DNA of 64,000 bases from Vibrio rarus (GTDB taxonomy: Bacteria; Pseudomonadota; Gammaproteobacteria; Enterobacterales; Vibrionaceae): NCBI RefSeq assembly GCF_024347075.1, contig NZ_AP024900.1, positions 1,178,001 through 1,242,000 of the forward strand, read 5' to 3'. Below, piece after piece: positions 1 to 64,000 of the stretch. The notes under the pieces are model-generated. The model saw only the letters and a program-made list of their open reading frames with translations, was not told the origin of the DNA and searched no databases. Each line of letters begins with the position of its first letter. Position 1 is the first letter of the stretch. A program made the position numbers and the translations under genes.

Positions 1-742
1 CTAACAAGCGCATATCAAAGCCGATGACATTCCAGCCAATCACAATGTCAGGATCGAAGCGATTAAACCAATCAATCAGTGCGTACAGTAGCGCTTTTTC
101 GTTTTCCACCCATTGAATGGGGGTTTCTGCGCACGCTTGTGGCTCGCCAATCATGATAACCCGGCTATCGAGAGGGGAGTCTAAACCTACAGAATAGAGA
201 ACCCCGTGCGCTGAACATTCTATATCTAAAGAGACCACAGAGAGTTTAGGTTGGTAATCTTTTGCTGCGCGACATTGCGCATTGCTGACTTTAATATAGC
301 CATTTAACTGCTGTTCAGGGCCACTAAATTCCACTTGTCCCTGAATGTAGCGTTCCATGAGGTAACGGTCCACTAATCGAATGTCCGACTCATAGGTGGT
401 AATGGTGTGTTCTGACAATATTGTGGCCAAGTTATTGGCCAGTTTTCTGGTGGGAAAATAGCAGGCGCACACAGAGTTCAGTTGAAATGTTTTTAAAGGT
501 AAAGGGTTAATTTCACAAGGGATGTTGTGTTGCTGGGCTAAGGATTGCACTTGCTGTGCAAAATGGTGCTCAACAAAGTAAACCGATTTTTGCTGTTGAA
601 TTTGCAATAACGTTGGGCCTAAATCCGTAGCCACCCACAATTCAACTAGGCTTGAAGTGCCTATATCTTTACTTTGGCGTGTTATGATAAATCCAGAACG
701 CAACGTATAAACCTTTTGGCTACTTTCATCTACACTGATCAT
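1..742 (-). CDS. polB: DNA polymerase II (family B), N-terminal part; 3' end outside the window
   Basis: Family B DNA polymerase used in repair and replication restart. Only the first 247 codons are inside the window. Reading from the start, the protein has the family N-terminal domain, then the 3'-5' exonuclease motifs: Exo I seen as SLDIECS (about residue 168) and Exo II as VIGWNVIGFDMRLL just before the window edge. The ATG at 740-742 is chosen because no longer in-frame start gives a family-like N-terminus. In E. coli polB is SOS-induced, but I find no CTGT-N8-ACAG LexA box in the 330 bases upstream, so SOS control is not supported here. Identification rests on the exonuclease motifs and overall family resemblance. 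Confidence 0.88.
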   Translation of the reverse strand, partial: MISVDESSQKVYTLRSGFIITRQSKDIGTSSLVELWVATDLGPTLLQIQQQKSVYFVEHHFAQQVQSLAQQHNIPCEINPLPLKTFQLNSVCACYFPTRKLANNLATILSEHTITTYESDIRLVDRYLMERYIQGQVEFSGPEQQLNGYIKVSNAQCRAAKDYQPKLSVVSLDIECSAHGVLYSVGLDSPLDSRVIMIGEPQACAETPIQWVENEKALLYALIDWFNRFDPDIVIGWNVIGFDMRLL

Positions 743-977
743 ATCAAACCGTTACCAAAGTGGTTATATGAAAATCAAATCTACAGAAAATCGTGTCAAT
801 AGCTTCATTTTATTGAGTGAAATTTAGCCACCTATCAACATTGACTGAAAAGGGCGGTAGCGTATTTATGGCTGATTTGTATAAAAATCGACCGTAGTAG
901 CATATTATATCAGTACCAGTTCATACTAATTAAACTTAATTATTGTAAAACTAATTAAGAATGAGCATATTTCAATG

Positions 978-1005
978 TTGTGAACCTACGTCAATCGCGT
1001 AGAAT
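978..1005 (+). promoter_or_regulatory. Candidate sigma-70 promoter for uvrY-uvrC
   Basis: TTGTGA at 978-983 and TAGAAT at 1000-1005 are separated by 16 bases, about 70 bases before the uvrY start. This is the best promoter-like pair in the 333-base divergent spacer between polB and uvrY (743-1075). The rest of the spacer is AT-rich, with no LexA box or other recognised site. Confidence 0.35.
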
Positions 1006-1075
1006 AGTGCTCGCGTGTTATGAGTGACTCATAGCAATCTATGCAGCTAAAAATAAAAAGTGTGGAGATACAAGT

Positions 1076-1720
1076 TTGATTAATGTTTTCCTTGTAGATG
1101 ATCACGAGCTTGTACGCACAGGGATAAGACGTATCATTGAAGACGTCCGTGGAATGAACGTAGCAGGGGAAGCTGACAGCGGTGAAGAATCTGTAAAATG
1201 GTGCCGGAGTAATCATGTTGATGTCATTTTGATGGACATGAATATGCCTGGTATTGGTGGCCTAGAGGCGACGAAAAAAATCTTACGTTTTAACCCTGAT
1301 GTGAAGATAATCGTGCTAACGGTTCATACAGAGAACCCATTCCCAACTAAGGTAATGCAAGCGGGCGCTTGTGGTTATCTGACGAAAGGGGCGGGACCTG
1401 ATGAAATGGTAAATGCTATACGCATGGTAAATAGCGGACAACGTTATATCTCACCAGAAATAGCACAGCAAATGGCGCTTAGCCAAGTCTCTCATACTTC
1501 CGATAACCCCTTTAAAGATCTCTCTGAACGAGAATTACAGATCATGTTAATGATCACTAAGGGCCAGAAAGTGACAGACATTTCGGAACAGTTAAGTCTT
1601 AGTCCAAAAACAGTCAATAGCTATCGTTATCGTCTGTTTAATAAACTGGATATTAACGGTGATGTTGAATTGACTCACCTTGCTATTCGTCACGGAATGT
1701 TAGATACAGAGACATTGTAG
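1076..1720 (+). CDS. uvrY: Response regulator UvrY (GacA/VarA family)
   Basis: Response regulator of the BarA/UvrY (VarS/VarA in Vibrio) system that drives transcription of Csr-type small RNAs. The 214-residue protein has a receiver domain (residues 1-120; acidic pair D8-D9, phospho-acceptor D54 in LMDMNMPG, K near 107) and a LuxR-type helix-turn-helix at about 148-205 ([33 protein letters not shown]). Translation must start at TTG 1076, since no ATG fits and the family N-terminus MINV begins exactly there; a GTGGAGA ribosome site lies upstream. The stop codon overlaps the GTG of uvrC by one base, so the two are co-transcribed and probably translationally coupled, as in other gammaproteobacteria. 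Confidence 0.95.
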
Positions 1721-3552
1721 TGACAGCAGAGTTCGACTCAGTTTCGTTTCTTAAAACTGTTACTCATCAGCCCGGCGTCTATCGAATGTATAACGCCGAG
1801 GCTGTTGTGATTTATGTTGGTAAAGCCAAAGATCTGCAAAAACGCCTTGCCAGCTATTTTAGAAAAAACCTCGATAACGAAAAAACACGGGCCCTGGTCA
1901 GTCATATTGATCAAATAGACGTAACAGTGACACATACTGAAACGGAAGCCCTGATCCTTGAGCATAACTACATTAAGCAATACTTGCCTAAGTACAATGT
2001 GTTGCTCAGAGACGACAAATCCTACCCTTATATCTTCATTAGCCAGCATAAGCACCCTCGTTTATCCCTGCATAGAGGCAGTAAAAGGCGCAAAGGAGAA
2101 TACTTTGGTCCTTATCCTGATTCTGGTGCCGTAAGACAAACGCTGCATTTATTACAAAAGATCTTGCCGGTTAGGCAATGCGAAGACAGCATTTACGCCA
2201 ACCGTACTCGGCCGTGTCTTATGTATCAAATTGGCCGCTGTGCCGCCCCTTGTGTCAGTAGTATCATTTCTGATGAAGAATATGCCGATCTTATCCAATG
2301 GGTTCGGCTCTTTTTGCAAGGTAAAGACCAACAAGTTATTGGCAAGTTAATTGAAAAAATGGATGAGACTAGCCGTAATTTGCAGTTTGAACAAGCTGCA
2401 AAATATCGCGATCAAATTCAGGCTATTCGACGTATTCAAGAACAGCAATTTGTATCAGAAGACAGTTTTGATGATATTGATGTATTGGGTTATGCCCAAG
2501 AATCGGGTGTGGCGTGTGTGCATATTTTAATGATACGACAAGGCAAAATCTTGGGCAGTCGCAGCTTTTTCCCGAAATTGCCTCATAATAGCCAGCAAGA
2601 TGAGATCTTTTACAGTTTTATTAGTCAGTATTATTTAAATCAATCTGAGGGCAGGGCATTGCCTAGTCGCTTAGTGTTTGCCAATGGTCTTTTATTCGAT
2701 GAGACGCCATTCCAAGAGGCGTTGACTCAGCTGGCGGGAAGACGAGTCACTTTTCATGTCAACCCAAGCGGCCATCGTGGCCGTTATCTCAAACTGGCAA
2801 ATACTAATGCCTTATCGGCAATTACCAGCAAGATTAACCATAAGATGACCATTGCTCAGCGCTTTAAAGAGTTGCAACAAGTGCTGAATATGGACTCAAT
2901 TGGTCGTATGGAGTGTTTTGATATCAGTCATACTATGGGCGAAAGTACCATCGCCTCTTGTGTGGTGTTTAATCACGAAGGCCCAGTAAAACCCGAATAT
3001 CGCCGTTATAACATTACCGGGATCACGGGAGGGGATGACTATGCCGCTATGGGGCAAGTGCTTGAACGTCGCTACTCTAAGCAGTTAGATGTGGATAAAA
3101 TTCCAGACATCATCTTTATTGATGGTGGTAAAGGGCAACTCAACCGCGCCATAGAGATTATTTCCAAGTATTGGGAACAATGGCCAAAACGTCCTAGACT
3201 TATAGGAATAGCCAAAGGCGTTACGCGCAAGCCGGGATTAGAAACCATGATCACGGCAGAAGGGGATGAGTTCAATTTAGCCAGTGACGCCCCCGCTTTA
3301 CATTTAATGCAACACATTCGTGATGAGAGCCATAACCACGCTATTGCCGGGCACAGAGCAAAACGAGGAAAAACTCGTCGCACTAGTGCGCTGGAGGGCA
3401 TTGAAGGTGTTGGCCCTAAACGAAGACAAGCATTGCTAAAATATATGGGCGGTCTGCAAGAGTTGAAGAGAGCCAACGCTGAAGAAATAGCCAAAGTACC
3501 CGGTATCAGCAATTCTTTAGCAGAAAAGATTGTTCAAGCGTTGCAACACTAA
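1720..3552 (+). CDS. uvrC: Excinuclease ABC subunit C
   Basis: UvrC makes the dual incisions of nucleotide excision repair in the UvrB-DNA complex. The 610 residues equal the usual family length. Domains in order: GIY-YIG nuclease (residues about 15-95, GVYRMY and VIYVGKAK) for the 3' cut; a Cys-containing linker ([15 protein letters not shown]); the UVR motif for UvrB contact (about 205-240, [11 protein letters not shown]); the RNase H-like C-terminal nuclease for the 5' cut (about 390-540, [17 protein letters not shown]); and two helix-hairpin-helix motifs at the end ([27 protein letters not shown]). The start is GTG 1720, overlapping the uvrY stop. pgsA follows after 76 bases. Confidence 0.97.
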
Positions 3553-3628
3553 CTAAAATCCCGCAACATTAGGGGTAATCCTAAAGCCAAAAAGCATGTT
3601 GTTTAAATATGCCTTCAGAGTAAATAAA

Positions 3629-4180
3629 ATGCGATTTACTATCCCAAATATACTTACCTTGCTCCGCTTGTTTTTGATACCAGTGTTTGTCATTGCATTC
3701 TACCTACCTTTTACCTGGGCACCTTTCACCGCAGCGATGGTGTTTTGGGTAGCCGGTTTTACCGATTGGCTTGATGGAGTACTTGCACGTAAGTTAGGGC
3801 AGACATCGCGTTTTGGTGCGTTCCTTGACCCTGTTGCCGATAAAGTCATGGTAGCCACCGCGTTGCTATTAATTGCAGAGCATTACAATACCATTTGGAT
3901 CACTATCCCCGCCATCATCATGATTTCAAGAGAGATCATTATTTCAGCACTACGGGAATGGATGGCAGAAATAGGCAAACGTTCAAATGTTGCCGTGTCA
4001 TGGATAGGCAAAGTAAAAACCTTCTCGCAAATGTTTGCTCTTTGGGTCTTGATCTGGCGCTATGATGACTGGATGATTTGGATTGGCTATTTAGCACTAT
4101 TTGTCGCAACAGTACTCACCTTATGGTCAATGATACAGTATTTGCATGCAGCTAAAGATGATTTGCTCGAAGCGGATTAA
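3629..4180 (+). CDS. pgsA: CDP-diacylglycerol-glycerol-3-phosphate 3-phosphatidyltransferase
   Basis: Inner-membrane enzyme that makes phosphatidylglycerophosphate, the committed step to phosphatidylglycerol and cardiolipin. The CDP-alcohol phosphotransferase signature is visible at about residues 49-75 (DGVLAR, then G-AFLD and VADK), with all expected Asp residues. About four to five hydrophobic segments are present. I start at ATG 3629 (MRFTIPN), giving 183 residues as in the family; an upstream ATG at 3596 would add 11 atypical residues. It follows uvrC in the same direction and is closed by a clear terminator at 4198. Confidence 0.95.
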
Positions 4181-4197
4181 GCCAAATAGAAAAAAGA

Positions 4198-4223
4198 AGT
4201 CAGCGTAAGCTGGCTTTTTTTTT
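4198..4223 (+). terminator. Intrinsic terminator after pgsA
   Basis: Seven-base-pair stem AGTCAGC / GCTGGCT (one G-T pair) with GTAA loop, followed at once by nine T. It ends the uvrY-uvrC-pgsA transcript and separates it from the tRNA promoter. Confidence 0.85.
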
Positions 4224-4419
4224 GTTTTTTACTCGCTTCAAGGGGTATTTTACCTTATTGATTATTTCTTGCCTGCTCAAACAAACAGTTACCCGAAAAT
4301 AGGCTGAAGAAAAATAGAACAATTGTGCTGTATTTTAACCAATTTTTGATACTTATCTAACCATCTTGCATTGGTTTGTTTGTAAAGCGAGCAAACGAAT
4401 CATATTTCGAAAAATTTTA

Positions 4420-4447
4420 TTGACTCACACAGTCGAATCCGTAAAAT
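4420..4447 (+). promoter_or_regulatory. Promoter of the tRNA cluster
   Basis: TTGACT (4420-4425), a 16-base spacer and TAAAAT (4442-4447), with a GC-rich run GCCACCCCG just downstream. A GC-rich discriminator is typical of stable RNA promoters under stringent control. The first tRNA begins about 40 bases later. Confidence 0.65.
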
Positions 4448-4488
4448 GCCACCCCGTACCCAAGAGGAATTACCTCACTAAGTACTAC

Positions 4489-4562
4489 GGCGCCTTGGCA
4501 GAGTGGCTATGCAGCGGATTGCAAATCCGTGGACCTCGGTTCGATTCCGGGAGGCGCCTCCA
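4489..4562 (+). tRNA. tRNA-Cys (GCA), copy 1
   Basis: Acceptor stem GGCGCCT pairs with AGGCGCC; anticodon loop TTGCAAA gives GCA; T-loop TTCGATT; encoded CCA at 4560-4562. Length 74. Confidence 0.97.
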
Positions 4563-4580
4563 TTCTCTTTTAGAGAAATT

Positions 4581-4656
4581 GCGACACTAGCTCAGTTGGT
4601 AGAGCGCAACCTTGCCAAGGTTGAGGTCACGAGTTCGAACCTCGTGTGTCGCTCCA
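4581..4656 (+). tRNA. tRNA-Gly (GCC), copy 1
   Basis: Acceptor GCGACAC/GTGTCGC, anticodon stem CAACC/GGTTG with loop TTGCCAA (anticodon GCC), T-arm ACGAG-TTCGAAC-CTCGT, encoded CCA. Length 76. Confidence 0.97.
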
Positions 4657-4679
4657 AATTTACAACATCATATCAACAT

Positions 4680-4757
4680 CAGTTGGTAGAGCGTAACCTT
4701 GCCAAGGTTGAGGTCACGCTTATGTTCAAGGGAAAGCGAACCTCGTGTGTCGCTCCA
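4680..4757 (+). pseudogene. Broken tRNA-Gly remnant 1 with insertion in the T-arm
   Basis: This matches tRNA-Gly(GCC) from the D-loop (CAGTTGGTAGAGCG) through the anticodon arm to the encoded CCA. The 5' acceptor strand and D-stem are replaced by unrelated AT-rich sequence. In the T-arm, AGTT is replaced by an 18-base segment (CTTATGTTCAAGGGAAAG), which destroys the T-stem. It cannot fold as a tRNA. Anticodon loop TTGCCAA is still intact in this copy. Confidence 0.85.
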
Positions 4758-4780
4758 AATTTACAACATCATATCAACAT

Positions 4781-4858
4781 CAGTTGATAGAGCGTAACCT
4801 CGCCAAGGTTGAGGTCACGCTTATGTTCAAGGGAAAGCGAACCTCGTGTGTCGCTCCA
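4781..4858 (+). pseudogene. Broken tRNA-Gly remnant 2
   Basis: This has the same truncation and the same 18-base T-arm insertion as the copy at 4680. Two further changes are GGTAGA to GATAGA in the D-arm and an anticodon loop TCGCCAA, in which the universal U33 has become C. It is preceded by the same spacer (ACATCATATCAACAT) as remnant 1, so the two arose by tandem duplication. Confidence 0.85.
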
Positions 4859-4933
4859 AATTACAAATTATAAGATAGTGAACGTAAGTTCGTTATTGAA
4901 GATGGTGTCTTACCCATCGCAACAAGTTTGCGT

Positions 4934-5020
4934 GCCCTGGTGGTGGAATTGGTAGACACAAGGGATTTAAAATCCCTCGGCGTTCGCGCTGTGCCGGTTC
5001 AAGTCCGGCCCGGGGCACCA
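4934..5020 (+). tRNA. tRNA-Leu (TAA), copy 1
   Basis: 87-base class II tRNA: acceptor GCCCTGG/CCGGGGC, anticodon loop TTTAAAA (TAA), long variable arm (CGGCGTTCGCGCTG), T-loop TTCAAGT, encoded CCA. Confidence 0.97.
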
Positions 5021-5049
5021 TCTATTTTTGTTCTTCTAAAGAACATACT

Positions 5050-5125
5050 GCGACACTAGCTCAGTTGGTAGAGCGCAACCTTGCCAAGGTTGAGGTCACG
5101 AGTTCGAACCTCGTGTGTCGCTCCA
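5050..5125 (+). tRNA. tRNA-Gly (GCC), copy 2
   Basis: Identical in sequence to the copy at 4581; complete cloverleaf with encoded CCA. Confidence 0.97.
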
Positions 5126-5148
5126 AATTTAGAACACCATATCAACAT

Positions 5149-5226
5149 CAGTTGATAGAGCGTAACCTCGCCAAGGTTGAGGTCACGCTTATGTTCAAGG
5201 GAAAGCGAACCTCGTGTGTCGCTCCA
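5149..5226 (+). pseudogene. Broken tRNA-Gly remnant 3
   Basis: Same 78-base form as remnant 2, including the C at position 33 and the 18-base insertion. It lies 368 bases downstream of remnant 2, the same distance that separates the two tRNA-Leu genes, so it belongs to a larger duplicated block. Confidence 0.85.
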
Positions 5227-5301
5227 AATTACAAATTATAAGATAGTGAACATAAGTTCGTTATTGAAGATGGTGTCTTACCCATCGCAACAAGTTTGCG
5301 T

Positions 5302-5388
5302 GCCCTGGTGGTGGAATTGGTAGACACAAGGGATTTAAAATCCCTCGGCGTTCGCGCTGTGCCGGTTCAAGTCCGGCCCGGGGCACCA
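5302..5388 (+). tRNA. tRNA-Leu (TAA), copy 2
   Basis: Identical to the copy at 4934; the upstream spacer (GATGGTGTCTTACCCATC and flanks) is also duplicated, with a single visible base difference. Confidence 0.97.
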
Positions 5389-5419
5389 TCTATTTTTATG
5401 TTCTTCTAAAGAACATACT

Positions 5420-5495
5420 GCGACACTAGCTCAGTTGGTAGAGCGCAACCTTGCCAAGGTTGAGGTCACGAGTTCGAACCTCGTGTGTCGCTCCA
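5420..5495 (+). tRNA. tRNA-Gly (GCC), copy 3
   Basis: Identical to the other intact Gly copies; anticodon GCC and CCA encoded. Confidence 0.97.
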
Positions 5496-5517
5496 AATTT
5501 ATTGATACAAAGAATAT

Positions 5518-5591
5518 GGCGCCTTGGCAGAGTGGCTATGCAGCGGATTGCAAATCCGTGGACCTCGGTTCGACTCCGGGAGGCGCCTCCA
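5518..5591 (+). tRNA. tRNA-Cys (GCA), copy 2
   Basis: Differs from copy 1 only in the T-loop (TTCGACT instead of TTCGATT). Complete cloverleaf with encoded CCA. Confidence 0.97.
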
Positions 5592-5607
5592 TAATTCTAA
5601 AAGTTAT

Positions 5608-5683
5608 GCGACACTAGCTCAGTTGGTAGAGCGCAACCTTGCCAAGGTTGAGGTCACGAGTTCGAACCTCGTGTGTCGCTCCA
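5608..5683 (+). tRNA. tRNA-Gly (GCC), copy 4
   Basis: Last tRNA of the cluster, identical to the other intact Gly copies; the terminator stem begins six bases after its CCA. Confidence 0.97.
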
Positions 5684-5688
5684 AATTA

Positions 5689-5719
5689 AAAGCCTTAGCA
5701 GAAATGCTGAGGCTTTTTT
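5689..5719 (+). terminator. Intrinsic terminator of the tRNA cluster
   Basis: Stem AAAGCCTTAGCA / TGCTGAGGCTTT with GAAA tetraloop, running into a T tract. Confidence 0.9.
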
Positions 5720-5819
5720 AATGCCTGAAATGTGCCATTTTATCTATGCAACATTTTGAAATAAAAAAGTGCGCATAATATTGGGCGATTCTATTGCTAT
5801 CTCATTGTTTTATTGATAA

Positions 5820-6000
5820 ATTCCCGCGCAATCTCAGGGGACCCTGAGGGACACGCGTAATAAGCATTCTAAGCTGATTGTGATATTACGTAGGGTAGGT
5901 ATCAAACGGCCATCGTTTGATAGATGGGAAAGAGCATGTCAGAGATGACATCGAAACAGGCACCCAACATGAATCAATCTAATCTGACAATCAGCTTTGT
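5820..6000 (+). ncRNA. Structured leader RNA upstream of the diaminobutyrate gene (candidate DABA-DC-AT motif)
   Basis: Several perfect helices can be read directly: CTCAGG-GGAC-CCTGAG (5833-5848) closed by CGCG/CGCG (5825-5828 with 5854-5857); an 11-base-pair long-range stem, 5871-5881 with 5987-5997 (AAGCTGATTGT / ACAATCAGCTT); inside it a 9-bp hairpin TATCAAACG/CGTTTGATA (5900-5922); and ATGTCA-GAGA-TGACAT (5936-5951) with a GNRA loop. Position and density of structure fit a cis-regulatory RNA. A published bioinformatic motif named DABA-DC-AT is reported upstream of diaminobutyrate decarboxylase/aminotransferase genes, and this is probably an example, but I cannot run a covariance search. 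Bases 6001-6182, up to the start codon, show no clear terminator. Confidence 0.6.
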
Positions 6001-6182
6001 ACTTCCGGCTTACAGTATTATTACTGAGCCTTGATCTGTCACCTCTGACGATCACCCCAAAGTGACTAACTTCTTTACCTTCTCTCTTTGAGGCAGGTTT
6101 ACGTACCATCTTTTTTGTAATGCCATCAAGTCCATTTCTATGAATGGGCTTAGGCAGATACTACTCCAATTTAGGTAAATCT

Positions 6183-9074
6183 ATGAGTTCTGCATTTGAA
6201 TTTGAAATTTCGGCAAGTAATGCTGAGTTTTCAAGTGATGTTCCTGTTGTTGAGGGCCTTTACGACCTCACTCCAGATCAAATGTTAATTGATCAAGCTG
6301 AGCACGAATCTGAGGTTCGTTCATACCCTCGTCGTCTTCCTCTTGCCATTAAACGTGCTTATGGCGCGTTGGTTGAAGATACGCGCGGTCAAATGTTTTT
6401 AGACTGTTTGGCAGGTGCGGGTACTTTGGTGCTTGGCTATAACCATCCAGAAATTAATCATGCTTTGAAAAAAGAGCTAGAAAGTGGTTTGCCGTATCAA
6501 ACCCTTGATATGACCACCCAAGCAAAAGATACCTTTATCAAGCGGGTTAAAGCTTTTTTACCCGAAGAGTTTGCTAAAAACTCAGCCATTCAGTTTTGTG
6601 GTCCATCCGGTGCGGACGCCGTAGAAGCGGCCATCAAACTGGCGAAGCAAACCACAGGTCGTAATACCGTATTTGCCTTTCGTGGTGCCTATCATGGCAT
6701 GACCAACGGCACTATGGGCATGATGGGCAATTTAAGTACTAAAGCGCGCCGTACTGGTTTGATGTCAGATGTGCACTTTATGCCATTTCCATATAACCTG
6801 CGTTGCCCGTTTGGTTTAGGCGGCGATGCCGGTGCTAAAGCGAGCATCCGTTATATGGAACGCCTGCTAAATGATGATGAGTCGGGCATTATGAAGCCTG
6901 CCGCCATTTTTGTAGAGCCAGTGCAAGGGGAGGGAGGCGTGATCCCAGCCCCAGCATTTTGGCTACGCGAACTGCGCCGCATTTGTGATGAGCACAATAT
7001 CTTACTGGTGCTTGACGAAATTCAATGTGGCGTAGGTAAAACCGGTTATAACTTTGCTTTTGAAGAAGCAGGTATTAGCCCTGACATCTTGTGTCTTTCT
7101 AAGGCCATTGGCGGCGGCTTACCAATGTCATTGCTGGTGTTTAAAAAAGAAAATGATACTTGGAACGCTGGAGAGCATACCGGAACGTTCCGTGGTAATC
7201 AGTTAGCCATGGTGACCGGTGCTAAAGCCCTTGAGATCATTGAGCGTGATAACCTTGTTGAACATGCTGCAAAAGCAGGTCAGTACTTACGTGAAGGCTT
7301 AGAAGCCATTCAACGTCGCGTTAACTGCATTGCAGAAGTGCGTGGTAAAGGTTTGATGCTTGGCGTCGAGATTGTAAAACCAAGCGGTGAATGCAACAAA
7401 TTTGCTGAGCGTATTGCCGATGGCGACCTAACGCTTGCTATACAGCGCGCCGCACTTGAGCGTGGTTTGATGGTTGAAAAAGGCGGTCGTGATGGCAGTG
7501 TCATTCGTTTCCTTCCTCCTATTATCATCTCTTACGCGCAAATCGACTTTGCGTTAAAAACCCTGCAAGAGGCGATTTTAGCCGCAGGCGGTTCACTTAA
7601 AGATCCCGAGCCGACCGATAAGCAGTGGCAACAACACTTTGTGCACACTGGCGTAGAAGGCGCAGACGAGTTCGCGAAAGTCATGCACCACACAGTGGAT
7701 GCGATGAAGTCGGTTTTTGCCGCAGTCGATAAACCGTATTCTGGGGTGGACCCGCAACAACTTGAAGCGAAAATCAATGAAGTTGATCTTAATTCTGGTA
7801 ATCAAGAACTTACGCAAGTTGTCGACACTACTGCCGAATTAGTCGCTAAAAACTCAATTATGGTACAGCACCCTAATTGTATTGCGCATTTACATACGCC
7901 TCCTATGATGCCGGCGATTGCGGCAGAAGCGATGATTGCAACACTCAATCAATCAATGGATTCATGGGATCAAGCCTCTGCTGCAACTTATGTTGAGCAA
8001 AAAGTGGTGGATTGGCTGTGCGAGCAATACCAAATGGGCGAAGCTTCTGATGGCGTATTTACCAGTGGTGGTACGCAAAGCAACCAAATGGGTCTGCTTC
8101 TAGCGCGTGACTGGTTTGCAGATGTCACCAGCCAACATTCTATTCAAAAGCTTGGCAACCCAAACTATGCAGACAAACTGCGTATCTTTTGCTCTGACAA
8201 ATCTCATTTCACCGTGCAAAAATCAGCAGCGTGGATGGGACTGGGCGAAAAATCAGTGGTGTGCATTCAAACCTTTGAAGATGGCAGCATAGATACTCAG
8301 GCTCTTGCCGATGCCGTCATTAAAGCGAAAAGTGAAGGTCTAATGCCGTTTGCGATGGTGGCCACAGCGGGCACGACCGATCACGGCGCCATTGATGACA
8401 TTAACGCCATGGTCGATATCGCCAAACGCGAAAATCTGTGGCTGCATGTGGATGGCGCGTACGGCGGAGCATTAATCCTCAGCAGTCATAAACATCGTCT
8501 GCAAGGCATAGAAAAAGCCGATTCTGTATCGGTGGATTTCCATAAGCTGTTTTATCAAACAATCAGCTGTGGCTCGCTACTAGTTAAAGACAAAGCCAAC
8601 TTTAACTATCTATTGCATCACGCTGACTACTTAAATCGTGAGCATGATGAGTTGCCAAACTTGGTTGATAAAACCATGGCGACCACTAAGCGTTTTGACG
8701 CGCTAAAAGTGTACATGACCATGCAAAACGTGGGCCCTAAAACACTAGGCGCAATGTACGACCATTTGCTTGAGCAAACACAGCAAGTTGCCAGCATGGT
8801 GAAAAAGCACGCGATGTTTGACCTGTTGGCAACGCCTTCACTTTCAACCGTATTGTTCCGTTGCAAGCACCTTGATGCTGGTCGCTTAGACAAGCTAAAT
8901 CAGCAAGTGCGTATTGAAGCATTAGTTCGCGGCGTTGCAGTATTAGGCGAAACCATTGTGAATGGTCATTCTGCGCTTAAATTTACAATTTTAAATCCGT
9001 GTCTGACCTTGTCGGATTTCGAAACATTATTAAATGACATTGATAAGCTAGCGGTAGAGCTAGCGGCACAATAA
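6183..9074 (+). CDS. Fused L-2,4-diaminobutyrate aminotransferase / decarboxylase
   Basis: Bifunctional enzyme that transaminates aspartate semialdehyde to 2,4-diaminobutyrate and decarboxylates it to 1,3-diaminopropane, the precursor of norspermidine. The aminotransferase half (about 30-470) is a class III PLP enzyme with LDEIQCGVGKTG and the PLP lysine in LSKAIGGG. The decarboxylase half (about 500-955) is a group II PLP decarboxylase with HVDGAYGG and the PLP lysine in DFHKLFYQ. The fusion is characteristic of Vibrio. I start at ATG 6183 (MSSAFEFE, 963 residues), with TTTAGG upstream; ATG 6144 would add 13 atypical residues. Two further norspermidine genes follow in the same direction. Confidence 0.93.
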   Translation: MSSAFEFEISASNAEFSSDVPVVEGLYDLTPDQMLIDQAEHESEVRSYPRRLPLAIKRAYGALVEDTRGQMFLDCLAGAGTLVLGYNHPEINHALKKELESGLPYQTLDMTTQAKDTFIKRVKAFLPEEFAKNSAIQFCGPSGADAVEAAIKLAKQTTGRNTVFAFRGAYHGMTNGTMGMMGNLSTKARRTGLMSDVHFMPFPYNLRCPFGLGGDAGAKASIRYMERLLNDDESGIMKPAAIFVEPVQGEGGVIPAPAFWLRELRRICDEHNILLVLDEIQCGVGKTGYNFAFEEAGISPDILCLSKAIGGGLPMSLLVFKKENDTWNAGEHTGTFRGNQLAMVTGAKALEIIERDNLVEHAAKAGQYLREGLEAIQRRVNCIAEVRGKGLMLGVEIVKPSGECNKFAERIADGDLTLAIQRAALERGLMVEKGGRDGSVIRFLPPIIISYAQIDFALKTLQEAILAAGGSLKDPEPTDKQWQQHFVHTGVEGADEFAKVMHHTVDAMKSVFAAVDKPYSGVDPQQLEAKINEVDLNSGNQELTQVVDTTAELVAKNSIMVQHPNCIAHLHTPPMMPAIAAEAMIATLNQSMDSWDQASAATYVEQKVVDWLCEQYQMGEASDGVFTSGGTQSNQMGLLLARDWFADVTSQHSIQKLGNPNYADKLRIFCSDKSHFTVQKSAAWMGLGEKSVVCIQTFEDGSIDTQALADAVIKAKSEGLMPFAMVATAGTTDHGAIDDINAMVDIAKRENLWLHVDGAYGGALILSSHKHRLQGIEKADSVSVDFHKLFYQTISCGSLLVKDKANFNYLLHHADYLNREHDELPNLVDKTMATTKRFDALKVYMTMQNVGPKTLGAMYDHLLEQTQQVASMVKKHAMFDLLATPSLSTVLFRCKHLDAGRLDKLNQQVRIEALVRGVAVLGETIVNGHSALKFTILNPCLTLSDFETLLNDIDKLAVELAAQ

Positions 9075-9086
9075 AGGAAATACAAA

Positions 9087-10334
9087 ATGGCAGTTTTGCA
9101 AATTGGCGCAGGTGGCGTTGGTTGGGTAGTGGCGCATAAAGCCGCACAAAATAATGATGTGTTGGGGGATATTACGATTGCCTCACGCACTATCGCAAAA
9201 TGTGACAAGATCATTGATTCGATCAAAGGTAAAAACAACCTTAAAGATCCTGCAAAAACCTTACAATCACGCGCAATTGATGCAGACGATGTGGCCGCTC
9301 TGGTTGCGCTAATCAAAGAAGTGAAACCTGATTTGGTGATTAATGCGGGTCCTCCTTGGGTTAACATCACCATCATGGAAGCGTGTCTGCAAGCGAAGGT
9401 GTCTTACTTAGATACTTCTGTGGCGGTAGATTTATGCTCTGAAGGACAACAAGTACCACAAGCTTATGATTGGCAGTGGGGCTTCCGTGATAAGTTTAAA
9501 GAAGCGGGTATTACCGGTATTCTTGGCGCAGGTTTTGATCCAGGTGTCGTTAGCGTATTTGCCGCTCACGCTGTTAAGCATTTGTTTGATGAGATTGACA
9601 CCATCGATGTAATGGACGTGAACGCAGGCGATCACGGCAAGAAGTTTGCCACTAACTTTGATCCTGAAACCAATATGCTAGAAATCCAAGGCGATTCTTT
9701 CTATTGGGAAAATGGCGAGTGGAAACAAGTCGGCTGTCACGAGCGTATGTTTGAGTTCGATTTCCCGTTAGTAGGCAAGCATAAAGTTTACTCAATGGCG
9801 CACGATGAAGTACGTTCTATGCAAGAGTTTATCCCAGCAAAACGCATTGAGTTTTGGATGGGCTTTGGCGATGCATACTTAAACTACTTTAACTGTATGC
9901 GCGATATTGGTCTGCTTAGCCCAGATCCGCTGACTTTGCATGACGGCACGGTTGTACAACCTTTGCATGTGCTGAAAGCTATGCTGCCTGATCCAACGTC
10001 TCTAGCACCGGGTTACAAAGGTAAGACTTGTATCGGTACTTGGGTTCGCGGCACTAAAGACGGTAAAGCGCGCGGCGTATTTATCTACAACAACGCCGAT
10101 CATGAAGTGGCGTATGAAGATGTTGAGCATCAAGCCATTTCTTATACCACTGGCGTTCCTGCAATTACGGCAGCGCTGCAATATTTCCGTGGTAAGTGGG
10201 CAGAAGCAGGCGTGTTCAATATGGAACAGCTTGACCCTGATCCGTTCTTAGCAACGATGCCAGAGATTGGTCTTGATTGGCACGTACAAGAGCTTGATCC
10301 ACAGCAAGCGCCAGATATTCAAACTCTGAAATAG
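9087..10334 (+). CDS. Carboxynorspermidine dehydrogenase (synthase)
   Basis: NADPH-dependent enzyme that joins 1,3-diaminopropane with aspartate semialdehyde to form carboxynorspermidine. The 415-residue protein belongs to the saccharopine dehydrogenase-like family: N-terminal Rossmann fold with LQIGAGGVGWVVAHKA, then a conserved NAGPPWVN stretch and the GAGFDPGVVSVFAAHA motif of the substrate domain. It starts 12 bases after the fused upstream gene, with AAAGGAAAT as ribosome site, so both are on one transcript. nspC follows after a weak hairpin. Confidence 0.92.
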   Translation: MAVLQIGAGGVGWVVAHKAAQNNDVLGDITIASRTIAKCDKIIDSIKGKNNLKDPAKTLQSRAIDADDVAALVALIKEVKPDLVINAGPPWVNITIMEACLQAKVSYLDTSVAVDLCSEGQQVPQAYDWQWGFRDKFKEAGITGILGAGFDPGVVSVFAAHAVKHLFDEIDTIDVMDVNAGDHGKKFATNFDPETNMLEIQGDSFYWENGEWKQVGCHERMFEFDFPLVGKHKVYSMAHDEVRSMQEFIPAKRIEFWMGFGDAYLNYFNCMRDIGLLSPDPLTLHDGTVVQPLHVLKAMLPDPTSLAPGYKGKTCIGTWVRGTKDGKARGVFIYNNADHEVAYEDVEHQAISYTTGVPAITAALQYFRGKWAEAGVFNMEQLDPDPFLATMPEIGLDWHVQELDPQQAPDIQTLK

Positions 10335-10357
10335 ACTTAACGATTATCTTCTAAATT

Positions 10358-10381
10358 AAAGCCGGTATTTATGCCGGCTTT
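10358..10381 (+). terminator. Weak hairpin between carboxynorspermidine dehydrogenase and nspC
   Basis: AAAGCCGG/CCGGCTTT stem with an 8-base loop, followed only by GTTCGG, so it lacks a real T tract. It may attenuate or protect the upstream mRNA rather than terminate fully. Confidence 0.45.
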
Positions 10382-10406
10382 GTTCGGTTAAAGAGCTAGA
10401 CAACTT

Positions 10407-11537
10407 ATGAACCATTCCCAATTGCAAACACCGTACTTCATGATTGATGAAGGCAAACTCATTCAAAACCTTGAAATCGCTAAAAAGCTCAAAGAGCTTT
10501 CTGGCGTCAAACTGGTCTTGGCACTGAAATGCTTCTCTACTTGGGGCGTATTTGACATCATCAAGCCTTACCTTGATGGCACCACCAGCAGTGGTCCTTA
10601 TGAGGTGAAATTGGGTCACGAAACCTTTGGCGGCGAAACTCACGCTTACAGTGTGGGCTACACCGAGCAAGACGTCATCGAAGTGGCGAGTGTTTGCGAT
10701 AAAATGATCTTCAACTCTCAAAGCCAGTTGGCGCACTACCGTCACCTTGTCGAAGGCAAAGCTTCAATTGGTTTGCGTTTAAATCCAGGTGTGAGCGTAG
10801 CAGGGCAAGATCTTGCCAACCCTGCGCGTCAATACTCGCGCCTTGGCGTGCAAGCGGATCAAATTAAGCCTGACGTCTTTGCCAGCATTGATGGCGTCAT
10901 GTTCCACATGAACTGTGAGAACAAAAGTGCTGACTCGTTTATTGGCTTATTGGATTCGATTTCTGCGCAGTTTGGTGATTACCTAGACCAAATGAAATGG
11001 GTCAGCTTGGGTGGCGGCGTCTTTTTCACATGGCCGGGATATGAGCTTGAAAAACTCGCCTCCGCTCTGAAAAGCTTTTCGCAAAAGCATGGCGTTCAGC
11101 TTTATCTAGAACCCGGCGAAGCCATCATCACCAAAACCGCCGATCTTGTGGTCACCGTGGTCGATATTGTAGAAAACGACAAAAAAACCGCCATTGTAGA
11201 CTCGGCAACCGAAGCGCACCGTTTAGATACGCTTATCTATGACGAGCCTGCATCCATTTTAGAGGCGCAAGAGGGTGCAGAGCATCACTACGTGATTGGT
11301 TCATGCTCTTGCCTAGCAGGCGATCAGTTCTGCGAAACCCAATTTGCCAAGCCACTAATAATAGGCCAACGCCTACACATCATGGATAGCGCCGGATACA
11401 CCATGGTAAAACTGAACTGGTTCAACGGCATTAAAATGCCATCCATCTACTGCCAACGCACCAGCGGCGAAATAGTAAAACTCAACGAATTTGGATATTC
11501 CGATTTTAAACGCTCACTGTCGCAGTGGTCTGTTTAA
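10407..11537 (+). CDS. nspC: Carboxynorspermidine decarboxylase
   Basis: PLP-dependent alanine-racemase-fold decarboxylase giving norspermidine, the last step of the pathway; norspermidine affects biofilm formation in V. cholerae. 376 residues, the usual length. The PLP lysine is in [11 protein letters not shown] near residue 42; the [12 protein letters not shown] stretch and the C-terminal active-site Cys region ([12 protein letters not shown]) are conserved. Start ATG 10407 after AAAGAGCTAG. A strong terminator at 11578 closes the gene set. Confidence 0.94.
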
Positions 11538-11577
11538 TAGTGATGTAAAGCTCGTTTAAAATTGTGATGGTATAAAG

Positions 11578-11623
11578 AAAGCCCTAATTGACTTGCGATG
11601 ATGCGAGTTGTTAGGGCTTTTTT
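11578..11623 (+). terminator. Intrinsic terminator after nspC
   Basis: Outer stem AAGCCCTAA/TTAGGGCTT with an inner pairing around CTTGCG...TGCGAG, followed by T6. End of the norspermidine genes and start of an accessory region. Confidence 0.85.
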
Positions 11624-11761
11624 GTATTTATATTTCCCAATTTTCCGCAACAGCGATAGTAAATCAGCAATCCGCAACTAAACGGTTATAGCAATAAAGA
11701 GTGTTAGCTTTTTATAGTCGCTCGGAGTTAACGGTAACCTTCAACATTAGAGGATTTAAAA

Positions 11762-12061
11762 ATGTATAAATTTACGGCTTTACTGAATACGGCAAACAAA
11801 ACTGCTTACTTATCAGGGAACAATAATTGTTCTTCCGAACTGTCTTTAGATGAGATGTATGAAATAGTGACTAATATTACCGGGTTATCGCCGACATCGC
11901 CTTATGCTCTGTGGGCTAGTTCTCTCACTTCAGTCAAGTACTTTAAGTTTGTTGTTTTTTTGGGAGAAAAAGAAGAAATTAAGATTCAAGCGAAAGCTTA
12001 TGCGCAAGAAGGTGGATCTACTAAGATCTTTCAAGGTCGGCCAACTATTGCAAGAGATTGA
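11762..12061 (+). CDS. Hypothetical small protein
   Basis: I do not recognise this 99-residue protein. It starts at an ATG with a good AGAGGA site. It has no signal peptide or membrane segment, one Cys, and a charged stretch GEKEEIKIQAK. It stands alone, in AT-rich accessory sequence, between the nspC terminator and the SatD/DUF3307 genes on the other strand. A small hairpin (AAGTGTCG/CGACACTT, 12081-12102) follows the stop codon. It is probably a real gene because of the ribosome site and the downstream hairpin. Confidence 0.55.
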   Translation: MYKFTALLNTANKTAYLSGNNNCSSELSLDEMYEIVTNITGLSPTSPYALWASSLTSVKYFKFVVFLGEKEEIKIQAKAYAQEGGSTKIFQGRPTIARD

Positions 12062-12263
12062 GTGCATAATAAATAAGAAAAAGTGTCGCTCAGTCGACAC
12101 TTCATCTGGGGGTTGAGCAAGCCCAATCACGTAGTTGCCTTTTATTAGTAAGTTGCTCTTTGGTGGCTTTGCTATCAGATTCTGGAACGTAAATAGGTGG
12201 CACTCACTTTAACCTACGTAACTGGAGGTTAGCACTGGCGTGGCGGCATTATGTCGTGACTTT

Positions 12264-12995
12264 TTAAATAAAGTTCTTTACGGCTAATCCAATAATCGAT
12301 GTAATCGCTACTGAAAGTAATGAACCTAATAGAACGTATTCTGTTAGTTTATGATTTTTTGAATTGTTTAATTCGCCAAACCTGAATATCGACTTAGCCG
12401 CTAATATGAACCCTATGACGGAAAATTGGCCTGTTATAGTAAAAGTGAGTATTAATGTTCGTTCTAAATACCCGATAACGACGCCACCTGAAATCAAGCC
12501 TTCGTTTTCTTCATTAACCTCTGGTGTATATTTAGATAAAACAGAACCAATGAAAATTGAAGTAGGCTGGTAAATGACAATATAAGCAAGTGCGATAGCG
12601 AGGTTACTTTTAGTAATAATGATATCCGTCATTGTTGATATGGACAGATCTAATGGGGATACATGCAACGCAACTGCAACTAAGACTGTTATGTGTAGTA
12701 TTTGGTCAAGAAGGAAGTACCGCAATCTTTTGCCTAAGTATGTCTTAATGAGATCGATTAGGCAGTGAGAAACGCCAATAATGATCAGTATACAGATAAT
12801 GGTATGCCAATTTGTAGTGATAAATAAAATTGGGATGGACGAAACTAAGCCGTGTATTGCTGAATGTATATACAGCTTGATAGACCTTTCTTTCTTGTCA
12901 TGTTTGTCTTGAATCCATGATTTTGGCTGCAAATAGAAGTCGCTCACTACATGCAAAATGGTAAGAAATAGAAGTAAAATGAGAAATGTATTCAA
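12264..12995 (-). CDS. DUF3307-family membrane protein
   Basis: 243-residue integral membrane protein with about six to seven hydrophobic segments. The N-terminus (ILHVVSDFYLQPKSW, then a conserved H in SAIHGLV) is typical of DUF3307 proteins, which are often encoded next to SatD. Function unknown. The start codon appears to be TTG at 12993-12995, overlapping the SatD stop in a TTGA arrangement, so translation is coupled. No ATG near the conserved N-terminus is available. Confidence 0.8.
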   Translation of the reverse strand: MNTFLILLLFLTILHVVSDFYLQPKSWIQDKHDKKERSIKLYIHSAIHGLVSSIPILFITTNWHTIICILIIIGVSHCLIDLIKTYLGKRLRYFLLDQILHITVLVAVALHVSPLDLSISTMTDIIITKSNLAIALAYIVIYQPTSIFIGSVLSKYTPEVNEENEGLISGGVVIGYLERTLILTFTITGQFSVIGFILAAKSIFRFGELNNSKNHKLTEYVLLGSLLSVAITSIIGLAVKNFI

Positions 12996-13648
12996 AGAAA
13001 AAACGCCCTTACTTTTTGCGAAAATAATTGTGTATATTCAGTGAGTAAGTTTAATTTTGCCGAATTTATGGAGCGGTTTACTGATACTCTATGTACACCC
13101 AATAACTCCGCTATTTCTTTCTGTGTCAGAGTGTGCTTATTTTTAAGTACGATATATGTGATTGCGCATTGGCGCTCTGTCATTTCTGATATTTGCTGAT
13201 CTAAGTATTTAGTGAGTAGATCAAAGTGTTCATTGAATGGCTGTACTAGCGACGAGACTTTCAATGTGTCTGTCGTCATATTGTCTAACGCTCTTCCTGA
13301 TAAAGTGAAAGCATCACCTGTTGAACTGCCAATAGTATGTCGAATAGACACATCATGTCCTATAGCAAGGCTTATTCTACAATCATAGGTACTATTTCTA
13401 GTTTTTAGGCCAGTTTTCAGTAATAGTGCGTACGTGGCTGCATTTTCTACGTCTTGAACTAAGACTTGAAATGAATCGCCTCTAGTCACTTCGAATTTAT
13501 TGTTTGGATTTAGAGAGCGAATCAGTGCGAGCTGATTATGCAAGGTATATAGTAGGTCCTCATACATACTGTGTTCTAGTTCGGTAGAACGTATAATATC
13601 GCCACTTAATACGGCTATAGGCCTGACTCGTTGTTCTTGTTCTTCCAT
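12992..13648 (-). CDS. SatD-family protein with C-terminal helix-turn-helix
   Basis: 218-residue protein resembling SatD, a family first noted beside a restriction-modification locus in streptococci; biochemical role unknown. The N-terminal part (IAVLSGDIIRST, then VTRGDSFQVLV) is the conserved SatD region and somewhat recalls nucleotide cyclase folds. The end carries a clear helix-turn-helix (LTQKEIAELLGVHRVSVNRS, about residues 172-192). ATG 13648 follows a good AGGAGC site. Three evenly spaced palindromes lie directly upstream, suggesting autoregulation by this or another DNA-binding protein. Confidence 0.8.
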   Translation of the reverse strand: MEEQEQRVRPIAVLSGDIIRSTELEHSMYEDLLYTLHNQLALIRSLNPNNKFEVTRGDSFQVLVQDVENAATYALLLKTGLKTRNSTYDCRISLAIGHDVSIRHTIGSSTGDAFTLSGRALDNMTTDTLKVSSLVQPFNEHFDLLTKYLDQQISEMTERQCAITYIVLKNKHTLTQKEIAELLGVHRVSVNRSINSAKLNLLTEYTQLFSQKVRAFFL

Positions 13649-13699
13649 ATCTAAGCTCCTATATACATAAATAGTGCTGTATTGCTACCTTACTTTAAT

Positions 13700-13777
13700 A
13701 GTAACGTGTTTAGGTTACTTCTTCTAGTAGTAACCTATTTACGTTACTTTCTTTGATAGTAACGTTTTGACGTTACT
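13700..13777. repeat. Three 20-bp palindromes at exact 29-base period upstream of satD
   Basis: Sites at 13700-13719, 13729-13748 and 13758-13777 each read AGTAAC-N8-GTTACT, with identical 6-base arms and variable centres. Start-to-start distance is 29 bases both times. They end 52 bases before the satD start and look like a cooperative operator array. Confidence 0.85.
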
Positions 13778-13953
13778 TATTTTGAGTGTATTTGACTCAC
13801 ATCCCTAAGTAACTCCTTCTGGCAGGGTATAACTGTTAGAATTAAGCATTCTTGAAGTACCTCCTCGGGGACATTATGTCTATATTCACCAAGCTTAAAA
13901 ATCAAATCCGCATTGGGTCCGTATAAGTTGCGCTTTGGTTGTTTGAATTTCAT
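13777..13953 (-). CDS. Possible small protein upstream of the satD operator array
   Basis: A 58-residue open frame from ATG 13953 (a TTG lies two codons earlier) whose stop codon touches the last palindrome. It has no recognisable domain and the ribosome site is poor. The composition is plausible for a protein, but it may be non-coding or a remnant. Confidence 0.3.
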   Translation of the reverse strand: MKFKQPKRNLYGPNADLIFKLGEYRHNVPEEVLQECLILTVIPCQKELLRDVSQIHSK

Positions 13954-13996
13954 ACTCAATTTAATTGCGGAATCACTCTGTATGATTGGAGGTTTT

Positions 13997-14111
13997 ATGA
14001 CTACGGCAAGGCTTGATATTCACCTGGATGAGAAATTAAAGCTAAGGCTGAGAAAGCATCATTTTGCAGTGGTGAAGAAAAGTTAAACGATTTTTCAAAA
14101 TTAAGCTGCTA
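13997..14111 (+). pseudogene. Frameshifted DUF1778 (TacA-type) antitoxin remnant
   Basis: A strong TTGGAGG site precedes ATG 13997, and the first residues MTTARLDIHLDEK match the ribbon-helix-helix start of DUF1778 antitoxins. The frame then gives an atypical basic tail and stops at 14086 after 29 codons. One missing base near 14036 would restore KAKAEKASFCSGEEKLNDF, the expected helix, ending at 14111. No intact acetyltransferase toxin partner follows in the typical arrangement, so the module is dead. Confidence 0.6.
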
Positions 14112-14205
14112 AAAGATGCAAGTAGGTATTAGCCGTACTATGGTTTTTTCTGCTTCTATGCCATTACTTTAGCATGGGACTGTAAAATTAGAGGATATTG
14201 ATAAT

Positions 14206-14466
14206 ATGGATATCGTATATGAAATTGATGTGACTGAAGATCAGCACAAGTCGATTGGAATTTTGAGAAGTCACTCATTTCCAGAGCATCAAGTTGAACG
14301 CTCCTATTACAAACAACTCCCTCATATGCGTGCTTTACAATATAAAGGTGACACACTCGTTGGCTATCTAGGGCTAGATCATCGTGTAATAAATGTTGGA
14401 GGCGAGGTGTATCGTGTCTTAGGCGTCATTGATTTTTGTATTGCTGAACAGTTTCAAGGAAAATGA
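14206..14466 (+). pseudogene. Truncated GNAT-type N-acetyltransferase
   Basis: 86 codons with an AGAGGA site upstream. Residues 35-83 (YYKQLPHMRALQYKGDTLVGYLGLDHR, shortened here, then a strand pair ending in GVIDFCIAEQFQGK) look like the central sheet of a GNAT fold, broken exactly where the acetyl-CoA loop (usually Q/RxxGxG/A) should follow. About half of the normal length is missing. It is likely a decayed gene; substrate unknown. Confidence 0.5.
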
Positions 14467-14679
14467 ACAAATGTTTATGTAGACACCCATACTCAAGTGC
14501 TCATTTCAGTACGCTCTCAGCACTCCTTCATTGCTCTCCTCATTCCTCATCTGCTAACAGGCCACAGACTCCTGAGTGTTAAAAAAGACTGATTTTTAAT
14601 CGAAATTCAATATCCATGTTTTGTTTGACTATCTTTAAGGTATTGATAAGCAAGTAACTAAACTTTCAAGGAGTGAATG

Positions 14680-14952
14680 ATGAAAATAATGGAACTACCT
14701 AAGTCATGTGGGCTAATTCAATGGATAGCAACTGTAGCAGCGATTATTGGGTGTCTGGTGGGGGTTTTTATGATATTCGTTAGCATAGCTTCTTTTAAAT
14801 GGGGAATTATCCCGGGGATTATGGCCATATCTAGTGGCGTTATGATTATTGCTGCTTCAATTGTTGGCTTAGGATTGATATTTTGCTTTTTAAGTATTGT
14901 CGAAGCTCAAATTGATACGAGAAATATGACCTTAAAGATGCTAAACAAGTAA
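14680..14952 (+). CDS. Small membrane protein, hypothetical
   Basis: About 90 residues with two to three hydrophobic helices (approximately 13-36 and 42-72), then a polar tail. ATG 14680 sits six bases from an AAGGAG site; ATG 14677 is an alternative. No family recognised. It is an isolated gene in the accessory patch. Confidence 0.6.
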   Translation: MKIMELPKSCGLIQWIATVAAIIGCLVGVFMIFVSIASFKWGIIPGIMAISSGVMIIAASIVGLGLIFCFLSIVEAQIDTRNMTLKMLNK

Positions 14953-15181
14953 GGCCCCGTATTGTGCAGTAGATACTGTATCGAGCATTGAACAAAACAT
15001 AAGACTCACTTTTGCTTTACCATTATTAAGATGCAAAATAAGAGTGGATCTCGTGACTCTTCATTTTACAATACATCAACCCCAACTTATTCCCCTCAAC
15101 CCCCATTATTAGAGCAATATCTTAGAACGTGTTGGCTCATTGTTTGATAATATCGCTGTATTTCGAATAAAAGGTGTAGAT

Positions 15182-15445
15182 ATGGAATCGACAAAAGTTA
15201 AGTTACTGACTTTGCTAAAGCAAGAGTATGGCGAGTATTGTGCAATCCCTGTGAGTGAAGTGCAGAAAAAAAGCGATAAGAAGTCATTTATTAATGGTCT
15301 TATGACGGCTTCTCGAGTGGTGGGCGTGAGCTTTGAAGAACTCAATGAGATTGTGGGCGCTAATACCGGTGCCTCTTTTGTTAATGTGGATGATACGCTC
15401 GCGATTCCCACTTATATACGAAACAAAGTTGAAATAGGGCAATAG
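15182..15445 (+). CDS. Hypothetical small protein
   Basis: 87 residues from ATG 15182 (MESTKVKLL) after AAAGGTGT; an upstream in-frame start at 15140 would give 101. The protein is acidic to neutral with no signal or membrane segment. Helical N-terminal half (LLTLLKQEYGEYCAIP) and the stretch ASRVVGVSFEELNEIVG hint at a small helical domain. No function can be assigned. It precedes the SOS-controlled umuDC pair but has its own spacing of 150 bases. Confidence 0.5.
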   Translation: MESTKVKLLTLLKQEYGEYCAIPVSEVQKKSDKKSFINGLMTASRVVGVSFEELNEIVGANTGASFVNVDDTLAIPTYIRNKVEIGQ

Positions 15446-15556
15446 CGAGTTCAGTCAGAACTCATTAGAATAGGTGTCGTCCAGTGGCGCTTATTCTTGG
15501 CATTGCGCACCTTGGTAGTCGCAGGTTGGTAAAAATTGACGAATCAGCAATAATTA

Positions 15557-15572
15557 CTGTATATTTATACAG
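15557..15572. promoter_or_regulatory. LexA (SOS) box of umuDC
   Basis: CTGTATATTTATACAG, one base from the gammaproteobacterial consensus and nearly palindromic, 25 bases before the umuD start. Confidence 0.93.
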
Positions 15573-15596
15573 TAATTAAGTTTGGAGTTGTCAAAC

Positions 15597-16007
15597 ATGA
15601 ACATTCTACCTCTGTCACCTTCTAGTGTTTCTTGCTCTCTTACTTCGTGGGAATCACCCGCAGCCGAATATGTTGAGTTAGGGGTGTCACTGGATTCTAT
15701 TTTAGTCAATAACCCTAATGCCACCTATCTTGCTTATGCTAATGGCGATTCGATGGAAAGCATTGGCATATTCAATGGGGACTTATTGGTTATTGACAGA
15801 AAGCCTCAAGCACAGCATTTAGATGCGGTTATCGTTAGCCTCAATGGGGCCTTTATGTGCAAAATCATTGATGTGCACCATCGGCAACTGTTATCGGCTA
15901 ACCCAAATCACTGTCCAATTGATATTCATCCTGAAGATGCTTTTACCATTGAAGGGGTCGTAATACGCTCCATTCGGTTACATAAACCGCTTCCAGAATT
16001 TATGTAA
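15597..16007 (+). CDS. umuD: UmuD-like SOS mutagenesis peptidase subunit
   Basis: Accessory subunit of DNA polymerase V; the family cleaves itself on RecA filaments to give UmuD'. 136 residues from ATG 15597, after a GGAG site. The LexA/UmuD peptidase dyad is present: S52 in NGDSM and K89 in FMCK. The SPAAEYVEL stretch (20-28) aligns with the start of UmuD'. The expected Cys-Gly or Ala-Gly scissile pair just before it is not there (sequence TSWESPAA), and the arm is about eight residues shorter than in E. coli. The stop overlaps the umuC start by one base (TAATG). Confidence 0.88.
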   Translation: MNILPLSPSSVSCSLTSWESPAAEYVELGVSLDSILVNNPNATYLAYANGDSMESIGIFNGDLLVIDRKPQAQHLDAVIVSLNGAFMCKIIDVHHRQLLSANPNHCPIDIHPEDAFTIEGVVIRSIRLHKPLPEFM

Positions 16008-17260
16008 TGTTTGCTTTAGTGGATTGCAACGCTATGTACGTTGCTTGTGAGCAGGTATTTCGGGCAGATTTACGCCAACAACCTTGTATTGTGTTATCAA
16101 ATAATGATGGTGCGGTTGTCGCAGCCAATCGGTTGGCGAAAGAGGTGGGGGTGAAAAAATTTGCTCCTTACTTTAAGCAAAAAACATTAATAGAGCAGCA
16201 AGGTGTCCACGTTTTTTCATCCAATTATGCGTTATATGCTGATCTTTCTGCAAAAATGATGGCGACGATTACTGCATTTTCAGCCAAAAGCCACATTTAT
16301 AGTATCGACGAATGTTTTTTGGATATGAGCCACTTGTCTCATCTTGAATCTGACTTAATTCACTTTGGTCACAGAGTGCGGCAAGCGGTATGGAAAGAGT
16401 GTCGTTTGCCGGTTTGTTTTGGGGCAGGAGAGACCTTAACATTAGCGAAAATGGCCAATAGATCCGCTAAGGTTCACCGACAGTTAAATGGGGTATGTAT
16501 TATTGATTCTGAAAGAAAGCGTCAGCAATACTTAGCCGCTCAACCTATTTCTGAAGTATGGGGGATCGGTCGCCGTTTAACGTTGCGTATGAAGATGATG
16601 GGGATACACACAGCATTTGATTTGGCCAATCTTAACCCAGAACAAGCAAGGTACGCCTTTAATGTCGATGTTGAACGTACCGTCCGTGAGCTCAATGGAC
16701 AGGCGTGCAAAGCATGGGATGAGTGCAGGGCGGATAAGCAACAGATTTTCAGTACTCGCAGCGTCGGTCAACGAATTACATCACTGGAGTTGCTAAAACA
16801 AGCGCTCGCATTTCACGCGGCTACCGTAGCCAGAAAAGCGCGCAGTCAAAACAGTTCGTGCTCTGTGCTGATGGCCTTTGCTAATAGCTCACCATTTGAT
16901 GATGTTCCGCAAAGCTTTAAATCCACCCATCAATTTGAATTTCCAACCAATGATACATTGCGATTGACTAATGCGGTGGCATCCATAGCACCACGTTTAT
17001 TTAGGCCCGGGGTTGAATACTATAAAATGGGTGTTGGTATTATGGATTTAGTGTCGGATAAACAGCGTCAAGGAGATTTGTTTGATGAACCGGGCAACCC
17101 CACTTTAATGCTGGCTTTGGATAAAATTAATCACCAATTTGGCCGTGGTTCGGTGTTTTTAGCTGCGCAGGGAACAAAGCAAGAGTGGCAAATGAAGCAA
17201 GAATTTTTATCTCCCCAATACACCACTCGATTAAAAGATCTGCCACAGATCTTGTGCTAA
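16007..17260 (+). CDS. umuC: DNA polymerase V catalytic subunit
   Basis: Y-family translesion polymerase, 417 residues, close to the usual 422. N-terminal metal-binding motif ALVDCNAMYVACE, active-site YSIDECFLDMS near residue 100, helix-hairpin-helix region SEVWGIGRRLTLRM, and the little-finger domain with the C-terminal UmuC extension. It overlaps umuD by one base and shares the LexA box. Chromosomal and mobile-element copies are hard to separate by eye, but the surrounding accessory genes suggest it may have arrived by transfer. Confidence 0.93.
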   Translation: MFALVDCNAMYVACEQVFRADLRQQPCIVLSNNDGAVVAANRLAKEVGVKKFAPYFKQKTLIEQQGVHVFSSNYALYADLSAKMMATITAFSAKSHIYSIDECFLDMSHLSHLESDLIHFGHRVRQAVWKECRLPVCFGAGETLTLAKMANRSAKVHRQLNGVCIIDSERKRQQYLAAQPISEVWGIGRRLTLRMKMMGIHTAFDLANLNPEQARYAFNVDVERTVRELNGQACKAWDECRADKQQIFSTRSVGQRITSLELLKQALAFHAATVARKARSQNSSCSVLMAFANSSPFDDVPQSFKSTHQFEFPTNDTLRLTNAVASIAPRLFRPGVEYYKMGVGIMDLVSDKQRQGDLFDEPGNPTLMLALDKINHQFGRGSVFLAAQGTKQEWQMKQEFLSPQYTTRLKDLPQILC

Positions 17261-17527
17261 TGCTTGCGCGCTCAATGAGCACAAACATGGCTTTTTTAGT
17301 TCGTTTTTTGTGGCGTAGATTACGACGCTCAAGGCACGATTAAACGCATAGGCAAAAGATGTTACAGATGGTTTCTGTCTTAGGTTTTTAAAGACGTGTT
17401 CAGTCATTCGTCATTGAATTGTGAGTCATCACTAAAAAATACGTCCCAAGGTACAATTTCCTGAAATAATAAAAAGTTATCTCCTAGTCTTTATGTGCAT
17501 ACGATGCCGATAAAGAGGGAACGAACT

Positions 17528-19483
17528 ATGAAACGACTCGCCATTTCGCTGGTAGCGATGGTTATATCAACAGGGAGTTTTGCAGCAGAATCTAAGCCCG
17601 CAACGCAAGCGACGATTGAGGCTAATCAAGCTTTGTATAAAACGCTTCCATTTAAAGACACTAAAGATTTTGACCGAGCGCAAAAGGGCTTTATCGCCAA
17701 GCAAGATGTGGTCACCATTACTAACGATAATGGCGATGTGGTATGGGATCTCGAAGAGTACAAAAAATTCATCACCCTTGATGCAAAAGCGCCAGATAGC
17801 GTGAATCCGAGTTTGTGGCGGAATGCACAACTCAATGTAATCAATGGCTTATTTAAAGTGACTGACGGTATCTATCAAGTGAGGGGGTATGATTTAACCA
17901 ATATTACCTTCATTGAAGGTAAAACGGGGTGGATTGTGTTTGATCCGCTCATTTCTCAAGAAACGGCCAAGGCCGCCCTTAAATTTATTAACGCCCAACT
18001 TGGTGAGCGCCCAGTGAGTGCTGTCATCTACAGCCACAGTCATATCGACCATTTTGGTGGTGTGCGTGGCATTGTTGATGAAGCGGATGTGAATTCGGGA
18101 AAAGTACAAATCATCGCCTCCCATGGTTTTACAGAGCATGCCGTATCGGAGAATGTTATTGCGGGTAACGCCATGGGACGACGCGCTATATACATGTACG
18201 GTGCACTGTTGCCGCGAAACGCTCAAGGTGGCGTGAATGGGGGGTTAGGTCAAACGACATCGACAGGTCTTGCTACCTTAATTCGTCCAACATTGATCAT
18301 TGAAAAAACCGGAGAAGAGCACACGGTCGATGGTGTAAAAATGGTCTTCCAATATACTCCGGGCTCAGAAGCACCCACGGAAATCAATACTTGGTTGCCT
18401 GAGAAAAAAGCGCTGTGGATGGCGGAAAACAGTACCAATACTATGCACAATATCTTGACTCTGCGCGGAGCTCAGGTGCGTGACGCGTTAAAATGGTCCT
18501 CTTATTTAAATGAAACGATTGAAATGTGGGGAGATGAAGTAGACGTGAAATTCCAAAGTCACCACTGGCCAATGTGGGGACAGGAAGAGATCGTTGACTA
18601 TTTTAAACTGCAACGTGACATGTATAAATACACGCATGATCAAACGGTTCGATTGATGAACCAAGGTTATATTGGTTCGGAAATATCTGAAATGATTCAA
18701 TTTCCTGATGAGATTGAAAATAATTGGAGCACGCGTGGTTACTACGGCACCCTTCGTCATAACAGTCGAGCGGTTTACCAACGTTACATGGGCTGGTATA
18801 GCGGCAACCCTTCTGATCTAAACAACCTGCCACCGGAGGATGTGGCCGTTAAATATGTTGAGTATATGGGGGGTGAGAAAGCGGTAATAGACAAGTCGAA
18901 AAAAGATTTTGCCAACGGCCAATACCGTTGGGTCGCCGAAGTACTCAAACATGTGGTGTTTGCCAACCCGCAAAGCAATATAGGTAAAGCATTACTGGCC
19001 GACACCTATGAACAGCTAGGTTATCAAGCAGAATCTGGCCCTTGGCGCTCGGTCTATTTACAAGGCGCTTACGAGCTTAGAAATGGCACACCGTCGGCTG
19101 GGGGAACGAACACTGCTTCACCTGATATCATCAAAAATATGCCACCAGAAATGTTGTTTGACTATCTCGCGGTGCGATTGTTGCCTGAAAAAGCCGCTGG
19201 CAAAGAGTACATCATTAATATTAACTTCACCGATCTTAATGAGCAGTACACTTTATATATAGAAAACTCAGTACTTAACCATACAACAAAGCTCAATGAT
19301 AAACCGGATGTGTCACTTTCATTAACCAAGGCGGCGCTTGATGATGTGCAGCTAGGGGTTACCACTCTTGAAAAATCCATTTCTGATGGTGATATCAAAC
19401 TGAAAGGCGATACAAAAGTGTTTAAAGACTTTGTTGGCATGCTAGATACCTTCAACTTTTGGTTTAACATTGTGACTCCATAG
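17528..19483 (+). CDS. Exported linear alkylsulfatase (SdsA/YjcS type)
   Basis: Metallo-beta-lactamase-fold sulfatase that releases alcohol and sulfate from alkyl sulfates such as SDS. 651 residues, the family length. A clear signal peptide (MKRLAISLVAMVIS...SFA) decides the start at ATG 17528, preceded by AGAGGGAACG. The zinc motif SHSHIDHFGG lies near residue 172, followed by the helical dimerisation domain and a C-terminal SCP2-like domain (about 530-650) that binds the lipid chain. A small exported protein is encoded nine bases downstream. The likely location is the periplasm. Confidence 0.92.
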   Translation: MKRLAISLVAMVISTGSFAAESKPATQATIEANQALYKTLPFKDTKDFDRAQKGFIAKQDVVTITNDNGDVVWDLEEYKKFITLDAKAPDSVNPSLWRNAQLNVINGLFKVTDGIYQVRGYDLTNITFIEGKTGWIVFDPLISQETAKAALKFINAQLGERPVSAVIYSHSHIDHFGGVRGIVDEADVNSGKVQIIASHGFTEHAVSENVIAGNAMGRRAIYMYGALLPRNAQGGVNGGLGQTTSTGLATLIRPTLIIEKTGEEHTVDGVKMVFQYTPGSEAPTEINTWLPEKKALWMAENSTNTMHNILTLRGAQVRDALKWSSYLNETIEMWGDEVDVKFQSHHWPMWGQEEIVDYFKLQRDMYKYTHDQTVRLMNQGYIGSEISEMIQFPDEIENNWSTRGYYGTLRHNSRAVYQRYMGWYSGNPSDLNNLPPEDVAVKYVEYMGGEKAVIDKSKKDFANGQYRWVAEVLKHVVFANPQSNIGKALLADTYEQLGYQAESGPWRSVYLQGAYELRNGTPSAGGTNTASPDIIKNMPPEMLFDYLAVRLLPEKAAGKEYIININFTDLNEQYTLYIENSVLNHTTKLNDKPDVSLSLTKAALDDVQLGVTTLEKSISDGDIKLKGDTKVFKDFVGMLDTFNFWFNIVTP

Positions 19484-19492
19484 GACGTAACT

Positions 19493-19957
19493 ATGACACT
19501 CAAACTGACATGGATGTTATTGAGTTTAGTGACGGTGATAGGAGCAAGCTTGCCCGCGCAAGCTTGTTCTTATGATGGTCAGTTCAATAATCCTTTTACG
19601 GAGAGCTTTCCCGGCTCTCTTGATATTGCTATCGCCACTCAACATGCCATTGACAATAATCATTTAACTAAGATAGATAAACTAGAAGGAAAACAGGGAC
19701 TAAGAAGAACGAGTTGGTGGCTTCAGTTAATGGCAGAACAACACGCGGATGCGCTTGAGTCTGTTGCTTATATCTATCTGGTGGACATTCACCTTTGGTC
19801 CAAGGTGAATCCTGGCAAGCCCATGGAAATTCACGCAACACCGCAAGTTGAAAACACCACGTCAGTTTTGTTGCTCAGCGAAGCGGCGCTGTATGCTTTA
19901 GTGTATAATAGCGTCGATTTTGACCGTGCGACTCAGCTAGGCATCATTCATCATTAA
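19493..19957 (+). CDS. Small exported protein, hypothetical
   Basis: 154 residues with a signal peptide (hydrophobic core LTWMLLSLVTVIGA, cleavage after AQA) followed by CSYDGQF. Mostly helical afterwards (TSWWLQLMAEQHADALES). Start ATG 19493 follows AGGACG only nine bases after the alkylsulfatase stop, so the two share a transcript. No known domain; a periplasmic helper of the sulfatase is a guess from context only. Confidence 0.75.
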   Translation: MTLKLTWMLLSLVTVIGASLPAQACSYDGQFNNPFTESFPGSLDIAIATQHAIDNNHLTKIDKLEGKQGLRRTSWWLQLMAEQHADALESVAYIYLVDIHLWSKVNPGKPMEIHATPQVENTTSVLLLSEAALYALVYNSVDFDRATQLGIIHH

Positions 19958-20057
19958 TATGGGACGCCTTGTCGCAATCCATAGCTTTGCGGGACGCTTG
20001 TTGTTTGACAGAAATGGATAGCTCGTTGAATAGAGAAAGGCGAGGGCAAGGTTGTAG

Positions 20058-20082
20058 AAAAAAAGAGCTACCGTTAGGTAGC
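20058..20082 (-). terminator. Terminator for the leftward outer-membrane protein gene
   Basis: On the minus strand GGGCTACC-TAAC-GGTAGCTC is followed by T7. It lies about 85 bases beyond the gene's stop codon. Confidence 0.75.
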
Positions 20083-20166
20083 CCAAAGGAGAGATGGATC
20101 AAATCTCAAAACAGTAACACGGTGAGGTGTTATTAAATTTCAGATAATCATCTGAGAAAGAGCAAA

Positions 20167-20985
20167 CTAGAAGAAATAGCTATAGGTGAATTTGATTTCT
20201 GTGCCTTGTCGGTTGTGACCAAAGCTCTGGTCAACATCATCAAAGAACTCAACGTAAGTAAATTTACCCCAATGTTTACGGTTGTCGGAGAGGGGCATTT
20301 GCAGTGCAGTTTCTAACTGCAACTGATTTACTGTGCCTAAATGTCCCCCAAAGTCGATAGAACTGAACTGAGGGTTTATCTGGATATGCGTGCCGTTGGA
20401 ATTAAGGTAAATGGAATTCAAATAGTTAAATTGAATGCCGTAAGACCAATCATCAACATAGCCTGTTCTTGATACACTTTTGTTATTTTGCCCCACCGCG
20501 GCGGCCAAAATGGGGAATGACAGCCAGTTACTAAATGGCATTTCTAGCTTGACCACGCCACCAAGAGCAAACAAACGGTCAGAGAGCGCATCGGTAAAAC
20601 TGGTTTCGATATAGTCTAGAGAGACACCCATCATAGGGGCGATTTCCGATTGGGTTTTTGTGACCTCAAAGTAGCGCGCCCGCACTTGAGATAAGTTGAA
20701 ATTATCGCTACCTACTTTTCCGTTGTCTTGACCTTGCAGGGTTAATTGCCCAAGGAATAAGTTGCCATTCTCTTTGCCACCAGAGACCTGCCCCAGAATC
20801 TGCATCATGTCATTGTCGTCTTCACGGTAGCTTTGCTTGCCGTAGGTAATACTGACCACAGAAGACACTTTAGTGTGATCCCCAGGATCGGGTGCGTTTT
20901 CGTTATCGATATGATTGTCCGCAAAAGAAGGCAAGGCGATTAAAATTAGAGCACTGCTTAAGGCGTATTGTTTTAAGGCTGTCAT
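20167..20985 (-). CDS. Outer-membrane beta-barrel protein, hypothetical
   Basis: 272 residues with a signal peptide (QYALSSALILIALPSFA, cut before DNHIDN). Many alternating hydrophobic/polar strands follow, and the chain ends in aromatic residues TYSYFF, the usual outer-membrane assembly signal. Family not recognised. It is transcribed divergently from the ToxR/VtrA-like regulator, with 269 bases between starts, so control by that regulator is plausible. Confidence 0.75.
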   Translation of the reverse strand: MTALKQYALSSALILIALPSFADNHIDNENAPDPGDHTKVSSVVSITYGKQSYREDDNDMMQILGQVSGGKENGNLFLGQLTLQGQDNGKVGSDNFNLSQVRARYFEVTKTQSEIAPMMGVSLDYIETSFTDALSDRLFALGGVVKLEMPFSNWLSFPILAAAVGQNNKSVSRTGYVDDWSYGIQFNYLNSIYLNSNGTHIQINPQFSSIDFGGHLGTVNQLQLETALQMPLSDNRKHWGKFTYVEFFDDVDQSFGHNRQGTEIKFTYSYFF

Positions 20986-21254
20986 AGGAAACCCAATCTG
21001 TATGAAGTGAAATTGATAGCCACTTTAGATGCACTAGATAAAATTGGGTAACCAAATAAAAAGATATAAAGTGAAAAAAAATATTCAGCTAAACAGGCTA
21101 TTTTTAAGTATTGAAAAATCTAAAAATAGTGTGCTCTGTGTCATCATTTTTTGTGGTAAAAGCCTGTTTTGTTAGAGAATTGTATAAAATACGGCTATCC
21201 ACACCGTCTATACTAGGTATTAATGATCATCCCATTGATAGTAAAGGAACATGA

Positions 21255-21914
21255 ATGTCCCCACTTTCTTTAGAGCCCCCCATCTATACATTAGGAGAGT
21301 TGCGATTTTCTCCGTTATCTGGGGTATTGGAAGTGTCCGGTGAGAAAGTGGTGTTGCGAGCAAGGGAAGCGAGCCTACTTAATGCTTTGATAGAGAGCTT
21401 CCCTGAAGTACTCACTCGCACCGAGATTGAAGCGCAGCTGTGGGCCAATTCTTATGCGACCAATGCCACCATCAATCAAACGATCAAATCGTTGCGCTTT
21501 TCTCTTAAAGATGAAGAACGCACTATTATCCGAACTATCCCTAAACAAGGCTATTTGCTGTCGAAAAAACCGCTAATAGAAGAGAGCATGACCACGCCAT
21601 CGAGCGCAGCCGCTCCGTTAGTGACGGTTCCAGAGAAAATAGAACCTAATCAGCACCGTGTGTATCTCTATGTGGCAACGGCAGCGTCTATTATTGCATT
21701 TACGCTTGGGGGGATAGGTATTGGTCAGCCAGCAACGCCTCGCATCAGTCAAAAAATAGACAGCGCCTGGTATTTAATGGCGGAGATCCCGAATGCCGTT
21801 CAATCACAAATTAGTGCGGAGTATAACAACAGGGAAGTGGTAGTGATGCATTCCGGAACGGATTATACAGTCTGCCAACTTGATACTGAGGTGATGCAAT
21901 GCAAAAAACTGTAG
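21255..21914 (+). CDS. ToxR/VtrA-like transmembrane transcription regulator
   Basis: 219 residues: a cytoplasmic OmpR-type winged helix (about 10-105; TRTEIEAQLWANSY, NQTIKSLRFSLKDEERTIIRTIP), a linker, one membrane segment (about 136-157) and a short periplasmic part with two Cys (C207, C216). This is the ToxR/TcpP/VtrA architecture, in which DNA binding is tied to a periplasmic signal such as bile salts. Start ATG 21255 follows AAAGGAAC. The partner gene overlaps its last 16 bases. A -10-like TATAAAAT lies about 60 bases upstream. Which member of the family it is cannot be settled. Confidence 0.85.
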   Translation: MSPLSLEPPIYTLGELRFSPLSGVLEVSGEKVVLRAREASLLNALIESFPEVLTRTEIEAQLWANSYATNATINQTIKSLRFSLKDEERTIIRTIPKQGYLLSKKPLIEESMTTPSSAAAPLVTVPEKIEPNQHRVYLYVATAASIIAFTLGGIGIGQPATPRISQKIDSAWYLMAEIPNAVQSQISAEYNNREVVVMHSGTDYTVCQLDTEVMQCKKL

Positions 21915-22387
21915 CGTTAAAGTGGCTGGCCTCGGCAATTTTTATTGTGTTAGCGTATTTTTCTGGTCGTTATGTCCATCAGCAATACATTGTACATAAA
22001 GAATATATTTATAAAGGAATATGGGAAGGGACGGGGACAACGCTTCTTTCTAAGCAGAGGTCCATCAACAGTAGTGTGGTGTTGATCGTTGAACCGGGTA
22101 ATTCTAGGATTTCCGTGAGTAACGCCTTCAATGGACATAACTATTCGCTGGATGCATCCATCACATTGAAGCATACGATAGATCAACATGTTTATAGTGT
22201 GCTCAATGATCGCTCAGTCACCGGACTGGAAGCGTTTATGGATGATACAGGCATAATCGTACCTAGAGTCCCATCCTTGCTGGCTATCGAAGTGTGGCGT
22301 TTAGATGCGGAAAGTCTATTTATCAATCTGATCGGTTCTGGCGAGGTGATGGCCTCTTATCAACTGCATAAAAAGCACTCTATTTAA
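21899..22387 (+). CDS. ToxS/VtrC-like periplasmic partner of the membrane regulator
   Basis: 162 residues: one N-terminal membrane anchor (LKWLASAIFIVLAYFSG, about 8-25) and a periplasmic beta-rich domain, the layout of ToxS, TcpH and VtrC. It overlaps the upstream regulator by 16 bases, as the vtrA/vtrC pair does, which supports a coupled complex. Sequence similarity in this class is very low, so the assignment rests on topology and gene overlap. A terminator follows at 22438. Confidence 0.7.
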   Translation: MQKTVALKWLASAIFIVLAYFSGRYVHQQYIVHKEYIYKGIWEGTGTTLLSKQRSINSSVVLIVEPGNSRISVSNAFNGHNYSLDASITLKHTIDQHVYSVLNDRSVTGLEAFMDDTGIIVPRVPSLLAIEVWRLDAESLFINLIGSGEVMASYQLHKKHSI

Positions 22388-22437
22388 ACAAGAAACGGTG
22401 GCCAGTTGATAAAACGGCTACTGTAATTTGATAAAAA

Positions 22438-22481
22438 AGCTAATTAAAACATGGTTTTGACATGTTTAATTAGTTTTTTTT
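22438..22481 (+). terminator. Terminator after the regulator pair
   Basis: CTAATTAAAACATG and CATGTTTAATTAG pair with one bulged base, followed by eight T. Confidence 0.8.
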
Positions 22482-22615
22482 ATATCTATTATTTTTTTTA
22501 TTTCAAAACTACTTTTTTTGGTTGGAGATAAAAAGCGAAACATAATTAAATGCCGACAGCATTTCATAGAACTTAAATAAATGAGCCTAGAGCTCAAACA
22601 ATAAAGGTAACAAAT

Positions 22616-24238
22616 ATGTCGGTATCAACACCCTCTATACCTATTCAACAAGAACAAAATGGGTTGGCTAAGTGGTTTCCACTTATTGTCCTTCTTGCAG
22701 CTCAGTTTTCTACAATGGCAGATAACTCGGGACTTGCGATTTCAACAGATGCGCTCATTGCACTGCATGGTGCGACAATGCCACAAATCCAAATGGCGAA
22801 TGCCATGTACCCACTCATTGCGGGTGCAGGTATGATTGCTGGTGGCTTAATTGGTCTTATTATTGGCTGGAAACGCCAAATGATAATTGGCGCTGGCATG
22901 TTGGCTGTGGCTTCATTTGCAGCCGCATTTGCACCGAATATGGAAGTCCTTAACTACGGTGCTCGAGTCGGTTCAGGCTTAGGTGCATGTTTGCTAATAC
23001 CTGCAGTACTGGCTAATGTGGCTGGTATTTACAAAGGTAAAGATCAGGCGATAGCGTTTTCTGCCATTGCCGCTCTAGTGGGCTTAGCCAGTGCTATCAC
23101 GCCATTATTATTTGGTTTCATTTTAGATTTTGCTAGCTTCAAAGTTGCCTTTATGGGACTTGGCTTTTACTGCTTATTGGTGATGTTTGGTAGCATGAAG
23201 TTACCGCAACTTGAAGTGGCACCATTTAAAGGCAAATTAGATGTTGTCGGTATTGCTTTAGCTGGTGTTGGTTTATTACTGTTTGTCACTGGCCTATTAA
23301 AAATCTCTGAGTGGGGTTTAATTGCGCCACTAACCGATTCTTCTATTTTAGGTCTGTCTCCTGCTATCCCAACGGTATTGCTGGGTGCTGCGGTACTAAA
23401 AGCGCTTATGATTTGGGAGCGCCGCTTTGAAGCAAACGGTGGCACACCACTTCTACCTCAATCTTATGTTAAAAACCCGCAAGTAGTGGTGGGGCTTGTG
23501 TTGTGTGCCACTATTTTCTTGTTGTTTGGTGCAACGGGCTTTATAAACGTCTCTTACATGCAGCTTGTGGCAGGTATGAGCGCCCTTGCTTCAGGGATGG
23601 CATTGTGTGCCTTTGCTATGGGTATGATGATTGGCTCTTTAGGCGCTCCTGCAAAACTGTCTAACTGGTCTTGTCAGCGTGTTTGCCAGCTTGGCTTTGT
23701 GATTGCCGCTGCAGGTACAGGATTGATGTTTCTTGGTTTTACCACTGAAGGGATCACCTTCTGGCAATACATCTCTCTGACCATCTTTGGTATTGGTGCA
23801 GGCTTATTGGCTTCTCAGGCTTCTATTGTAGTGACTTCGGCGTTAAGTGAGCGAGAAGCTCAGCAATCGGGAGGCATTCAAGCAACTTCGCGTAATGTTG
23901 GCCAAGCATTTGGTGTCGCCATCTTAGGTTCAGTGATGCTGTTCTCACTCACTGGTGAGATCAAATCCAACATTGCACAGCATGAGTCGTTAACTGCGCA
24001 AACTAAGCAAATCATTGCTGAGCAACCGTCGCTTCCATTTGTATCTAACGATATGGCGATGGTGATGATGGAAGAGTTAATTGCCGATACAGAAGAGCAA
24101 CGTATCGTGATCCATGTGATGGCTGAGTCTCGTTTACAGTCAGTACAATATGCCTTGATGACATTAATCGCCTTGATGATGGGTGGTTTAGCGTTATGTA
24201 CGAAGCTACCGCAAAGGTCGCTAATGAAAAACGAATAA
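22616..24238 (+). CDS. MFS transporter, DHA2-like (14 membrane helices), copy 1
   Basis: 540 residues with about 14 hydrophobic helices, the pattern of proton-coupled drug/H+ antiporters of the DHA2 type. Between helices 2 and 3 is the loop GWKRQM, a reduced form of the MFS signature. The C-terminal loop SEREAQQSGGIQATSRNVGQ is shared with the next gene. ATG 22616 follows AAAGGTAAC. It has its own terminator. Substrate unknown; proximity to the membrane sensor and alkylsulfatase suggests amphipathic compounds. Confidence 0.85.
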   Translation: MSVSTPSIPIQQEQNGLAKWFPLIVLLAAQFSTMADNSGLAISTDALIALHGATMPQIQMANAMYPLIAGAGMIAGGLIGLIIGWKRQMIIGAGMLAVASFAAAFAPNMEVLNYGARVGSGLGACLLIPAVLANVAGIYKGKDQAIAFSAIAALVGLASAITPLLFGFILDFASFKVAFMGLGFYCLLVMFGSMKLPQLEVAPFKGKLDVVGIALAGVGLLLFVTGLLKISEWGLIAPLTDSSILGLSPAIPTVLLGAAVLKALMIWERRFEANGGTPLLPQSYVKNPQVVVGLVLCATIFLLFGATGFINVSYMQLVAGMSALASGMALCAFAMGMMIGSLGAPAKLSNWSCQRVCQLGFVIAAAGTGLMFLGFTTEGITFWQYISLTIFGIGAGLLASQASIVVTSALSEREAQQSGGIQATSRNVGQAFGVAILGSVMLFSLTGEIKSNIAQHESLTAQTKQIIAEQPSLPFVSNDMAMVMMEELIADTEEQRIVIHVMAESRLQSVQYALMTLIALMMGGLALCTKLPQRSLMKNE

Positions 24239-24251
24239 CTGAAATAAGATT

Positions 24252-24280
24252 AAGCCTCGGTTTTAACCGAGGTTTTTTTT
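24252..24280 (+). terminator. Terminator after MFS copy 1
   Basis: AAGCCTCGG/CCGAGGTTT stem with TTTTAA loop and eight T. Confidence 0.92.
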
Positions 24281-24386
24281 CGTTTTAGTGCTGTCGGTGA
24301 ATCTCGATGTTGGTGCAAATCACGATTGGTAAAAATTTGATTCATTAAAAAGCATTAAAAATGTCACCCATTAACAAGAGTTGCTG

Positions 24387-26006
24387 ATGATAAAATCCTT
24401 AACGAATAAACAGGGATTCGTTTTATATGTTCTTTGTATGGCGCAATTTACCTTAGCGGCGGATATTGCCAATCTTTCCATTTCAACTTCCACTTTAGTG
24501 GCGGTTTTTCAAACCAATATTGCCTCAATTCAAGCATTAGGAAGCGTGCAACCCTTAGTGGGGGCGGCCTTAATGTTATCGGCCAGTATGTTGGGGTTAA
24601 AAATCGGCTGGAGAAAGCTATTGATCGTCGGCTGCGCTTTAGGGCTTTTATCGACGTTAGGTTTTTTACTGTTTGACTCCATTACTCTCATAACCTTAGT
24701 GGTTAGGCCCCTTGCTGGTATTAGTTCCGCTTTAATTTTGCCATCGGTATTGGCGTTAGTGGTCGCCCATTGTCAGGGCAAAAGAAGAGCGTTAGGTTTT
24801 GGTCTTACCGCTGCCTCAACCGGTCTAGCGGCCGCTGTTATGCCACTGTTAAGTGGTTGGCTGTATGATAATGCCGGTTGGCAGTGGCCTTTTATTATCA
24901 TCGCCTTTTGCTATGGGCTTACTTTGTTAGGGGCGATATTTCAAGTTAAGCCCCTTGACACGCAAGTGAAGGTGAAGTTTGACTACTTTGGTGCGCTACT
25001 GGTCGCCATAAGTATGGTATTAATGTTTATTGGTATATTTAAAATGCCAACATGGGGGGGACTGTTCACCCATGATCAAGATCTGTATCCCCCTCTATTG
25101 CAATTATTTTTTCCTTTAAGCCCAGCGTTATTGTGTGTGGGTTTAGGGGTTGGTTTATTTACGGTTTTTGTGTATCAGCAACGTCGATTTGAGCAGGTGC
25201 ATGGCCGTTCTATTTTGCCAATTAACTGGTTTAAAAACAGTTTATGTCGCTATGGTTTTATGATACTTGCGCTGATGTATTTGGCTTTAGGCGGTAGCAG
25301 TTTTGTCATTGTCACTTACTTACAAGTAGCACTGTCCTTGTCTGGATCTCACTCTGGTAGCATTATTTTGGTGTTTTCACTGTTTATGATCATGCTATCA
25401 ATATTAACGCCCATCGCGTTTAAAACATGGCAAGCGAGACAAGTGTGTCAGTTAGCGTTTGTTGCCATAGCCAGTTGTGCCTGCTTACTTATGTGGTCAA
25501 GTGATGCCCAGCAGATCAATGTTATCTTTTATATAGGCATGGCTATGCTAGGTTCTGCTATGGGCATGTTAGCGTCGCAGTGCCCGGTGATCATCACAGA
25601 AGCGTTAGGGGAGCGTGAAGCGGAGCAGTCTGGAGGGTTACAGGCCACGTTGCGAAACATAGGTATGGTGCTAGGTTTAACCTTGTTTGGTGGTATTAAT
25701 CAATACCTTATGCAGCAAGAGGTACGTGAAAATATCCCTAGCAGTATCCCCATACAGTTACGAGCAGACATAGAGCAAAGCGCGACCATTCCTTATCTTT
25801 CCAATCAACAGATAAGAGCTATAGCTCAGCACTACGCATTGCCTACTGCAGCGTATCATCAGCTAAAGCAAGTTAAAGCTAAGGCCAGAGAGAAGGGGTT
25901 TAACGGCGTAATGTTGATGTTATTTATTGTCGCTGTATTAGGCTTTGAGTTGAGTCGGCGGCTAGGGCATAGCTTTAATGCCGTGGCACGGGATACAATA
26001 AAATAG
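24387..26006 (+). CDS. MFS transporter, DHA2-like, copy 2
   Basis: 539 residues, clearly paralogous to the preceding transporter: the same length and helix pattern, a shared QFTLAADIANLSISTSTL-type first helix, and the LGEREAEQSGGLQATLRNIG loop near the end. Start ATG 24387 is chosen over TTG 24381. It is separated from copy 1 by a terminator and has its own short upstream region. The pair probably arose by tandem duplication followed by strong divergence. Confidence 0.85.
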   Translation: MIKSLTNKQGFVLYVLCMAQFTLAADIANLSISTSTLVAVFQTNIASIQALGSVQPLVGAALMLSASMLGLKIGWRKLLIVGCALGLLSTLGFLLFDSITLITLVVRPLAGISSALILPSVLALVVAHCQGKRRALGFGLTAASTGLAAAVMPLLSGWLYDNAGWQWPFIIIAFCYGLTLLGAIFQVKPLDTQVKVKFDYFGALLVAISMVLMFIGIFKMPTWGGLFTHDQDLYPPLLQLFFPLSPALLCVGLGVGLFTVFVYQQRRFEQVHGRSILPINWFKNSLCRYGFMILALMYLALGGSSFVIVTYLQVALSLSGSHSGSIILVFSLFMIMLSILTPIAFKTWQARQVCQLAFVAIASCACLLMWSSDAQQINVIFYIGMAMLGSAMGMLASQCPVIITEALGEREAEQSGGLQATLRNIGMVLGLTLFGGINQYLMQQEVRENIPSSIPIQLRADIEQSATIPYLSNQQIRAIAQHYALPTAAYHQLKQVKAKAREKGFNGVMLMLFIVAVLGFELSRRLGHSFNAVARDTIK

Positions 26007-26007
26007 T

Positions 26008-26045
26008 AACAATAAGGCCTGATGATGACATCAGGCCTTATTGTT
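26008..26045. terminator. Perfect 17-bp hairpin after MFS copy 2
   Basis: AACAATAAGGCCTGATG, loop ATGA, then the exact complement. No long T tract follows, but A/T-rich ends allow action in either direction between two convergent genes. Confidence 0.75.
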
Positions 26046-26097
26046 ATAGGAAATAAAGAACGGAAAGCAGATTAGTGATAGCAATCGTAGAGACTGT

Positions 26098-26168
26098 CCT
26101 AAATTCTGCCTTGTTTTCGGGTATTTTTCCTGCGCTATTTCTGATCACTTACTTAGTGTGACTGGTGT
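26098..26168. repeat. Partial copy of the dispersed 160-bp element (right half)
   Basis: The right part (AAATTCTGCCTTG through TTAGTGTGACTGGT) matches 52200-52266 at roughly nine of ten positions. The left half is missing or unrecognisable. The element lies at the 3' end of the leftward membrane protein gene and supplies its last codons and stop. Confidence 0.75.
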
Positions 26169-26595
26169 TTAATGGGGTATTACGTTGTTTAGACCGCGGG
26201 GCTTGCAACAGCACCCATTCAAAGGTAGCAATGGATAAAACGGTAAGGAAAAAGGCCACTATGCCAACCAATGGACCATGAAATTGCACGTATTCACCAA
26301 AGAGAAACAAGATAGCGCCCATTGCGACAATTTTTGAACCAAACCAAATAAACCATGCTGAAAAGAAACGTTTCATCGATGGTAGGCTCTGTTGAGCAAG
26401 ACATAACTGATTTGACAGTTGAGTAAACCCTGCGGAGGTTTTCAATATAAACGCAATAATGAGCGCAGAAAAAAAGGTCAGTATTATTCCGCTAACACCG
26501 TGCACAACGACCACCCAATCCCAATAGCGACCATAGGCTAGTATAGTCACAGTACCAATTAGGCTACACCCCACGATATCTTTCACTAATTTCAT
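26149..26595 (-). CDS. Small integral membrane protein, hypothetical
   Basis: 148 residues with four hydrophobic segments (about 8-25, 30-50, 78-97 and 105-128) and a short positively charged tail. ATG 26595 is the likely start. No family recognised. Its last codons and stop lie inside a repeat element shared with two other loci, so the C-terminus may be strain-specific. Confidence 0.65.
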   Translation of the reverse strand: MKLVKDIVGCSLIGTVTILAYGRYWDWVVVVHGVSGIILTFFSALIIAFILKTSAGFTQLSNQLCLAQQSLPSMKRFFSAWFIWFGSKIVAMGAILFLFGEYVQFHGPLVGIVAFFLTVLSIATFEWVLLQAPRSKQRNTPLNTSHTK

Positions 26596-26617
26596 TTTAA
26601 TTCATTATCATATTGGT

Positions 26618-26653
26618 TAAAAAAGCCTCTAAAGCGTAACGCGTTAGAGGCTT
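26618..26653 (-). terminator. Terminator of the amidohydrolase gene
   Basis: On the minus strand AAGCCTCTAA / TTAGAGGCTT pair around a short GC-rich loop and are followed by T6. Confidence 0.85.
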
Positions 26654-26666
26654 AAATAGTGACGGA

Positions 26667-28409
26667 TTACACCGTTAGTGTCGCGGTTGTTTCGTCATGT
26701 TGTGTGCCATGCTCTGAGCGATGAACGGTGACATCTCCCCCTAACATAGTGGCATGCACTTTAATGTCTTTAACGACTTGTTTTGCTACTTGCAGCGGAT
26801 CATGTTCAAGAATCGCTAAATCCGCGAGCTTACCCACTTCAATAGAGCCAATCATATGCTCTTGCTCCATAAGATAGGCTGCGCCCAAGGTGACGGCGTG
26901 TAGTGCTTGTTCAGCGGTTAAACACTCGTCTTCGCCATATACCGTTCCAGAGAAGACACATTGACGATTCATTGCCCCCCACATCATGAACAGCGGGTTT
27001 ACTTGGGTTACCACATCGTCACAGTGAATAGCGAAAGGGATGCCCTTGCGAATTGAGCTTTGGAATGGATTGAGTGTTTTGACGCGCTCAGGACCAACGG
27101 TTTGTGTTGCGTGAACATCGCCCCAGTATGGAATGTGCGTACCAAATAAATTATGTACCACACCCAATTTTTTCATGCGATCCATTTGCTGCGGATTCAC
27201 CATTTGATTGTGCTCAAGACAGTGGCGAACGTTAGGTTGTGGACATTCATTTTGCATGCGCTCAATAAGATCGAGTAAGGCTTCAGTGCAGCCTTCACCA
27301 TTACAGTGGAATGAAATGCTATAACCTAGTTTGTGCGCGTAAAACACGTTGTCATAGGTGGTTTCTGCACTGTATTGGAAGTGACCGCTTTCACGACCGT
27401 TATAGTATTTATCCCCTTGCTTAAGCACCGCGGTAAACCCTTGGATAGAACCATCAGTGGCGATGTGTTTTACTTTTGTGGCAAATAAACGATCATTGCT
27501 TTGCTCTTTGTAGTGGGCTAACTCTTGTTCTTGGAAATTTGGAAGTAACGGGTAAGCGGCAATGCGCGCTTTGAAAGCCGGCATTTGAGACAGAGCTTGA
27601 TACAAAGGATAAGGGTTTTGCGGTACGCCCATTCCACAATCTGACATTGTGGTGACGCCTAAACGGAATGTGCTGTCGGCATAACCTAACATGGCCGCTA
27701 CCGCATCTTCAGGGGTTCCCATATCAAAGCCACCTAATTTTACCGCACGCATAATGTCGGGTAATTCAGCAACTTCACCGGTTAAGCGGTTGTCTTTACG
27801 GAAAACAAAAGCAGGGTTGTCTTCTAGACTAAAGCCCACTTTTTCAATGGCCATGGAATTAAATACGGCAACATGACAAGACGAGTGCATGTAAAAAATT
27901 GGACTATCAGCGCAGATAGCGTCCAAGAAATCACGGTCAACCGCTGTTTCATCAGTCAGTAGTAGTGGGTCAAGACCCCAAAGGTTTAGCCACTCCCCTT
28001 GTTTACCAGCCTCATTATGGGCTTGAACAAATGCATTGAGTTTGGCTTGTAAAGCCTCTTTGGTCAGGCTTGCAGGCAAGATAACGCCCCCTTTACCTGT
28101 GCGCTCAATTTGGCCGGCATAGGCAAAGCGTGCAGTAAACAGAGCCGCGCCAAGGGGATGCATATGCGCTTCAATAAAGCCTGGCACGATAGTTTTTGAG
28201 GCAAATTGCTCATCTAGGTGGTAGTCGATTCCTTCATTGCTCAAATAAGTTTCGGCTTGTTCTTTTGTGCCGACGAAGCTAATTTTTCCGTTAGCGACTA
28301 CCACTGCGGTTGCGCGAGGTTGATCTTCATTGACGGTAACAAAGTGACCAGTGTACAGCACGGTTTCTGCTCTGTATTGCAGGCCGGGTTTAAGAGTATG
28401 TTTGTTCAT
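26667..28409 (-). CDS. Amidohydrolase family 3 protein (YtcJ-like)
   Basis: 580-residue metal-dependent hydrolase. The N-terminal beta-sandwich part (FVTVNEDQPRATAVVVANGK) and IVPGFIEAHMHPLG, which carries the HxH metal ligands, define the family. Further ligands are in SISFHCNGEG and CLEHNQMV, and an Asp in FAIHCDD. The C-terminal SIEVGKLADLAILEHDP is the usual ending. I start at ATG 28409 with a GGAGTC site; the longer frame adds an atypical leader. YtcJ-like proteins act on N-acyl or carbamate-like bonds, but the substrate here is unknown. Confidence 0.88.
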   Translation of the reverse strand: MNKHTLKPGLQYRAETVLYTGHFVTVNEDQPRATAVVVANGKISFVGTKEQAETYLSNEGIDYHLDEQFASKTIVPGFIEAHMHPLGAALFTARFAYAGQIERTGKGGVILPASLTKEALQAKLNAFVQAHNEAGKQGEWLNLWGLDPLLLTDETAVDRDFLDAICADSPIFYMHSSCHVAVFNSMAIEKVGFSLEDNPAFVFRKDNRLTGEVAELPDIMRAVKLGGFDMGTPEDAVAAMLGYADSTFRLGVTTMSDCGMGVPQNPYPLYQALSQMPAFKARIAAYPLLPNFQEQELAHYKEQSNDRLFATKVKHIATDGSIQGFTAVLKQGDKYYNGRESGHFQYSAETTYDNVFYAHKLGYSISFHCNGEGCTEALLDLIERMQNECPQPNVRHCLEHNQMVNPQQMDRMKKLGVVHNLFGTHIPYWGDVHATQTVGPERVKTLNPFQSSIRKGIPFAIHCDDVVTQVNPLFMMWGAMNRQCVFSGTVYGEDECLTAEQALHAVTLGAAYLMEQEHMIGSIEVGKLADLAILEHDPLQVAKQVVKDIKVHATMLGGDVTVHRSEHGTQHDETTATLTV

Positions 28410-28559
28410 TGTTATGACTCCAAAAAATGAGTAGGGAATGAAATTAGGCAAACCTAATGCCACTAATGTGTGCCAAAGCTGTTGCGATTGCTAACAACAA
28501 AAAGTAGTTAAAAATGTGCGAAAAAAATCAGAAGTGAAAAAGCTAAAATCTTCTAAATA

Positions 28560-28586
28560 GCCTCATAAAATTACCTTTTATGAGGC
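28560..28586. terminator. Perfect 11-bp hairpin GCCTCATAAAA / TTTTATGAGGC
   Basis: Loop TTACC. It lies between the amidohydrolase start and the stop codon of the small membrane protein gene, so it probably ends the transcript of the latter on the minus strand. Confidence 0.65.
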
Positions 28587-28600
28587 ATGACAACAGGGTA

Positions 28601-28777
28601 CTAGCCAGTGTGAATGTCAAATAGGGTGGCCACTTCGTGTGGATTGGTGTCGGCCTCTTCAATGAGAGAAGCGCGTTTATCTCTTAGTTGCACCAGTTTG
28701 AAACTGATAAGTAGCAATAAAAGAACAATCAATAGACAAAGTAAGAGGGGTTTATTTTTTTGTAGGTAGTGTCGCAT
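28601..28777 (-). CDS. 58-residue single-span membrane protein
   Basis: The minus strand encodes MRHYLQKNK, a strongly hydrophobic helix of about 18 residues (Leu-rich), then a charged tail (LRDKRASLIEEADTNPHEVA). It starts at ATG 28777 with TTAGG upstream and ends at TAG 28601, just before a perfect hairpin. The basic-inside pattern predicts an N-in orientation. No family recognised. The helix, tail composition and terminator make it likely to be real. It is not obviously part of either neighbouring operon. Confidence 0.55.
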   Translation of the reverse strand: MRHYLQKNKPLLLCLLIVLLLLLISFKLVQLRDKRASLIEEADTNPHEVATLFDIHTG

Positions 28778-28950
28778 CGTCGTGGCCTAAGTAGGGTGTC
28801 ATGGAGCTTTTATACCCAAAAAGTGCACACGATTCTGAAAGGGGGGCGAGGTTAAGACACAATATTACTTTTTATCATTTATGATCATTTTGCGTGACGA
28901 TAGGGAGAGCAAGGTGTTAATTCCGTGACCTACCTATCCCTTGCATGGCT

Positions 28951-29748
28951 TTAGCGCTGTTTAACTTGGTTTGCTTTTACAAATTGCTCATTTAATTTTT
29001 TTGCCAGAGAGAACGAATGTGTATTGGCGCGTGAGAACTCTAATTGATCCACCTGCATAAAGGTGCTGCTTAGGATGTTGTAGTTTGTTCTTTGCGATGG
29101 TTTAGAGGGGTGTTTGTTCATCGGCCCCACTTGATAGAGGTAAAACTCGGGGTTTTCTAATAAAATGCTTTCAATGTTGAACTTAGTGATCTTTTTATTT
29201 GCAGGAGCAATAAGGCGACCACCAGCGGTATTGATAATGCTGTTGACGATACTTTTTTGCCCAGCCACCATGAAAGGGCTTTCTGTCACTTCAAAAACCA
29301 CTGTAGGTTTTTTTGTCAGTGGCTGAATGTGCTGACGGATGGCGCGTAATTGGGCGAGCAGATTCTTTGCCGCTTGTGGTTTATCGACTAATTTTCCCAA
29401 CTGAGTAATTTGGCTAAGAATTTGATCGAGTGTGACCGGATCGTACTTCACCACATCGGCATTTAATTGTTTGGACATATAGTCAGAGAAAAAACGGTTA
29501 GAACTGATGATGACAAGATCAGGGTTTAATCCTTTGATCAACTCTATATTAGGTTTGATGTGAGAGCCAATTTTCAGCGCATTTGCAAAGTCATGGTTAC
29601 TGCGGGTAACGCCGACGACTTTATCTTGCACGCCAAGTTTTATTAAAATGTCTCCAGCAGCAGGGGCGAGTAATACGATTCGGTCATAGGCATTCGCTTC
29701 AGGAACCGAAACTAAAGCTAGCAGTATCAGCAGACACTTTAACATCAT
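28951..29748 (-). CDS. Periplasmic binding protein of a BtuF/FepB-type importer
   Basis: Substrate-binding protein of the cobalamin/siderophore/heme class. From ATG 29748 or 29745 it has a signal peptide (LKCLLILLALVSVPEANA) and then the two-lobed fold with IVLLAPAAGDILIKLGVQDKVVG and LNPDLVIIS as conserved stretches. Upstream GAGGTC is the ribosome site. It overlaps the ATPase gene by about 50 bases, and is the last gene of the B12-riboswitch operon that starts with cbiK. The ligand is probably cobalt-loaded tetrapyrrole, corrinoid or metal chelate; this is inferred from the operon. Confidence 0.8.
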   Translation of the reverse strand: MMLKCLLILLALVSVPEANAYDRIVLLAPAAGDILIKLGVQDKVVGVTRSNHDFANALKIGSHIKPNIELIKGLNPDLVIISSNRFFSDYMSKQLNADVVKYDPVTLDQILSQITQLGKLVDKPQAAKNLLAQLRAIRQHIQPLTKKPTVVFEVTESPFMVAGQKSIVNSIINTAGGRLIAPANKKITKFNIESILLENPEFYLYQVGPMNKHPSKPSQRTNYNILSSTFMQVDQLEFSRANTHSFSLAKKLNEQFVKANQVKQR

Positions 29749-30436
29749 AGACCTCGGAAAGTAGCTGCGGGGTGACTTGGTGTCGAAGGACATCATAGAT
29801 AAGTTTTCCTTGTTTAAAAAATAGGAACCGCTCAAAGTAACGATGTGCCAAATTGATATCATGCACAGAAGTAATCACGGTATGCGGTAGTTGCTGTAGG
29901 TGGTCAAAAATCTCCAGAGTATGGCGTATATCTAAGCTCGAGTTAGGTTCATCTAAATAGACAATAGGCGCGTCTTGGTTTAGCACACGCGCCAGCATTA
30001 CACGTCGCTGTTCACCACCAGAAAGATCCCCATAACGGCGCGTCTGGTACTGGTCAAGATCGAGCAGTTTTAGGCGTTCAAGGGTTTTTTGTTTATCGAG
30101 CGCTTGATAGTTATTGCCACTGAGGTGGATATAGCGGCCTAGCATCGCCACCTCTAAAACAGAGAAGGGGAAGGAGATATCAGAAAACTGCGTCAGCACC
30201 GAAAATCGTCGCGCTCTGGCCTCATGAGACAGGCTTTCTAGAGGCTGTTGCTGATAGGTAATAGCACCCGCAGGCGCTTCAATTAACCCTGTTAGTAAAT
30301 GGATTAGAGTGCTTTTTCCGCAGCCATTTTCACCCATCAGCGCTACTTTTTCTCCTGCCTTGATGGTCAGTGAGGGAACGCTAAGAGAAAACGCTTTTCG
30401 GCGAAACTCCAAGTTGTGGATTGTTACATCAACCAT
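29699..30436 (-). CDS. ATPase of the BtuCDF/FecCDE-type importer
   Basis: 245-residue ABC ATPase with Walker A GENGCGKST (about 36-44), signature LSGGEQRR (about 139), Walker B IVYLDEPNSS and the H-loop TSVHDINLAH. It overlaps the permease gene by 8 bases upstream and the binding-protein gene by about 50 downstream, so the three are translated together. Closest in feel to BtuD/FhuC/HmuV ATPases. Confidence 0.9.
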   Translation of the reverse strand: MVDVTIHNLEFRRKAFSLSVPSLTIKAGEKVALMGENGCGKSTLIHLLTGLIEAPAGAITYQQQPLESLSHEARARRFSVLTQFSDISFPFSVLEVAMLGRYIHLSGNNYQALDKQKTLERLKLLDLDQYQTRRYGDLSGGEQRRVMLARVLNQDAPIVYLDEPNSSLDIRHTLEIFDHLQQLPHTVITSVHDINLAHRYFERFLFFKQGKLIYDVLRHQVTPQLLSEVYDVKVSADTASFSFGS

Positions 30437-31379
30437 TCCAGAAATGCTCCCTTCTGTGTTTTAACAGGTAGAAGAAAAACGCCCCACCGAATACGGCAGT
30501 CATAATGCCAACAGGAAGTTCAGCGCCCCCCGGAATGATGACGCGAGCAATGGTGTCCGAAGCCATTAATAACCATGCCCCAAGTAAGCTAGAATAGAAA
30601 ATATTGTGCTTCATATCACTGCCAAACAGGCTGCGGGAAATATGCGGAACAATCAGACCGACAAAGCCGATAATACCGGAAAAACTGACCGCGACAGAAA
30701 CCAGTAACGTGGCAGCAATAAACACAGTGGAGCGCAACCGGTGGACGTTGATACCTAGGCTCTGTGCCGAGTGCTCATCTAAGGATAAAATATTGAGTTT
30801 CATTGAGTTTCTGTGCAGAAAATACAAAACTCCGACCAATAACACGACGCAGATAGCGAGCCTTTCAAGGGTGACCATAAAAATGCCCCCCATTAACCAA
30901 TAAACAATAGAGTTGAGCGAATCTTCAAAATAGTACTTAGCAAAACTGATGATGGCAGATGCGACAATGTTCATTACCACACCGGCTAAAATCATAGTGA
31001 TGGGGTTAATTCGTCCCTGGGTTAGGGACATGCGATAGACCATAGTTAACCCCGCCAACCCTGTGATAAAGGCCAATAGTGACACACAGTGAACGGGCAT
31101 ACCCAGCGCAATGGCGAGCACAGCGCCTAAGGCGGAAGAAGAGGCCGCGCCAGTGGTAAAACTATCGGCTAATGGATTTTTTAGCGTGAGTTGATAAATG
31201 CTGCCGCTTAATCCTAGCATGGCACCAATGACACAGGAGAAAAGGACTCTTGGGAGCCTCAGTTCTGTGAGAATGTTGTATTCCATTTGTGACATATCAA
31301 AGGGATTGATCCAATGAGGCCCAATGAGCGTTGCCAGTAACGCGCAGCCAATAAACAGCGTTACTAACGCCCACTTCAT
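30429..31379 (-). CDS. FecCD-family permease (BtuC-like)
   Basis: 316-residue permease with about nine to ten membrane helices. Conserved stretches are RLPRVLFSCVIGAMLGLSGSIYQ near the start (quoted in part: LPRVLFSCVIGAMLGL) and FSGIIGFVGLIVPHISR, the coupling helix to the ATPase. The start overlaps the upstream ABC-2 permease stop by 4 bases (ATGA). Together with its ATPase and binding protein it makes a complete vitamin B12/heme/siderophore-type importer. Confidence 0.9.
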   Translation of the reverse strand: MKWALVTLFIGCALLATLIGPHWINPFDMSQMEYNILTELRLPRVLFSCVIGAMLGLSGSIYQLTLKNPLADSFTTGAASSSALGAVLAIALGMPVHCVSLLAFITGLAGLTMVYRMSLTQGRINPITMILAGVVMNIVASAIISFAKYYFEDSLNSIVYWLMGGIFMVTLERLAICVVLLVGVLYFLHRNSMKLNILSLDEHSAQSLGINVHRLRSTVFIAATLLVSVAVSFSGIIGFVGLIVPHISRSLFGSDMKHNIFYSSLLGAWLLMASDTIARVIIPGGAELPVGIMTAVFGGAFFFYLLKHRREHFWNG

Positions 31380-32113
31380 GCTTCGACCTTATACACGATG
31401 CGAGTGGCAATCACGAGTAACGCTAGGTTTAAACAACCTAGTATCGCCAGTGATTGGAGATTAAACGGAGCATCCAACAGAGCCGAACGAATGAGGTCTG
31501 CACTGTATGTGAGTGGTGATAATTTGGCTAAAATTTGAATGAAAGAGGGCATTTGATCCACAGGAAAAAACGTGCCTGATAGAAACATCATCGGAGTGAT
31601 AACAAAGGAGTTCATAGTGGCTTGATCGCGATGATTTTTCATTTTCAGTGACACGATAAAACCAATCAGGGCAAATGAAATCAAATGCATTAACAGCGCT
31701 AGGGCAAACGGAATGGAAAAGTGCAAATGGATACCGCACATCACGCTATAAGCGATCACGACGGCAACTGGGATCAAACCTTTGGTGATGCCATACGCCA
31801 CTTCGCCCACTACGATTTGCCAGCGCTGATTAGGGGAGAGGAGGTACTCTTCAAAGATCTTTAAATAAAAGCGGCTAATATTAATTTCGCTGGCGATATT
31901 GTAGCTATGGTTCATGCTCGACATGGCTAATAGGCCGGGGAGCAAAAAGGTCAGATAATCCATCCCTTGCACCATAGTTCCTTTCCCAACGCCATAGCCA
32001 AATGCCATTAAATATAAAAAGGGTGGGACAGCCGCAGCGAGTGCGACACGTACGATTTTTTTCTTTAATACCGTGCATTCTCGGTAGTAAATGCCAACAA
32101 CACCATCAAGCAT
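31376..32113 (-). CDS. ABC-2 type exporter permease
   Basis: 245 residues, six hydrophobic segments, of the NodJ/DrrB class: GYGVGKGTMVQGMDYLTFLLPG and FVITPMMFLSGTFFPVDQMP (shortened motifs: LTFLLPGLLAMSS, MMFLSGTFFPVDQMP) are typical. The start overlaps the ATPase stop by 8 bases. Members of this class export lipids, sugars or drugs. Finding one inside a B12-controlled operon next to a chelatase is unusual. The transported compound is not evident from sequence. Confidence 0.88.
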   Translation of the reverse strand: MLDGVVGIYYRECTVLKKKIVRVALAAAVPPFLYLMAFGYGVGKGTMVQGMDYLTFLLPGLLAMSSMNHSYNIASEINISRFYLKIFEEYLLSPNQRWQIVVGEVAYGITKGLIPVAVVIAYSVMCGIHLHFSIPFALALLMHLISFALIGFIVSLKMKNHRDQATMNSFVITPMMFLSGTFFPVDQMPSFIQILAKLSPLTYSADLIRSALLDAPFNLQSLAILGCLNLALLVIATRIVYKVEA

Positions 32114-32993
32114 TTTTTATTAACCTCTTGCCAGTAAAATGAAGAAACACATCTTCTAATGTGGTATCCCGTATGCGGCCACTGATAGAGTCGTGACTGA
32201 TGTGAGTTAACCGTTGCAAAGCGTGCTCTTTGTTACTGAAAAACTCGTGTTGGACCTCTTCACTTTCAATTTCAAGAACGAATGGCCCTAGATGCTGTTT
32301 CAAGCTAGCGGCGGTGCCTTGGGTGATGATTTTGCCACTATCGATGAAGATAACACGATCCGATAATCGCTCCGCTTCTTCAATGTAATGGGTGGTTAGG
32401 AAAATGGTACAGTCACGTTCTTTGTTGATTTTTTGTAGAAATGCCCACATTTTTCGTCGGCTAAGGGGGTCTAAGCCCACCGTTGGTTCATCCAAAAATA
32501 AGATTTTGGGCTGGTGCATTAATGCGCGAGCAATCACCAGTTTGCGTTTCATACCACCAGATAGCTTGGATGCAGGCTTATGTTTGTGTTCAGTTAGGCC
32601 TGCAAATTCAAGGCTTTCATCTATGGCCCTTTGCAAAGCCTTGCCACGCATTTTATAGAGCAAGCCGTGAACTTTGAGGTTTTCAACGGCATTGAGCTCT
32701 TTGTCCACATTATTATGTTGTGGCACCACACCAATCAAACGTCTTAAATCATGTCGATTAGAGCGGTTCTCTATGTTGTCATAAAGCACCGTTCCGGAAT
32801 CAGGTTCGAGCAGCCCAGTCATCATTTTAATGGTGGTGGTTTTACCCGCGCCATTGGGGCCAAGAAAGGCACACACTTCGCCGCGTTGAATGGAAAAACT
32901 CATCTCATCAACGGCTTTGCGCTTAGCAAAATGTCGGGTCAATGACCGCACTTCGATAACGGGTTTCGTCGAGTGATGCTGTTGTAAAATCAT
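32106..32993 (-). CDS. ATPase of the ABC-2 type exporter
   Basis: 295 residues of the NodI/DrrA/CcmA type: Walker A GPNGAGKTTT, signature SKLSGGMKRKL, Walker B ILFLDEPTVGLDP, switch His in TTHYIEEAE, and the extended C-terminal part usual for DrrA-like exporters. It begins 46 bases after the cbiK stop and overlaps the permease gene, so both follow cbiK on the riboswitch-controlled message. Confidence 0.9.
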   Translation of the reverse strand: MILQQHHSTKPVIEVRSLTRHFAKRKAVDEMSFSIQRGEVCAFLGPNGAGKTTTIKMMTGLLEPDSGTVLYDNIENRSNRHDLRRLIGVVPQHNNVDKELNAVENLKVHGLLYKMRGKALQRAIDESLEFAGLTEHKHKPASKLSGGMKRKLVIARALMHQPKILFLDEPTVGLDPLSRRKMWAFLQKINKERDCTIFLTTHYIEEAERLSDRVIFIDSGKIITQGTAASLKQHLGPFVLEIESEEVQHEFFSNKEHALQRLTHISHDSISGRIRDTTLEDVFLHFTGKRLIKNA

Positions 32994-33039
32994 GCTGTTC
33001 TGCTCTATTTACTTTGATTAAGTGATTAGCGAAAAATGC

Positions 33040-34065
33040 CTATTTCAGCACGATACCCGCTTCTTTAGCCGCATCATTAAGGTGCTGCAGGTAAATGTGT
33101 TGTATCGAATCATTACGTCCTAAGCCTTTTAGCACAGGGATGACCTTGATATTTTGTTTGGTCAGCATCATTTTCCATGAGTCATCCTCATCACCGGCCA
33201 TATCGTTATTGGCATGATCCCCGGCAACCACCATCAGCGGTTTAACCATAACGCTTTTGATGGAGTCGTGTTTTAAACGCGCCATAAGGCTATCGAAGTT
33301 AGGATAGCCTTCCACTAAGCCAATATAGATTTTTACGTCTGGATAACGTTGATTTAAGATTTCTTGAAGCTCGTAATACAGGCCGGTAGAAAGATGATGG
33401 TTGCCGTGGCCCATATACACTAAAGCGGTATTGTTTTTCTTGGCAAGCGCCACATCGCTGGCTAATGCATCCGCTAAAGTATGCAGATCTTTACGGTATG
33501 GGTGTTGCGCACCCCAAGTGCCCATTAATGGGCGGCCAAGAGCCACATTATGAAAAGGTTTCCATTTTGCTTTTACCGTTTGAATAGACGCTAGGGCGTT
33601 TACCGTTCCTTTAAGGTCGATATACTCTTCACCATGTGACAGTAAGGTGGTTTGCACAACGATGTTTTTATAACCTGCGCTTTGCAAATCGTTCATTGTC
33701 CCCATGACATTTTGTACCTGATAAAAATTTTTAGGGACTTCAGGGTGTTGTTGTTGATATTGCTTATCCGTTGCACGCTTATGCCAAATTTTACGAATAA
33801 TATTTGAGGTAAACGCAAAGCGTACAGGGGTGTTCGGGTAGGCTTTTTGCACTTGTTGTTGAATGCCAATCAGTGAGCCAATAGCGGTGTTGTAAGTGGT
33901 ACCAAAGGCGGCGAGGACGATAGCGGATTTTTCGGGTTTCGCCGTTTTGCTAGAAGAATGCGCTGTTGCCGTTAGAGGTAGGCTGGCCAACAGTCCGAGA
34001 AAAAGGATCTTGCGTGGCACTTTAGTCAGCGTGAGGCTATTTTTCAATAATGTTGAAATTAACAT
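33040..34065 (-). CDS. cbiK: Exported sirohydrochlorin cobaltochelatase CbiK (periplasmic type)
   Basis: Inserts cobalt into sirohydrochlorin, the entry to the anaerobic corrin route. After an N-terminal signal peptide (basic KVPRK, hydrophobic ILFLGLLASLPLTATA, cut before HSSS), the mature part follows CbiK from SAIVLAAFGTTY to the end, with the metal-binding His in LLSHGEEY and in MGHGNHH. Cytoplasmic CbiK has no such leader; periplasmic CbiK forms are known from Desulfovibrio. The start is uncertain: I use ATG 34065 (341 residues); ATG 34107 and 34146 would lengthen the leader. It is the first gene after a cobalamin riboswitch and leads five transporter genes. Confidence 0.88.
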   Translation of the reverse strand: MLISTLLKNSLTLTKVPRKILFLGLLASLPLTATAHSSSKTAKPEKSAIVLAAFGTTYNTAIGSLIGIQQQVQKAYPNTPVRFAFTSNIIRKIWHKRATDKQYQQQHPEVPKNFYQVQNVMGTMNDLQSAGYKNIVVQTTLLSHGEEYIDLKGTVNALASIQTVKAKWKPFHNVALGRPLMGTWGAQHPYRKDLHTLADALASDVALAKKNNTALVYMGHGNHHLSTGLYYELQEILNQRYPDVKIYIGLVEGYPNFDSLMARLKHDSIKSVMVKPLMVVAGDHANNDMAGDEDDSWKMMLTKQNIKVIPVLKGLGRNDSIQHIYLQHLNDAAKEAGIVLK

Positions 34066-34227
34066 AATAGGTATCCGTAAGTTCCGATACAACGTGCTAG
34101 GTTGCATCAAATCATCACTCAGATCATAAAGAGAGAGCGAAGGCATAATGGTGGCTTACGGGAGTAAATAACAAAGGTTTCGTCATCAATAGAGTCATTA
34201 ACCACGAGTAACCCGCTCGCCTTTGGT

Positions 34228-34415
34228 GAACTGGATATTCCCAGTTCATTGAACCATTCAGGCAGGTATCCTGGCTTTTGGGTCAACATATGCAGAACGC
34301 CTTCCCAGATAATCTCCAGTGGACTCATGTCTGCTAACTCGCCAAATACAGTTGCGGGTACAGCTCAAGCTTTTAACTTGATTCCCTTTTAAGTGCAATT
34401 CAATGAATGTGACAC
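34228..34415 (-). promoter_or_regulatory. Cobalamin riboswitch controlling cbiK and the transporter genes
   Basis: Read on the minus strand, it holds the core AAAAGGGAAT, CCCGCAACTGTA, AGTCCACTGG, GGGAAGGCG and the B12 box AGCCAGGATACCTGCC (34261-34276). P1 pairs TTCATTGAA (34399-34407) with TTCAATGAA (34245-34253). Just after it, GAACTGG/CCAGTTC-type pairing (34228-34247) shares three bases with the P1 3' strand, giving two competing folds. No T tract follows, so control may be at translation or by processing. A 69-codon open frame across it is not a gene. Confidence 0.92.
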
Positions 34416-34610
34416 CTGAATGGTAAGCATATTGCCTTAAAAAATCTTATGAATAGTGATAAAAATCAATAAAGAGAGATTTTTGTTTCATTAAACAAGG
34501 TGTGGCTAGAAATTAATATGCAATGAATTTCTATTCAATTCCGCTATTGGTGACTTTTAAGGGGAGAGTGTGTTTAAATCGAGCTATCGCAAAGCTGGCG
34601 CGCAGTTATC

Positions 34611-34624
34611 TTGATAATTATCAA
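34611..34624. promoter_or_regulatory. Palindrome TTGATAATTATCAA in the divergent promoter region
   Basis: A 14-base perfect palindrome upstream of the rightward riboswitch. It resembles half of a Fur-type site (GATAAT...ATTATC), but lacks the full 19-base pattern. Confidence 0.3.
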
Positions 34625-34654
34625 TCATACCTGTCGCTCTCTATGAGAGACTTC

Positions 34655-34775
34655 ATGAATATTTAGTGTATTAAGTGAATCAGGTGTCATTCCTGAACTG
34701 TCCCCGCAACTGTGAGCGAACATGCAGTATACCTGTATAAATATTCGTAAGTCAGATCCTGCTAAATATCCAACA
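34655..34775 (+). promoter_or_regulatory. Cobalamin riboswitch controlling the cbi/cob operon
   Basis: Core elements in order: GAATCAGGTG, the conserved TGTCCCCGCAACTGTGAGCG (34700-34719 region), and a B12-box-like GTCAGATCCTGC (34751-34762). P1 forms between ATATTTAG (34659-34666) and CTAAATAT (34762-34769). It is shorter and more divergent than the leftward riboswitch. A terminator-like stem follows directly. Confidence 0.88.
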
Positions 34776-34849
34776 ATCAAACAGCCTGAGCGGGATCACT
34801 CAGTGTCATTGTCTTTCAATTTCAGCCGATCTGACTGTTTGATGTTTTT
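34776..34849 (+). terminator. Expression platform of the cbi riboswitch
   Basis: ATCAAACAG (34776-34784) pairs with CTGTTTGAT (34835-34843), which is followed by GTTTTTATT. An inner hairpin CTGAG...CTCAG sits inside. It fits a ligand-controlled transcription terminator before cbiD. Confidence 0.65.
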
Positions 34850-34870
34850 ATTAATTGTGCTGGAGTTTCA

Positions 34871-36088
34871 GTGGGTAAATTAAAACGTTCGAAACACAAT
34901 AAAGAGTTGCGCTGGGGTTACACAACCGGTGCCTGTGCGGCAGCGGCGGCCAGCGCCGCTGTGCGAATGCTTATTTCCGATAGCCCTTTCTCTAAGATTG
35001 AAATTAGTCTGCCTAATAAAGAGCTCGTGACATTTCCATTGGCACGACTAGAAAAACACCTAGATAACCATGCGGTTTCAATACTTGCCGGTGTGGTTAA
35101 AGACGGCGGCGATGATCCCGATTGTACCCACGGCTTAGAAATTCAGTGCAGGGCAAAATGGAGCACTACCGCGGGGATCCACCTTACAGGCGGGCAAGGA
35201 ATTGCAACGGTGACACTGCCAGGTTTAGAACTCCCTGTTGGTGAGCCTGCCATCAACCCCGTACCGAGAGCCAATATTATACAGATGGTGCAACGAGAGT
35301 TGGATTTATCGACACCGTCATGGTCAACGGGTGCGTCGATAGAAGTGCGAGGTGTTGAGTTAACTATCTTAGCCCCCGGAGGGGAAGTGGCCGCCAAGGA
35401 GACCATTAGTGAGCGGCTCGGGCTTATAGGCGGTATTTCAATTTTAGGGACTCGCGGTACCGTGAAGCCTTTTTCTACTTCCGCTTATGCCGCCTCCGTT
35501 AGGCAATCCATTCAAGTGGCAAAAACTAACGGTTTACAGCATGTGGTATTAACGACAGGCAGTCGCTCAGAAAAATCCGCTATAGAGCAGTGGCCTGCAC
35601 TGAGCCGGTTGGCGTTTGTGCAAGCGGGAGACTTTATGGGGGTGGGGTTGCGCGCGGCAAAACGATACCAAATACAGCGTGTTTCGCTGGTGGTAATGAT
35701 AGGTAAATTAGGCAAATTGATCTCTGGGCGCATGATGACTCATGTATCAGGGCATGCCATCGATTTTGCACAGTTGAGTCACTTAGCCCAGCAATCCAAC
35801 ATGCCCGCCCCTTTATGCCAAGACATAGCCAAAGCCAATACCGGACGGCACGTCTTAGATTTAGTGAGAGATCATCAACCCGAGTGCTTTTTGCAGCGTT
35901 TGTGCCAAGAGGCGCAACATCATGCACACCGTTATGTGGCGAATGAGTTGGATATTGAAGTGGTGCTTATCGATTTTGATGGCAAGCCATTAGCTGTGAG
36001 TTGTGGTGCCGGCGTGATAGGGCACTCAAGAGATCATACTCAGCAATCCACTGACCCAATGTTAGGTAAAAAAATATGGATACAATGA
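34871..36088 (+). CDS. cbiD: Cobalt-precorrin-5B C1-methyltransferase
   Basis: CbiD methylates C1 of the macrocycle in the anaerobic route. 405 residues; the N-terminus RWGYTTGACAAAAASAA (about 14-30) is the family signature, with LPNKELVTFPL and later GAGVIGHSRDHT. Start GTG 34871 after TGGAG. It is the first gene of a rightward run of 13 cobalamin genes, and overlaps cbiC by 13 bases. Confidence 0.96.
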   Translation: MGKLKRSKHNKELRWGYTTGACAAAAASAAVRMLISDSPFSKIEISLPNKELVTFPLARLEKHLDNHAVSILAGVVKDGGDDPDCTHGLEIQCRAKWSTTAGIHLTGGQGIATVTLPGLELPVGEPAINPVPRANIIQMVQRELDLSTPSWSTGASIEVRGVELTILAPGGEVAAKETISERLGLIGGISILGTRGTVKPFSTSAYAASVRQSIQVAKTNGLQHVVLTTGSRSEKSAIEQWPALSRLAFVQAGDFMGVGLRAAKRYQIQRVSLVVMIGKLGKLISGRMMTHVSGHAIDFAQLSHLAQQSNMPAPLCQDIAKANTGRHVLDLVRDHQPECFLQRLCQEAQHHAHRYVANELDIEVVLIDFDGKPLAVSCGAGVIGHSRDHTQQSTDPMLGKKIWIQ

Positions 36089-36729
36089 AACAAATGACCC
36101 AGCAAGGGCAGGTTATTGAGAACGATTCTTTCTCGATTATTGATCAGGAAATTCAGCAATTTCACGGAGGTCACAATTTAGATGATGCACAGTGGCCAGT
36201 GGTACGCCGTGCGATTCATACCACAGGTGACTTTGAATTTGCCAAGCTGTTTCGATTTAGTGAAGGTGCTGTTGCGGCTGGAATAGAAGCGTTAAAAAGC
36301 GGCTGCAACATTATTAGTGACGTCACTATGATCACCAGTGGTCTGAGTGCACAAAGGTTGTCGGTGTATAATAACCAAGCGCAATGCTTTATTAGTGATA
36401 AAGCGGTGATCGCAATCGCTAAGCAGAAAGGGGAAACACGAGCCATTTGGTCTATGCGCAGCGCTCGAGATCTTGGTTTATTAGATGGGGCGATTATCGG
36501 TATCGGTAATGCGCCAACGGCGTTGTTTGAAGTATTGAGAATGGTCGAAGCGCAGGAAATTAAGCCCGCTCTTATTGTGGGTATTCCTGTGGGGTTTGTA
36601 AAAGCAGAAGAATCTAAACGCGCCCTTATTGAGCAGAGCAATGTCCCCTATATTGCCAGTATTGGCCGCAAGGGGGGAAGCCCAATCGTGGTCTCTACCA
36701 TCCACGCGCTTCTCTATCAGACGGTATAA
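36076..36729 (+). CDS. cbiC: Cobalt-precorrin-8 methylmutase
   Basis: Moves the C11 methyl to C12 to give cobyrinate. 217 residues; conserved RRAIHTTGDFEF with the catalytic His near residue 48, and GNAPTALFEVLRM plus VGIPVGFVKAEESK typical of CbiC/CobH. Start ATG 36076 (AGGT upstream) overlaps cbiD; an alternative ATG at 36085 overlaps only the stop. Confidence 0.95.
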   Translation: MDTMKQMTQQGQVIENDSFSIIDQEIQQFHGGHNLDDAQWPVVRRAIHTTGDFEFAKLFRFSEGAVAAGIEALKSGCNIISDVTMITSGLSAQRLSVYNNQAQCFISDKAVIAIAKQKGETRAIWSMRSARDLGLLDGAIIGIGNAPTALFEVLRMVEAQEIKPALIVGIPVGFVKAEESKRALIEQSNVPYIASIGRKGGSPIVVSTIHALLYQTV

Positions 36730-36733
36730 GCCC

Positions 36734-37987
36734 ATGGCCAATATTACCGTAGTCGGTGTTAGCGAAGATGGCTGCATGAGTTTAAGCAGTCGAGCGGTTA
36801 ATGCTGTGTCTAAGGCTCGAGTGGTGGCAGGACATTCACGCCATATGGCGTGGTTTCCCCAATTTTCCGGTAATTTTCTTGATATGAGCCAAGGGTTTAG
36901 TGCTTGGCTTAATGAGGTGATTGATCAAGCAGAGGAAGGGGATGTCGTGATCCTCGCCTCTGGAGACCCTTTATTTTTTGGCATTGGAGCCACTTTACTA
37001 AAAAGATACCCCTTAGATGAGGTGCTTTTTATTCCAAGTCAAAGCTCAGCGCAACTGGCGTTTGCTCGCTTAGGGCTCAGTTGGTCAGGGGCGCAATTTT
37101 TATCCTGTCATGGACGGCAACGAGCAGGAATGGTGGCGCAGATGCAATCAGGTGATCTGTTTGCGATTCTCACTGACTCGACAAATACGCCACAAAACGT
37201 GGCTAAGCACATGCAAGAGTTTAATGAAACGGGCTGGAAGCTGACGGTTTGTGAACAGCTTGGGGCAGTGTCTGAAAATATCACCTCGTTTACAGTGCAA
37301 GCATTGGTCAATTGCGATACCCCTTTTGACACGCTCAACATTATTATCGCCCAAAGACAAGCTCCCGCATTGTGGGGTGGGCATGGGCAATTTGCATGTG
37401 ACGATAGCTTTGTTATGCGCATGCCTCAAAAGGGCCTCATTACCAAGCAAGCGGTGCGCCACTTAGCATTAACCCATTTGCGTATTCAATCCCATGACAT
37501 TGTGTGGGACATAGGGGCAGGCTCCGGCTCTATTTCTATTGAGTCGGGCAAATTTGCCACCCAAGGCAAAGTGTACGCTGTGGAATGTAACCCTAGTTGC
37601 TTTGAACATATCAATGCCAACATGCGCAGTCATGGGACTGATAATGTACAACTTATTGCTAAATCTGCCCCCGATGCCCTTGTGGATTTGCCCTCTCCAG
37701 ACGCCGTGTTTATTGGCGGTAGTCGCGGGGCGATGCACGATATCCTCACTTTGGTATGGGATCGCCTAAACCTCGGTGGTCGCCTAGTGGTCGCGGCGGT
37801 CACTATGGATACCGTGGTGGATATCTATCAGTGGGCAAAGAGTAAAAACCTTAATTTTGATGCGCAATTGGTGAATATTTCGCATACCCAACCATTGGCG
37901 CAATATCTTCGCTATCAAGCGCAGAATCCCATCCATCTTTTTTCAATTGTTAAATCTACAGACCCTTCGGGAGAGAATAATGAGTAA
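36734..37987 (+). CDS. cbiET: Fused CbiE-CbiT: precorrin-6B C5,15-methyltransferase and C12-decarboxylase
   Basis: 417 residues. The N-terminal CbiE half (about 1-205) is a class III tetrapyrrole methyltransferase (VVGVSEDGCMSLS, LASGDPLFFGIGATL). The C-terminal CbiT half (about 215-415) is a Rossmann methyltransferase with VWDIGAGSGSISIE as SAM motif. The fusion equals CobL of the aerobic route. Start ATG 36734, four bases after cbiC; a longer frame begins inside cbiC and is not used. It overlaps cbiL by 8 bases. Confidence 0.94.
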   Translation: MANITVVGVSEDGCMSLSSRAVNAVSKARVVAGHSRHMAWFPQFSGNFLDMSQGFSAWLNEVIDQAEEGDVVILASGDPLFFGIGATLLKRYPLDEVLFIPSQSSAQLAFARLGLSWSGAQFLSCHGRQRAGMVAQMQSGDLFAILTDSTNTPQNVAKHMQEFNETGWKLTVCEQLGAVSENITSFTVQALVNCDTPFDTLNIIIAQRQAPALWGGHGQFACDDSFVMRMPQKGLITKQAVRHLALTHLRIQSHDIVWDIGAGSGSISIESGKFATQGKVYAVECNPSCFEHINANMRSHGTDNVQLIAKSAPDALVDLPSPDAVFIGGSRGAMHDILTLVWDRLNLGGRLVVAAVTMDTVVDIYQWAKSKNLNFDAQLVNISHTQPLAQYLRYQAQNPIHLFSIVKSTDPSGENNE

Positions 37988-38780
37988 CGGTAAATTCGGT
38001 CAGCTGTACGCTGTTGGTGTCGGTACAGGTGATAGTGAATTATTAACCCTGAAAGCGGTGCGACTCATTTTGCAGGCTGACGTGGTGGCCATTCCGGAGA
38101 AAACGAAGGGAAAAGCCGATTCGTTTGCTTGGCAAATAGTGACAGGCGCAGTGGCTGAAAATGAGATTGCAGCAGAGCAATGCTTTTTGCATTTCCCTAT
38201 GACCCGAGATGCAAGTATTAATATTCCTGCGTGGCGCGCGGCAGCATTGACGATTTTACAGCGCCTTGAGCAAGACAAATCTGTGGTATTTGTTACCGAA
38301 GGAGACCCTTCGGTATTTAGTACATGGGCGTATATCCAAGAAGAGTTGCATGAAATTGCGCCACAAATAGAACCTATTATCGTTCCTGGCGTGACCTCTA
38401 TTACCGCTGTACCGGCAGCCACTAAAATTCCGTTAGCCGATGGCATGGAGCGCTTTTGTGTGGTGCCAGCAACGTATGGTATTGACAGTTTGGATAGCTT
38501 GGTAAAAGAGTTTGATACGATAATGCTGATCAAAGCAGGACGTATGATCCCACAATTATCGGCAAAATTGAAACAGCTAGGCCTCAGCAATAGTGCCACA
38601 TACGTTTCCTATGCCAGTACCGAGCAACAACAAATTTTTCATGATCTTGACCAAGTACCAGAAGAGCATCGCTACTTCTCTATGGTGCAATTGTCTATTC
38701 GTGGTCGCCGAGGGGTATTGCGCGGCGCGCAGTTAAGCTCTCCACAACTAAGCTCTCCACAGCATGGAGAGGTGCAGTAA
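37980..38780 (+). CDS. cbiL: Cobalt-factor II C20-methyltransferase
   Basis: 266-residue tetrapyrrole methyltransferase: YAVGVGTGDSELLTLKAVR at the start, VVFVTEGDPSVFSTW and VPGVTSITAVPAA as SAM-site motifs. Start ATG 37980 with GGGAGAG. It overlaps the upstream cbiET and touches the cbiG start at base 38780. The C-terminal tail contains a short tandem repeat (QLSSPQLSSPQ) from a duplicated 14-base unit, which looks recent and harmless. Confidence 0.94.
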   Translation: MSNGKFGQLYAVGVGTGDSELLTLKAVRLILQADVVAIPEKTKGKADSFAWQIVTGAVAENEIAAEQCFLHFPMTRDASINIPAWRAAALTILQRLEQDKSVVFVTEGDPSVFSTWAYIQEELHEIAPQIEPIIVPGVTSITAVPAATKIPLADGMERFCVVPATYGIDSLDSLVKEFDTIMLIKAGRMIPQLSAKLKQLGLSNSATYVSYASTEQQQIFHDLDQVPEEHRYFSMVQLSIRGRRGVLRGAQLSSPQLSSPQHGEVQ

Positions 38781-40447
38781 TGAAACTCGCAATATATGTG
38801 ATTACGGTGGCGGGGGAAAAGCAAGCGGCCAAGCTGAAACAAGCCATGCCCTTTGCCCATGTATTTGGTACCGCAAACGCCATCCAAGCATCACCTAATG
38901 CCCGCTTATTAACCTTGCCATTATCCAACTTTGTAGCGGATAGATTTAATGACTATGACGCACATGTTTTTATCTGTGCCAGTGGCATTGTCAGTCGCAT
39001 TATCGGCCCTTTACTGAAAGATAAAACCTGTGATCCAGCGGTAGTGTGTATGGATGAGCAGGGCAAATTTGCCATATCTATGCTTTCCGGTCACCGAGGG
39101 GGCGCGAATCAATTAACCCAAAGAGTGGCGCATATCGTTAAAGGGACACCGGTCATTACCACAGCATCCGATGTGTCGGAAACCGTCTCTGCGGATATGC
39201 TGGGCGCGCCATTTGGTTGGGTATTAGATCCTATTTCTGAGCCCTCCATTACCAAAGTATCCGCGGCTATCGTAAATGAGGCTCCGGTGATTATTGTGCA
39301 ACAGGCAGGTGATAAAAATTGGTGGAAATACGACAAACGTATGCCAGCGAGTATTATCAGCCACACCAGTTTACAGGGTATAGAGAGCGAACATTATCAA
39401 GGTGCCATTTTGGTGACGGATGAGCTGAACTGCGATCTCACCGATTGGCAAAATAAAGTGGTGCTTTGGCGTCCTAAATCCCTTGTGTTAGGGATAGGGT
39501 GTGACAGAAATACCCCCCTTTGTGTACTTAAATCGGGGCTGCAAGCTTTTAGTCAACAATTTAACCTGAGCTTAGATTCTGTTGACGCTTTTGCCAGTAT
39601 TGACCTAAAGGCTGATGAAATAGGGTTACAGCAATTATCGCAAGAAAAACAGTGGCCATTCATCACCTATGCGCCAGAGCAATTGGACGCAGTGGAGGGG
39701 ATTGAACACCCATCGGAGTATGTAAAAAAGGTCACAGGCAGTAATTCTGTGGCAGAAGCGGCCGCATTAACATTGAGCCGTATCCATACCTTACTGGTGC
39801 CTAAGTGGGTATTTAAGCAAGACGGTTACAACATGACCATAGCCTGCTGTCGTAAGTCATTTACTGAGCCACTTATAAGACATAAACGCAAAAACTGGTT
39901 TGGTGAAAAAAAACACGGCAGTGATTCATGTCACGGTGTTTACGATGTACAACCTCAAACAAGGGACGTGCAGACAGAGGTAACCGCTCAACAAATCAAA
40001 GTGAACGCTTATGGCAATGAAGTGGTTGCGGGCTATCAGTGTAAGCCTAAGCACGTAGATTTAGACCGGCCGATGCTGTTTTACAAACATCACATATTGA
40101 TTTGTGAGGGGAAACGTTGCGTCAAACAGGGCAGTAAAAATTTAGCCCATGATCTACGCGCTATGTTGAAACAACAAGGGCTAGCCAGTGGTCCTAAGCG
40201 CATTAAAATTAGTCGCACTATGTGCGTGGGGGCGTGTCGAAATCGCTCAACACTGGTGATCTATGAAAAAAATGCTCACGCTGAGCGCTCTGTCAATAAC
40301 GCCATATGGTTACGCGGTGTTGAAGCGTTTTCCGAGCAGCAGTGGCAGGCGTTGTTTCATGCCTTAGCCAATAATCAACCGGTTATAGATGTGGTAGACA
40401 GCCAATATCTCGCGCCCATACACGACATGGATGGTGGCCTTTTATGA
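38780..40447 (+). CDS. cbiG: CbiG (cobalt-precorrin-5A hydrolase) fused to a thioredoxin-like ferredoxin domain
   Basis: CbiG opens the delta-lactone and releases acetaldehyde. Residues 1-365 form CbiG: N-terminal and central domain (CASGIVSRIIGPLLKDK, MLSGHRGGANQLT, ITTASDVSET), then the C-terminal domain (LVLGIGCDRNTP, ASIDLKADEIGL, GSNSVAEAAAL). Residues about 430-540 add a separate domain with four spaced cysteines (ICEGKRCVKQG, then MCVGACRN), the pattern of a [2Fe-2S] thioredoxin-like ferredoxin. At 555 residues it is about 200 longer than plain CbiG. A similar free ferredoxin-like protein (CbiW) is described in Bacillus megaterium. Confidence 0.9.
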   Translation: MKLAIYVITVAGEKQAAKLKQAMPFAHVFGTANAIQASPNARLLTLPLSNFVADRFNDYDAHVFICASGIVSRIIGPLLKDKTCDPAVVCMDEQGKFAISMLSGHRGGANQLTQRVAHIVKGTPVITTASDVSETVSADMLGAPFGWVLDPISEPSITKVSAAIVNEAPVIIVQQAGDKNWWKYDKRMPASIISHTSLQGIESEHYQGAILVTDELNCDLTDWQNKVVLWRPKSLVLGIGCDRNTPLCVLKSGLQAFSQQFNLSLDSVDAFASIDLKADEIGLQQLSQEKQWPFITYAPEQLDAVEGIEHPSEYVKKVTGSNSVAEAAALTLSRIHTLLVPKWVFKQDGYNMTIACCRKSFTEPLIRHKRKNWFGEKKHGSDSCHGVYDVQPQTRDVQTEVTAQQIKVNAYGNEVVAGYQCKPKHVDLDRPMLFYKHHILICEGKRCVKQGSKNLAHDLRAMLKQQGLASGPKRIKISRTMCVGACRNRSTLVIYEKNAHAERSVNNAIWLRGVEAFSEQQWQALFHALANNQPVIDVVDSQYLAPIHDMDGGLL

Positions 40448-40477
40448 TGTTCAAAATCACTTTCTTTATGGAGGCAA

Positions 40478-41326
40478 ATGGTGGCTAAATTATCTTTGGT
40501 GGGATTAGGTCCGGGAAGTGTTGATCTCATGTCGATTCGCGCCCAACAAACCATACAAAACGCGGATGTGATAGTGGGGTATGCTCTGTACGTAAAACTT
40601 ATTGCGTCACTGATTAATGAGCAGACCTTAGTGAGAACCGGAATGACCAAAGAGTGGCAACGAGCTGATGCCGCTATTCAGTTGGTTGAACAAGGGAAAA
40701 ACGTGGCCTTAGTGTGCTCTGGCGATGCAGGAATGTATGCCATGGCCCCTTTAGTGTTTGAAATGTTATCTTCTAAACAGATTAACATTGAGATAGAAAC
40801 CATTCCCGGCATTACCGCCGCTAATGCGTGCGCCTCTTTAGTGGGCGCTCCATTAGGTCACGACAGTTGTACGATTTCGTTATCCGATTTATTAACCCCT
40901 TGGGAAGTGATCGTGCGCCGTATTGAGGCGGCGGCGATGGCCGATTTTGCCATCACATTTTACAATCCAAGATCAAGAAAACGTCAGCAACATATTGTTA
41001 CCGCGCAACAAATTATATTGAAATACCGCTCAGCCAATACCCCTGTGGCCGTTGTCAATGCAGCTTATAGAGAAGAGCAAAGTGTACAAATATCCACCCT
41101 TGAACACTTTACTGAGCTGGAGTTTGGAATGAATGCTGCGGTCATTGTGGGTAATGAAAGTAGCTACCGATTTGATGACTGGATAGTGACCCCGCGAGGC
41201 TATAAAAACAAATACATTCTCGAAGATGGAGAAACGCGTGCAGGGCAAACCCCAGGACGCGCATTGGAATCCTCTGCCATTGACGCAGAAGTCGAGCAGG
41301 AAACAACGAATAAGGAAGTATTATGA
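40478..41326 (+). CDS. cbiH: Cobalt-factor III C17-methyltransferase
   Basis: Ring-contraction methyltransferase, 282 residues. LVGLGPGSVDLMSIRAQQ, ALVCSGDAGMYAMAP and IPGITAANACASLVGAPLGHD are the family motifs. TFYNPRSRKR in the second half is typical of CbiH/CobJ. Start ATG 40478 after TATGGAGG, 30 bases after cbiG. The C-terminal acidic tail of about 25 residues is not conserved. It overlaps cbiF by 4 bases (ATGA). Confidence 0.95.
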   Translation: MVAKLSLVGLGPGSVDLMSIRAQQTIQNADVIVGYALYVKLIASLINEQTLVRTGMTKEWQRADAAIQLVEQGKNVALVCSGDAGMYAMAPLVFEMLSSKQINIEIETIPGITAANACASLVGAPLGHDSCTISLSDLLTPWEVIVRRIEAAAMADFAITFYNPRSRKRQQHIVTAQQIILKYRSANTPVAVVNAAYREEQSVQISTLEHFTELEFGMNAAVIVGNESSYRFDDWIVTPRGYKNKYILEDGETRAGQTPGRALESSAIDAEVEQETTNKEVL

Positions 41327-42141
41327 CGGTTTATTTTATTGGTGCAGGACCCGGCGACCCAGATCTCATTACGGTAAAAGGGGCCAAATTGGTTGAGCGT
41401 TGTCCTGTTATTCTTTATGCGGGCAGTTTAGTGCCAAAAGCGGTTATTGAGCGCGCCCAGCCTCAGGCTAAAGTGTATGACTCAGCGAGCATGGATTTGG
41501 ATGAAATAACCCAAGTGTATACCGATGCGCATGCTCAAGGGCAAGATGTAGCTCGGGTGCAGACGGGGGATTTATCTATTTACTCGTCTCTTGCCGAGCA
41601 GACGCGTCGCCTCAATGCATTAGGCATTGATTGGCAAGTGGTTCCGGGGGTCTCTTCGTTTCAAGCATCAGCGGCGGCGTTAGGTCAAGAACTGACACTC
41701 CCTGAGCAGTGTCAGACCATTATATTGTCCCGCGCTTCTGGGCGTACTCCGGTGCCAGATAAAGAGAATCTAAAATCACTGGCTCAGCATGAAGCCACAC
41801 TATGTCTATTTCTTAGCGCCACTTTGATAAGAAAAGTGGTGCGTGAGCTGAGTGATGTTTATGCGCAAAATTGGCCTGTGTGTGTGGTAGAAAAAGCCTC
41901 ACACCCTGAGCAACGTATTATTCGTGGTACTTTAGCGGATATCGCTGATAAGATGCACGCCGCAAATATTCGTTCAACGGCCATGATCATTGTCAGTAAG
42001 GTCTTTGCTATAGACGATTTTGTGGACTCAAAACTGTATGATCCAAGCTTTACACATGCCTGTCGTAAAGGGAAAGTGTTGGATGCGGCCATGGACTCTG
42101 TAAAAGTAGCAACTGTTGTAGAGGCGTCGTCCCATGAGTAA
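41323..42141 (+). CDS. cbiF: Cobalt-precorrin-4 C11-methyltransferase
   Basis: 272-residue tetrapyrrole methyltransferase: YFIGAGPGDPDLITVKGAK, VARVQTGDLSIYSSLAEQ, VPGVSSFQASAAALGQELTLP, and SRASGRTPVPDKE, which marks CbiF/CobM. Overlaps cbiH by 4 and cobA by 8 bases. Confidence 0.96.
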   Translation: MTVYFIGAGPGDPDLITVKGAKLVERCPVILYAGSLVPKAVIERAQPQAKVYDSASMDLDEITQVYTDAHAQGQDVARVQTGDLSIYSSLAEQTRRLNALGIDWQVVPGVSSFQASAAALGQELTLPEQCQTIILSRASGRTPVPDKENLKSLAQHEATLCLFLSATLIRKVVRELSDVYAQNWPVCVVEKASHPEQRIIRGTLADIADKMHAANIRSTAMIIVSKVFAIDDFVDSKLYDPSFTHACRKGKVLDAAMDSVKVATVVEASSHE

Positions 42142-43507
42142 CGGTAAAGTGTATTTAATTGGAGCGGGACCGGGAGATCCGGGACTACTTACTTGTCGAG
42201 CCAAAGAGCTGTTAAGCAGCTGTGATGTGGTGTGCTATGACAAGTTGGTCAGTGCGGCTATTTTGTCCATTGTGCCTGATCACGTGCAGTTGCATCAAGT
42301 GGGTTACCGTGGTTACCAAGGGGTTCATATTGAATACGGTATGCACCCAGATGTCACCGAATTTGCCTTGGCGGGCAAACGAGTGGCGCGATTGAAAGCC
42401 GGTGATCCGTGCATTTTTGGCCGCACTACCGAAGAGTGCCGTGATCTGCAACAACATCAAATCCCTTATGAAATCGTCCCCGGTATTACCGCTGCATTAG
42501 GGGCCGCCTCTTATTCAGGTTTTCCGTTAACCAGTGGCGGCATTGCTTCTAGTGTCACTTTTGTCAGCGGACATAAAAACACGCAGGCACTGGCATCATG
42601 GAGTCGTCTTGGTCAGGCGGGGGGCACATTAGTGCTGTATATGGGCGCAAAAAAATTAGCCCAGCATACACAAACCTTAATTGAACATGGTCGCAGTGCG
42701 CACACCCCCATCGCCTTAATTAGCTCAGCAACCAGCGCAGATCATCAGTGTATTACAGGGACACTGGCTTCTATTGCTGAAAAAGTCGCGCAGCAGCAAT
42801 TTATTGGGCCGGCGCTCGTTATTGTGGGTGAGGTGGTCTCTCAAGGAAAAGAGTTAGATTGGCGACACCGCTTGCCATTGACGGGCGCGAGAATATTACT
42901 GTGTGGCCACAGTGCAGAGGTGACAGGGTGGCGAAACAGCGGTGCGGAGGTTATCTGCATCGAAAATAATAAGACACACTCATTGCTTGATGAGGAAGAT
43001 TTAGAGTATTTGACTGCAGTTCCCGAGCTTGCCTTTAGCGATATGCCATCATTTAACTTGTGGTGGCGCGCCGTGCAACATTATCAATGGGATATTAGAA
43101 AATTTGCCATGCCCATGGGCAGTGACAACCCCTTGGTGTGCTCGGCATTAAGAGACATAGGTATTCAAGCTATGCCCCTTTCAGCAAATGCTTTAACCTT
43201 AACCCTTAATGAACAACAAGCGTTTGGTGAGAATAACCAATATTATCTTGTTGGCCACGTAGACAGTCAGCCTTTAGGCTATTCGATACCCGTGGTGGAT
43301 TGGTTATTAGTCGAGGATATTTCTATTTTACACACCATTATCACGCATCACCCTGAAGCCATTGCCAGGGCGCAACTGGTGCCCCTTAATGACACAGTAC
43401 GTCAATGGGCAATACAAAACGGCTACCTTCAACAGAACAGCACTTTTCCTGATTTTATGCACGGTTCAACGATAAAGCACTGTCGAGACGGTATTGATGT
43501 TAGCTAG
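42134..43507 (+). CDS. cobA: Uroporphyrinogen-III C-methyltransferase with HemD-like C-terminal extension
   Basis: SUMT makes precorrin-2 from uroporphyrinogen III by methylation at C2 and C7. The first 245 residues are a complete SUMT: LIGAGPGDPGLLTCRAKE, ARLKAGDPCIFGRTTEE, VPGITAALGAASYSGFPLT, LYMGAKKL. The remaining 210 residues (LTGARILLCGHSAEVTGWR onwards) have the size and start pattern of uroporphyrinogen III synthase, but very weak conservation, so the domain may be degenerate or non-catalytic. Cob-operon SUMTs usually have about 260 residues. It overlaps cbiF and cbiB. Confidence 0.9.
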   Translation: MSNGKVYLIGAGPGDPGLLTCRAKELLSSCDVVCYDKLVSAAILSIVPDHVQLHQVGYRGYQGVHIEYGMHPDVTEFALAGKRVARLKAGDPCIFGRTTEECRDLQQHQIPYEIVPGITAALGAASYSGFPLTSGGIASSVTFVSGHKNTQALASWSRLGQAGGTLVLYMGAKKLAQHTQTLIEHGRSAHTPIALISSATSADHQCITGTLASIAEKVAQQQFIGPALVIVGEVVSQGKELDWRHRLPLTGARILLCGHSAEVTGWRNSGAEVICIENNKTHSLLDEEDLEYLTAVPELAFSDMPSFNLWWRAVQHYQWDIRKFAMPMGSDNPLVCSALRDIGIQAMPLSANALTLTLNEQQAFGENNQYYLVGHVDSQPLGYSIPVVDWLLVEDISILHTIITHHPEAIARAQLVPLNDTVRQWAIQNGYLQQNSTFPDFMHGSTIKHCRDGIDVS

Positions 43508-44480
43508 CTTGCCGTTATCTTGCGCCGAATTAACGTTGGGACAGCAGACTTTAATCAGTGCCTTTATCGTCGTTGCTGCCTTGTGGCTAGATAGATGGTT
43601 AGGTGAGCCGAATCGATACCATCCTTTAGTGGGCTTTGGCCGTTTAGCGAGTCGCATTGAAGCGCTGTGTCGATGCTGCCCTCGTTTGAGCGCAAAACAG
43701 CAGGGGGCGGTTGCTTGGTTCATTATGGTGATGCCGTTCACCTTGTTAACGTATCTGTTATTAGCCTGGGTGTCTCAGTTATCTCTTTATTTATGGCTAG
43801 TACTGAACGCGGTGATTTTGTATCTAACCATTGGCGGAAAAAGCCTTATCCAACACGCACATAACATCTATCGTCCACTTAAAGCGGGCAATATTGTGCA
43901 AGCGCGTTATCATGTGTCGATGATTGTCAGTCGAAATACCGACAAAATGGGCGAACAAGAAATTACTTCATCAACCATAGAATCCGTTTTGGAAAATGGT
44001 AATGATGCGGTATTTGCCCCCATGTTTTGGTTTTTAATTCTTGGCGCACCGGGAGCGGTATTATTTCGCTTAGCCAATACCTTAGATGCCATGTGGGGTT
44101 ATAAGAACCAAAAGTATCTTCATTTTGGTTGCTTTAGCGCCAAAACAGATGATGCTCTTGGCTGGTTTCCTGCACGAATTACCGCGCTGACCTATGCCTT
44201 GCAAGGGGACTTTTACAGCGCCATGCAATGCTGGCGGGAGCAGGCTAAGAAGTGCAGTAGCCCCAATGGCGGGGTAGTGATGACCAGCGGAGCGGGGGCG
44301 TTACGCATTAAGATTGGTGGCCCCACCTATTACGATAATGTGTTGCATGATAAAGAGCCTATGGGCATAGGAGAGCCGGCTCAATGGCCTGCTATTGCCG
44401 CTGCCAATCAATTGGTCTCTCGCGGAAGTTTTATGCTCAGTTATTTGTGGTTAATGTGTGTCATCGTAGGAGTGAGTTGA
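43497..44480 (+). CDS. cbiB: Adenosylcobinamide-phosphate synthase
   Basis: Membrane enzyme attaching the aminopropanol phosphate arm to adenosylcobyric acid. About 327 residues with several hydrophobic segments; DRWLGEPNRYHPLVGFGRL near the start, IVSRNTDKMGEQEITSSTIE and LGWFPARITALTYAL are conserved. Start ATG 43497, overlapping cobA by 11 bases (a TTG is one codon before). Confidence 0.94.
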   Translation: MLASLPLSCAELTLGQQTLISAFIVVAALWLDRWLGEPNRYHPLVGFGRLASRIEALCRCCPRLSAKQQGAVAWFIMVMPFTLLTYLLLAWVSQLSLYLWLVLNAVILYLTIGGKSLIQHAHNIYRPLKAGNIVQARYHVSMIVSRNTDKMGEQEITSSTIESVLENGNDAVFAPMFWFLILGAPGAVLFRLANTLDAMWGYKNQKYLHFGCFSAKTDDALGWFPARITALTYALQGDFYSAMQCWREQAKKCSSPNGGVVMTSGAGALRIKIGGPTYYDNVLHDKEPMGIGEPAQWPAIAAANQLVSRGSFMLSYLWLMCVIVGVS

Positions 44481-44482
44481 CA

Positions 44483-45553
44483 GTGATAAAACATGGAGGC
44501 GGTCTGATTAAGATCGCAAAGGAGTATGCAACGCACCCATCACAGTGGATGGATTTATCCACAGGGGTGAGTCCATTTACTTACCCTCTACAGGAAGTCC
44601 CTGTTTGTGCTTGGAACCAACTGCCACAAACCGATGATGGTTTAGAAGAGGCCGCCAAGCACTATTATCAAGGAAAGAATGAGCCTATTGCCGTTGCTGG
44701 ATCTCAAGGGGCTATTATGTCTTTGCCGGCTACGCTGAGCAAAAAGATGGGACGATGCGGTACCATCTCTTTACCTAGGGTCGGTTATAAAGAGCATCAA
44801 CATGCGTGGTCTCAATTTAGTCAAGGGTCGCTCACTAAAGATGCAGACAATGCAACAAGGTGTGACACAGAAACCCGCCATTGGGAGTTGCTTTATTATT
44901 ATGACTTTCCGTCAGCTCAACAAATAGAAAGCAGCGATGTTGTGCTGATCATCAACCCTAATAATCCTACAGCGAAAAGCGTAAACAAACAACGCCTCAG
45001 CGCCGTTTGCACAGCCATGAGTGACAAAGGCGGTTATCTCATTGTGGATGAAGCGTTTGCCGATTGTACCCCCGAAACCTCACTGTTAAATCCCCATGAA
45101 CATCCACACAGTTTGATCGTACTCAGATCGGTAGGTAAATTTTTTGGTCTGGCAGGGGCTAGAGTAGGATTTGTGTTTGCCTCAGCGGAAATTAAGGGGC
45201 GACTTGAAGAGCAATTGGGACCTTGGACAGTATCGGGTCCTGCTCGCTGGGTGGTGAAAAAAGCCTTGTTAGATACCCATTGGCACGCACAAGCTTTGGC
45301 GCTTATTCAGTCGTCGTCAGCAAGGTTGAACCGTTTGTTACAGCAACACTTTTCCTGCCCGATAGCATTCACCCATCTATTTTGCACGGTTTATCTGCAT
45401 GATGCTGTAACTGTGCATGAGCAGTTATGTCACCAGCACGTGTTGACGCGTCTTTGTGACGAAAAAAATGCCCTTCGCTTCGGTTTACCGGCGAGCGAAT
45501 GTCAATGGCGCAAGCTTGAGTCTGCGCTATGTGCTATCAGCCATTCTCGTTAG
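44483..45553 (+). CDS. cobD: Threonine-phosphate decarboxylase
   Basis: PLP enzyme producing (R)-1-amino-2-propanol phosphate for CbiB. 356 residues, fold type I aminotransferase: KHGGGLIKIAKEY at the N-terminus, LIINPNNPTAK, IVDEAFADCTPE and the PLP Lys in LRSVGKFFGLAGARVGF. The start is GTG 44483, two bases after cbiB, with GGAG 14 bases before it. A longer frame inside cbiB is rejected because the family begins at IKHGG. Followed by a 68-base gap before cbiP. Confidence 0.93.
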   Translation: MIKHGGGLIKIAKEYATHPSQWMDLSTGVSPFTYPLQEVPVCAWNQLPQTDDGLEEAAKHYYQGKNEPIAVAGSQGAIMSLPATLSKKMGRCGTISLPRVGYKEHQHAWSQFSQGSLTKDADNATRCDTETRHWELLYYYDFPSAQQIESSDVVLIINPNNPTAKSVNKQRLSAVCTAMSDKGGYLIVDEAFADCTPETSLLNPHEHPHSLIVLRSVGKFFGLAGARVGFVFASAEIKGRLEEQLGPWTVSGPARWVVKKALLDTHWHAQALALIQSSSARLNRLLQQHFSCPIAFTHLFCTVYLHDAVTVHEQLCHQHVLTRLCDEKNALRFGLPASECQWRKLESALCAISHSR

Positions 45554-45621
45554 GCTAACTAATGCCGGTGTAAACCCAATATATCTAAGTCATCATAATT
45601 CGGATTCTAAGGGATAGTAAA

Positions 45622-47088
45622 ATGCAGTCCAGTAGCAAAGCATTAATGGTACAAGGGACGACCTCAGACGCAGGAAAAAGCGTTTTGGTAGCAGGTCTTT
45701 GTCGCGTGCTAGCCAATAAAGGGATAAAAGTGGCCCCTTTTAAATCACAAAATATGGCACTTAACAGTGCCGTGACTATCGACGGGGGGGAAATTGGTCG
45801 TGCCCAAGCGGCGCAAGCTTATGCGTGTGGCATAGAAGCCACCACCGATATGAACCCGGTACTCCTTAAGCCTAATTCTGATACCGGTGCGCAGGTTATT
45901 GTGCAAGGTAAAGTGCTCACCGATATGGACGCTAAGGGCTACCATAGTTATAAACCGACCGTAATGCCTTATGTCATGGAGTCCTTTTCTCGACTGCAAA
46001 GTCACTATCAATCCATTATGGTTGAAGGGGCCGGTAGTCCTGCGGAAATCAACCTACGTGAGCACGATATTGCCAATATGGGCTTTGCCGAAAAGGCGGA
46101 TATTCCTGTCATTATTGTGGCGGATATCGACCGTGGTGGCGTTTTTGCACACTTGTATGGCACTTTGGCATTACTCTCTCAATCTGAGCAGGATCGCGTC
46201 GTCGGTTTTGTGATTAATCGCTTTAGAGGGGATATTGCACTTCTTGAAAGTGGTTTGGATTGGCTAGAAGAAAAAACAGGCAAGCCAGTGATTGGCGTAT
46301 TGCCTTATTTACATGGGCTGATGTTAGAAGCGGAAGACGCTATTGATGTGAGTCAGTTAAACAGTGATGAAGTGCAACTTAAAGTGGTTGTCCCCGTATT
46401 ACGACGCATCAGTAACCATACTGACTTTGATCCGCTGCGAATGCACCCTAATGTGGATCTGGTGTTTGTAGGTAAGAATCAACCGTTACCTGCCGCCGAT
46501 CTTATTATTATTCCAGGATCTAAAAGTGTTCGTAGCGATCTCGCCTACTTAAGAGAGCAGGGTTGGGATAAACAGATTGAACGCCACCTCAGATTTGGCG
46601 GCAAAGTGATGGGGATTTGTGGCGGTTACCAAATGTTAGGTGAAGGCATTGCCGATCCGCTTGGCATTGAAGGTGAGGCAGGGCAGAGCAAGGGATTAGG
46701 CTTGTTACCTTTGCATACTGAGATCAAAGACGTCAAACAGCTTAAACAGGCTAAAGGCACATTAACGCTTCCTGGACAACACGGCGTTGAGGTATTTGGC
46801 TATGAAATTCACGCGGGAGAAACCACCGGTGTCAGTCAAGATGCGCCACTGACCTTAAATGGGTTAAAAGACGGTGCCATTGGATGTGATGACCAAGTAT
46901 TTGGTACCTATCTGCATGGTATCTTTGAAGCACCGCAAGCTTGCGCGGCGATACTGAGTTGGGCGGGATTACAACAGGCCAAAGGTTATGACTTTGCTCA
47001 GATGAGAGAAGAGAGCATCAGTAGGGTGGCCGATGCCATTGAACAACATTTGGATTTAAAAACATTGTGGCCAGATCTGGATATTTAG
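45622..47088 (+). CDS. cbiP: Cobyric acid synthase
   Basis: Glutamine- and ATP-dependent amidation of four side chains of adenosylcobyrinate diamide. 488 residues: P-loop-like [49 protein letters not shown], then a class I amidotransferase domain with the nucleophile in [13 protein letters not shown] and the catalytic His in GTYLHGIFE. Start ATG 45622 after AAGGGATAG. A small spacer upstream has no terminator. Confidence 0.96.
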
Positions 47089-47101
47089 GGAGCACAAGTA
47101 A

Positions 47102-48460
47102 GTGAATATCATAAAAGAGTCGTGTCCAGCGTTAGTGGTTGCCGCTCCTAGTTCGGGCAGTGGCAAAACGACGGTAGTGGCAGCTATTGCTCGTCATTTT
47201 ACGAATCAAGGAAAAAAGGTACGGGTGTTTAAAACTGGCCCTGACTTTATCGATCCTAACTTTCTTGCCTTTGCCTCAAAGCAGCCTGTGTATCAGTTGG
47301 ATTTTTGGATGTGTGGTGAAGCGCACTGCAAACAATTAGTGGCCGAGGCGGCCAAAGAGGCCGATTTAATTTTAATTGAAGGGGTTATGGGGATGTTTGA
47401 TGGGAAGTGCTCCAGTGCGGATATTGCCGCGACATTGGGCATTCCTGTTATGGCTGTCATTGATGCCGGTGCAATGGCGCAAACCTTTGGCGCTATCGCT
47501 CATGGCTTGGCCTATTTTCGTGATGATATTGACATGTTTGGTGTGTTTGCCAATCGGGTTGGCTCACCGGGGCATGGGCAGATGTTGCAAGAGTCGTTAG
47601 GCAAACCGCTACAATTTTGTGGTTATCTTGCAAAAAATAGTGGGTTAACTTTGCCGGAAAGGCACTTAGGTTTAGTTCAGGCGCAGGAGTTAGACGATCT
47701 TGATAAAAGGTTGGATCTTGCAGCGGAACTCATTGCCAGTACAGCCCAGATCCCATTGCCCCCTGCGGTAGAGTTTACCGCGACGGTGAATCCCCCCCTT
47801 AAACAGGCGCTGCTCCATACCACCATTGCCATTGCTCGAGATACGGCGTTCAGCTTTATTTATCAGGCTAACCTTGATTGTTTGCATGAATTAGGGGCCC
47901 GCTTGCGGTTCTTTTCTCCCTTAAAGGGCGAGCCTGTTCCACTTTGCGATGCCTTGTATCTTCCGGGAGGGTATCCGGAGTTATATTTAGATAACCTATC
48001 CGCTAATCACAGCTTAAAAGTGCAGATTAAAGCGCATATTGATGCCGATAAACCGGTAGTGGCCGAGTGCGGTGGCATGCTCTACCTAAATCACACACTC
48101 ACGGATTTACAGGGAAAGTCTGCCACCATGTGCGGTGTGCTTGATGCTCACTCACAGATGCAACCGTCATTGGCGGCATTGGGCTTAGTGGAAGGAGAAT
48201 TGGCTCACGGCAGTAAGTTACGCGGTCACACATTCCATTACTCTAAAACAGAATCGCAACAGCCAACGTTATGTACACCCGTATCACAGTACGGTCGAGA
48301 GAGTGATCCTGTGTGGCTGCATAATAAAGTGGTTGCCTCTTATATCCACTGGTATTTCCCATATAACCCAGCGCTGGTGGCGCAGATGTTTAAAGGGGAA
48401 CTAGAAGCGCACTCTTTGGCAAATCAGCGTCAATATAACAGGGCAGGAGAGGAGATGTGA
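47102..48460 (+). CDS. cbiA: Cobyrinate a,c-diamide synthase
   Basis: Amidates side chains a and c of cobyrinate. 452 residues: P-loop APSSGSGKTTVVAAI, FKTGPDFIDPNFLA, EGVMGMFDGK, and a C-terminal amidotransferase domain with the nucleophilic Cys in VVAECGGMLYL. Start GTG 47102 with GGGAGCAC. It overlaps cobC by 4 bases (GTGA). The anaerobic order, with cobalt inserted early, fits CbiA rather than CobB. Confidence 0.96.
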   Translation: MNIIKESCPALVVAAPSSGSGKTTVVAAIARHFTNQGKKVRVFKTGPDFIDPNFLAFASKQPVYQLDFWMCGEAHCKQLVAEAAKEADLILIEGVMGMFDGKCSSADIAATLGIPVMAVIDAGAMAQTFGAIAHGLAYFRDDIDMFGVFANRVGSPGHGQMLQESLGKPLQFCGYLAKNSGLTLPERHLGLVQAQELDDLDKRLDLAAELIASTAQIPLPPAVEFTATVNPPLKQALLHTTIAIARDTAFSFIYQANLDCLHELGARLRFFSPLKGEPVPLCDALYLPGGYPELYLDNLSANHSLKVQIKAHIDADKPVVAECGGMLYLNHTLTDLQGKSATMCGVLDAHSQMQPSLAALGLVEGELAHGSKLRGHTFHYSKTESQQPTLCTPVSQYGRESDPVWLHNKVVASYIHWYFPYNPALVAQMFKGELEAHSLANQRQYNRAGEEM

Positions 48461-49068
48461 GGTTAATACTGCTCCGTCACGGACAAACGCAGTGGAACCG
48501 AGAAAATAGAATACATGGCTGGGGAAACAGTGATTTAACTCCTAGCGCCATCCGCCAACTCAAGCAATGGATCCCCCCCACACTGCGTAATCCTATCGTG
48601 TATGCTAGTGACTTAGGGCGAGCTAAGCAGACAGCGTCGATCATTGCCGAGAAAATAGGCACTGAGTTCACTTTAGATGCGCGATTACGGGAGCGTCAGT
48701 TTGGTGTTCTGCAAGGGCGGGTGATTGACCAAGACCGCCCTTTAGCAAAGGCGTGGCATCTTTATCATCATCGCTATTTGAGCAAAACAGGCCAACAATT
48801 TGGCTTTGAATGTGAATGGGATTTTGAACGGCGTATTGGCGATTTTTTCTCGGATTTAAATAAAAGTTTTGCTCACTTAAATGACAACACCGCACGTGCT
48901 GATATTGTTATTATTTCTCATGGAGAGTGGATAAGGGCGGCGATCAATCTGTTGCAGGGAAGGCCTTCATGGCATGAAGGGCAAGGTATCACTAGCAATA
49001 AACGTGTTAATTGGCTGTCAGTCAATTATGATGTGAGTCACTCACTTCACAGCAATAGCCGCTGCTAA
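48457..49068 (+). CDS. cobC: Alpha-ribazole phosphatase / histidine phosphatase
   Basis: Phosphoglycerate-mutase-like phosphatase for the nucleotide loop. 203 residues: RLILLRHGQTQWN with the phospho-acceptor His, RERQFGVLQGR, and IVIISHGEWIRAAIN with the second His. Start GTG 48457, overlapping cbiA. It is the last gene of the cbi run; no terminator is visible before the convergent pseudouridine synthase, which ends one base later. Confidence 0.88.
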   Translation: MRLILLRHGQTQWNRENRIHGWGNSDLTPSAIRQLKQWIPPTLRNPIVYASDLGRAKQTASIIAEKIGTEFTLDARLRERQFGVLQGRVIDQDRPLAKAWHLYHHRYLSKTGQQFGFECEWDFERRIGDFFSDLNKSFAHLNDNTARADIVIISHGEWIRAAINLLQGRPSWHEGQGITSNKRVNWLSVNYDVSHSLHSNSRC

Positions 49069-49069
49069 A

Positions 49070-49801
49070 TCAAAACGGGCTTGGGCTATGTCCATGTACG
49101 GGCTCACCTGTGGTTGGGTGGGTAAAGTAAATATCGCTGGCATGCAGCATAAGACGTGGCGAGAGATCTTGCCACTGTGGCGTGTTATACAGATCACAGC
49201 CTAAAATAGGGTGGCCAAACTCAAGGCTATGAATGCGCAATTGATGGGTACGCCCGGTCACAGGGGTGAATTGCACTAAGGTTCTCGGAGGATTAGACAA
49301 TCGCTCTATCACCCGATACTCACTAAGGGCGTTTTTGCCTGTGCGGTGACAAATTTTTACTCGTGGAAATAACGCCTTATCTTTAGCTATCGGCGCTGAG
49401 AAGTGTCCACTGTCTGCTGCCACCCAACCCCCTAACATCGCTAAGTAACGTTTTTGTACTGCTCGTGTTTGAAACTGCTGATTAAGGTTTTTACAGGCAG
49501 CGCTATTGAGCCCCACCACCATAATCCCTGAAGTGCCTAAATCCAGTCGATGGGGTAATTTCGCATCCGCAAAAATCCCGGTGCCGTTATGGCTTTGATT
49601 CGCCTCTTGCCCATGAAGTAAGCGGTAGTGGACGGAATCCCAGTTGAGTGGGTTTTTACCCGATAGAGTGAATAACCCACTGGGTTTATTAATTAATAAA
49701 ATAGCATCGTCTTGGTAGAGGATATCGACGCTTTCATGGCATACAGGGGCGACAAAATGGTCAATGATGTCACTGGTGGAAGGTGGGGCAGGTTGAGACA
49801 T
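49070..49801 (-). CDS. RluA-family pseudouridine synthase
   Basis: Isomerises uridine in rRNA or tRNA. 243 residues from ATG 49801 (MSQPAPPS), preceded by AAGGTC; a longer frame is rejected. VDILYQDDAILLINKPSGL, the catalytic Asp motif PHRLDLGTSGIMVVGL, KRYLAMLGGW and FTPVTGRTHQLRIHSLEFGHPILG are typical. No S4 domain. The target site cannot be told from sequence. It converges with cobC, with one base between stop codons. Confidence 0.9.
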   Translation of the reverse strand: MSQPAPPSTSDIIDHFVAPVCHESVDILYQDDAILLINKPSGLFTLSGKNPLNWDSVHYRLLHGQEANQSHNGTGIFADAKLPHRLDLGTSGIMVVGLNSAACKNLNQQFQTRAVQKRYLAMLGGWVAADSGHFSAPIAKDKALFPRVKICHRTGKNALSEYRVIERLSNPPRTLVQFTPVTGRTHQLRIHSLEFGHPILGCDLYNTPQWQDLSPRLMLHASDIYFTHPTTGEPVHGHSPSPF

Positions 49802-49864
49802 TATTGACCTTGATAGTGAGTAGGTAGCGCGGATTTTAATGGCAATAATAGGGGGGACGTTGCC

Positions 49865-49888
49865 AATAAACAATACGTATTGTTTATT
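49865..49888. repeat. Perfect 24-bp palindrome
   Basis: AATAAACAATAC followed by its exact complement. It lies upstream of the pseudouridine synthase start (64 bases away) and just beyond the gcvR terminator. Could be an operator or a second hairpin. Confidence 0.6.
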
Positions 49889-49893
49889 GAGAT

Positions 49894-49920
49894 AAAAAAA
49901 GCTCACCGAGAGGTGAGCTT
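49894..49920 (-). terminator. Terminator after gcvR
   Basis: On the minus strand AAGCTCACC-TCTC-GGTGAGCTT followed by T5-7. Confidence 0.88.
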
Positions 49921-49969
49921 ACTAAATAGAATGAGAGTTGGGTTAATTCACCTCAACTAACGTTGCCTT

Positions 49970-50485
49970 TCAAGCTTCGACAACAACTTTAGTATCTGAG
50001 CTGAGTAGCTCAAGTTCATGAGTCACGTCTTCAATATTTAAGCCCGCTGGAAGTTTTAATGCCATCTCTGCGGTAAATAGGCTTGAGCTTACGCCGTTAC
50101 CACCACCGGCGATGAATACGCGATGACAATCCATATCCAAAATGTTGACGCCTTGAGTATCTAGGATTTGTGTGATTTCGTTAACGATACCCGCTCTGTC
50201 ATTTGAATTAACGCGAACGCTGACAATGGCCCCTTTGTCATGTAAAGAAGCATCAGTACTAGTGAATTGGCAAACAAGATTTTCAGTTTTTAAAAATTCA
50301 TTTTTTACGGAATCTTCACTATTTGCTGGTACGTCAATTTTGATTACGCCAGCCACTTGTTGGTCGATAAAGTTCACTTTACTGCTTAACCACTTACCGC
50401 CATTTTCATGGGTCATTGCAGAAAGGCGTTTAATCGTCGATGGTGACGCTGTGCCAATAAAGTTTACGATAAATGTTGTATGCAT
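49970..50485 (-). CDS. gcvR: Glycine cleavage repressor-like protein with two ACT domains
   Basis: 171 residues made of two ACT-like domains: about 3-75 (TTFIVNFIGTASPSTIKRLS) and about 88-165 (VSVRVNSNDRAGIVNEITQ). This is the GcvR layout; GcvR senses glycine and holds GcvA in repression in E. coli. Start ATG 50485. It is divergent from fabV with a 270-base spacer. It could also be a GcvR-like paralogue with another amino-acid ligand. Confidence 0.75.
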   Translation of the reverse strand: MHTTFIVNFIGTASPSTIKRLSAMTHENGGKWLSSKVNFIDQQVAGVIKIDVPANSEDSVKNEFLKTENLVCQFTSTDASLHDKGAIVSVRVNSNDRAGIVNEITQILDTQGVNILDMDCHRVFIAGGGNGVSSSLFTAEMALKLPAGLNIEDVTHELELLSSDTKVVVEA

Positions 50486-50755
50486 AGTGTCTCACTCCGT
50501 AGTTTTGATAAGTGTATGAATATCAGAACTAATTAATTATTACATCTAGTTTAGAAAACAAACATTATACTTGCATGATATTGGTCAAGAATTTGAGATA
50601 TCCGATGGTTTCTGTATGAGAACTTAGATCTATATTTTAATAAAATCGCTCATAAGTGCTCCAACCACTGGTTAATATGTGAGGATCTTCTATAAATAGG
50701 ATGAGATTTTTCAAAGAACCTTTTATGCTACGGGGGTTTATTTAAGGAAGTGAAT

Positions 50756-51958
50756 ATGATCATAAAACCTCGAATTCGTGGATTTATCTGTACCACAACA
50801 CACCCAGTGGGCTGTGAAGCTAATGTAAAACAACAAATCGCTTACACTAAAGCACAAGGACCGATTGCCAATGCACCGAAACGTGTATTAGTGGTGGGCT
50901 CTTCAAGTGGCTATGGCTTATCTTCTCGTATTGCCGCAGCCTTTGGTGGCGGTGCGTCGACTATCGGTGTTTTCTTCGAGAAAGCAGGAACGGAAAAGAA
51001 ACCGGGTACTGCAGGTTTCTATAATGCGGCGGCATTTGACAAGTTAGCACACGAAGAAGGCTTGTACGCTAAGAGCTTAAATGGCGATGCGTTTTCTAAT
51101 GAAGCAAAACAAAAAGCCATTGACCTTATCAAAGAGGATCTAGGCCAAATTGATATGGTGGTGTACTCACTGGCTTCTCCAGTGCGTAAATTGCCAGAAA
51201 CTGGCGAGTTGATTCGTTCCGCACTCAAACCTATCGGCAATACTTACACTTCTACTGCGGTTGATACCAATAAAGACCAAATTATCGAAGCCAGCATTGA
51301 ACCTGCAACGGAGCAAGAAATTGCCGATACAGTGACGGTGATGGGTGGCGAAGATTGGGAACTATGGATCAATGCACTTTCTGAAGCTGGCGTTTTAGCC
51401 GATGGCTGCAAGACGGTTGCATACAGCTACATTGGTACTGAGCTGACATGGCCAATCTATTGGGATGGTGCTCTAGGCCGTGCCAAAATGGACTTGGATC
51501 GTGCCGCAACGGCATTGAATGAGAAACTGTCTGCAACAGGCGGTAGTGCAAACGTTGCGGTACTTAAATCCGTGGTCACTCAAGCCAGCTCTGCGATCCC
51601 TGTGATGCCTCTTTATATCGCGATGGTATTCAAGAAAATGCGTGAAGAAGGTGTACACGAAGGTTGTATGCAGCAAATCTTCCGTATGTTCAGCGAGCGC
51701 TTATATAAAGCCGATGGTAGCGCAGCTGAAGTGGATGAGAGCAATCGCCTACGTCTTGATGACTGGGAACTGCGTGAAGACATTCAACAACATTGTCGTG
51801 ATCTTTGGCCACAAATCACCTCTGAAAACATCAGAGATTTGACCGATTATCAAGAATACAAAGATGAGTTCTTAAGCCTGTTCGGTTTTGGTCTTGAAGG
51901 TATTGATTACAGCGCTGATGTTGATACGTTAGTTGACTTTGATGTGATTGATATTTAA
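50756..51958 (+). CDS. fabV: Trans-2-enoyl-ACP reductase FabV
   Basis: NADH-dependent enoyl-ACP reductase that replaces FabI in Vibrio and gives low triclosan sensitivity. 400 residues from ATG 50756 ([10 protein letters not shown]), with AAGGAAG. Rossmann motif [31 protein letters not shown], and the active-site Tyr-x8-Lys in [15 protein letters not shown] two codons earlier is less likely. A terminator follows at 52022. Confidence 0.96.
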
Positions 51959-52021
51959 TCACATCATAGGGTTCGCTGTATTTAATCTACAGCGACATAC
52001 CATTGTTACATTCAGTGGGAT

Positions 52022-52058
52022 AAAGCCAATAGTTGGGTGACCAACCGTTGGCTTTTTT
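52022..52058 (+). terminator. Terminator after fabV
   Basis: AAAGCCAA/TTGGCTTT with an inner GTTGG-GTGA-CCAAC hairpin, followed by T6. Confidence 0.85.
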
Positions 52059-52105
52059 ACATGTGACAAGCACTGTGGAATGTCATAAATAAAAAAGCCC
52101 TTATA

Positions 52106-52266
52106 ATACCAACCGTACTAAATAACGGGTCATTCTAGCTTGTTAAAACACTCGATACCTGCGTTAGAATTTTTGAATGTAGAGTATCTACTTATCGAAA
52201 AATTCTGCCTTGTTTACGAGCATTTTTCCTGCGCTATTTCTGACCACGATCTTAGTGTGATTGGTT
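52106..52266. repeat. Dispersed 160-bp element with inverted ends, full copy B
   Basis: Begins ATACCAACCGTACTAAATAA and ends with a sequence whose complement resembles that start (TTAGTGTGATTGGT). Same layout and many shared blocks with 59443-59602 (CATTCTAGC, GTTAAA, CTACTTATC, TTTTTCCTGCG-type block, TATTTCTGACCAC). It codes for nothing. It lies between the convergent fabV and grxA. Confidence 0.8.
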
Positions 52267-52302
52267 TAAAAAGGGCACAGTAATTCACTGAACGAATACG
52301 CC

Positions 52303-52566
52303 TTATGCGTATAGATCTAGGTTTGCTTTAGCGTATGCTTCAAATTCAGTGCAGCCACCAACGTGTTCTTGGTCAACGAAAATTTGAGGTACTGTCTCAA
52401 CAGGCTTACCGACTGTTTTTTCTAAATCCGCTTTAGAAATGCCTTCCGCGTGAATATCAACATAACGGTAGTTAAAGTCTTCACGTTTTTCTTTTAGCTC
52501 ATCAGCAATTTCTTTTGCACGAACACAGTATGGGCAACCAGGGCGACCAAAAATAACAACAAACAT
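52303..52566 (-). CDS. grxA: Glutaredoxin 1-type GrxA
   Basis: 87-residue dithiol glutaredoxin: active site GCPYC (C11, C14), ETVPQIFVD cis-Pro loop and VGGCTEFEAY. Reduces ribonucleotide reductase and other disulfides with glutathione. ATG 52566 with AAAAGGAG upstream. The end of the gene is next to the repeat element. Confidence 0.95.
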   Translation of the reverse strand: MFVVIFGRPGCPYCVRAKEIADELKEKREDFNYRYVDIHAEGISKADLEKTVGKPVETVPQIFVDQEHVGGCTEFEAYAKANLDLYA

Positions 52567-52822
52567 AACATTCTCCTTTTTGAGTTCCTAAAACTATGCC
52601 TTAACCCTAACCCGAAATAAAGCACAAATTAACTGTTGTTGTGATAGGCGTAGACTATCAATATTATTTGCTGTCCAATTGAGCAAAAACTGCTAGAAAA
52701 TAGACCGATAGTCGAGAAATAATCTAAACTAAACTGAGTGGCATCGACTGATTGATTTAATAAAATCAACAAATTAGATGAGCACTGGTAGCAAGCCCTT
52801 GCAACTAACAAAGGATGTTAAT

Positions 52823-54016
52823 ATGTTTCATTTTATGACGACATCAAAGATTGTCTTTGGAGAAGGCGCCCTACAATCATCACTCTCAATTCTGAACCAG
52901 TTTGGTTACAGTGTGTTATTGGTGACAGGCAAAGACCGCTCTCGCGCACACACCATCATAGAGTACTTGAAATCTCAATCTATTCGTTATCAACACATTT
53001 CGGTTACTTCTGAACCCACCATTGCCATGGTGGAAGAGTCGGCCATTGTCGCGCGCAGGTTTAAGCCTGACGTGGTGGTTGCCATGGGCGGTGGTAGTGT
53101 GATTGATATGGGTAAAGCCTTAGCCGCCATGACGACCAATTTTGGCGATCTTTATGATTATGTGGAAGTAGTAGGTAGAAATGTGCCGATCAAATCGCCC
53201 CCTTTACCTATGATTGCGATCCCTACCACGGCCAGTACCGGCGCAGAAGCCACGAAAAATGCGGTGATTAAATCGGGGCAGGATAGAGTAAAAGTGAGCT
53301 TACGCCACCCGCAAATGTTACCCGATGTGGCTATTGTTGATCCAACCCTGACTTACGGGACTGATGTGCAAACCTCCGGCCGAGGCGCAATGGATGCCTT
53401 TACACACCTGATGGAGGCGTATGTGTGTGGTGAACCCAATCCACTGACCGATATGATTTGTGAAGAAGGTTTGCGTCGCATTGCCCGTTCTGTGGTGCCC
53501 GCCTGTGTGTATGATAATCCACGTGCCCGCAGTGATCTTTCATTTGCAGCTTTATTAGGTGGCATGGCCATTAGTAATGCCAAACTCGGAGCCGCGCATG
53601 GCTTGGCGTCGGCATTAGGGGGCAAAATCCCAGCGCCACACGGGGTAATCACCGCACGGCTTGCCCCATTTGTCATGGCTGCCAATTCTAAGATGGCCCT
53701 ACATTGTGGACGCACAGATTTATTGACCCGTTATAAAAAGGTCTCAGAACTTATTACCGGAGACCCTAGTGCGCAAATAGAAGAGGGCATAGCATGGGTG
53801 TCACATACCATAGAGCAACTGCACATTCCCAGTTTATCGCGCTACGGATTGAGTCACCTCTCTTTTGCCGAAATTGCACAAGATGCATTGCAATCGGTGG
53901 CGATGAAAGGAAATTCATTGCCTCTGAGTCAAGACGTACTGATGGAAATTCTTAGCCAAGTTGGCAGTGGTCATCAGCAACAAGAGAAGAGAGATGATCT
54001 TTCTGAGATGGTATAG
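52823..54016 (+). CDS. Iron-containing alcohol dehydrogenase
   Basis: 397-residue group III dehydrogenase. VVAMGGGSVIDMGKALA (NAD-binding), IPTTASTGAEATKNAV, and the metal-ligand region AMDAFTHLMEAY with GAAHGLASALG and PHGVITA. Start ATG 52823 with AAAGGATG; the longer frame is not needed. Substrate unknown. It converges with hexR. Confidence 0.9.
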   Translation: MFHFMTTSKIVFGEGALQSSLSILNQFGYSVLLVTGKDRSRAHTIIEYLKSQSIRYQHISVTSEPTIAMVEESAIVARRFKPDVVVAMGGGSVIDMGKALAAMTTNFGDLYDYVEVVGRNVPIKSPPLPMIAIPTTASTGAEATKNAVIKSGQDRVKVSLRHPQMLPDVAIVDPTLTYGTDVQTSGRGAMDAFTHLMEAYVCGEPNPLTDMICEEGLRRIARSVVPACVYDNPRARSDLSFAALLGGMAISNAKLGAAHGLASALGGKIPAPHGVITARLAPFVMAANSKMALHCGRTDLLTRYKKVSELITGDPSAQIEEGIAWVSHTIEQLHIPSLSRYGLSHLSFAEIAQDALQSVAMKGNSLPLSQDVLMEILSQVGSGHQQQEKRDDLSEMV

Positions 54017-54030
54017 AAGAAGATAAAAAT

Positions 54031-54052
54031 AGGGCTATGGTAATCTAGCCCT
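54031..54052. terminator. Short hairpin between convergent genes
   Basis: AGGGCTA/TAGCCCT with an 8-base loop; AT-rich on both sides. Likely serves both the dehydrogenase and hexR transcripts. Confidence 0.5.
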
Positions 54053-54077
54053 ATAAATATAATATGAATGTGGTGGT

Positions 54078-54929
54078 TTAAAACTCGTCTTTGTCGAAGC
54101 GAGACTCGCGTAGGGTTTCTTTGACTCGTTTTAGATTGTCACGAAAACCACTGCCACGACGCAACGTAAAGCCTGTCGCTAGTACATCAATAATAGTCAT
54201 TTGCACAACGCGACTGGCCATTGGCATGTACACATCTGTGTCTTCTGAAATATCGAGGGTAATGGTTAAGGAAACCGCTTTATCTAAGGGAGAGTTCTTA
54301 GCGGTGATAGCGATTACCGTTGCGCCATTATCACGAGCTAAATGGGCGATCTCAATGAGGCTTTTAGTACGGCCTGTATGTGAGATTAATACCACCACAT
54401 CGTTATCTGTACTATTGATACAGCTCATGCGTTGCATCACAGGATCATCGTAACAAGTGATGGGGATGTTAAAGCGAATAAATTTGTTTTGCGCATCTTT
54501 AGCAACAGCAGAAGATGCCCCCTGACCAAAGAATGAAATACGTTTTGCTTGAGTCAACAAATCAACCGCTCGGTTCACTTGGTGTGAGTCTAGGCTGCTT
54601 TTAGCCACATCCAGACAGGCCATGGTTGATTCAAATATTTTATGAGTATACGCATCCGGTCCGTCATTTTCTTCAACATTGCGGCTAACATAAGGCGTGC
54701 CATTGGCTAAGCTTTGCGCTAAATGCAATTTAAAATCGGGAAATCCTTTAGTGTCTAAGCGGCGACAAAAACGATTGACTGTAGGCTCACTCACATCAGC
54801 AAGTTTAGCTAATGTGGCGATACTTGAGTGAATTGCCGTTTGTGGATTCGCCATGATCACTTCAGCGACTTTTCTTTCTGACTTGCTGAAGTTGTCTATA
54901 TTTTTTTGAACTTTTTCTAAAGTATTCAT
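54078..54929 (-). CDS. hexR: RpiR-family regulator HexR
   Basis: 283 residues: N-terminal HTH_6 domain (about 1-77, FSKSERKVAEVIM, SIATLAKLADVSEPTVNRFC) and a SIS sugar-phosphate domain (about 125-255, ISFFGQGASSAVAKDA, VVVLISHTGRTKSL). HexR controls central carbon genes in gammaproteobacteria in response to KDPG. Start ATG 54929. The 230 bases upstream, to the end of panP, are AT-rich with no gene. Confidence 0.92.
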   Translation of the reverse strand: MNTLEKVQKNIDNFSKSERKVAEVIMANPQTAIHSSIATLAKLADVSEPTVNRFCRRLDTKGFPDFKLHLAQSLANGTPYVSRNVEENDGPDAYTHKIFESTMACLDVAKSSLDSHQVNRAVDLLTQAKRISFFGQGASSAVAKDAQNKFIRFNIPITCYDDPVMQRMSCINSTDNDVVVLISHTGRTKSLIEIAHLARDNGATVIAITAKNSPLDKAVSLTITLDISEDTDVYMPMASRVVQMTIIDVLATGFTLRRGSGFRDNLKRVKETLRESRFDKDEF

Positions 54930-55161
54930 GAAGTTAACTTATTGAATAATTTGAATGCGTGAACTCATAGTGAGGCAGACAAGCATGATAACGAATGTAA
55001 TCAGTATATACTGTTCCGTAGTACTGGTGTAACAAAACCGAAACTTAATGACAAATAATGCGTTAGAATATGACAAACTTCAAAATTGAAGCAGTAAATA
55101 AGTTTCATTATTCCAATATGTCTTTTCAATTTAGTAAAGATTCGTACGATACGAAACAAAA

Positions 55162-56811
55162 TTACATTTTGGATTCAATGGCAGTTACAGTGACATCAAT
55201 TTGTTTGTTAAGAGAGAGTGCGGCTTTAGCAATTTCTCTTTGTTCAGCTAACACATTGCCAAGGATTGTATCGGTTGTTAACGGGTTAGCTAAGACAACA
55301 CGGAATACGGTCGTGGTTAGATTGTCCCACTGCTTAGGAGTGAGTGTGGTGCGTGACACAAAAGAAAGGCCACTTTCGCGCTGATGTTTTTGGATGAATT
55401 GAGTCAAACCATTTAATAGGTCATTGAGTTTGCGCTTTTGCTTACCTTGAGCTTTTTGCAAAGCCGATTTTACATGCTGAGGAATGTAGCGGTAGGTGAG
55501 CAGGCACAGCTCAGGTTCAGTCACTAATTCAAAATCCGCTTGTTGCTTAATTAATTGGGCAAAACTGCGCGCTTTGTCTAAGCCGGCATTAATCAGTAAC
55601 TCATAGCCTGGTCGACTGATTATATGCATGCTTGAGTAGAGCAACATCGCCATTCCAGAACGAGAACCTTCCAAAGAATGACTGCCTAAATCTTTTGAGC
55701 CCTTACGTAAAATATAGGCCGCATGATGTTCCACACTTGCCATGGAGTGGGGATCTTTAAAGAGAACCATACCCGCTCCCATAGGGATATACAGCTGTTT
55801 ATGAGCGTCAATCGTCACAGAGTCAGCCAGTTCAATGCCCGCTAACAGGTGTCGGTGTTTATTGGACATCAGCGTAGCACCACCCCAGGCGGCATCCACA
55901 TGGAAATGACAGTGGTGCGTTTTACATAAAGCGGCAATCTCAGTGAGCGGGTCAATATTTCCCGTTTCGGTTGTCCCCGCAATCCCAACAACCGCAATGG
56001 TTTTGATGCGATTGGACTCTAATTCAACTAGCTTGGCTTTTAAATCAGAGAGGCAAACTTTATTGTTATCGTCCGTTTTAACTGGGATTAAACTTTCACG
56101 ACCGATACCTAATACGTCAGCCGCTTTTTTCAAAGAGTAATGGCCGCGTTCCGAAACCACGACGGCCACACCTTCATAGTTATAATGTTTCAGTGCTTTG
56201 AAAAGACCTTGCCTTTCAATACCACGAAAATCACCTTGTGCAGGGAAAGCATTATTGCGTGCCACCCATAAGGCGGTGATGTTGGCTATGGTCCCGCCAG
56301 AACAAAACGTCCCTAAAGAGTGTTGTGCACTGTGCATCCATTGCGCATAAAAATCATCATTTTGTGTATAGATAAGGTTATGCAACATGCCCAGAACTTG
56401 TCGCTCTAATGGCGTAAATGCTTTCGAGGTTTCAATTTTTACGAGGTTTTGATTTAGGGCGATCATAATTTTTGATAGTGGCATCAAAAAATACGGCAAA
56501 GCCGACGTCATATGACCAATAAAGCTAGGGGATGAAGTATGCACAGAGTGCGATACTAATGTATCCAATAGATGTTCAGTATGCTCAGAGACAAAGCTTG
56601 GCGTTTCAGGCAGCTGTGAATCCTTGAAGTCTTTTTCAATTTCTTGTAACGGTTTCTCTTCAGCAACAATGTGTTCTTTCAGAAACTTATTTAGGTTTAA
56701 AGAAAGACTGTTTTCTATTTGAGTTAGTGTTGATTCAGGCCCTTCGGGAACGGTAAAAATTCTGAGTAAGCTTTCGAAATCAACTTTCGCTGTTTTGTCC
56801 TGGGAAACCAT
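55162..56811 (-). CDS. panP: PLP-dependent aspartate 1-decarboxylase PanP
   Basis: 549-residue group II decarboxylase; in Vibrio PanP supplies beta-alanine for pantothenate in place of PanD. FCSGGTIANITALWVARN, FHVDAAWGGATLMS and the PLP Lys in TIDAHKQLYIPMGAG are present. ATG 56811 (MVSQDKTAK) fits the family start; the longer frame is rejected. The ribosome site is weak. It could act on glutamate or aspartate; the PanP call rests on overall sequence resemblance and size. Confidence 0.82.
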   Translation of the reverse strand: MVSQDKTAKVDFESLLRIFTVPEGPESTLTQIENSLSLNLNKFLKEHIVAEEKPLQEIEKDFKDSQLPETPSFVSEHTEHLLDTLVSHSVHTSSPSFIGHMTSALPYFLMPLSKIMIALNQNLVKIETSKAFTPLERQVLGMLHNLIYTQNDDFYAQWMHSAQHSLGTFCSGGTIANITALWVARNNAFPAQGDFRGIERQGLFKALKHYNYEGVAVVVSERGHYSLKKAADVLGIGRESLIPVKTDDNNKVCLSDLKAKLVELESNRIKTIAVVGIAGTTETGNIDPLTEIAALCKTHHCHFHVDAAWGGATLMSNKHRHLLAGIELADSVTIDAHKQLYIPMGAGMVLFKDPHSMASVEHHAAYILRKGSKDLGSHSLEGSRSGMAMLLYSSMHIISRPGYELLINAGLDKARSFAQLIKQQADFELVTEPELCLLTYRYIPQHVKSALQKAQGKQKRKLNDLLNGLTQFIQKHQRESGLSFVSRTTLTPKQWDNLTTTVFRVVLANPLTTDTILGNVLAEQREIAKAALSLNKQIDVTVTAIESKM

Positions 56812-56918
56812 ATTGAATAAGTTTGTATTACTGAAATTGCGAGACAATGTAATAAATATTAGGTACAAAGTCTCGCATTATTTTTCAACTTTTAGTTTTA
56901 CTTATGCGCAGGTAGGCT

Positions 56919-57431
56919 CTACGAGCCACACTTCATCTGAGCCACATCTTGAATTGACTGATTGTAGGCATCTAGCGCCGTTTGTATTTTGTGCGGATGG
57001 CTGAGTAAATCAGCTAATGCAGAGCGTAATTCATAATTTTGCGGGTGCGGTTTGGCTTGACGATATTCAAAACTCGCTTTTGCCGCTTGACCTAGGGCAT
57101 CGCTGCGGGAGGATAACACCTTAATGTCCTGTTGTGACAACTGCAACCATGACTCTACATTCAATTCTGTGGAAACTTTGCTTGGTTCAGATTTCAAAAA
57201 GGTGTGTACGGCGATACGGTTTAGCTCAAAGTGCTTTTTACGGCCATCTAAGAACCACTGACTCACTTGTTGCAGTTGAGGGGAGTCTTGACTGGTAATA
57301 GTTGCAAGATCTTGATACCAGTGAATGGAAGCATCGATGTAGGTATCATATTGTTTGGTTTGGCACTCAATATTTGCTGCAAAGGCAACAGTAGGTAATG
57401 CGGATAGTAATAAAATCAACGCTTTGTTCAT
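56919..57431 (-). CDS. Exported helical protein, hypothetical
   Basis: 170 residues from ATG 57431: signal peptide (ALILLLSALPTVAFA, cut before ANIECQT), then a mostly helical, polar protein with two Cys (one near each end: IECQT and MKCGS) that could form a disulfide. No domain recognised. It sits between lysO and panP, all leftward, with 88 bases to lysO upstream. Confidence 0.7.
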   Translation of the reverse strand: MNKALILLLSALPTVAFAANIECQTKQYDTYIDASIHWYQDLATITSQDSPQLQQVSQWFLDGRKKHFELNRIAVHTFLKSEPSKVSTELNVESWLQLSQQDIKVLSSRSDALGQAAKASFEYRQAKPHPQNYELRSALADLLSHPHKIQTALDAYNQSIQDVAQMKCGS

Positions 57432-57543
57432 CTTTGTCTTCCCTAAATGGATCAACCCTACGGCCGTAATGGGGCTAATTTAGCAAACCTTATATCAATA
57501 CCCCAAACGCAATATGAATCAATGTGAGCAATAACGCCAAATA

Positions 57544-58449
57544 TTACAGCCCAACCCCTGAAAACGTTAAAATCAGAACCGGAACCAGTAAACTGAGAAT
57601 AAAGCCGCTAACAATGGCCACTGGCACACAACGTATCCCGCCGGTTTGTTGAATGACGGGGAGAGTAAAGTCCATGGCGGTTGCCCCCGCATAGCCAATG
57701 GCAGTACAAGGACGGCTTTTAATTAGAAGAGGAATACAAATAAGAGCGGTAAGTTCACGTAACAGTTCAATAATCAGTGAAGCACTGCCATAGAGCGGGC
57801 CATAACTGTCGGTGATTAAAATGCCCGTTAAAGAGTACCAGCCAAAACCCGATGCCATGGCTAAGCCTTGACTGAGAGGGATGTCGAGTATCCATGCCGA
57901 AATAAGGCCACCTAGCCATGAGGTGAGTACGATAACGGTCGCAATGATGGAACCCTGTTTATTTAGGATGATTTCACGCAGCGTGAGGCCACTATTGCGC
58001 AATTGAATGCCAATTAAAAAGAGCAAAACAAATAATGTCCATTCACTGGCCGTATGAACCCATGCCCAATAAGAGGGGGTGACGAGACCAATAACGACCC
58101 CGATGGCCACTACCACTATCAATTTTAGTGATTCGGAAGCCATGTCGAGCAAAGGTAATGTATTTTGTTTACTTTCAACCGCTAGAGGAGAGAGTCGGTC
58201 AACAAATGGCAGTGCCAGTAGGTTAAATAGGCTGATACTAATAAAAAAGCAGGCAGTGATGAAAAGAATCTGTTGTATGTTGTCACCTAGATTTTCCATA
58301 CCAGCAATGCTTATTCCCATCAAAAATAAGATAAACAATACCGTATGGGAGCACACTTTATTTATGCTGTTGAGCCGTGACGTGCTTTTTATTGTGATGA
58401 AATAACCGACAATTAGCGGAATAAATATGAACAGTAATCCAGAAAACAT
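57544..58449 (-). CDS. lysO: Lysine exporter LysO (YbjE family)
   Basis: 301-residue inner-membrane protein with about eight to nine helices. The N-terminal DUF340-like half and the C-terminal half containing ASGFGWYSLTGILITDSYGP and ELLRELTALICIPLL are characteristic of LysO, which exports lysine and thialysine. Start ATG 58449. Confidence 0.85.
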   Translation of the reverse strand: MFSGLLFIFIPLIVGYFITIKSTSRLNSINKVCSHTVLFILFLMGISIAGMENLGDNIQQILFITACFFISISLFNLLALPFVDRLSPLAVESKQNTLPLLDMASESLKLIVVVAIGVVIGLVTPSYWAWVHTASEWTLFVLLFLIGIQLRNSGLTLREIILNKQGSIIATVIVLTSWLGGLISAWILDIPLSQGLAMASGFGWYSLTGILITDSYGPLYGSASLIIELLRELTALICIPLLIKSRPCTAIGYAGATAMDFTLPVIQQTGGIRCVPVAIVSGFILSLLVPVLILTFSGVGL

Positions 58450-58786
58450 GATGTAAAAGAGCTCGTAAGTAGGGATGCAAGTGTCGTCCCACTCGCTAAT
58501 GGGTAGACAGTTAGTTTACACTAATCTGCGGGTTAAAACGACCAAGCCATTCACTGTAGAACATCGATAATTCTTGTCCTATTTGCCGGTTTTTAACTGT
58601 GATAACCGCATTAGAACAGTGGCTGGATTGATTGATAAAGAGTGATCTTGCTCTTGTTAATTCATCCTTTTTACTTCTAAATACTACTTTTTGTCATTAA
58701 GTGCACGCATATCGTCCTGTAAAAATTTATTAGACCACAGTGCTAGAAATGGTGTTACTAATAATGTTTGAGTGGGGAAATACAAT
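58450..58786. other. Divergent spacer between lysO and tfoY
   Basis: 337 bases, AT-rich. I looked for the c-di-GMP (GEMM) riboswitch that precedes tfoY in V. cholerae; its core (GGGCAAACC, GACGCAAAGCC) is absent. Only a GGGGAA ribosome site before tfoY is evident. Confidence 0.6.
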
Positions 58787-59404
58787 ATGGCGAATAATGG
58801 AATGATGCCAGTAGTAAAGGATGTGATGCGTTTTGAAGGGATAACAACGCGTTCAATGTTTGGTGGAATAGGTTACTTTCAGCATGATGTGATGTTTCTA
58901 TTGGTGGATGATCTGCGCGCTTATTTGCGTGGGGGCCCAAAGCTAACCAATGAGTTACAGGACTTTGGCTGTCAACAATACCGATATAAAAAAAGAATTG
59001 GCTACGCCAAAATTAATTACTATGACATTACAGATATGCATAGGTTTGATCGAGAACGGGTACGGCTGTTATTTTTTAAATCCATAGCCATTGCCAATCG
59101 CGATAAGTTGCAATGTCGAGAGCAAGCACGCCTTCGAGATTTGCCTAATTTGCAATTGAGTATTGAAAGGATGTTAGCAAGAATTGAAGTGTCTGACAGG
59201 GAGGCATTAATGGTTATGGGATCAGGTGAAGCCTTTAGACGGTTACAGTCCGTATACGGGAATGATTTAAGCATTACATTGTTGTGGAAACTCGAAGGGG
59301 CGATCCAAGGCGTGCATTTTTCTTTATTAACTCACTCAATAAAAAACAAGCTACTGAGTAAAATTTTGCCTAAAACCAATCATAACCTTCCTTACGGGCA
59401 TTAA
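58787..59404 (+). CDS. tfoY: TfoX/Sxy-family regulator, TfoY type
   Basis: 205 residues: N-terminal TfoX domain (TTRSMFGGIGYFQHDVMFLL, YLRGGPKL, KINYYDIT) and the C-terminal TfoX domain (LPNLQLSIERMLARIEV, LWKLEGAIQGVHFS). The RGG and YYDIT stretches and helical linker resemble TfoY more than TfoX. TfoY promotes motility and type VI secretion in V. cholerae. Start ATG 58787 with GGGGAA. A perfect hairpin follows the stop codon. Confidence 0.82.
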   Translation: MANNGMMPVVKDVMRFEGITTRSMFGGIGYFQHDVMFLLVDDLRAYLRGGPKLTNELQDFGCQQYRYKKRIGYAKINYYDITDMHRFDRERVRLLFFKSIAIANRDKLQCREQARLRDLPNLQLSIERMLARIEVSDREALMVMGSGEAFRRLQSVYGNDLSITLLWKLEGAIQGVHFSLLTHSIKNKLLSKILPKTNHNLPYGH

Positions 59405-59409
59405 AATGA

Positions 59410-59442
59410 AACAACGCCACTAATTATATTAGTGGCGTTGTT
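59410..59442. terminator. Perfect 15-bp hairpin after tfoY
   Basis: AACAACGCCACTAAT, loop TAT, exact complement. It lies five bases after the tfoY stop and directly abuts the repeat element. Confidence 0.75.
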
Positions 59443-59602
59443 ATACCAGTCTTACTAAATAACTGAACATTCTAGCGTGTTAAATCTCTTGATGATGGTG
59501 TTGCCATTTTTGATTGTAAAACAACTACTTATCAAAAATAGCGACTTGTTCTCAAGTGTTTTTTCTGCGTTATTTCTGACCACTTAATGACTGTAGTGGT
59601 AT
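59443..59602. repeat. Dispersed 160-bp element with inverted ends, full copy A
   Basis: Starts ATACCAGTCTTACTAAATAA and ends CTTAATGACTGTAGTGGTAT; ATACCA/TGGTAT are exact inverted ends, and pairing continues imperfectly inward. Shares block order with 52106-52266. It lies between convergent tfoY and purC. Confidence 0.8.
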
Positions 59603-59674
59603 GAATTTACGCTAATTGATTATGTGCATATATACCTTGAGTCCAAGACAATCCGTCATGAAGAGAGCCTATGC

Positions 59675-60778
59675 CTAATCAACTAAACCATACTGGCTAG
59701 ATAAAATAGCCATAATTTCGGCTTTAGGGTTCTCGCTAAGAGTAATCTTGTTGCCTGTGATTTTTTCAGCAATAGAAATGTAAGTTTTAGATAAGTCCAT
59801 CATGGCTGATAACGGCAGTGCATTGTCTTTGGCCAGAGCATTACGTTCATCCATTCTATCTTTATTGAGTAGGATGTCTGGATCTGGGAAGTGGTTTAGC
59901 AGGAATTGGCGGAAACCCTCTTTAGAGTTTTCAACAATTTCACCTTGAGCATAGGCTTGTTTATCCCAGATACGAGAAGAGTCAGGGGTACCCACTTCAT
60001 CCATGTAGATGAGCTTCTCTATGCCTTTACTGTCGGTCACGTAGCCAAATTCAAATTTTGTATCAACAAAGATTTGGTCAATCTGTTGTAGAGCATTGTC
60101 AATAACATTGAATCCTTCTTTTAGTAAAACTTCATAGCGGTCAACATCTTGTTGTGATTGGAAGTTGAAAGCTTGGTAGTTATCTAAAAGATCTTGGCGG
60201 GTAATATTGACATCATCCACTTCGGCAACATTAGGAATGCCTTTTAAAATGCCTTTGGTGGATGGGGTAATGAGTAGATCCTCTAATAGCCCATCTTTTT
60301 TAAGGTTTTCAGCCAGATTAATACCACAGAAACTGCGTTCGCCTTTTTCATACGCGCGCCACATTGAGCCTGTGATGTATTTACGACAAATGGCTTCAAC
60401 CATAACCGGCTTGGCTTTTTGCACAATCCATACCAGTGGGTGAGGGATATCAAGGATATGACTGTCTGCTAAATGGTTATCTTTAAATAACTTAAACCAA
60501 TGGTTAGAAATAGCGTTTAACGCAGCCCCTTTACCAGGGATCCCTTTTAAGTCTTGCTCACCGTGCCAAATGCAATCGAAAGCAGAAATGCGGTCACTAA
60601 TTACCATGATGGCTAATGGAGCATCAGAAGCAACATCATAGTTTTTCTCTTTAATTAAGCGACGACTGTCTTCTTCAGTTAGCCAATACACAGAACGTAC
60701 TTTACCGCTGTGAACGGGCTTATCTGTACGAATAGGCAAGTCATCGTTTACGTCTAAAACTTGGTCAGCAAGATTCAT
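59675..60778 (-). CDS. purC: SAICAR synthase
   Basis: Purine synthesis, joining CAIR and aspartate. 367 residues, the longer form seen in Vibrio: [13 protein letters not shown] (ATP loop), [51 protein letters not shown] and [16 protein letters not shown]. Start ATG 60778. Confidence 0.95.
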
Positions 60779-60918
60779 AATTTATACCTAATAGGGCAAA
60801 TACTGATGCGAATAATACACAGATCAAATTCACTATTCCAATATAAAAGCAAACGATTGCGCTAAGACCTTTTTTATGAAGGTTATATCACCTACACATA
60901 TATTACGATTTTGTTAAA

Positions 60919-61284
60919 TTAATGAAGATACTGAGTGTTTAAGGTTGAAAAAAACACATCGCATCCATGCTCCTTACCCAGTTGTTGCAATTTCTGTTGA
61001 GCGAGACGGTCAATACGGTGACTAGCCACAACCGCACTCGCTGTACCTAAAGTAATGGCTTTGATAACTACTTCGATTTCGTTGCTTTTACTCGAAGGCT
61101 TTAGATGAATGATTTTTTCGCAATCTACGTGATAGGTTTGCAGGTCGTGCAATTGTGGCAGTGTAGTTTGAGCGGTAAATAAAATCCATTTCTTTACAGA
61201 AGACGCTTTTGCTAAGCGCTGCAAGTTACAAGGGTTATATAAGCTAACAACGGCGTCGAGAGAATGTATATTCTGAAACTGCAT
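60919..61284 (-). CDS. sulA: SOS cell-division inhibitor SulA-like protein
   Basis: 121 residues from ATG 61284, preceded by AAGGATAC. The central part (ASSVKKWILFTAQTTLP, then a strand-helix region KAITLGTASAVVASHR) recalls the RecA-like fold of SulA, which blocks FtsZ assembly. A LexA box lies 20 bases upstream of this start and would fall inside the coding sequence if an earlier start were used, which decides the start. Similarity to E. coli SulA is low; the LexA box carries much of the weight. Confidence 0.75.
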   Translation of the reverse strand: MQFQNIHSLDAVVSLYNPCNLQRLAKASSVKKWILFTAQTTLPQLHDLQTYHVDCEKIIHLKPSSKSNEIEVVIKAITLGTASAVVASHRIDRLAQQKLQQLGKEHGCDVFFSTLNTQYLH

Positions 61285-61303
61285 TACTGTATCCTTATCC
61301 ATA

Positions 61304-61319
61304 CTGTATGGATAAACAG
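61304..61319. promoter_or_regulatory. LexA (SOS) box of sulA
   Basis: CTGTATGGATAAACAG, matching CTGT-N8-ACAG, just before the sulA start on the minus strand. Confidence 0.85.
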
Positions 61320-61368
61320 TAATACTGTTACGGTTAAAAATCAAGCTTCTTTGTAAAATTTAGACATA

Positions 61369-61393
61369 AAAAAACCCAGCAAAGGCTGAGTCA
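61369..61393 (-). terminator. Terminator of the small four-Cys protein gene
   Basis: On the minus strand CTCAGC-CTTT-GCTGGG followed by T7. Confidence 0.8.
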
Positions 61394-61418
61394 GTGTGTG
61401 TCGGGTTTAGGTTTAACG

Positions 61419-61604
61419 TTATGGTTGAACTAATGTATCTTTTTGTGGGGTAATACTTTCTTCGTGATTATAGCGTTTGATATCAATTAAAGCGGTTTGC
61501 TTGCAGATAGAGCAGCATGAATTAATGTAGCCATCCATGTATTGCAATTTTTCCACATAAGCCAATTTTTTACACCAATCACAGTGAGCAAAAGTTGTTT
61601 GCAT
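61419..61604 (-). CDS. Small four-cysteine (zinc-ribbon-like) protein
   Basis: 61 residues with CDWC (8-11) and CCSIC (30-34), spaced as in small zinc ribbons. ATG 61604 has a good AAGGAGT site, and a terminator follows, so the gene is real. Its own terminator separates it from sulA. Function unknown; a zinc-bound structural or regulatory role is only inferred from the Cys pattern. Confidence 0.72.
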   Translation of the reverse strand: MQTTFAHCDWCKKLAYVEKLQYMDGYINSCCSICKQTALIDIKRYNHEESITPQKDTLVQP

Positions 61605-61833
61605 AGTGCGAGTTACTCCTTAGGTTAGTCTCTTATTTACTTTGCTTTGATACGAATTTACGGGCTATTGAAATCTTGCAAGAGGGTCTCAAGAAAAACC
61701 ATTCTCAATGACAGCCACGCTTAATTTGAATCATAACAATTTTGAGGTGTGTCATAAGGGTAGACGCTTATTATTACAATGATGTGAAAAAATCACGCGT
61801 CAACAAATAGGGCACACCGAGCAAAGAGATAAG

Positions 61834-62517
61834 TTATTTGAGCAACTTTTTCGCTTGCGCCCCTTCTACTGGGCGGCTGACTGAAAGTGTTCTGCCTTTC
61901 TTAAGCCCCACTTCATAATCAGCGGTGAGGTTTTTCATGGCTTCTTGAAGTTGTTTTTTGAATGTCTCTCTATCGATATTTTCAAACTCTTTATCAATAT
62001 AATTTTTGATTTTTTTATCGGATTCGTCATCTGGAGCGATAATAGGTAATTTTTCTAAAGCGCCTTCAATCCAGCCAGACAAGAAGGAGTTGACCCGCTT
62101 GGTGACTTCAGAGGTGGGTGTGCCAGAACCGGCAAAGCTATTGCGAAACTTACCGGTGTGTTCGTTCATCTCTCTATAGACAACATCGAAAGCAAAGGCT
62201 GCAAAAATTGCGCGATCCGCCTCGCCAATGAACTCTGCTCGCTTGAGTCCCTTATGGTTCAGAAGCACCGCTTCCACACCAAATTTGGTGTTGATACCGC
62301 GAATGACTCGTAAGATATTGCTTCCCACGTTACTTGGCAGAAGGTGAGAAGATTGAGTTTTCCCCATTTTGATGAACTCAATATCGTCTTTTTCAAGGCC
62401 ATATTTGAGCATAAGGTTGTGTGCCATCTTGATGGCGTTGGCAGCCTCGTTGACGTTGGCTGAATTACCTAACTCAAGGCATTTTGCTATTTTTTTCAAC
62501 GCTTTTTGCTTGTTCAT
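61834..62517 (-). CDS. DUF2786 domain protein
   Basis: 227 residues from ATG 62517 (MNKQKALKKIAKCLELGNSA). The N-terminal 40 residues match the DUF2786 helical motif (A-N-A-IKMAHNLMLKYGL), followed by a domain of unknown function with R/H-rich conserved positions. The family is common on phages and plasmids and in vibrios; role unknown. It is divergent from ydiJ. Confidence 0.82.
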   Translation of the reverse strand: MNKQKALKKIAKCLELGNSANVNEAANAIKMAHNLMLKYGLEKDDIEFIKMGKTQSSHLLPSNVGSNILRVIRGINTKFGVEAVLLNHKGLKRAEFIGEADRAIFAAFAFDVVYREMNEHTGKFRNSFAGSGTPTSEVTKRVNSFLSGWIEGALEKLPIIAPDDESDKKIKNYIDKEFENIDRETFKKQLQEAMKNLTADYEVGLKKGRTLSVSRPVEGAQAKKLLK

Positions 62518-62706
62518 ACATTCTCTGTGTGACCAAATGGGGGACACATTTTACTCCTTTTTTATGGATACCGAAACCCCAAATCATGACCATTGTTGTT
62601 ATGGTTTTTATCGTTTGTTAAATCATGTACAGTGTTAGGAAATCGAATGAATTAATTGATCACGCCTAACACAATGGAGTAGTGCGTGATGATTGCAGGA
62701 AGCATT

Positions 62707-64000
62707 ATGTTACCAAGACTTAGCCAAACCCCGTCTATGAACCCCACAGTTGCTCGTTATCTAAAACAACTAGCACAGCGCGGTTTTACAGGGGATATAG
62801 AAACCCAATATGCCAGTCGTTTAGCGGTTGCTACAGATAACAGTGTTTACCAACAACTGCCTCAAGCAGTAGTGCATCCCAAAACACAGCACGACATAGA
62901 GTTGCTGACTACGTTGGGAAATGAGCCGGAATTTCATGCTATCCGTTTTTCTCCGAGAGGTGGCGGTACGGGCACTAACGGACAGTCATTAACGGAACAT
63001 ATCGTGGTGGACCTTTCGCGACATATGAACCAACTGATTGAACTCAATTTAGAGCAAGGTTGGGTGAGGGTCGAAACGGGCATGGTAAAAGATCAGCTAA
63101 ATGATTTAGTCCGTGAACATGGCTACTTTTTCTCTCCAGAGTTGTCCACCAGTAACCGAGCAACTATTGGTGGCATGATCAATACCGATGCCTCGGGACA
63201 GGGATCATTGCGCTACGGTAAAACCTCGGATCATGTATTAGGACTTACAACTGTACTTGCTGATGGTTCAGTACTTGATACTGAACACTGGCAAGCGGTG
63301 AAAGGGGACACGTTTGCCGCTCGGGCCGTTCAACAAACCGAGCGTGTATGTCGAGAGTTTCGTCAGGCCATTGAAGAACGTTTTCCACCCTTGAATCGCT
63401 TCCTGACTGGCTACGATCTAAAAAATGCATTAACGGACGATGTGTTTTTACCTGAGCGGGTGCTATGTGGCTCTGAAGGTTCCCTAGGTTTTATTACGAA
63501 AGCTAAGCTCAATCTCACCAAAATTCCCAAAGCTCGCGTGTTAGTCAATGTAAAGTACGACAGTTTTGATTCGGCTCTTCGCTCGGCCCCTATGATGGTG
63601 GAAGCCAATGCAATGTCGGTGGAAACCATTGACTCTATTGTGCTTAATTTAGCCAAGCAAGATATTGTTTGGCATACCGTGAGTGATTTATTGACGGAAG
63701 TACCAGGGCAAGAACTGCTGGGAGTAAACCTTGTTGAGTACGCGGGAGATGATAGTGAGGAAATTAATGGTCAAGTTGATGCATTAACACAACGCCTTGA
63801 ACGTATGATGGCCAATGAGCAAGGTGGCATCATCGGTTATCAAATATGCACAGATTTAGCCAGTATTGGTAAAATTTATGCGATGCGCAAAAAAGCGGTT
63901 GGTTTACTGGGGGCAATCAAAGGCGCGGCCAAGCCGATAGCCTTTGCCGAAGATACTTGTGTGCCTCCTGAGAATTTAGCGGATTTTATTGTGGAATTTC
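62707..64000 (+). CDS. ydiJ: FAD-binding oxidoreductase YdiJ, N-terminal part
   Basis: FAD-linked D-2-hydroxyacid dehydrogenase-like protein with a C-terminal Fe-S domain outside the window. The first 431 codons are present: PCMH-type FAD domain with FSPRGGGTGTNGQSL, STSNRATIGGMINTDASGQ, GKTSDHVLG and CGSEGSLGFITKAKL. Start ATG 62707 (MLPRLSQTP) after AGGAAGC matches the E. coli start; ATG 62689 in the same frame is an alternative. Confidence 0.92.
   Translation, partial: MLPRLSQTPSMNPTVARYLKQLAQRGFTGDIETQYASRLAVATDNSVYQQLPQAVVHPKTQHDIELLTTLGNEPEFHAIRFSPRGGGTGTNGQSLTEHIVVDLSRHMNQLIELNLEQGWVRVETGMVKDQLNDLVREHGYFFSPELSTSNRATIGGMINTDASGQGSLRYGKTSDHVLGLTTVLADGSVLDTEHWQAVKGDTFAARAVQQTERVCREFRQAIEERFPPLNRFLTGYDLKNALTDDVFLPERVLCGSEGSLGFITKAKLNLTKIPKARVLVNVKYDSFDSALRSAPMMVEANAMSVETIDSIVLNLAKQDIVWHTVSDLLTEVPGQELLGVNLVEYAGDDSEEINGQVDALTQRLERMMANEQGGIIGYQICTDLASIGKIYAMRKKAVGLLGAIKGAAKPIAFAEDTCVPPENLADFIVEF

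What the first reader, a model, noticed from the sequence alone, without database searches (positions are those of the whole stretch)
28951..34415. B12-riboswitch operon pairing an exported CbiK with both an ABC exporter and a BtuFCD-like importer
Seen: one cobalamin riboswitch precedes CbiK with a signal peptide, then an ABC-2 ATPase and permease, then a FecCD permease, ATPase and binding protein, with the five transporter genes overlapping one another. Known: periplasmic CbiK exists in Desulfovibrio, and CbiK acts early in the anaerobic corrin route. Inference: sirohydrochlorin (or cobalt) may be moved out, cobalt inserted in the periplasm, and the product taken back in. Alternatively the chelatase serves scavenging of external tetrapyrroles. 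The full six-gene set as a co-regulated unit is not one I know as a described system.
Basis: partly seen in the sequence, partly recalled or inferred. Interest (0 to 1): 0.82.

Follow-up and report, generated by a model that had tools for sequence, protein, structure and literature searches.

The report
Exported cobalt-inserting enzyme with transporters
A marine bacterium appears to insert cobalt into its vitamin B12 precursor outside the inner membrane and to carry the cobalt-loaded ring back in, because its only cobalt-inserting enzyme of the usual kind has an export signal and sits in one gene set with an exporter and an importer.

Summary
A B12 riboswitch precedes CbiK with a signal peptide, an ABC-2 ATPase and permease, and a FecCD permease, ATPase and binding protein. 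The set is conserved: all 10 exported-CbiK copies in 8 of 329 Vibrionaceae genomes have the six genes (one with a split FecCD) and a riboswitch, and Desulfuromonadales mostly add cbiL, the next enzyme. CbiK-family hits occur in exactly the 47 Vibrionaceae genomes with cbiD; in 7 of the 8, only the exported type was found, with no separate CbiX. Beside cbi genes, a signal peptide on CbiK goes with a neighbouring FecCD, CbtX or ABC-2 permease (71 of 75 rows) and its absence with none (42 of 44); in about six of seven phylogenetically independent comparisons both change together, never oppositely. Best reading (0.48): sirohydrochlorin is exported, receives cobalt outside the cytoplasm and returns as cobalt-sirohydrochlorin. 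Biochemistry is not shown. A CysG-like protein that might insert cobalt inside is present, and cobalamin import by the same importer is not excluded. The cbiK-btuCDF linkage is in print as B12 uptake; the ABC-2 pair, the signal-peptide correlation and the shuttle were not found in nine searches of open-licence papers.

The parts
34244..34434 (-). Cobalamin riboswitch in front of the six genes
   Evidence: Rfam RF00174, 101.8 bits, full length
33040..34065 (-). cbiK with signal peptide (341 aa; ORF can be read from 34146); cleavage ATA|HSSS guessed by eye
   Evidence: PF06180 236 bits; solved relatives 2xvx, 9b86 FetB, 1qgo; MGHG and GDHA histidines and GEE glutamates invariant in 20 sequences; start coordinate
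32106..32993 (-). ABC-2 exporter ATPase (DrrA/NodI-like)
   Evidence: PF00005 126 bits; below the cut-off of all 25 NCBIfam rows shown of 188, best RbbA 336 and DrrA 273 bits
31376..32113 (-). ABC-2 exporter permease
   Evidence: PF01061 90 bits; no solved relative at E 0.001
30429..31379 (-). FecCD-type importer permease (BtuC-like)
   Evidence: PF01032 266 bits; BtuC models 210 and 201 bits, below cut-offs 461 and 334
29699..30436 (-). Importer ATPase
   Evidence: PF00005 102 bits; heme ABC ATPase model best, 188 bits against cut-off 261
28951..29748 (-). Substrate-binding protein (start chosen at 29748 by comparison with relatives; ORF can be read from 29862)
   Evidence: PF01497 77 bits; model mean pLDDT 92; 12 positions basic in at least 85% of 26 rows
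34647..34780 (+). Second, divergent cobalamin riboswitch before the cbi/cob operon
   Evidence: RF00174, 45.2 bits
34871..49068 (+). cbi/cob operon: cbiD, cbiC, cbiET, cbiL, cbiG with ferredoxin-like tail, cbiH, cbiF, cobA, cbiB, cobD, cbiP, cbiA, cobC; no gene between cbiG and cbiH
   Evidence: ORFs; cbiG, cobA, cbiL and cbiD by family search, the others named from sequence by eye

Best explanation
The six genes most likely form an extracytoplasmic cobalt-insertion module for anaerobic B12 synthesis, switched off by the end product. Sirohydrochlorin made in the cytoplasm is pumped to the periplasm by the ABC-2 pair (inferred). There the exported CbiK inserts Co(II) (location and active site supported by sequence; activity inferred). 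The binding protein captures the octa-anionic cobalt-sirohydrochlorin and the FecCD-type importer returns it (inferred), where cytoplasmic CbiL methylates it (established step). The cell's own ring would thus serve as a cobalt-gathering ligand, so that cobalt enters already complexed.
For: (1) PF06180 and CbiD (PF01888) each ring at E 0.001 in the same 47 of 329 Vibrionaceae genomes. (2) The exported type (10 copies, 8 genomes) always has the six genes (FecCD split into two frames in one copy, L144) and a riboswitch (10 of 10). (3) In 7 of 8 all PF06180 hits are of this type; a CbiX search rings in 1 of these 8, on the CbiK itself. (4) The cytoplasmic type C chelatase usually lies between cbiG and cbiH (not in L158 and G567); window, L146, L149 and L178-L180 have no gene there. 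(5) Of 13 Desulfuromonadales loci with the six genes in order, 11 are followed by cbiL, the enzyme that uses the product. Of 16 such genomes with the cassette in any arrangement, 12 have no other PF06180 hit and 15 have CbiD. (6) Signal peptide and neighbouring transporter beside cbi genes: 71 rows with both, 42 with neither, 4 and 2 exceptions; 7 independent contrasts on the tree, same direction in 5.6-5.8 on average, opposite 0, median p 0.031, range 0.031-0.125. (7) A prediction noted before fetching held in all 16 scorable of 20 new loci: 15 signal peptide with CbtX, 1 neither; several of the 15 are close relatives. (8) Conserved basic residues in the binding protein suit a ring with eight carboxylates (PMC7018833, passages). 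(9) Three related long-type CbiK without signal peptide inside cbi operons have no cassette within 9 kb (L238, L241, L245). (10) The CysG dimeriser domain rings in 8 of 8 type B Vibrionaceae but in 0 of 9 Desulfuromonadales tested, so that rival route is not evident in the latter.
Confidence: 0.48

Rival explanations
1. Ordinary B12 regulon: the FecCD importer is the cell's corrinoid importer (BtuFCD role), CbiK is exported for some minor reason, and the ABC-2 pair is an unrelated passenger. Cobalt insertion is done by the CysG-like protein.
For: The linkage cbiK-btuCDF is read as B12 or corrinoid transport in print (PMC545781; PMC7755780; passages). BtuC models score best for the permease. 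No other FecCD system of the genome passes a BtuC cut-off. A CysG-like protein is present.
Against: Does not explain why transporter genes follow the signal peptide of CbiK, why CbtX does so too, or why the exported type stands in for the cytoplasmic chelatase in cbiD genomes. The conserved basic residues of the binding protein are not what neutral cobalamin would need.
Confidence: 0.23
2. Cobalt scavenging: exported CbiK is a periplasmic cobalt-binding protein that hands Co(II), free or on another ligand, to the importer; insertion takes place inside.
For: CbtX was proposed as a cobalt transporter from clustering with cbiK (PMC545781). CbiM and CbiQ are linked in 7 of 23 type C genomes and at none of the 13 type B stretches examined, as if the cassette replaced a cobalt importer.
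Against: Leaves no class II chelatase found inside. Catalytic residues are kept. A metal importer should not be dropped when the chelatase is cytoplasmic, yet L251, L256 and L276 lack CbtX. FecCD importers usually carry metal complexes (recalled).
Confidence: 0.15
3. Heme or tetrapyrrole scavenging like IhtB/FetB of Porphyromonas: the exported chelatase removes or exchanges metal of external tetrapyrroles and the importer takes the product.
For: FetB is the second-best solved relative; the binding protein is nearest to heme binders IsdE and ShuT by sequence. IhtB is called a putative ferrochelatase/reverse ferrochelatase (PMC13227078, passages).
Against: B12 riboswitch at 10 of 10 Vibrionaceae copies; restriction to cbiD genomes there; the genome has its own HutBCD-like heme system.
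Confidence: 0.1

Closest known systems
cbiK-cbiL and btuCDF of Desulfovibrio under one B12 element (PMC545781, passages read)
   Same: Riboswitch, cbiK, FecCD-type importer and cbiL in one regulated set; in two Pseudodesulfovibrio loci fetched here the first CbiK has a signal peptide
   Different: No ABC-2 pair seen in those two loci, which keep a second CbiK without signal peptide; the paper reads the importer as vitamin B12 transport
Periplasmic CbiK of Desulfovibrio vulgaris (2xvx; the table calls it only putative chelatase, identity with CbiKP is recalled)
   Same: Best solved relative by sequence (140 bits); exported class II chelatase (recalled)
   Different: There a cytoplasmic CbiK exists too (recalled); here none was found
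IhtB/FetB of Porphyromonas gingivalis
   Same: CbiK homologue (9b86, 106 bits), exported and with a FecCD importer in its operon (recalled)
   Different: Heme uptake context, lipoprotein, no B12 riboswitch (recalled)
Sulfurospirillum cbiK-btuC-btuD-btuF in the cobamide operon (PMC7755780, passages read)
   Same: Same order of chelatase and importer genes inside a cobamide operon
   Different: No ABC-2 pair among the listed neighbouring locus tags; signal peptide not examined here
CbtX (COG3366) beside cbiK in delta-proteobacteria (PMC545781, passages read)
   Same: A membrane transporter gene next to cbiK; here 20 of 20 Desulfuromonadales short-type loci beside CbtX have a signal peptide on CbiK
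   Different: A single Gate-domain protein instead of two ABC transporters; it was predicted to be a cobalt transporter

Membership tests
CbiK class II sirohydrochlorin cobaltochelatase | PF06180 domain over the whole protein | tested here: met
   236 bits over profile positions 2-261 of 262
CbiK class II sirohydrochlorin cobaltochelatase | Two catalytic histidines in the C-terminal half (His145, His207 of Salmonella) and a conserved glutamate | tested here: met
   MGHG and GDHA histidines aligned with Salmonella CbiK 1qgo and invariant in 20 sequences; numbering from PMC7689651 (passages); the role of the glutamate is recalled
CbiK class II sirohydrochlorin cobaltochelatase | NCBIfam equivalog score | tested here: not met
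   SiroCoChCbiK 158 bits against cut-off 400: in the family, outside the curated equivalog
CbiK class II sirohydrochlorin cobaltochelatase | Cobalt insertion activity | not testable with these tools
   needs an enzyme assay
Exported (periplasmic) CbiK | Cleavable signal peptide | tested here: met
   Own hydrophobicity script and inspection; no dedicated predictor; location itself untested
BtuFCD vitamin B12 importer | FecCD permease, ATPase and binding protein of the B12/heme/siderophore class | tested here: met
BtuFCD vitamin B12 importer | BtuC/BtuF equivalog cut-offs | tested here: not met
   BtuC 210 and 201 bits against 461 and 334; BtuF 45.5 against 234
BtuFCD vitamin B12 importer | Binds cobalamin | not testable with these tools
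   fold matches to heme and B12 binders are nearly tied
NodIJ/DrrAB ABC-2 exporters | ABC-2 ATPase plus ABC2_membrane permease | tested here: met
NodIJ/DrrAB ABC-2 exporters | NodI/NodJ or DrrA/DrrB cut-offs | tested here: not met
   DrrA 273 against 312, NodI 217 against 521, DrrB 95.5 against 223, NodJ 77 against 207 bits
IhtB/FetB heme-acquisition chelatase | Outer-membrane heme receptor gene in the operon | tested here: not met
   none among the six genes; that the known operon has one is recalled
IhtB/FetB heme-acquisition chelatase | Iron or heme regulation | not tested
   a B12 riboswitch is present; Fur-type sites were not searched

The most novel reading that the evidence does not exclude
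Cobalt insertion outside the cytoplasm is a widespread, unrecognised layout of anaerobic B12 synthesis. Exported CbiK (periplasmic in Gram-negatives, lipoprotein in Clostridia) loads the cell's own sirohydrochlorin, which acts as a cobalt-gathering ligand; FecCD importers and CbtX return cobalt-sirohydrochlorin rather than cobalamin or bare cobalt, and the ABC-2 pair is a dedicated sirohydrochlorin exporter. Cells with a cytoplasmic CbiK import cobalt ion instead.
Probability: 0.37. Interest if true: 0.9.

Novelty: new variant of a known kind. Interest (0 to 1): 0.74.

Why it matters
If true, a central step of B12 synthesis crosses the membrane twice, and many importers annotated as B12 or cobalt transporters would be carriers of a biosynthetic intermediate. 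It would explain why cbiK-bearing delta-proteobacteria lacked known cobalt transporters (PMC545781, passages) and why periplasmic CbiK exists at all. It is directly testable by localisation, single-gene removals and ligand binding.

Tried and rejected

Binding-protein charge: 12 positions are basic in at least 85% of 26 rows. I left out three (4 in the signal sequence, 23, 123) and point to nine (49, 63, 65, 85, 185, 186, 189, 220, 240) that lie outside helices; that they face the cleft is inferred from the strand order, as model coordinates were not at hand.

Literature: nine searches of a library of open-licence PMC papers and passages of eight papers showed no description of the ABC-2 pair with cbiK, of the signal-peptide correlation or of the shuttle. 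Subscription papers are not held, among them the Desulfovibrio CbiK papers that I only recall.

In 9 of 14 type A loci a CbiO-like ATPase near cbiL was seen as a weak ABC hit (54-65 bits); CbiM-, CbiN- and CbiQ-like frames were named by eye in two of them (L298, L304).

Counting choices: my FecCD threshold was lowered from 100 to 60 bits after I saw Clostridia permeases at 66-89 bits, so the 71-of-75 count is partly post hoc; the CbtX prediction is not. The 42 rows with neither feature include 36 from Vibrionaceae types A and C, which are close kin; hence the independent-contrast test. Rows dropped: L290, L099, L308 and both L060 rows as fragments, short contigs or unclear starts; L034-L039 as duplicates of other stretches; L107, L161, L249 and L289 for lack of the start motif. 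Genome G567 enters twice (L160, L320). Signal labels of types A and C were set to none by the orthologous start; L116, L120 and L317 had hydrophobic upstream extensions.
Full report
What is there. On the minus strand, a cobalamin riboswitch (34434-34244) is followed by cbiK, an ABC-2 ATPase and permease, and a FecCD permease, ATPase and binding protein, ending at 28951. CbiK is 46 nt from the next gene and the five transporter genes overlap one another. CbiK carries a classical signal sequence ahead of the chelatase domain. Its two catalytic histidines and the neighbouring glutamates are kept. A second, divergent riboswitch at 34647-34780 precedes the cbi/cob operon, and a third lies before a BtuB-like receptor elsewhere (receptor named by eye). 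So the three riboswitches that the genome search found control synthesis, outer-membrane uptake and this cassette.

It is a conserved unit. Of 329 Vibrionaceae genomes, 47 have CbiD and the same 47 have a PF06180 hit at E 0.001. By score, sequence and place they fall into type A (Salmonella-like, no signal, 14 genomes), type B (exported, 8 genomes, 10 copies), type C (no signal, most often between cbiG and cbiH, 23 genomes) and two with weak hits only (G327, G576). All 10 type B copies have the six genes in order (in L144, a second copy in G400, FecCD is split into two frames) and a riboswitch upstream. Four of them (L142, L145, L148, L150) are not next to cbi genes. In seven of the eight type B genomes all PF06180 hits are of the exported type (two copies each in G400 and G566); the eighth, G455, also has a type C gene of 236 aa where 10 other fetched type C genes have 273-305 aa. 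A CbiX search rings in one of the eight, and there on the cassette CbiK itself. So the exported enzyme stands where a cytoplasmic chelatase is otherwise found.

Wider family. In 136 genomes of the order of Malonomonas, 92 have PF06180 hits, many weak. I fetched 37 stretches and 20 more. In 13 the six genes stand in order, and in 11 of these cbiL, which uses the product of CbiK, follows; L225 shows none and L230 ends at the contig edge. L255 has the cassette with an exported CbiK of another subfamily; L232 and L236 have it divergent from cbiK; L235 has it upstream of cbiL-cobA-cbiK. These are 16 genomes; 15 have CbiD and 12 have no other PF06180 hit. Other lineages have a form without ABC-2 (L043, L044, L048, L049, L051, L053; the binding protein of L048 was not recognised). 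The best 120 of 493 database hits to the ABC-2 permease include Vibrio, Photobacterium, Agarivorans, Shewanella, Ferrimonas, Malonomonas, Desulfuromonas, Geopsychrobacter, Deferribacter and Geovibrio. Several share their longest-contig length with CbiK hits (1999375, 1632795, 3341365, 3373463, 568721, 4839879, 4241730), which suits a permease that travels with the exported CbiK.

Signal peptide and transporter go together. In short-type loci inside cbi operons I saw that CbiK with a signal peptide was followed by a Gate-domain protein (CbtX; PF07670 above its cut-off in 2 of 3 tested, just below in the third), and CbiK without one was not. I wrote the prediction down, fetched 20 further loci and scored them (signal scores): 15 had both, 1 had neither, 0 contradicted, 4 were not scored (L287 and L288 outside cbi operons with neither feature, L289 cut, L290 a fragment). 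Several of the 15 are near-identical relatives. Over 175 rows, beside cbi genes: 71 with signal peptide and a FecCD, CbtX or ABC-2 permease within 3 kb, 4 with signal only (L040, L067, L079, L235; in L235 the cassette lies further upstream in the operon), 2 with transporter only (the second, signal-less CbiK of L049 and L053), 42 with neither; 2 unscorable for short flanks and 1 without a label are set aside. Away from cbi genes the link is weaker: 19 with both, 16 signal only, 4 neither, 14 unscored or unlabelled. On a quick CbiK tree the signal label changes 8 times; in 7 independent contrasts on well-supported branches the transporter changes the same way in 5.6-5.8 on average and never the other way (median p 0.031, range 0.031-0.125). 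In Clostridia such as L064, L072 and L084 CbiK has a lipoprotein signal and stands beside FecCD importer genes in cbi operons (Pfam was run on the L064 binding protein only).

Reading. A cobalt-ion importer would be needed most when the chelatase is inside; the opposite pattern, transporter present when the chelatase is outside, suggests that the transported thing is the tetrapyrrole. The binding protein keeps a set of basic residues; nine of twelve lie outside helices and away from the N-terminus, though three have basic counterparts in IsdE or V. cholerae BtuF. Sirohydrochlorin has eight carboxylates (PMC7018833, passages). In Vibrionaceae, cbiM and cbiQ lie by the operon or the chelatase in 7 of 23 type C genomes, a CbiO-like ATPase lies near cbiL in 9 of 14 type A loci, and none is seen at the 13 type B stretches; a whole-genome test was not possible. 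Rodionov and colleagues noted that delta-proteobacteria with cbiK lacked known cobalt transporters (PMC545781, passages).

Limits. Nothing here shows enzyme location, activity or transport. A CysG-like protein is in the genome and CysG can insert cobalt; the dimeriser domain was found in 8 of 8 type B Vibrionaceae and 0 of 9 Desulfuromonadales. The binding protein's fold is about equally near heme and B12 binders. The genome has three FecCD systems besides one weak hit: the cassette, one with weak siderophore-binder resemblance and a HutBCD-like heme system; cobalamin import by the cassette is therefore not excluded. Five type C genomes (six with weaker hits in G531) have a FecCD permease by the cbi operon with a cytoplasmic chelatase. 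Four of the 16 Desulfuromonadales cassette genomes have a second PF06180 hit: weak and near cbiD in G698, G700 and G701, and in G626 a signal-less fragment beside a FecCD hit (L290).

Origin. The ten Vibrionaceae type B proteins form one group (98*), inside a group of 27 (99*) with Desulfuromonadales proteins, most of them of six-gene loci and three without signal peptide, and one Deferribacteraceae MAG protein; this suits transfer of the cassette into Vibrionaceae (inference, root not tested).

Noticed in passing
L250, L252-L254, L257, L271-L275, L277-L286 (short-type CbiK): CbtX, predicted in print to be a cobalt transporter, lies beside CbiK where CbiK has a signal peptide and not in the three short-type loci without one (L251, L256, L276); it may carry the tetrapyrrole instead.
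   Followed up: partly
L064, L072, L084: Clostridia carry CbiK with a lipoprotein signal next to FecCD importer genes in cbi operons.
   Followed up: partly
L155 9549-10259 (G455): Type C chelatase gene of 236 aa against 273-305 aa in ten other type C loci, in a genome that also has the exported cassette: may be a decaying gene.
   Followed up: no
L144 7171-8120 (second copy in G400): FecCD is split into two frames and CbiD is interrupted: this second cassette copy may be decaying.
   Followed up: no
window 38780-40447: CbiG fused to a thioredoxin-like ferredoxin tail (PF01257 just below its cut-off).
   Followed up: no
window 5828-5969: DABA-DC-AT RNA (103.7 bits) before a 976-aa ORF (6144-9074) that reads by eye as a fused aminotransferase/decarboxylase.
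   Followed up: no
L039 6400-6565 and 6653-6843: Two cobalamin riboswitches in tandem before the six-gene cassette of Malonomonas.
   Followed up: no
L147 14500-16386: CbiD and CbiC fused in one frame.
   Followed up: no
window 34871-49068: No cbiJ was recognised by eye in the cob operon; it was not searched elsewhere in the genome.
   Followed up: no
L151, L305-L307, L321: Another binding protein-FecCD-ATPase set upstream of cbiD in type C Vibrionaceae with a cytoplasmic chelatase.
   Followed up: partly
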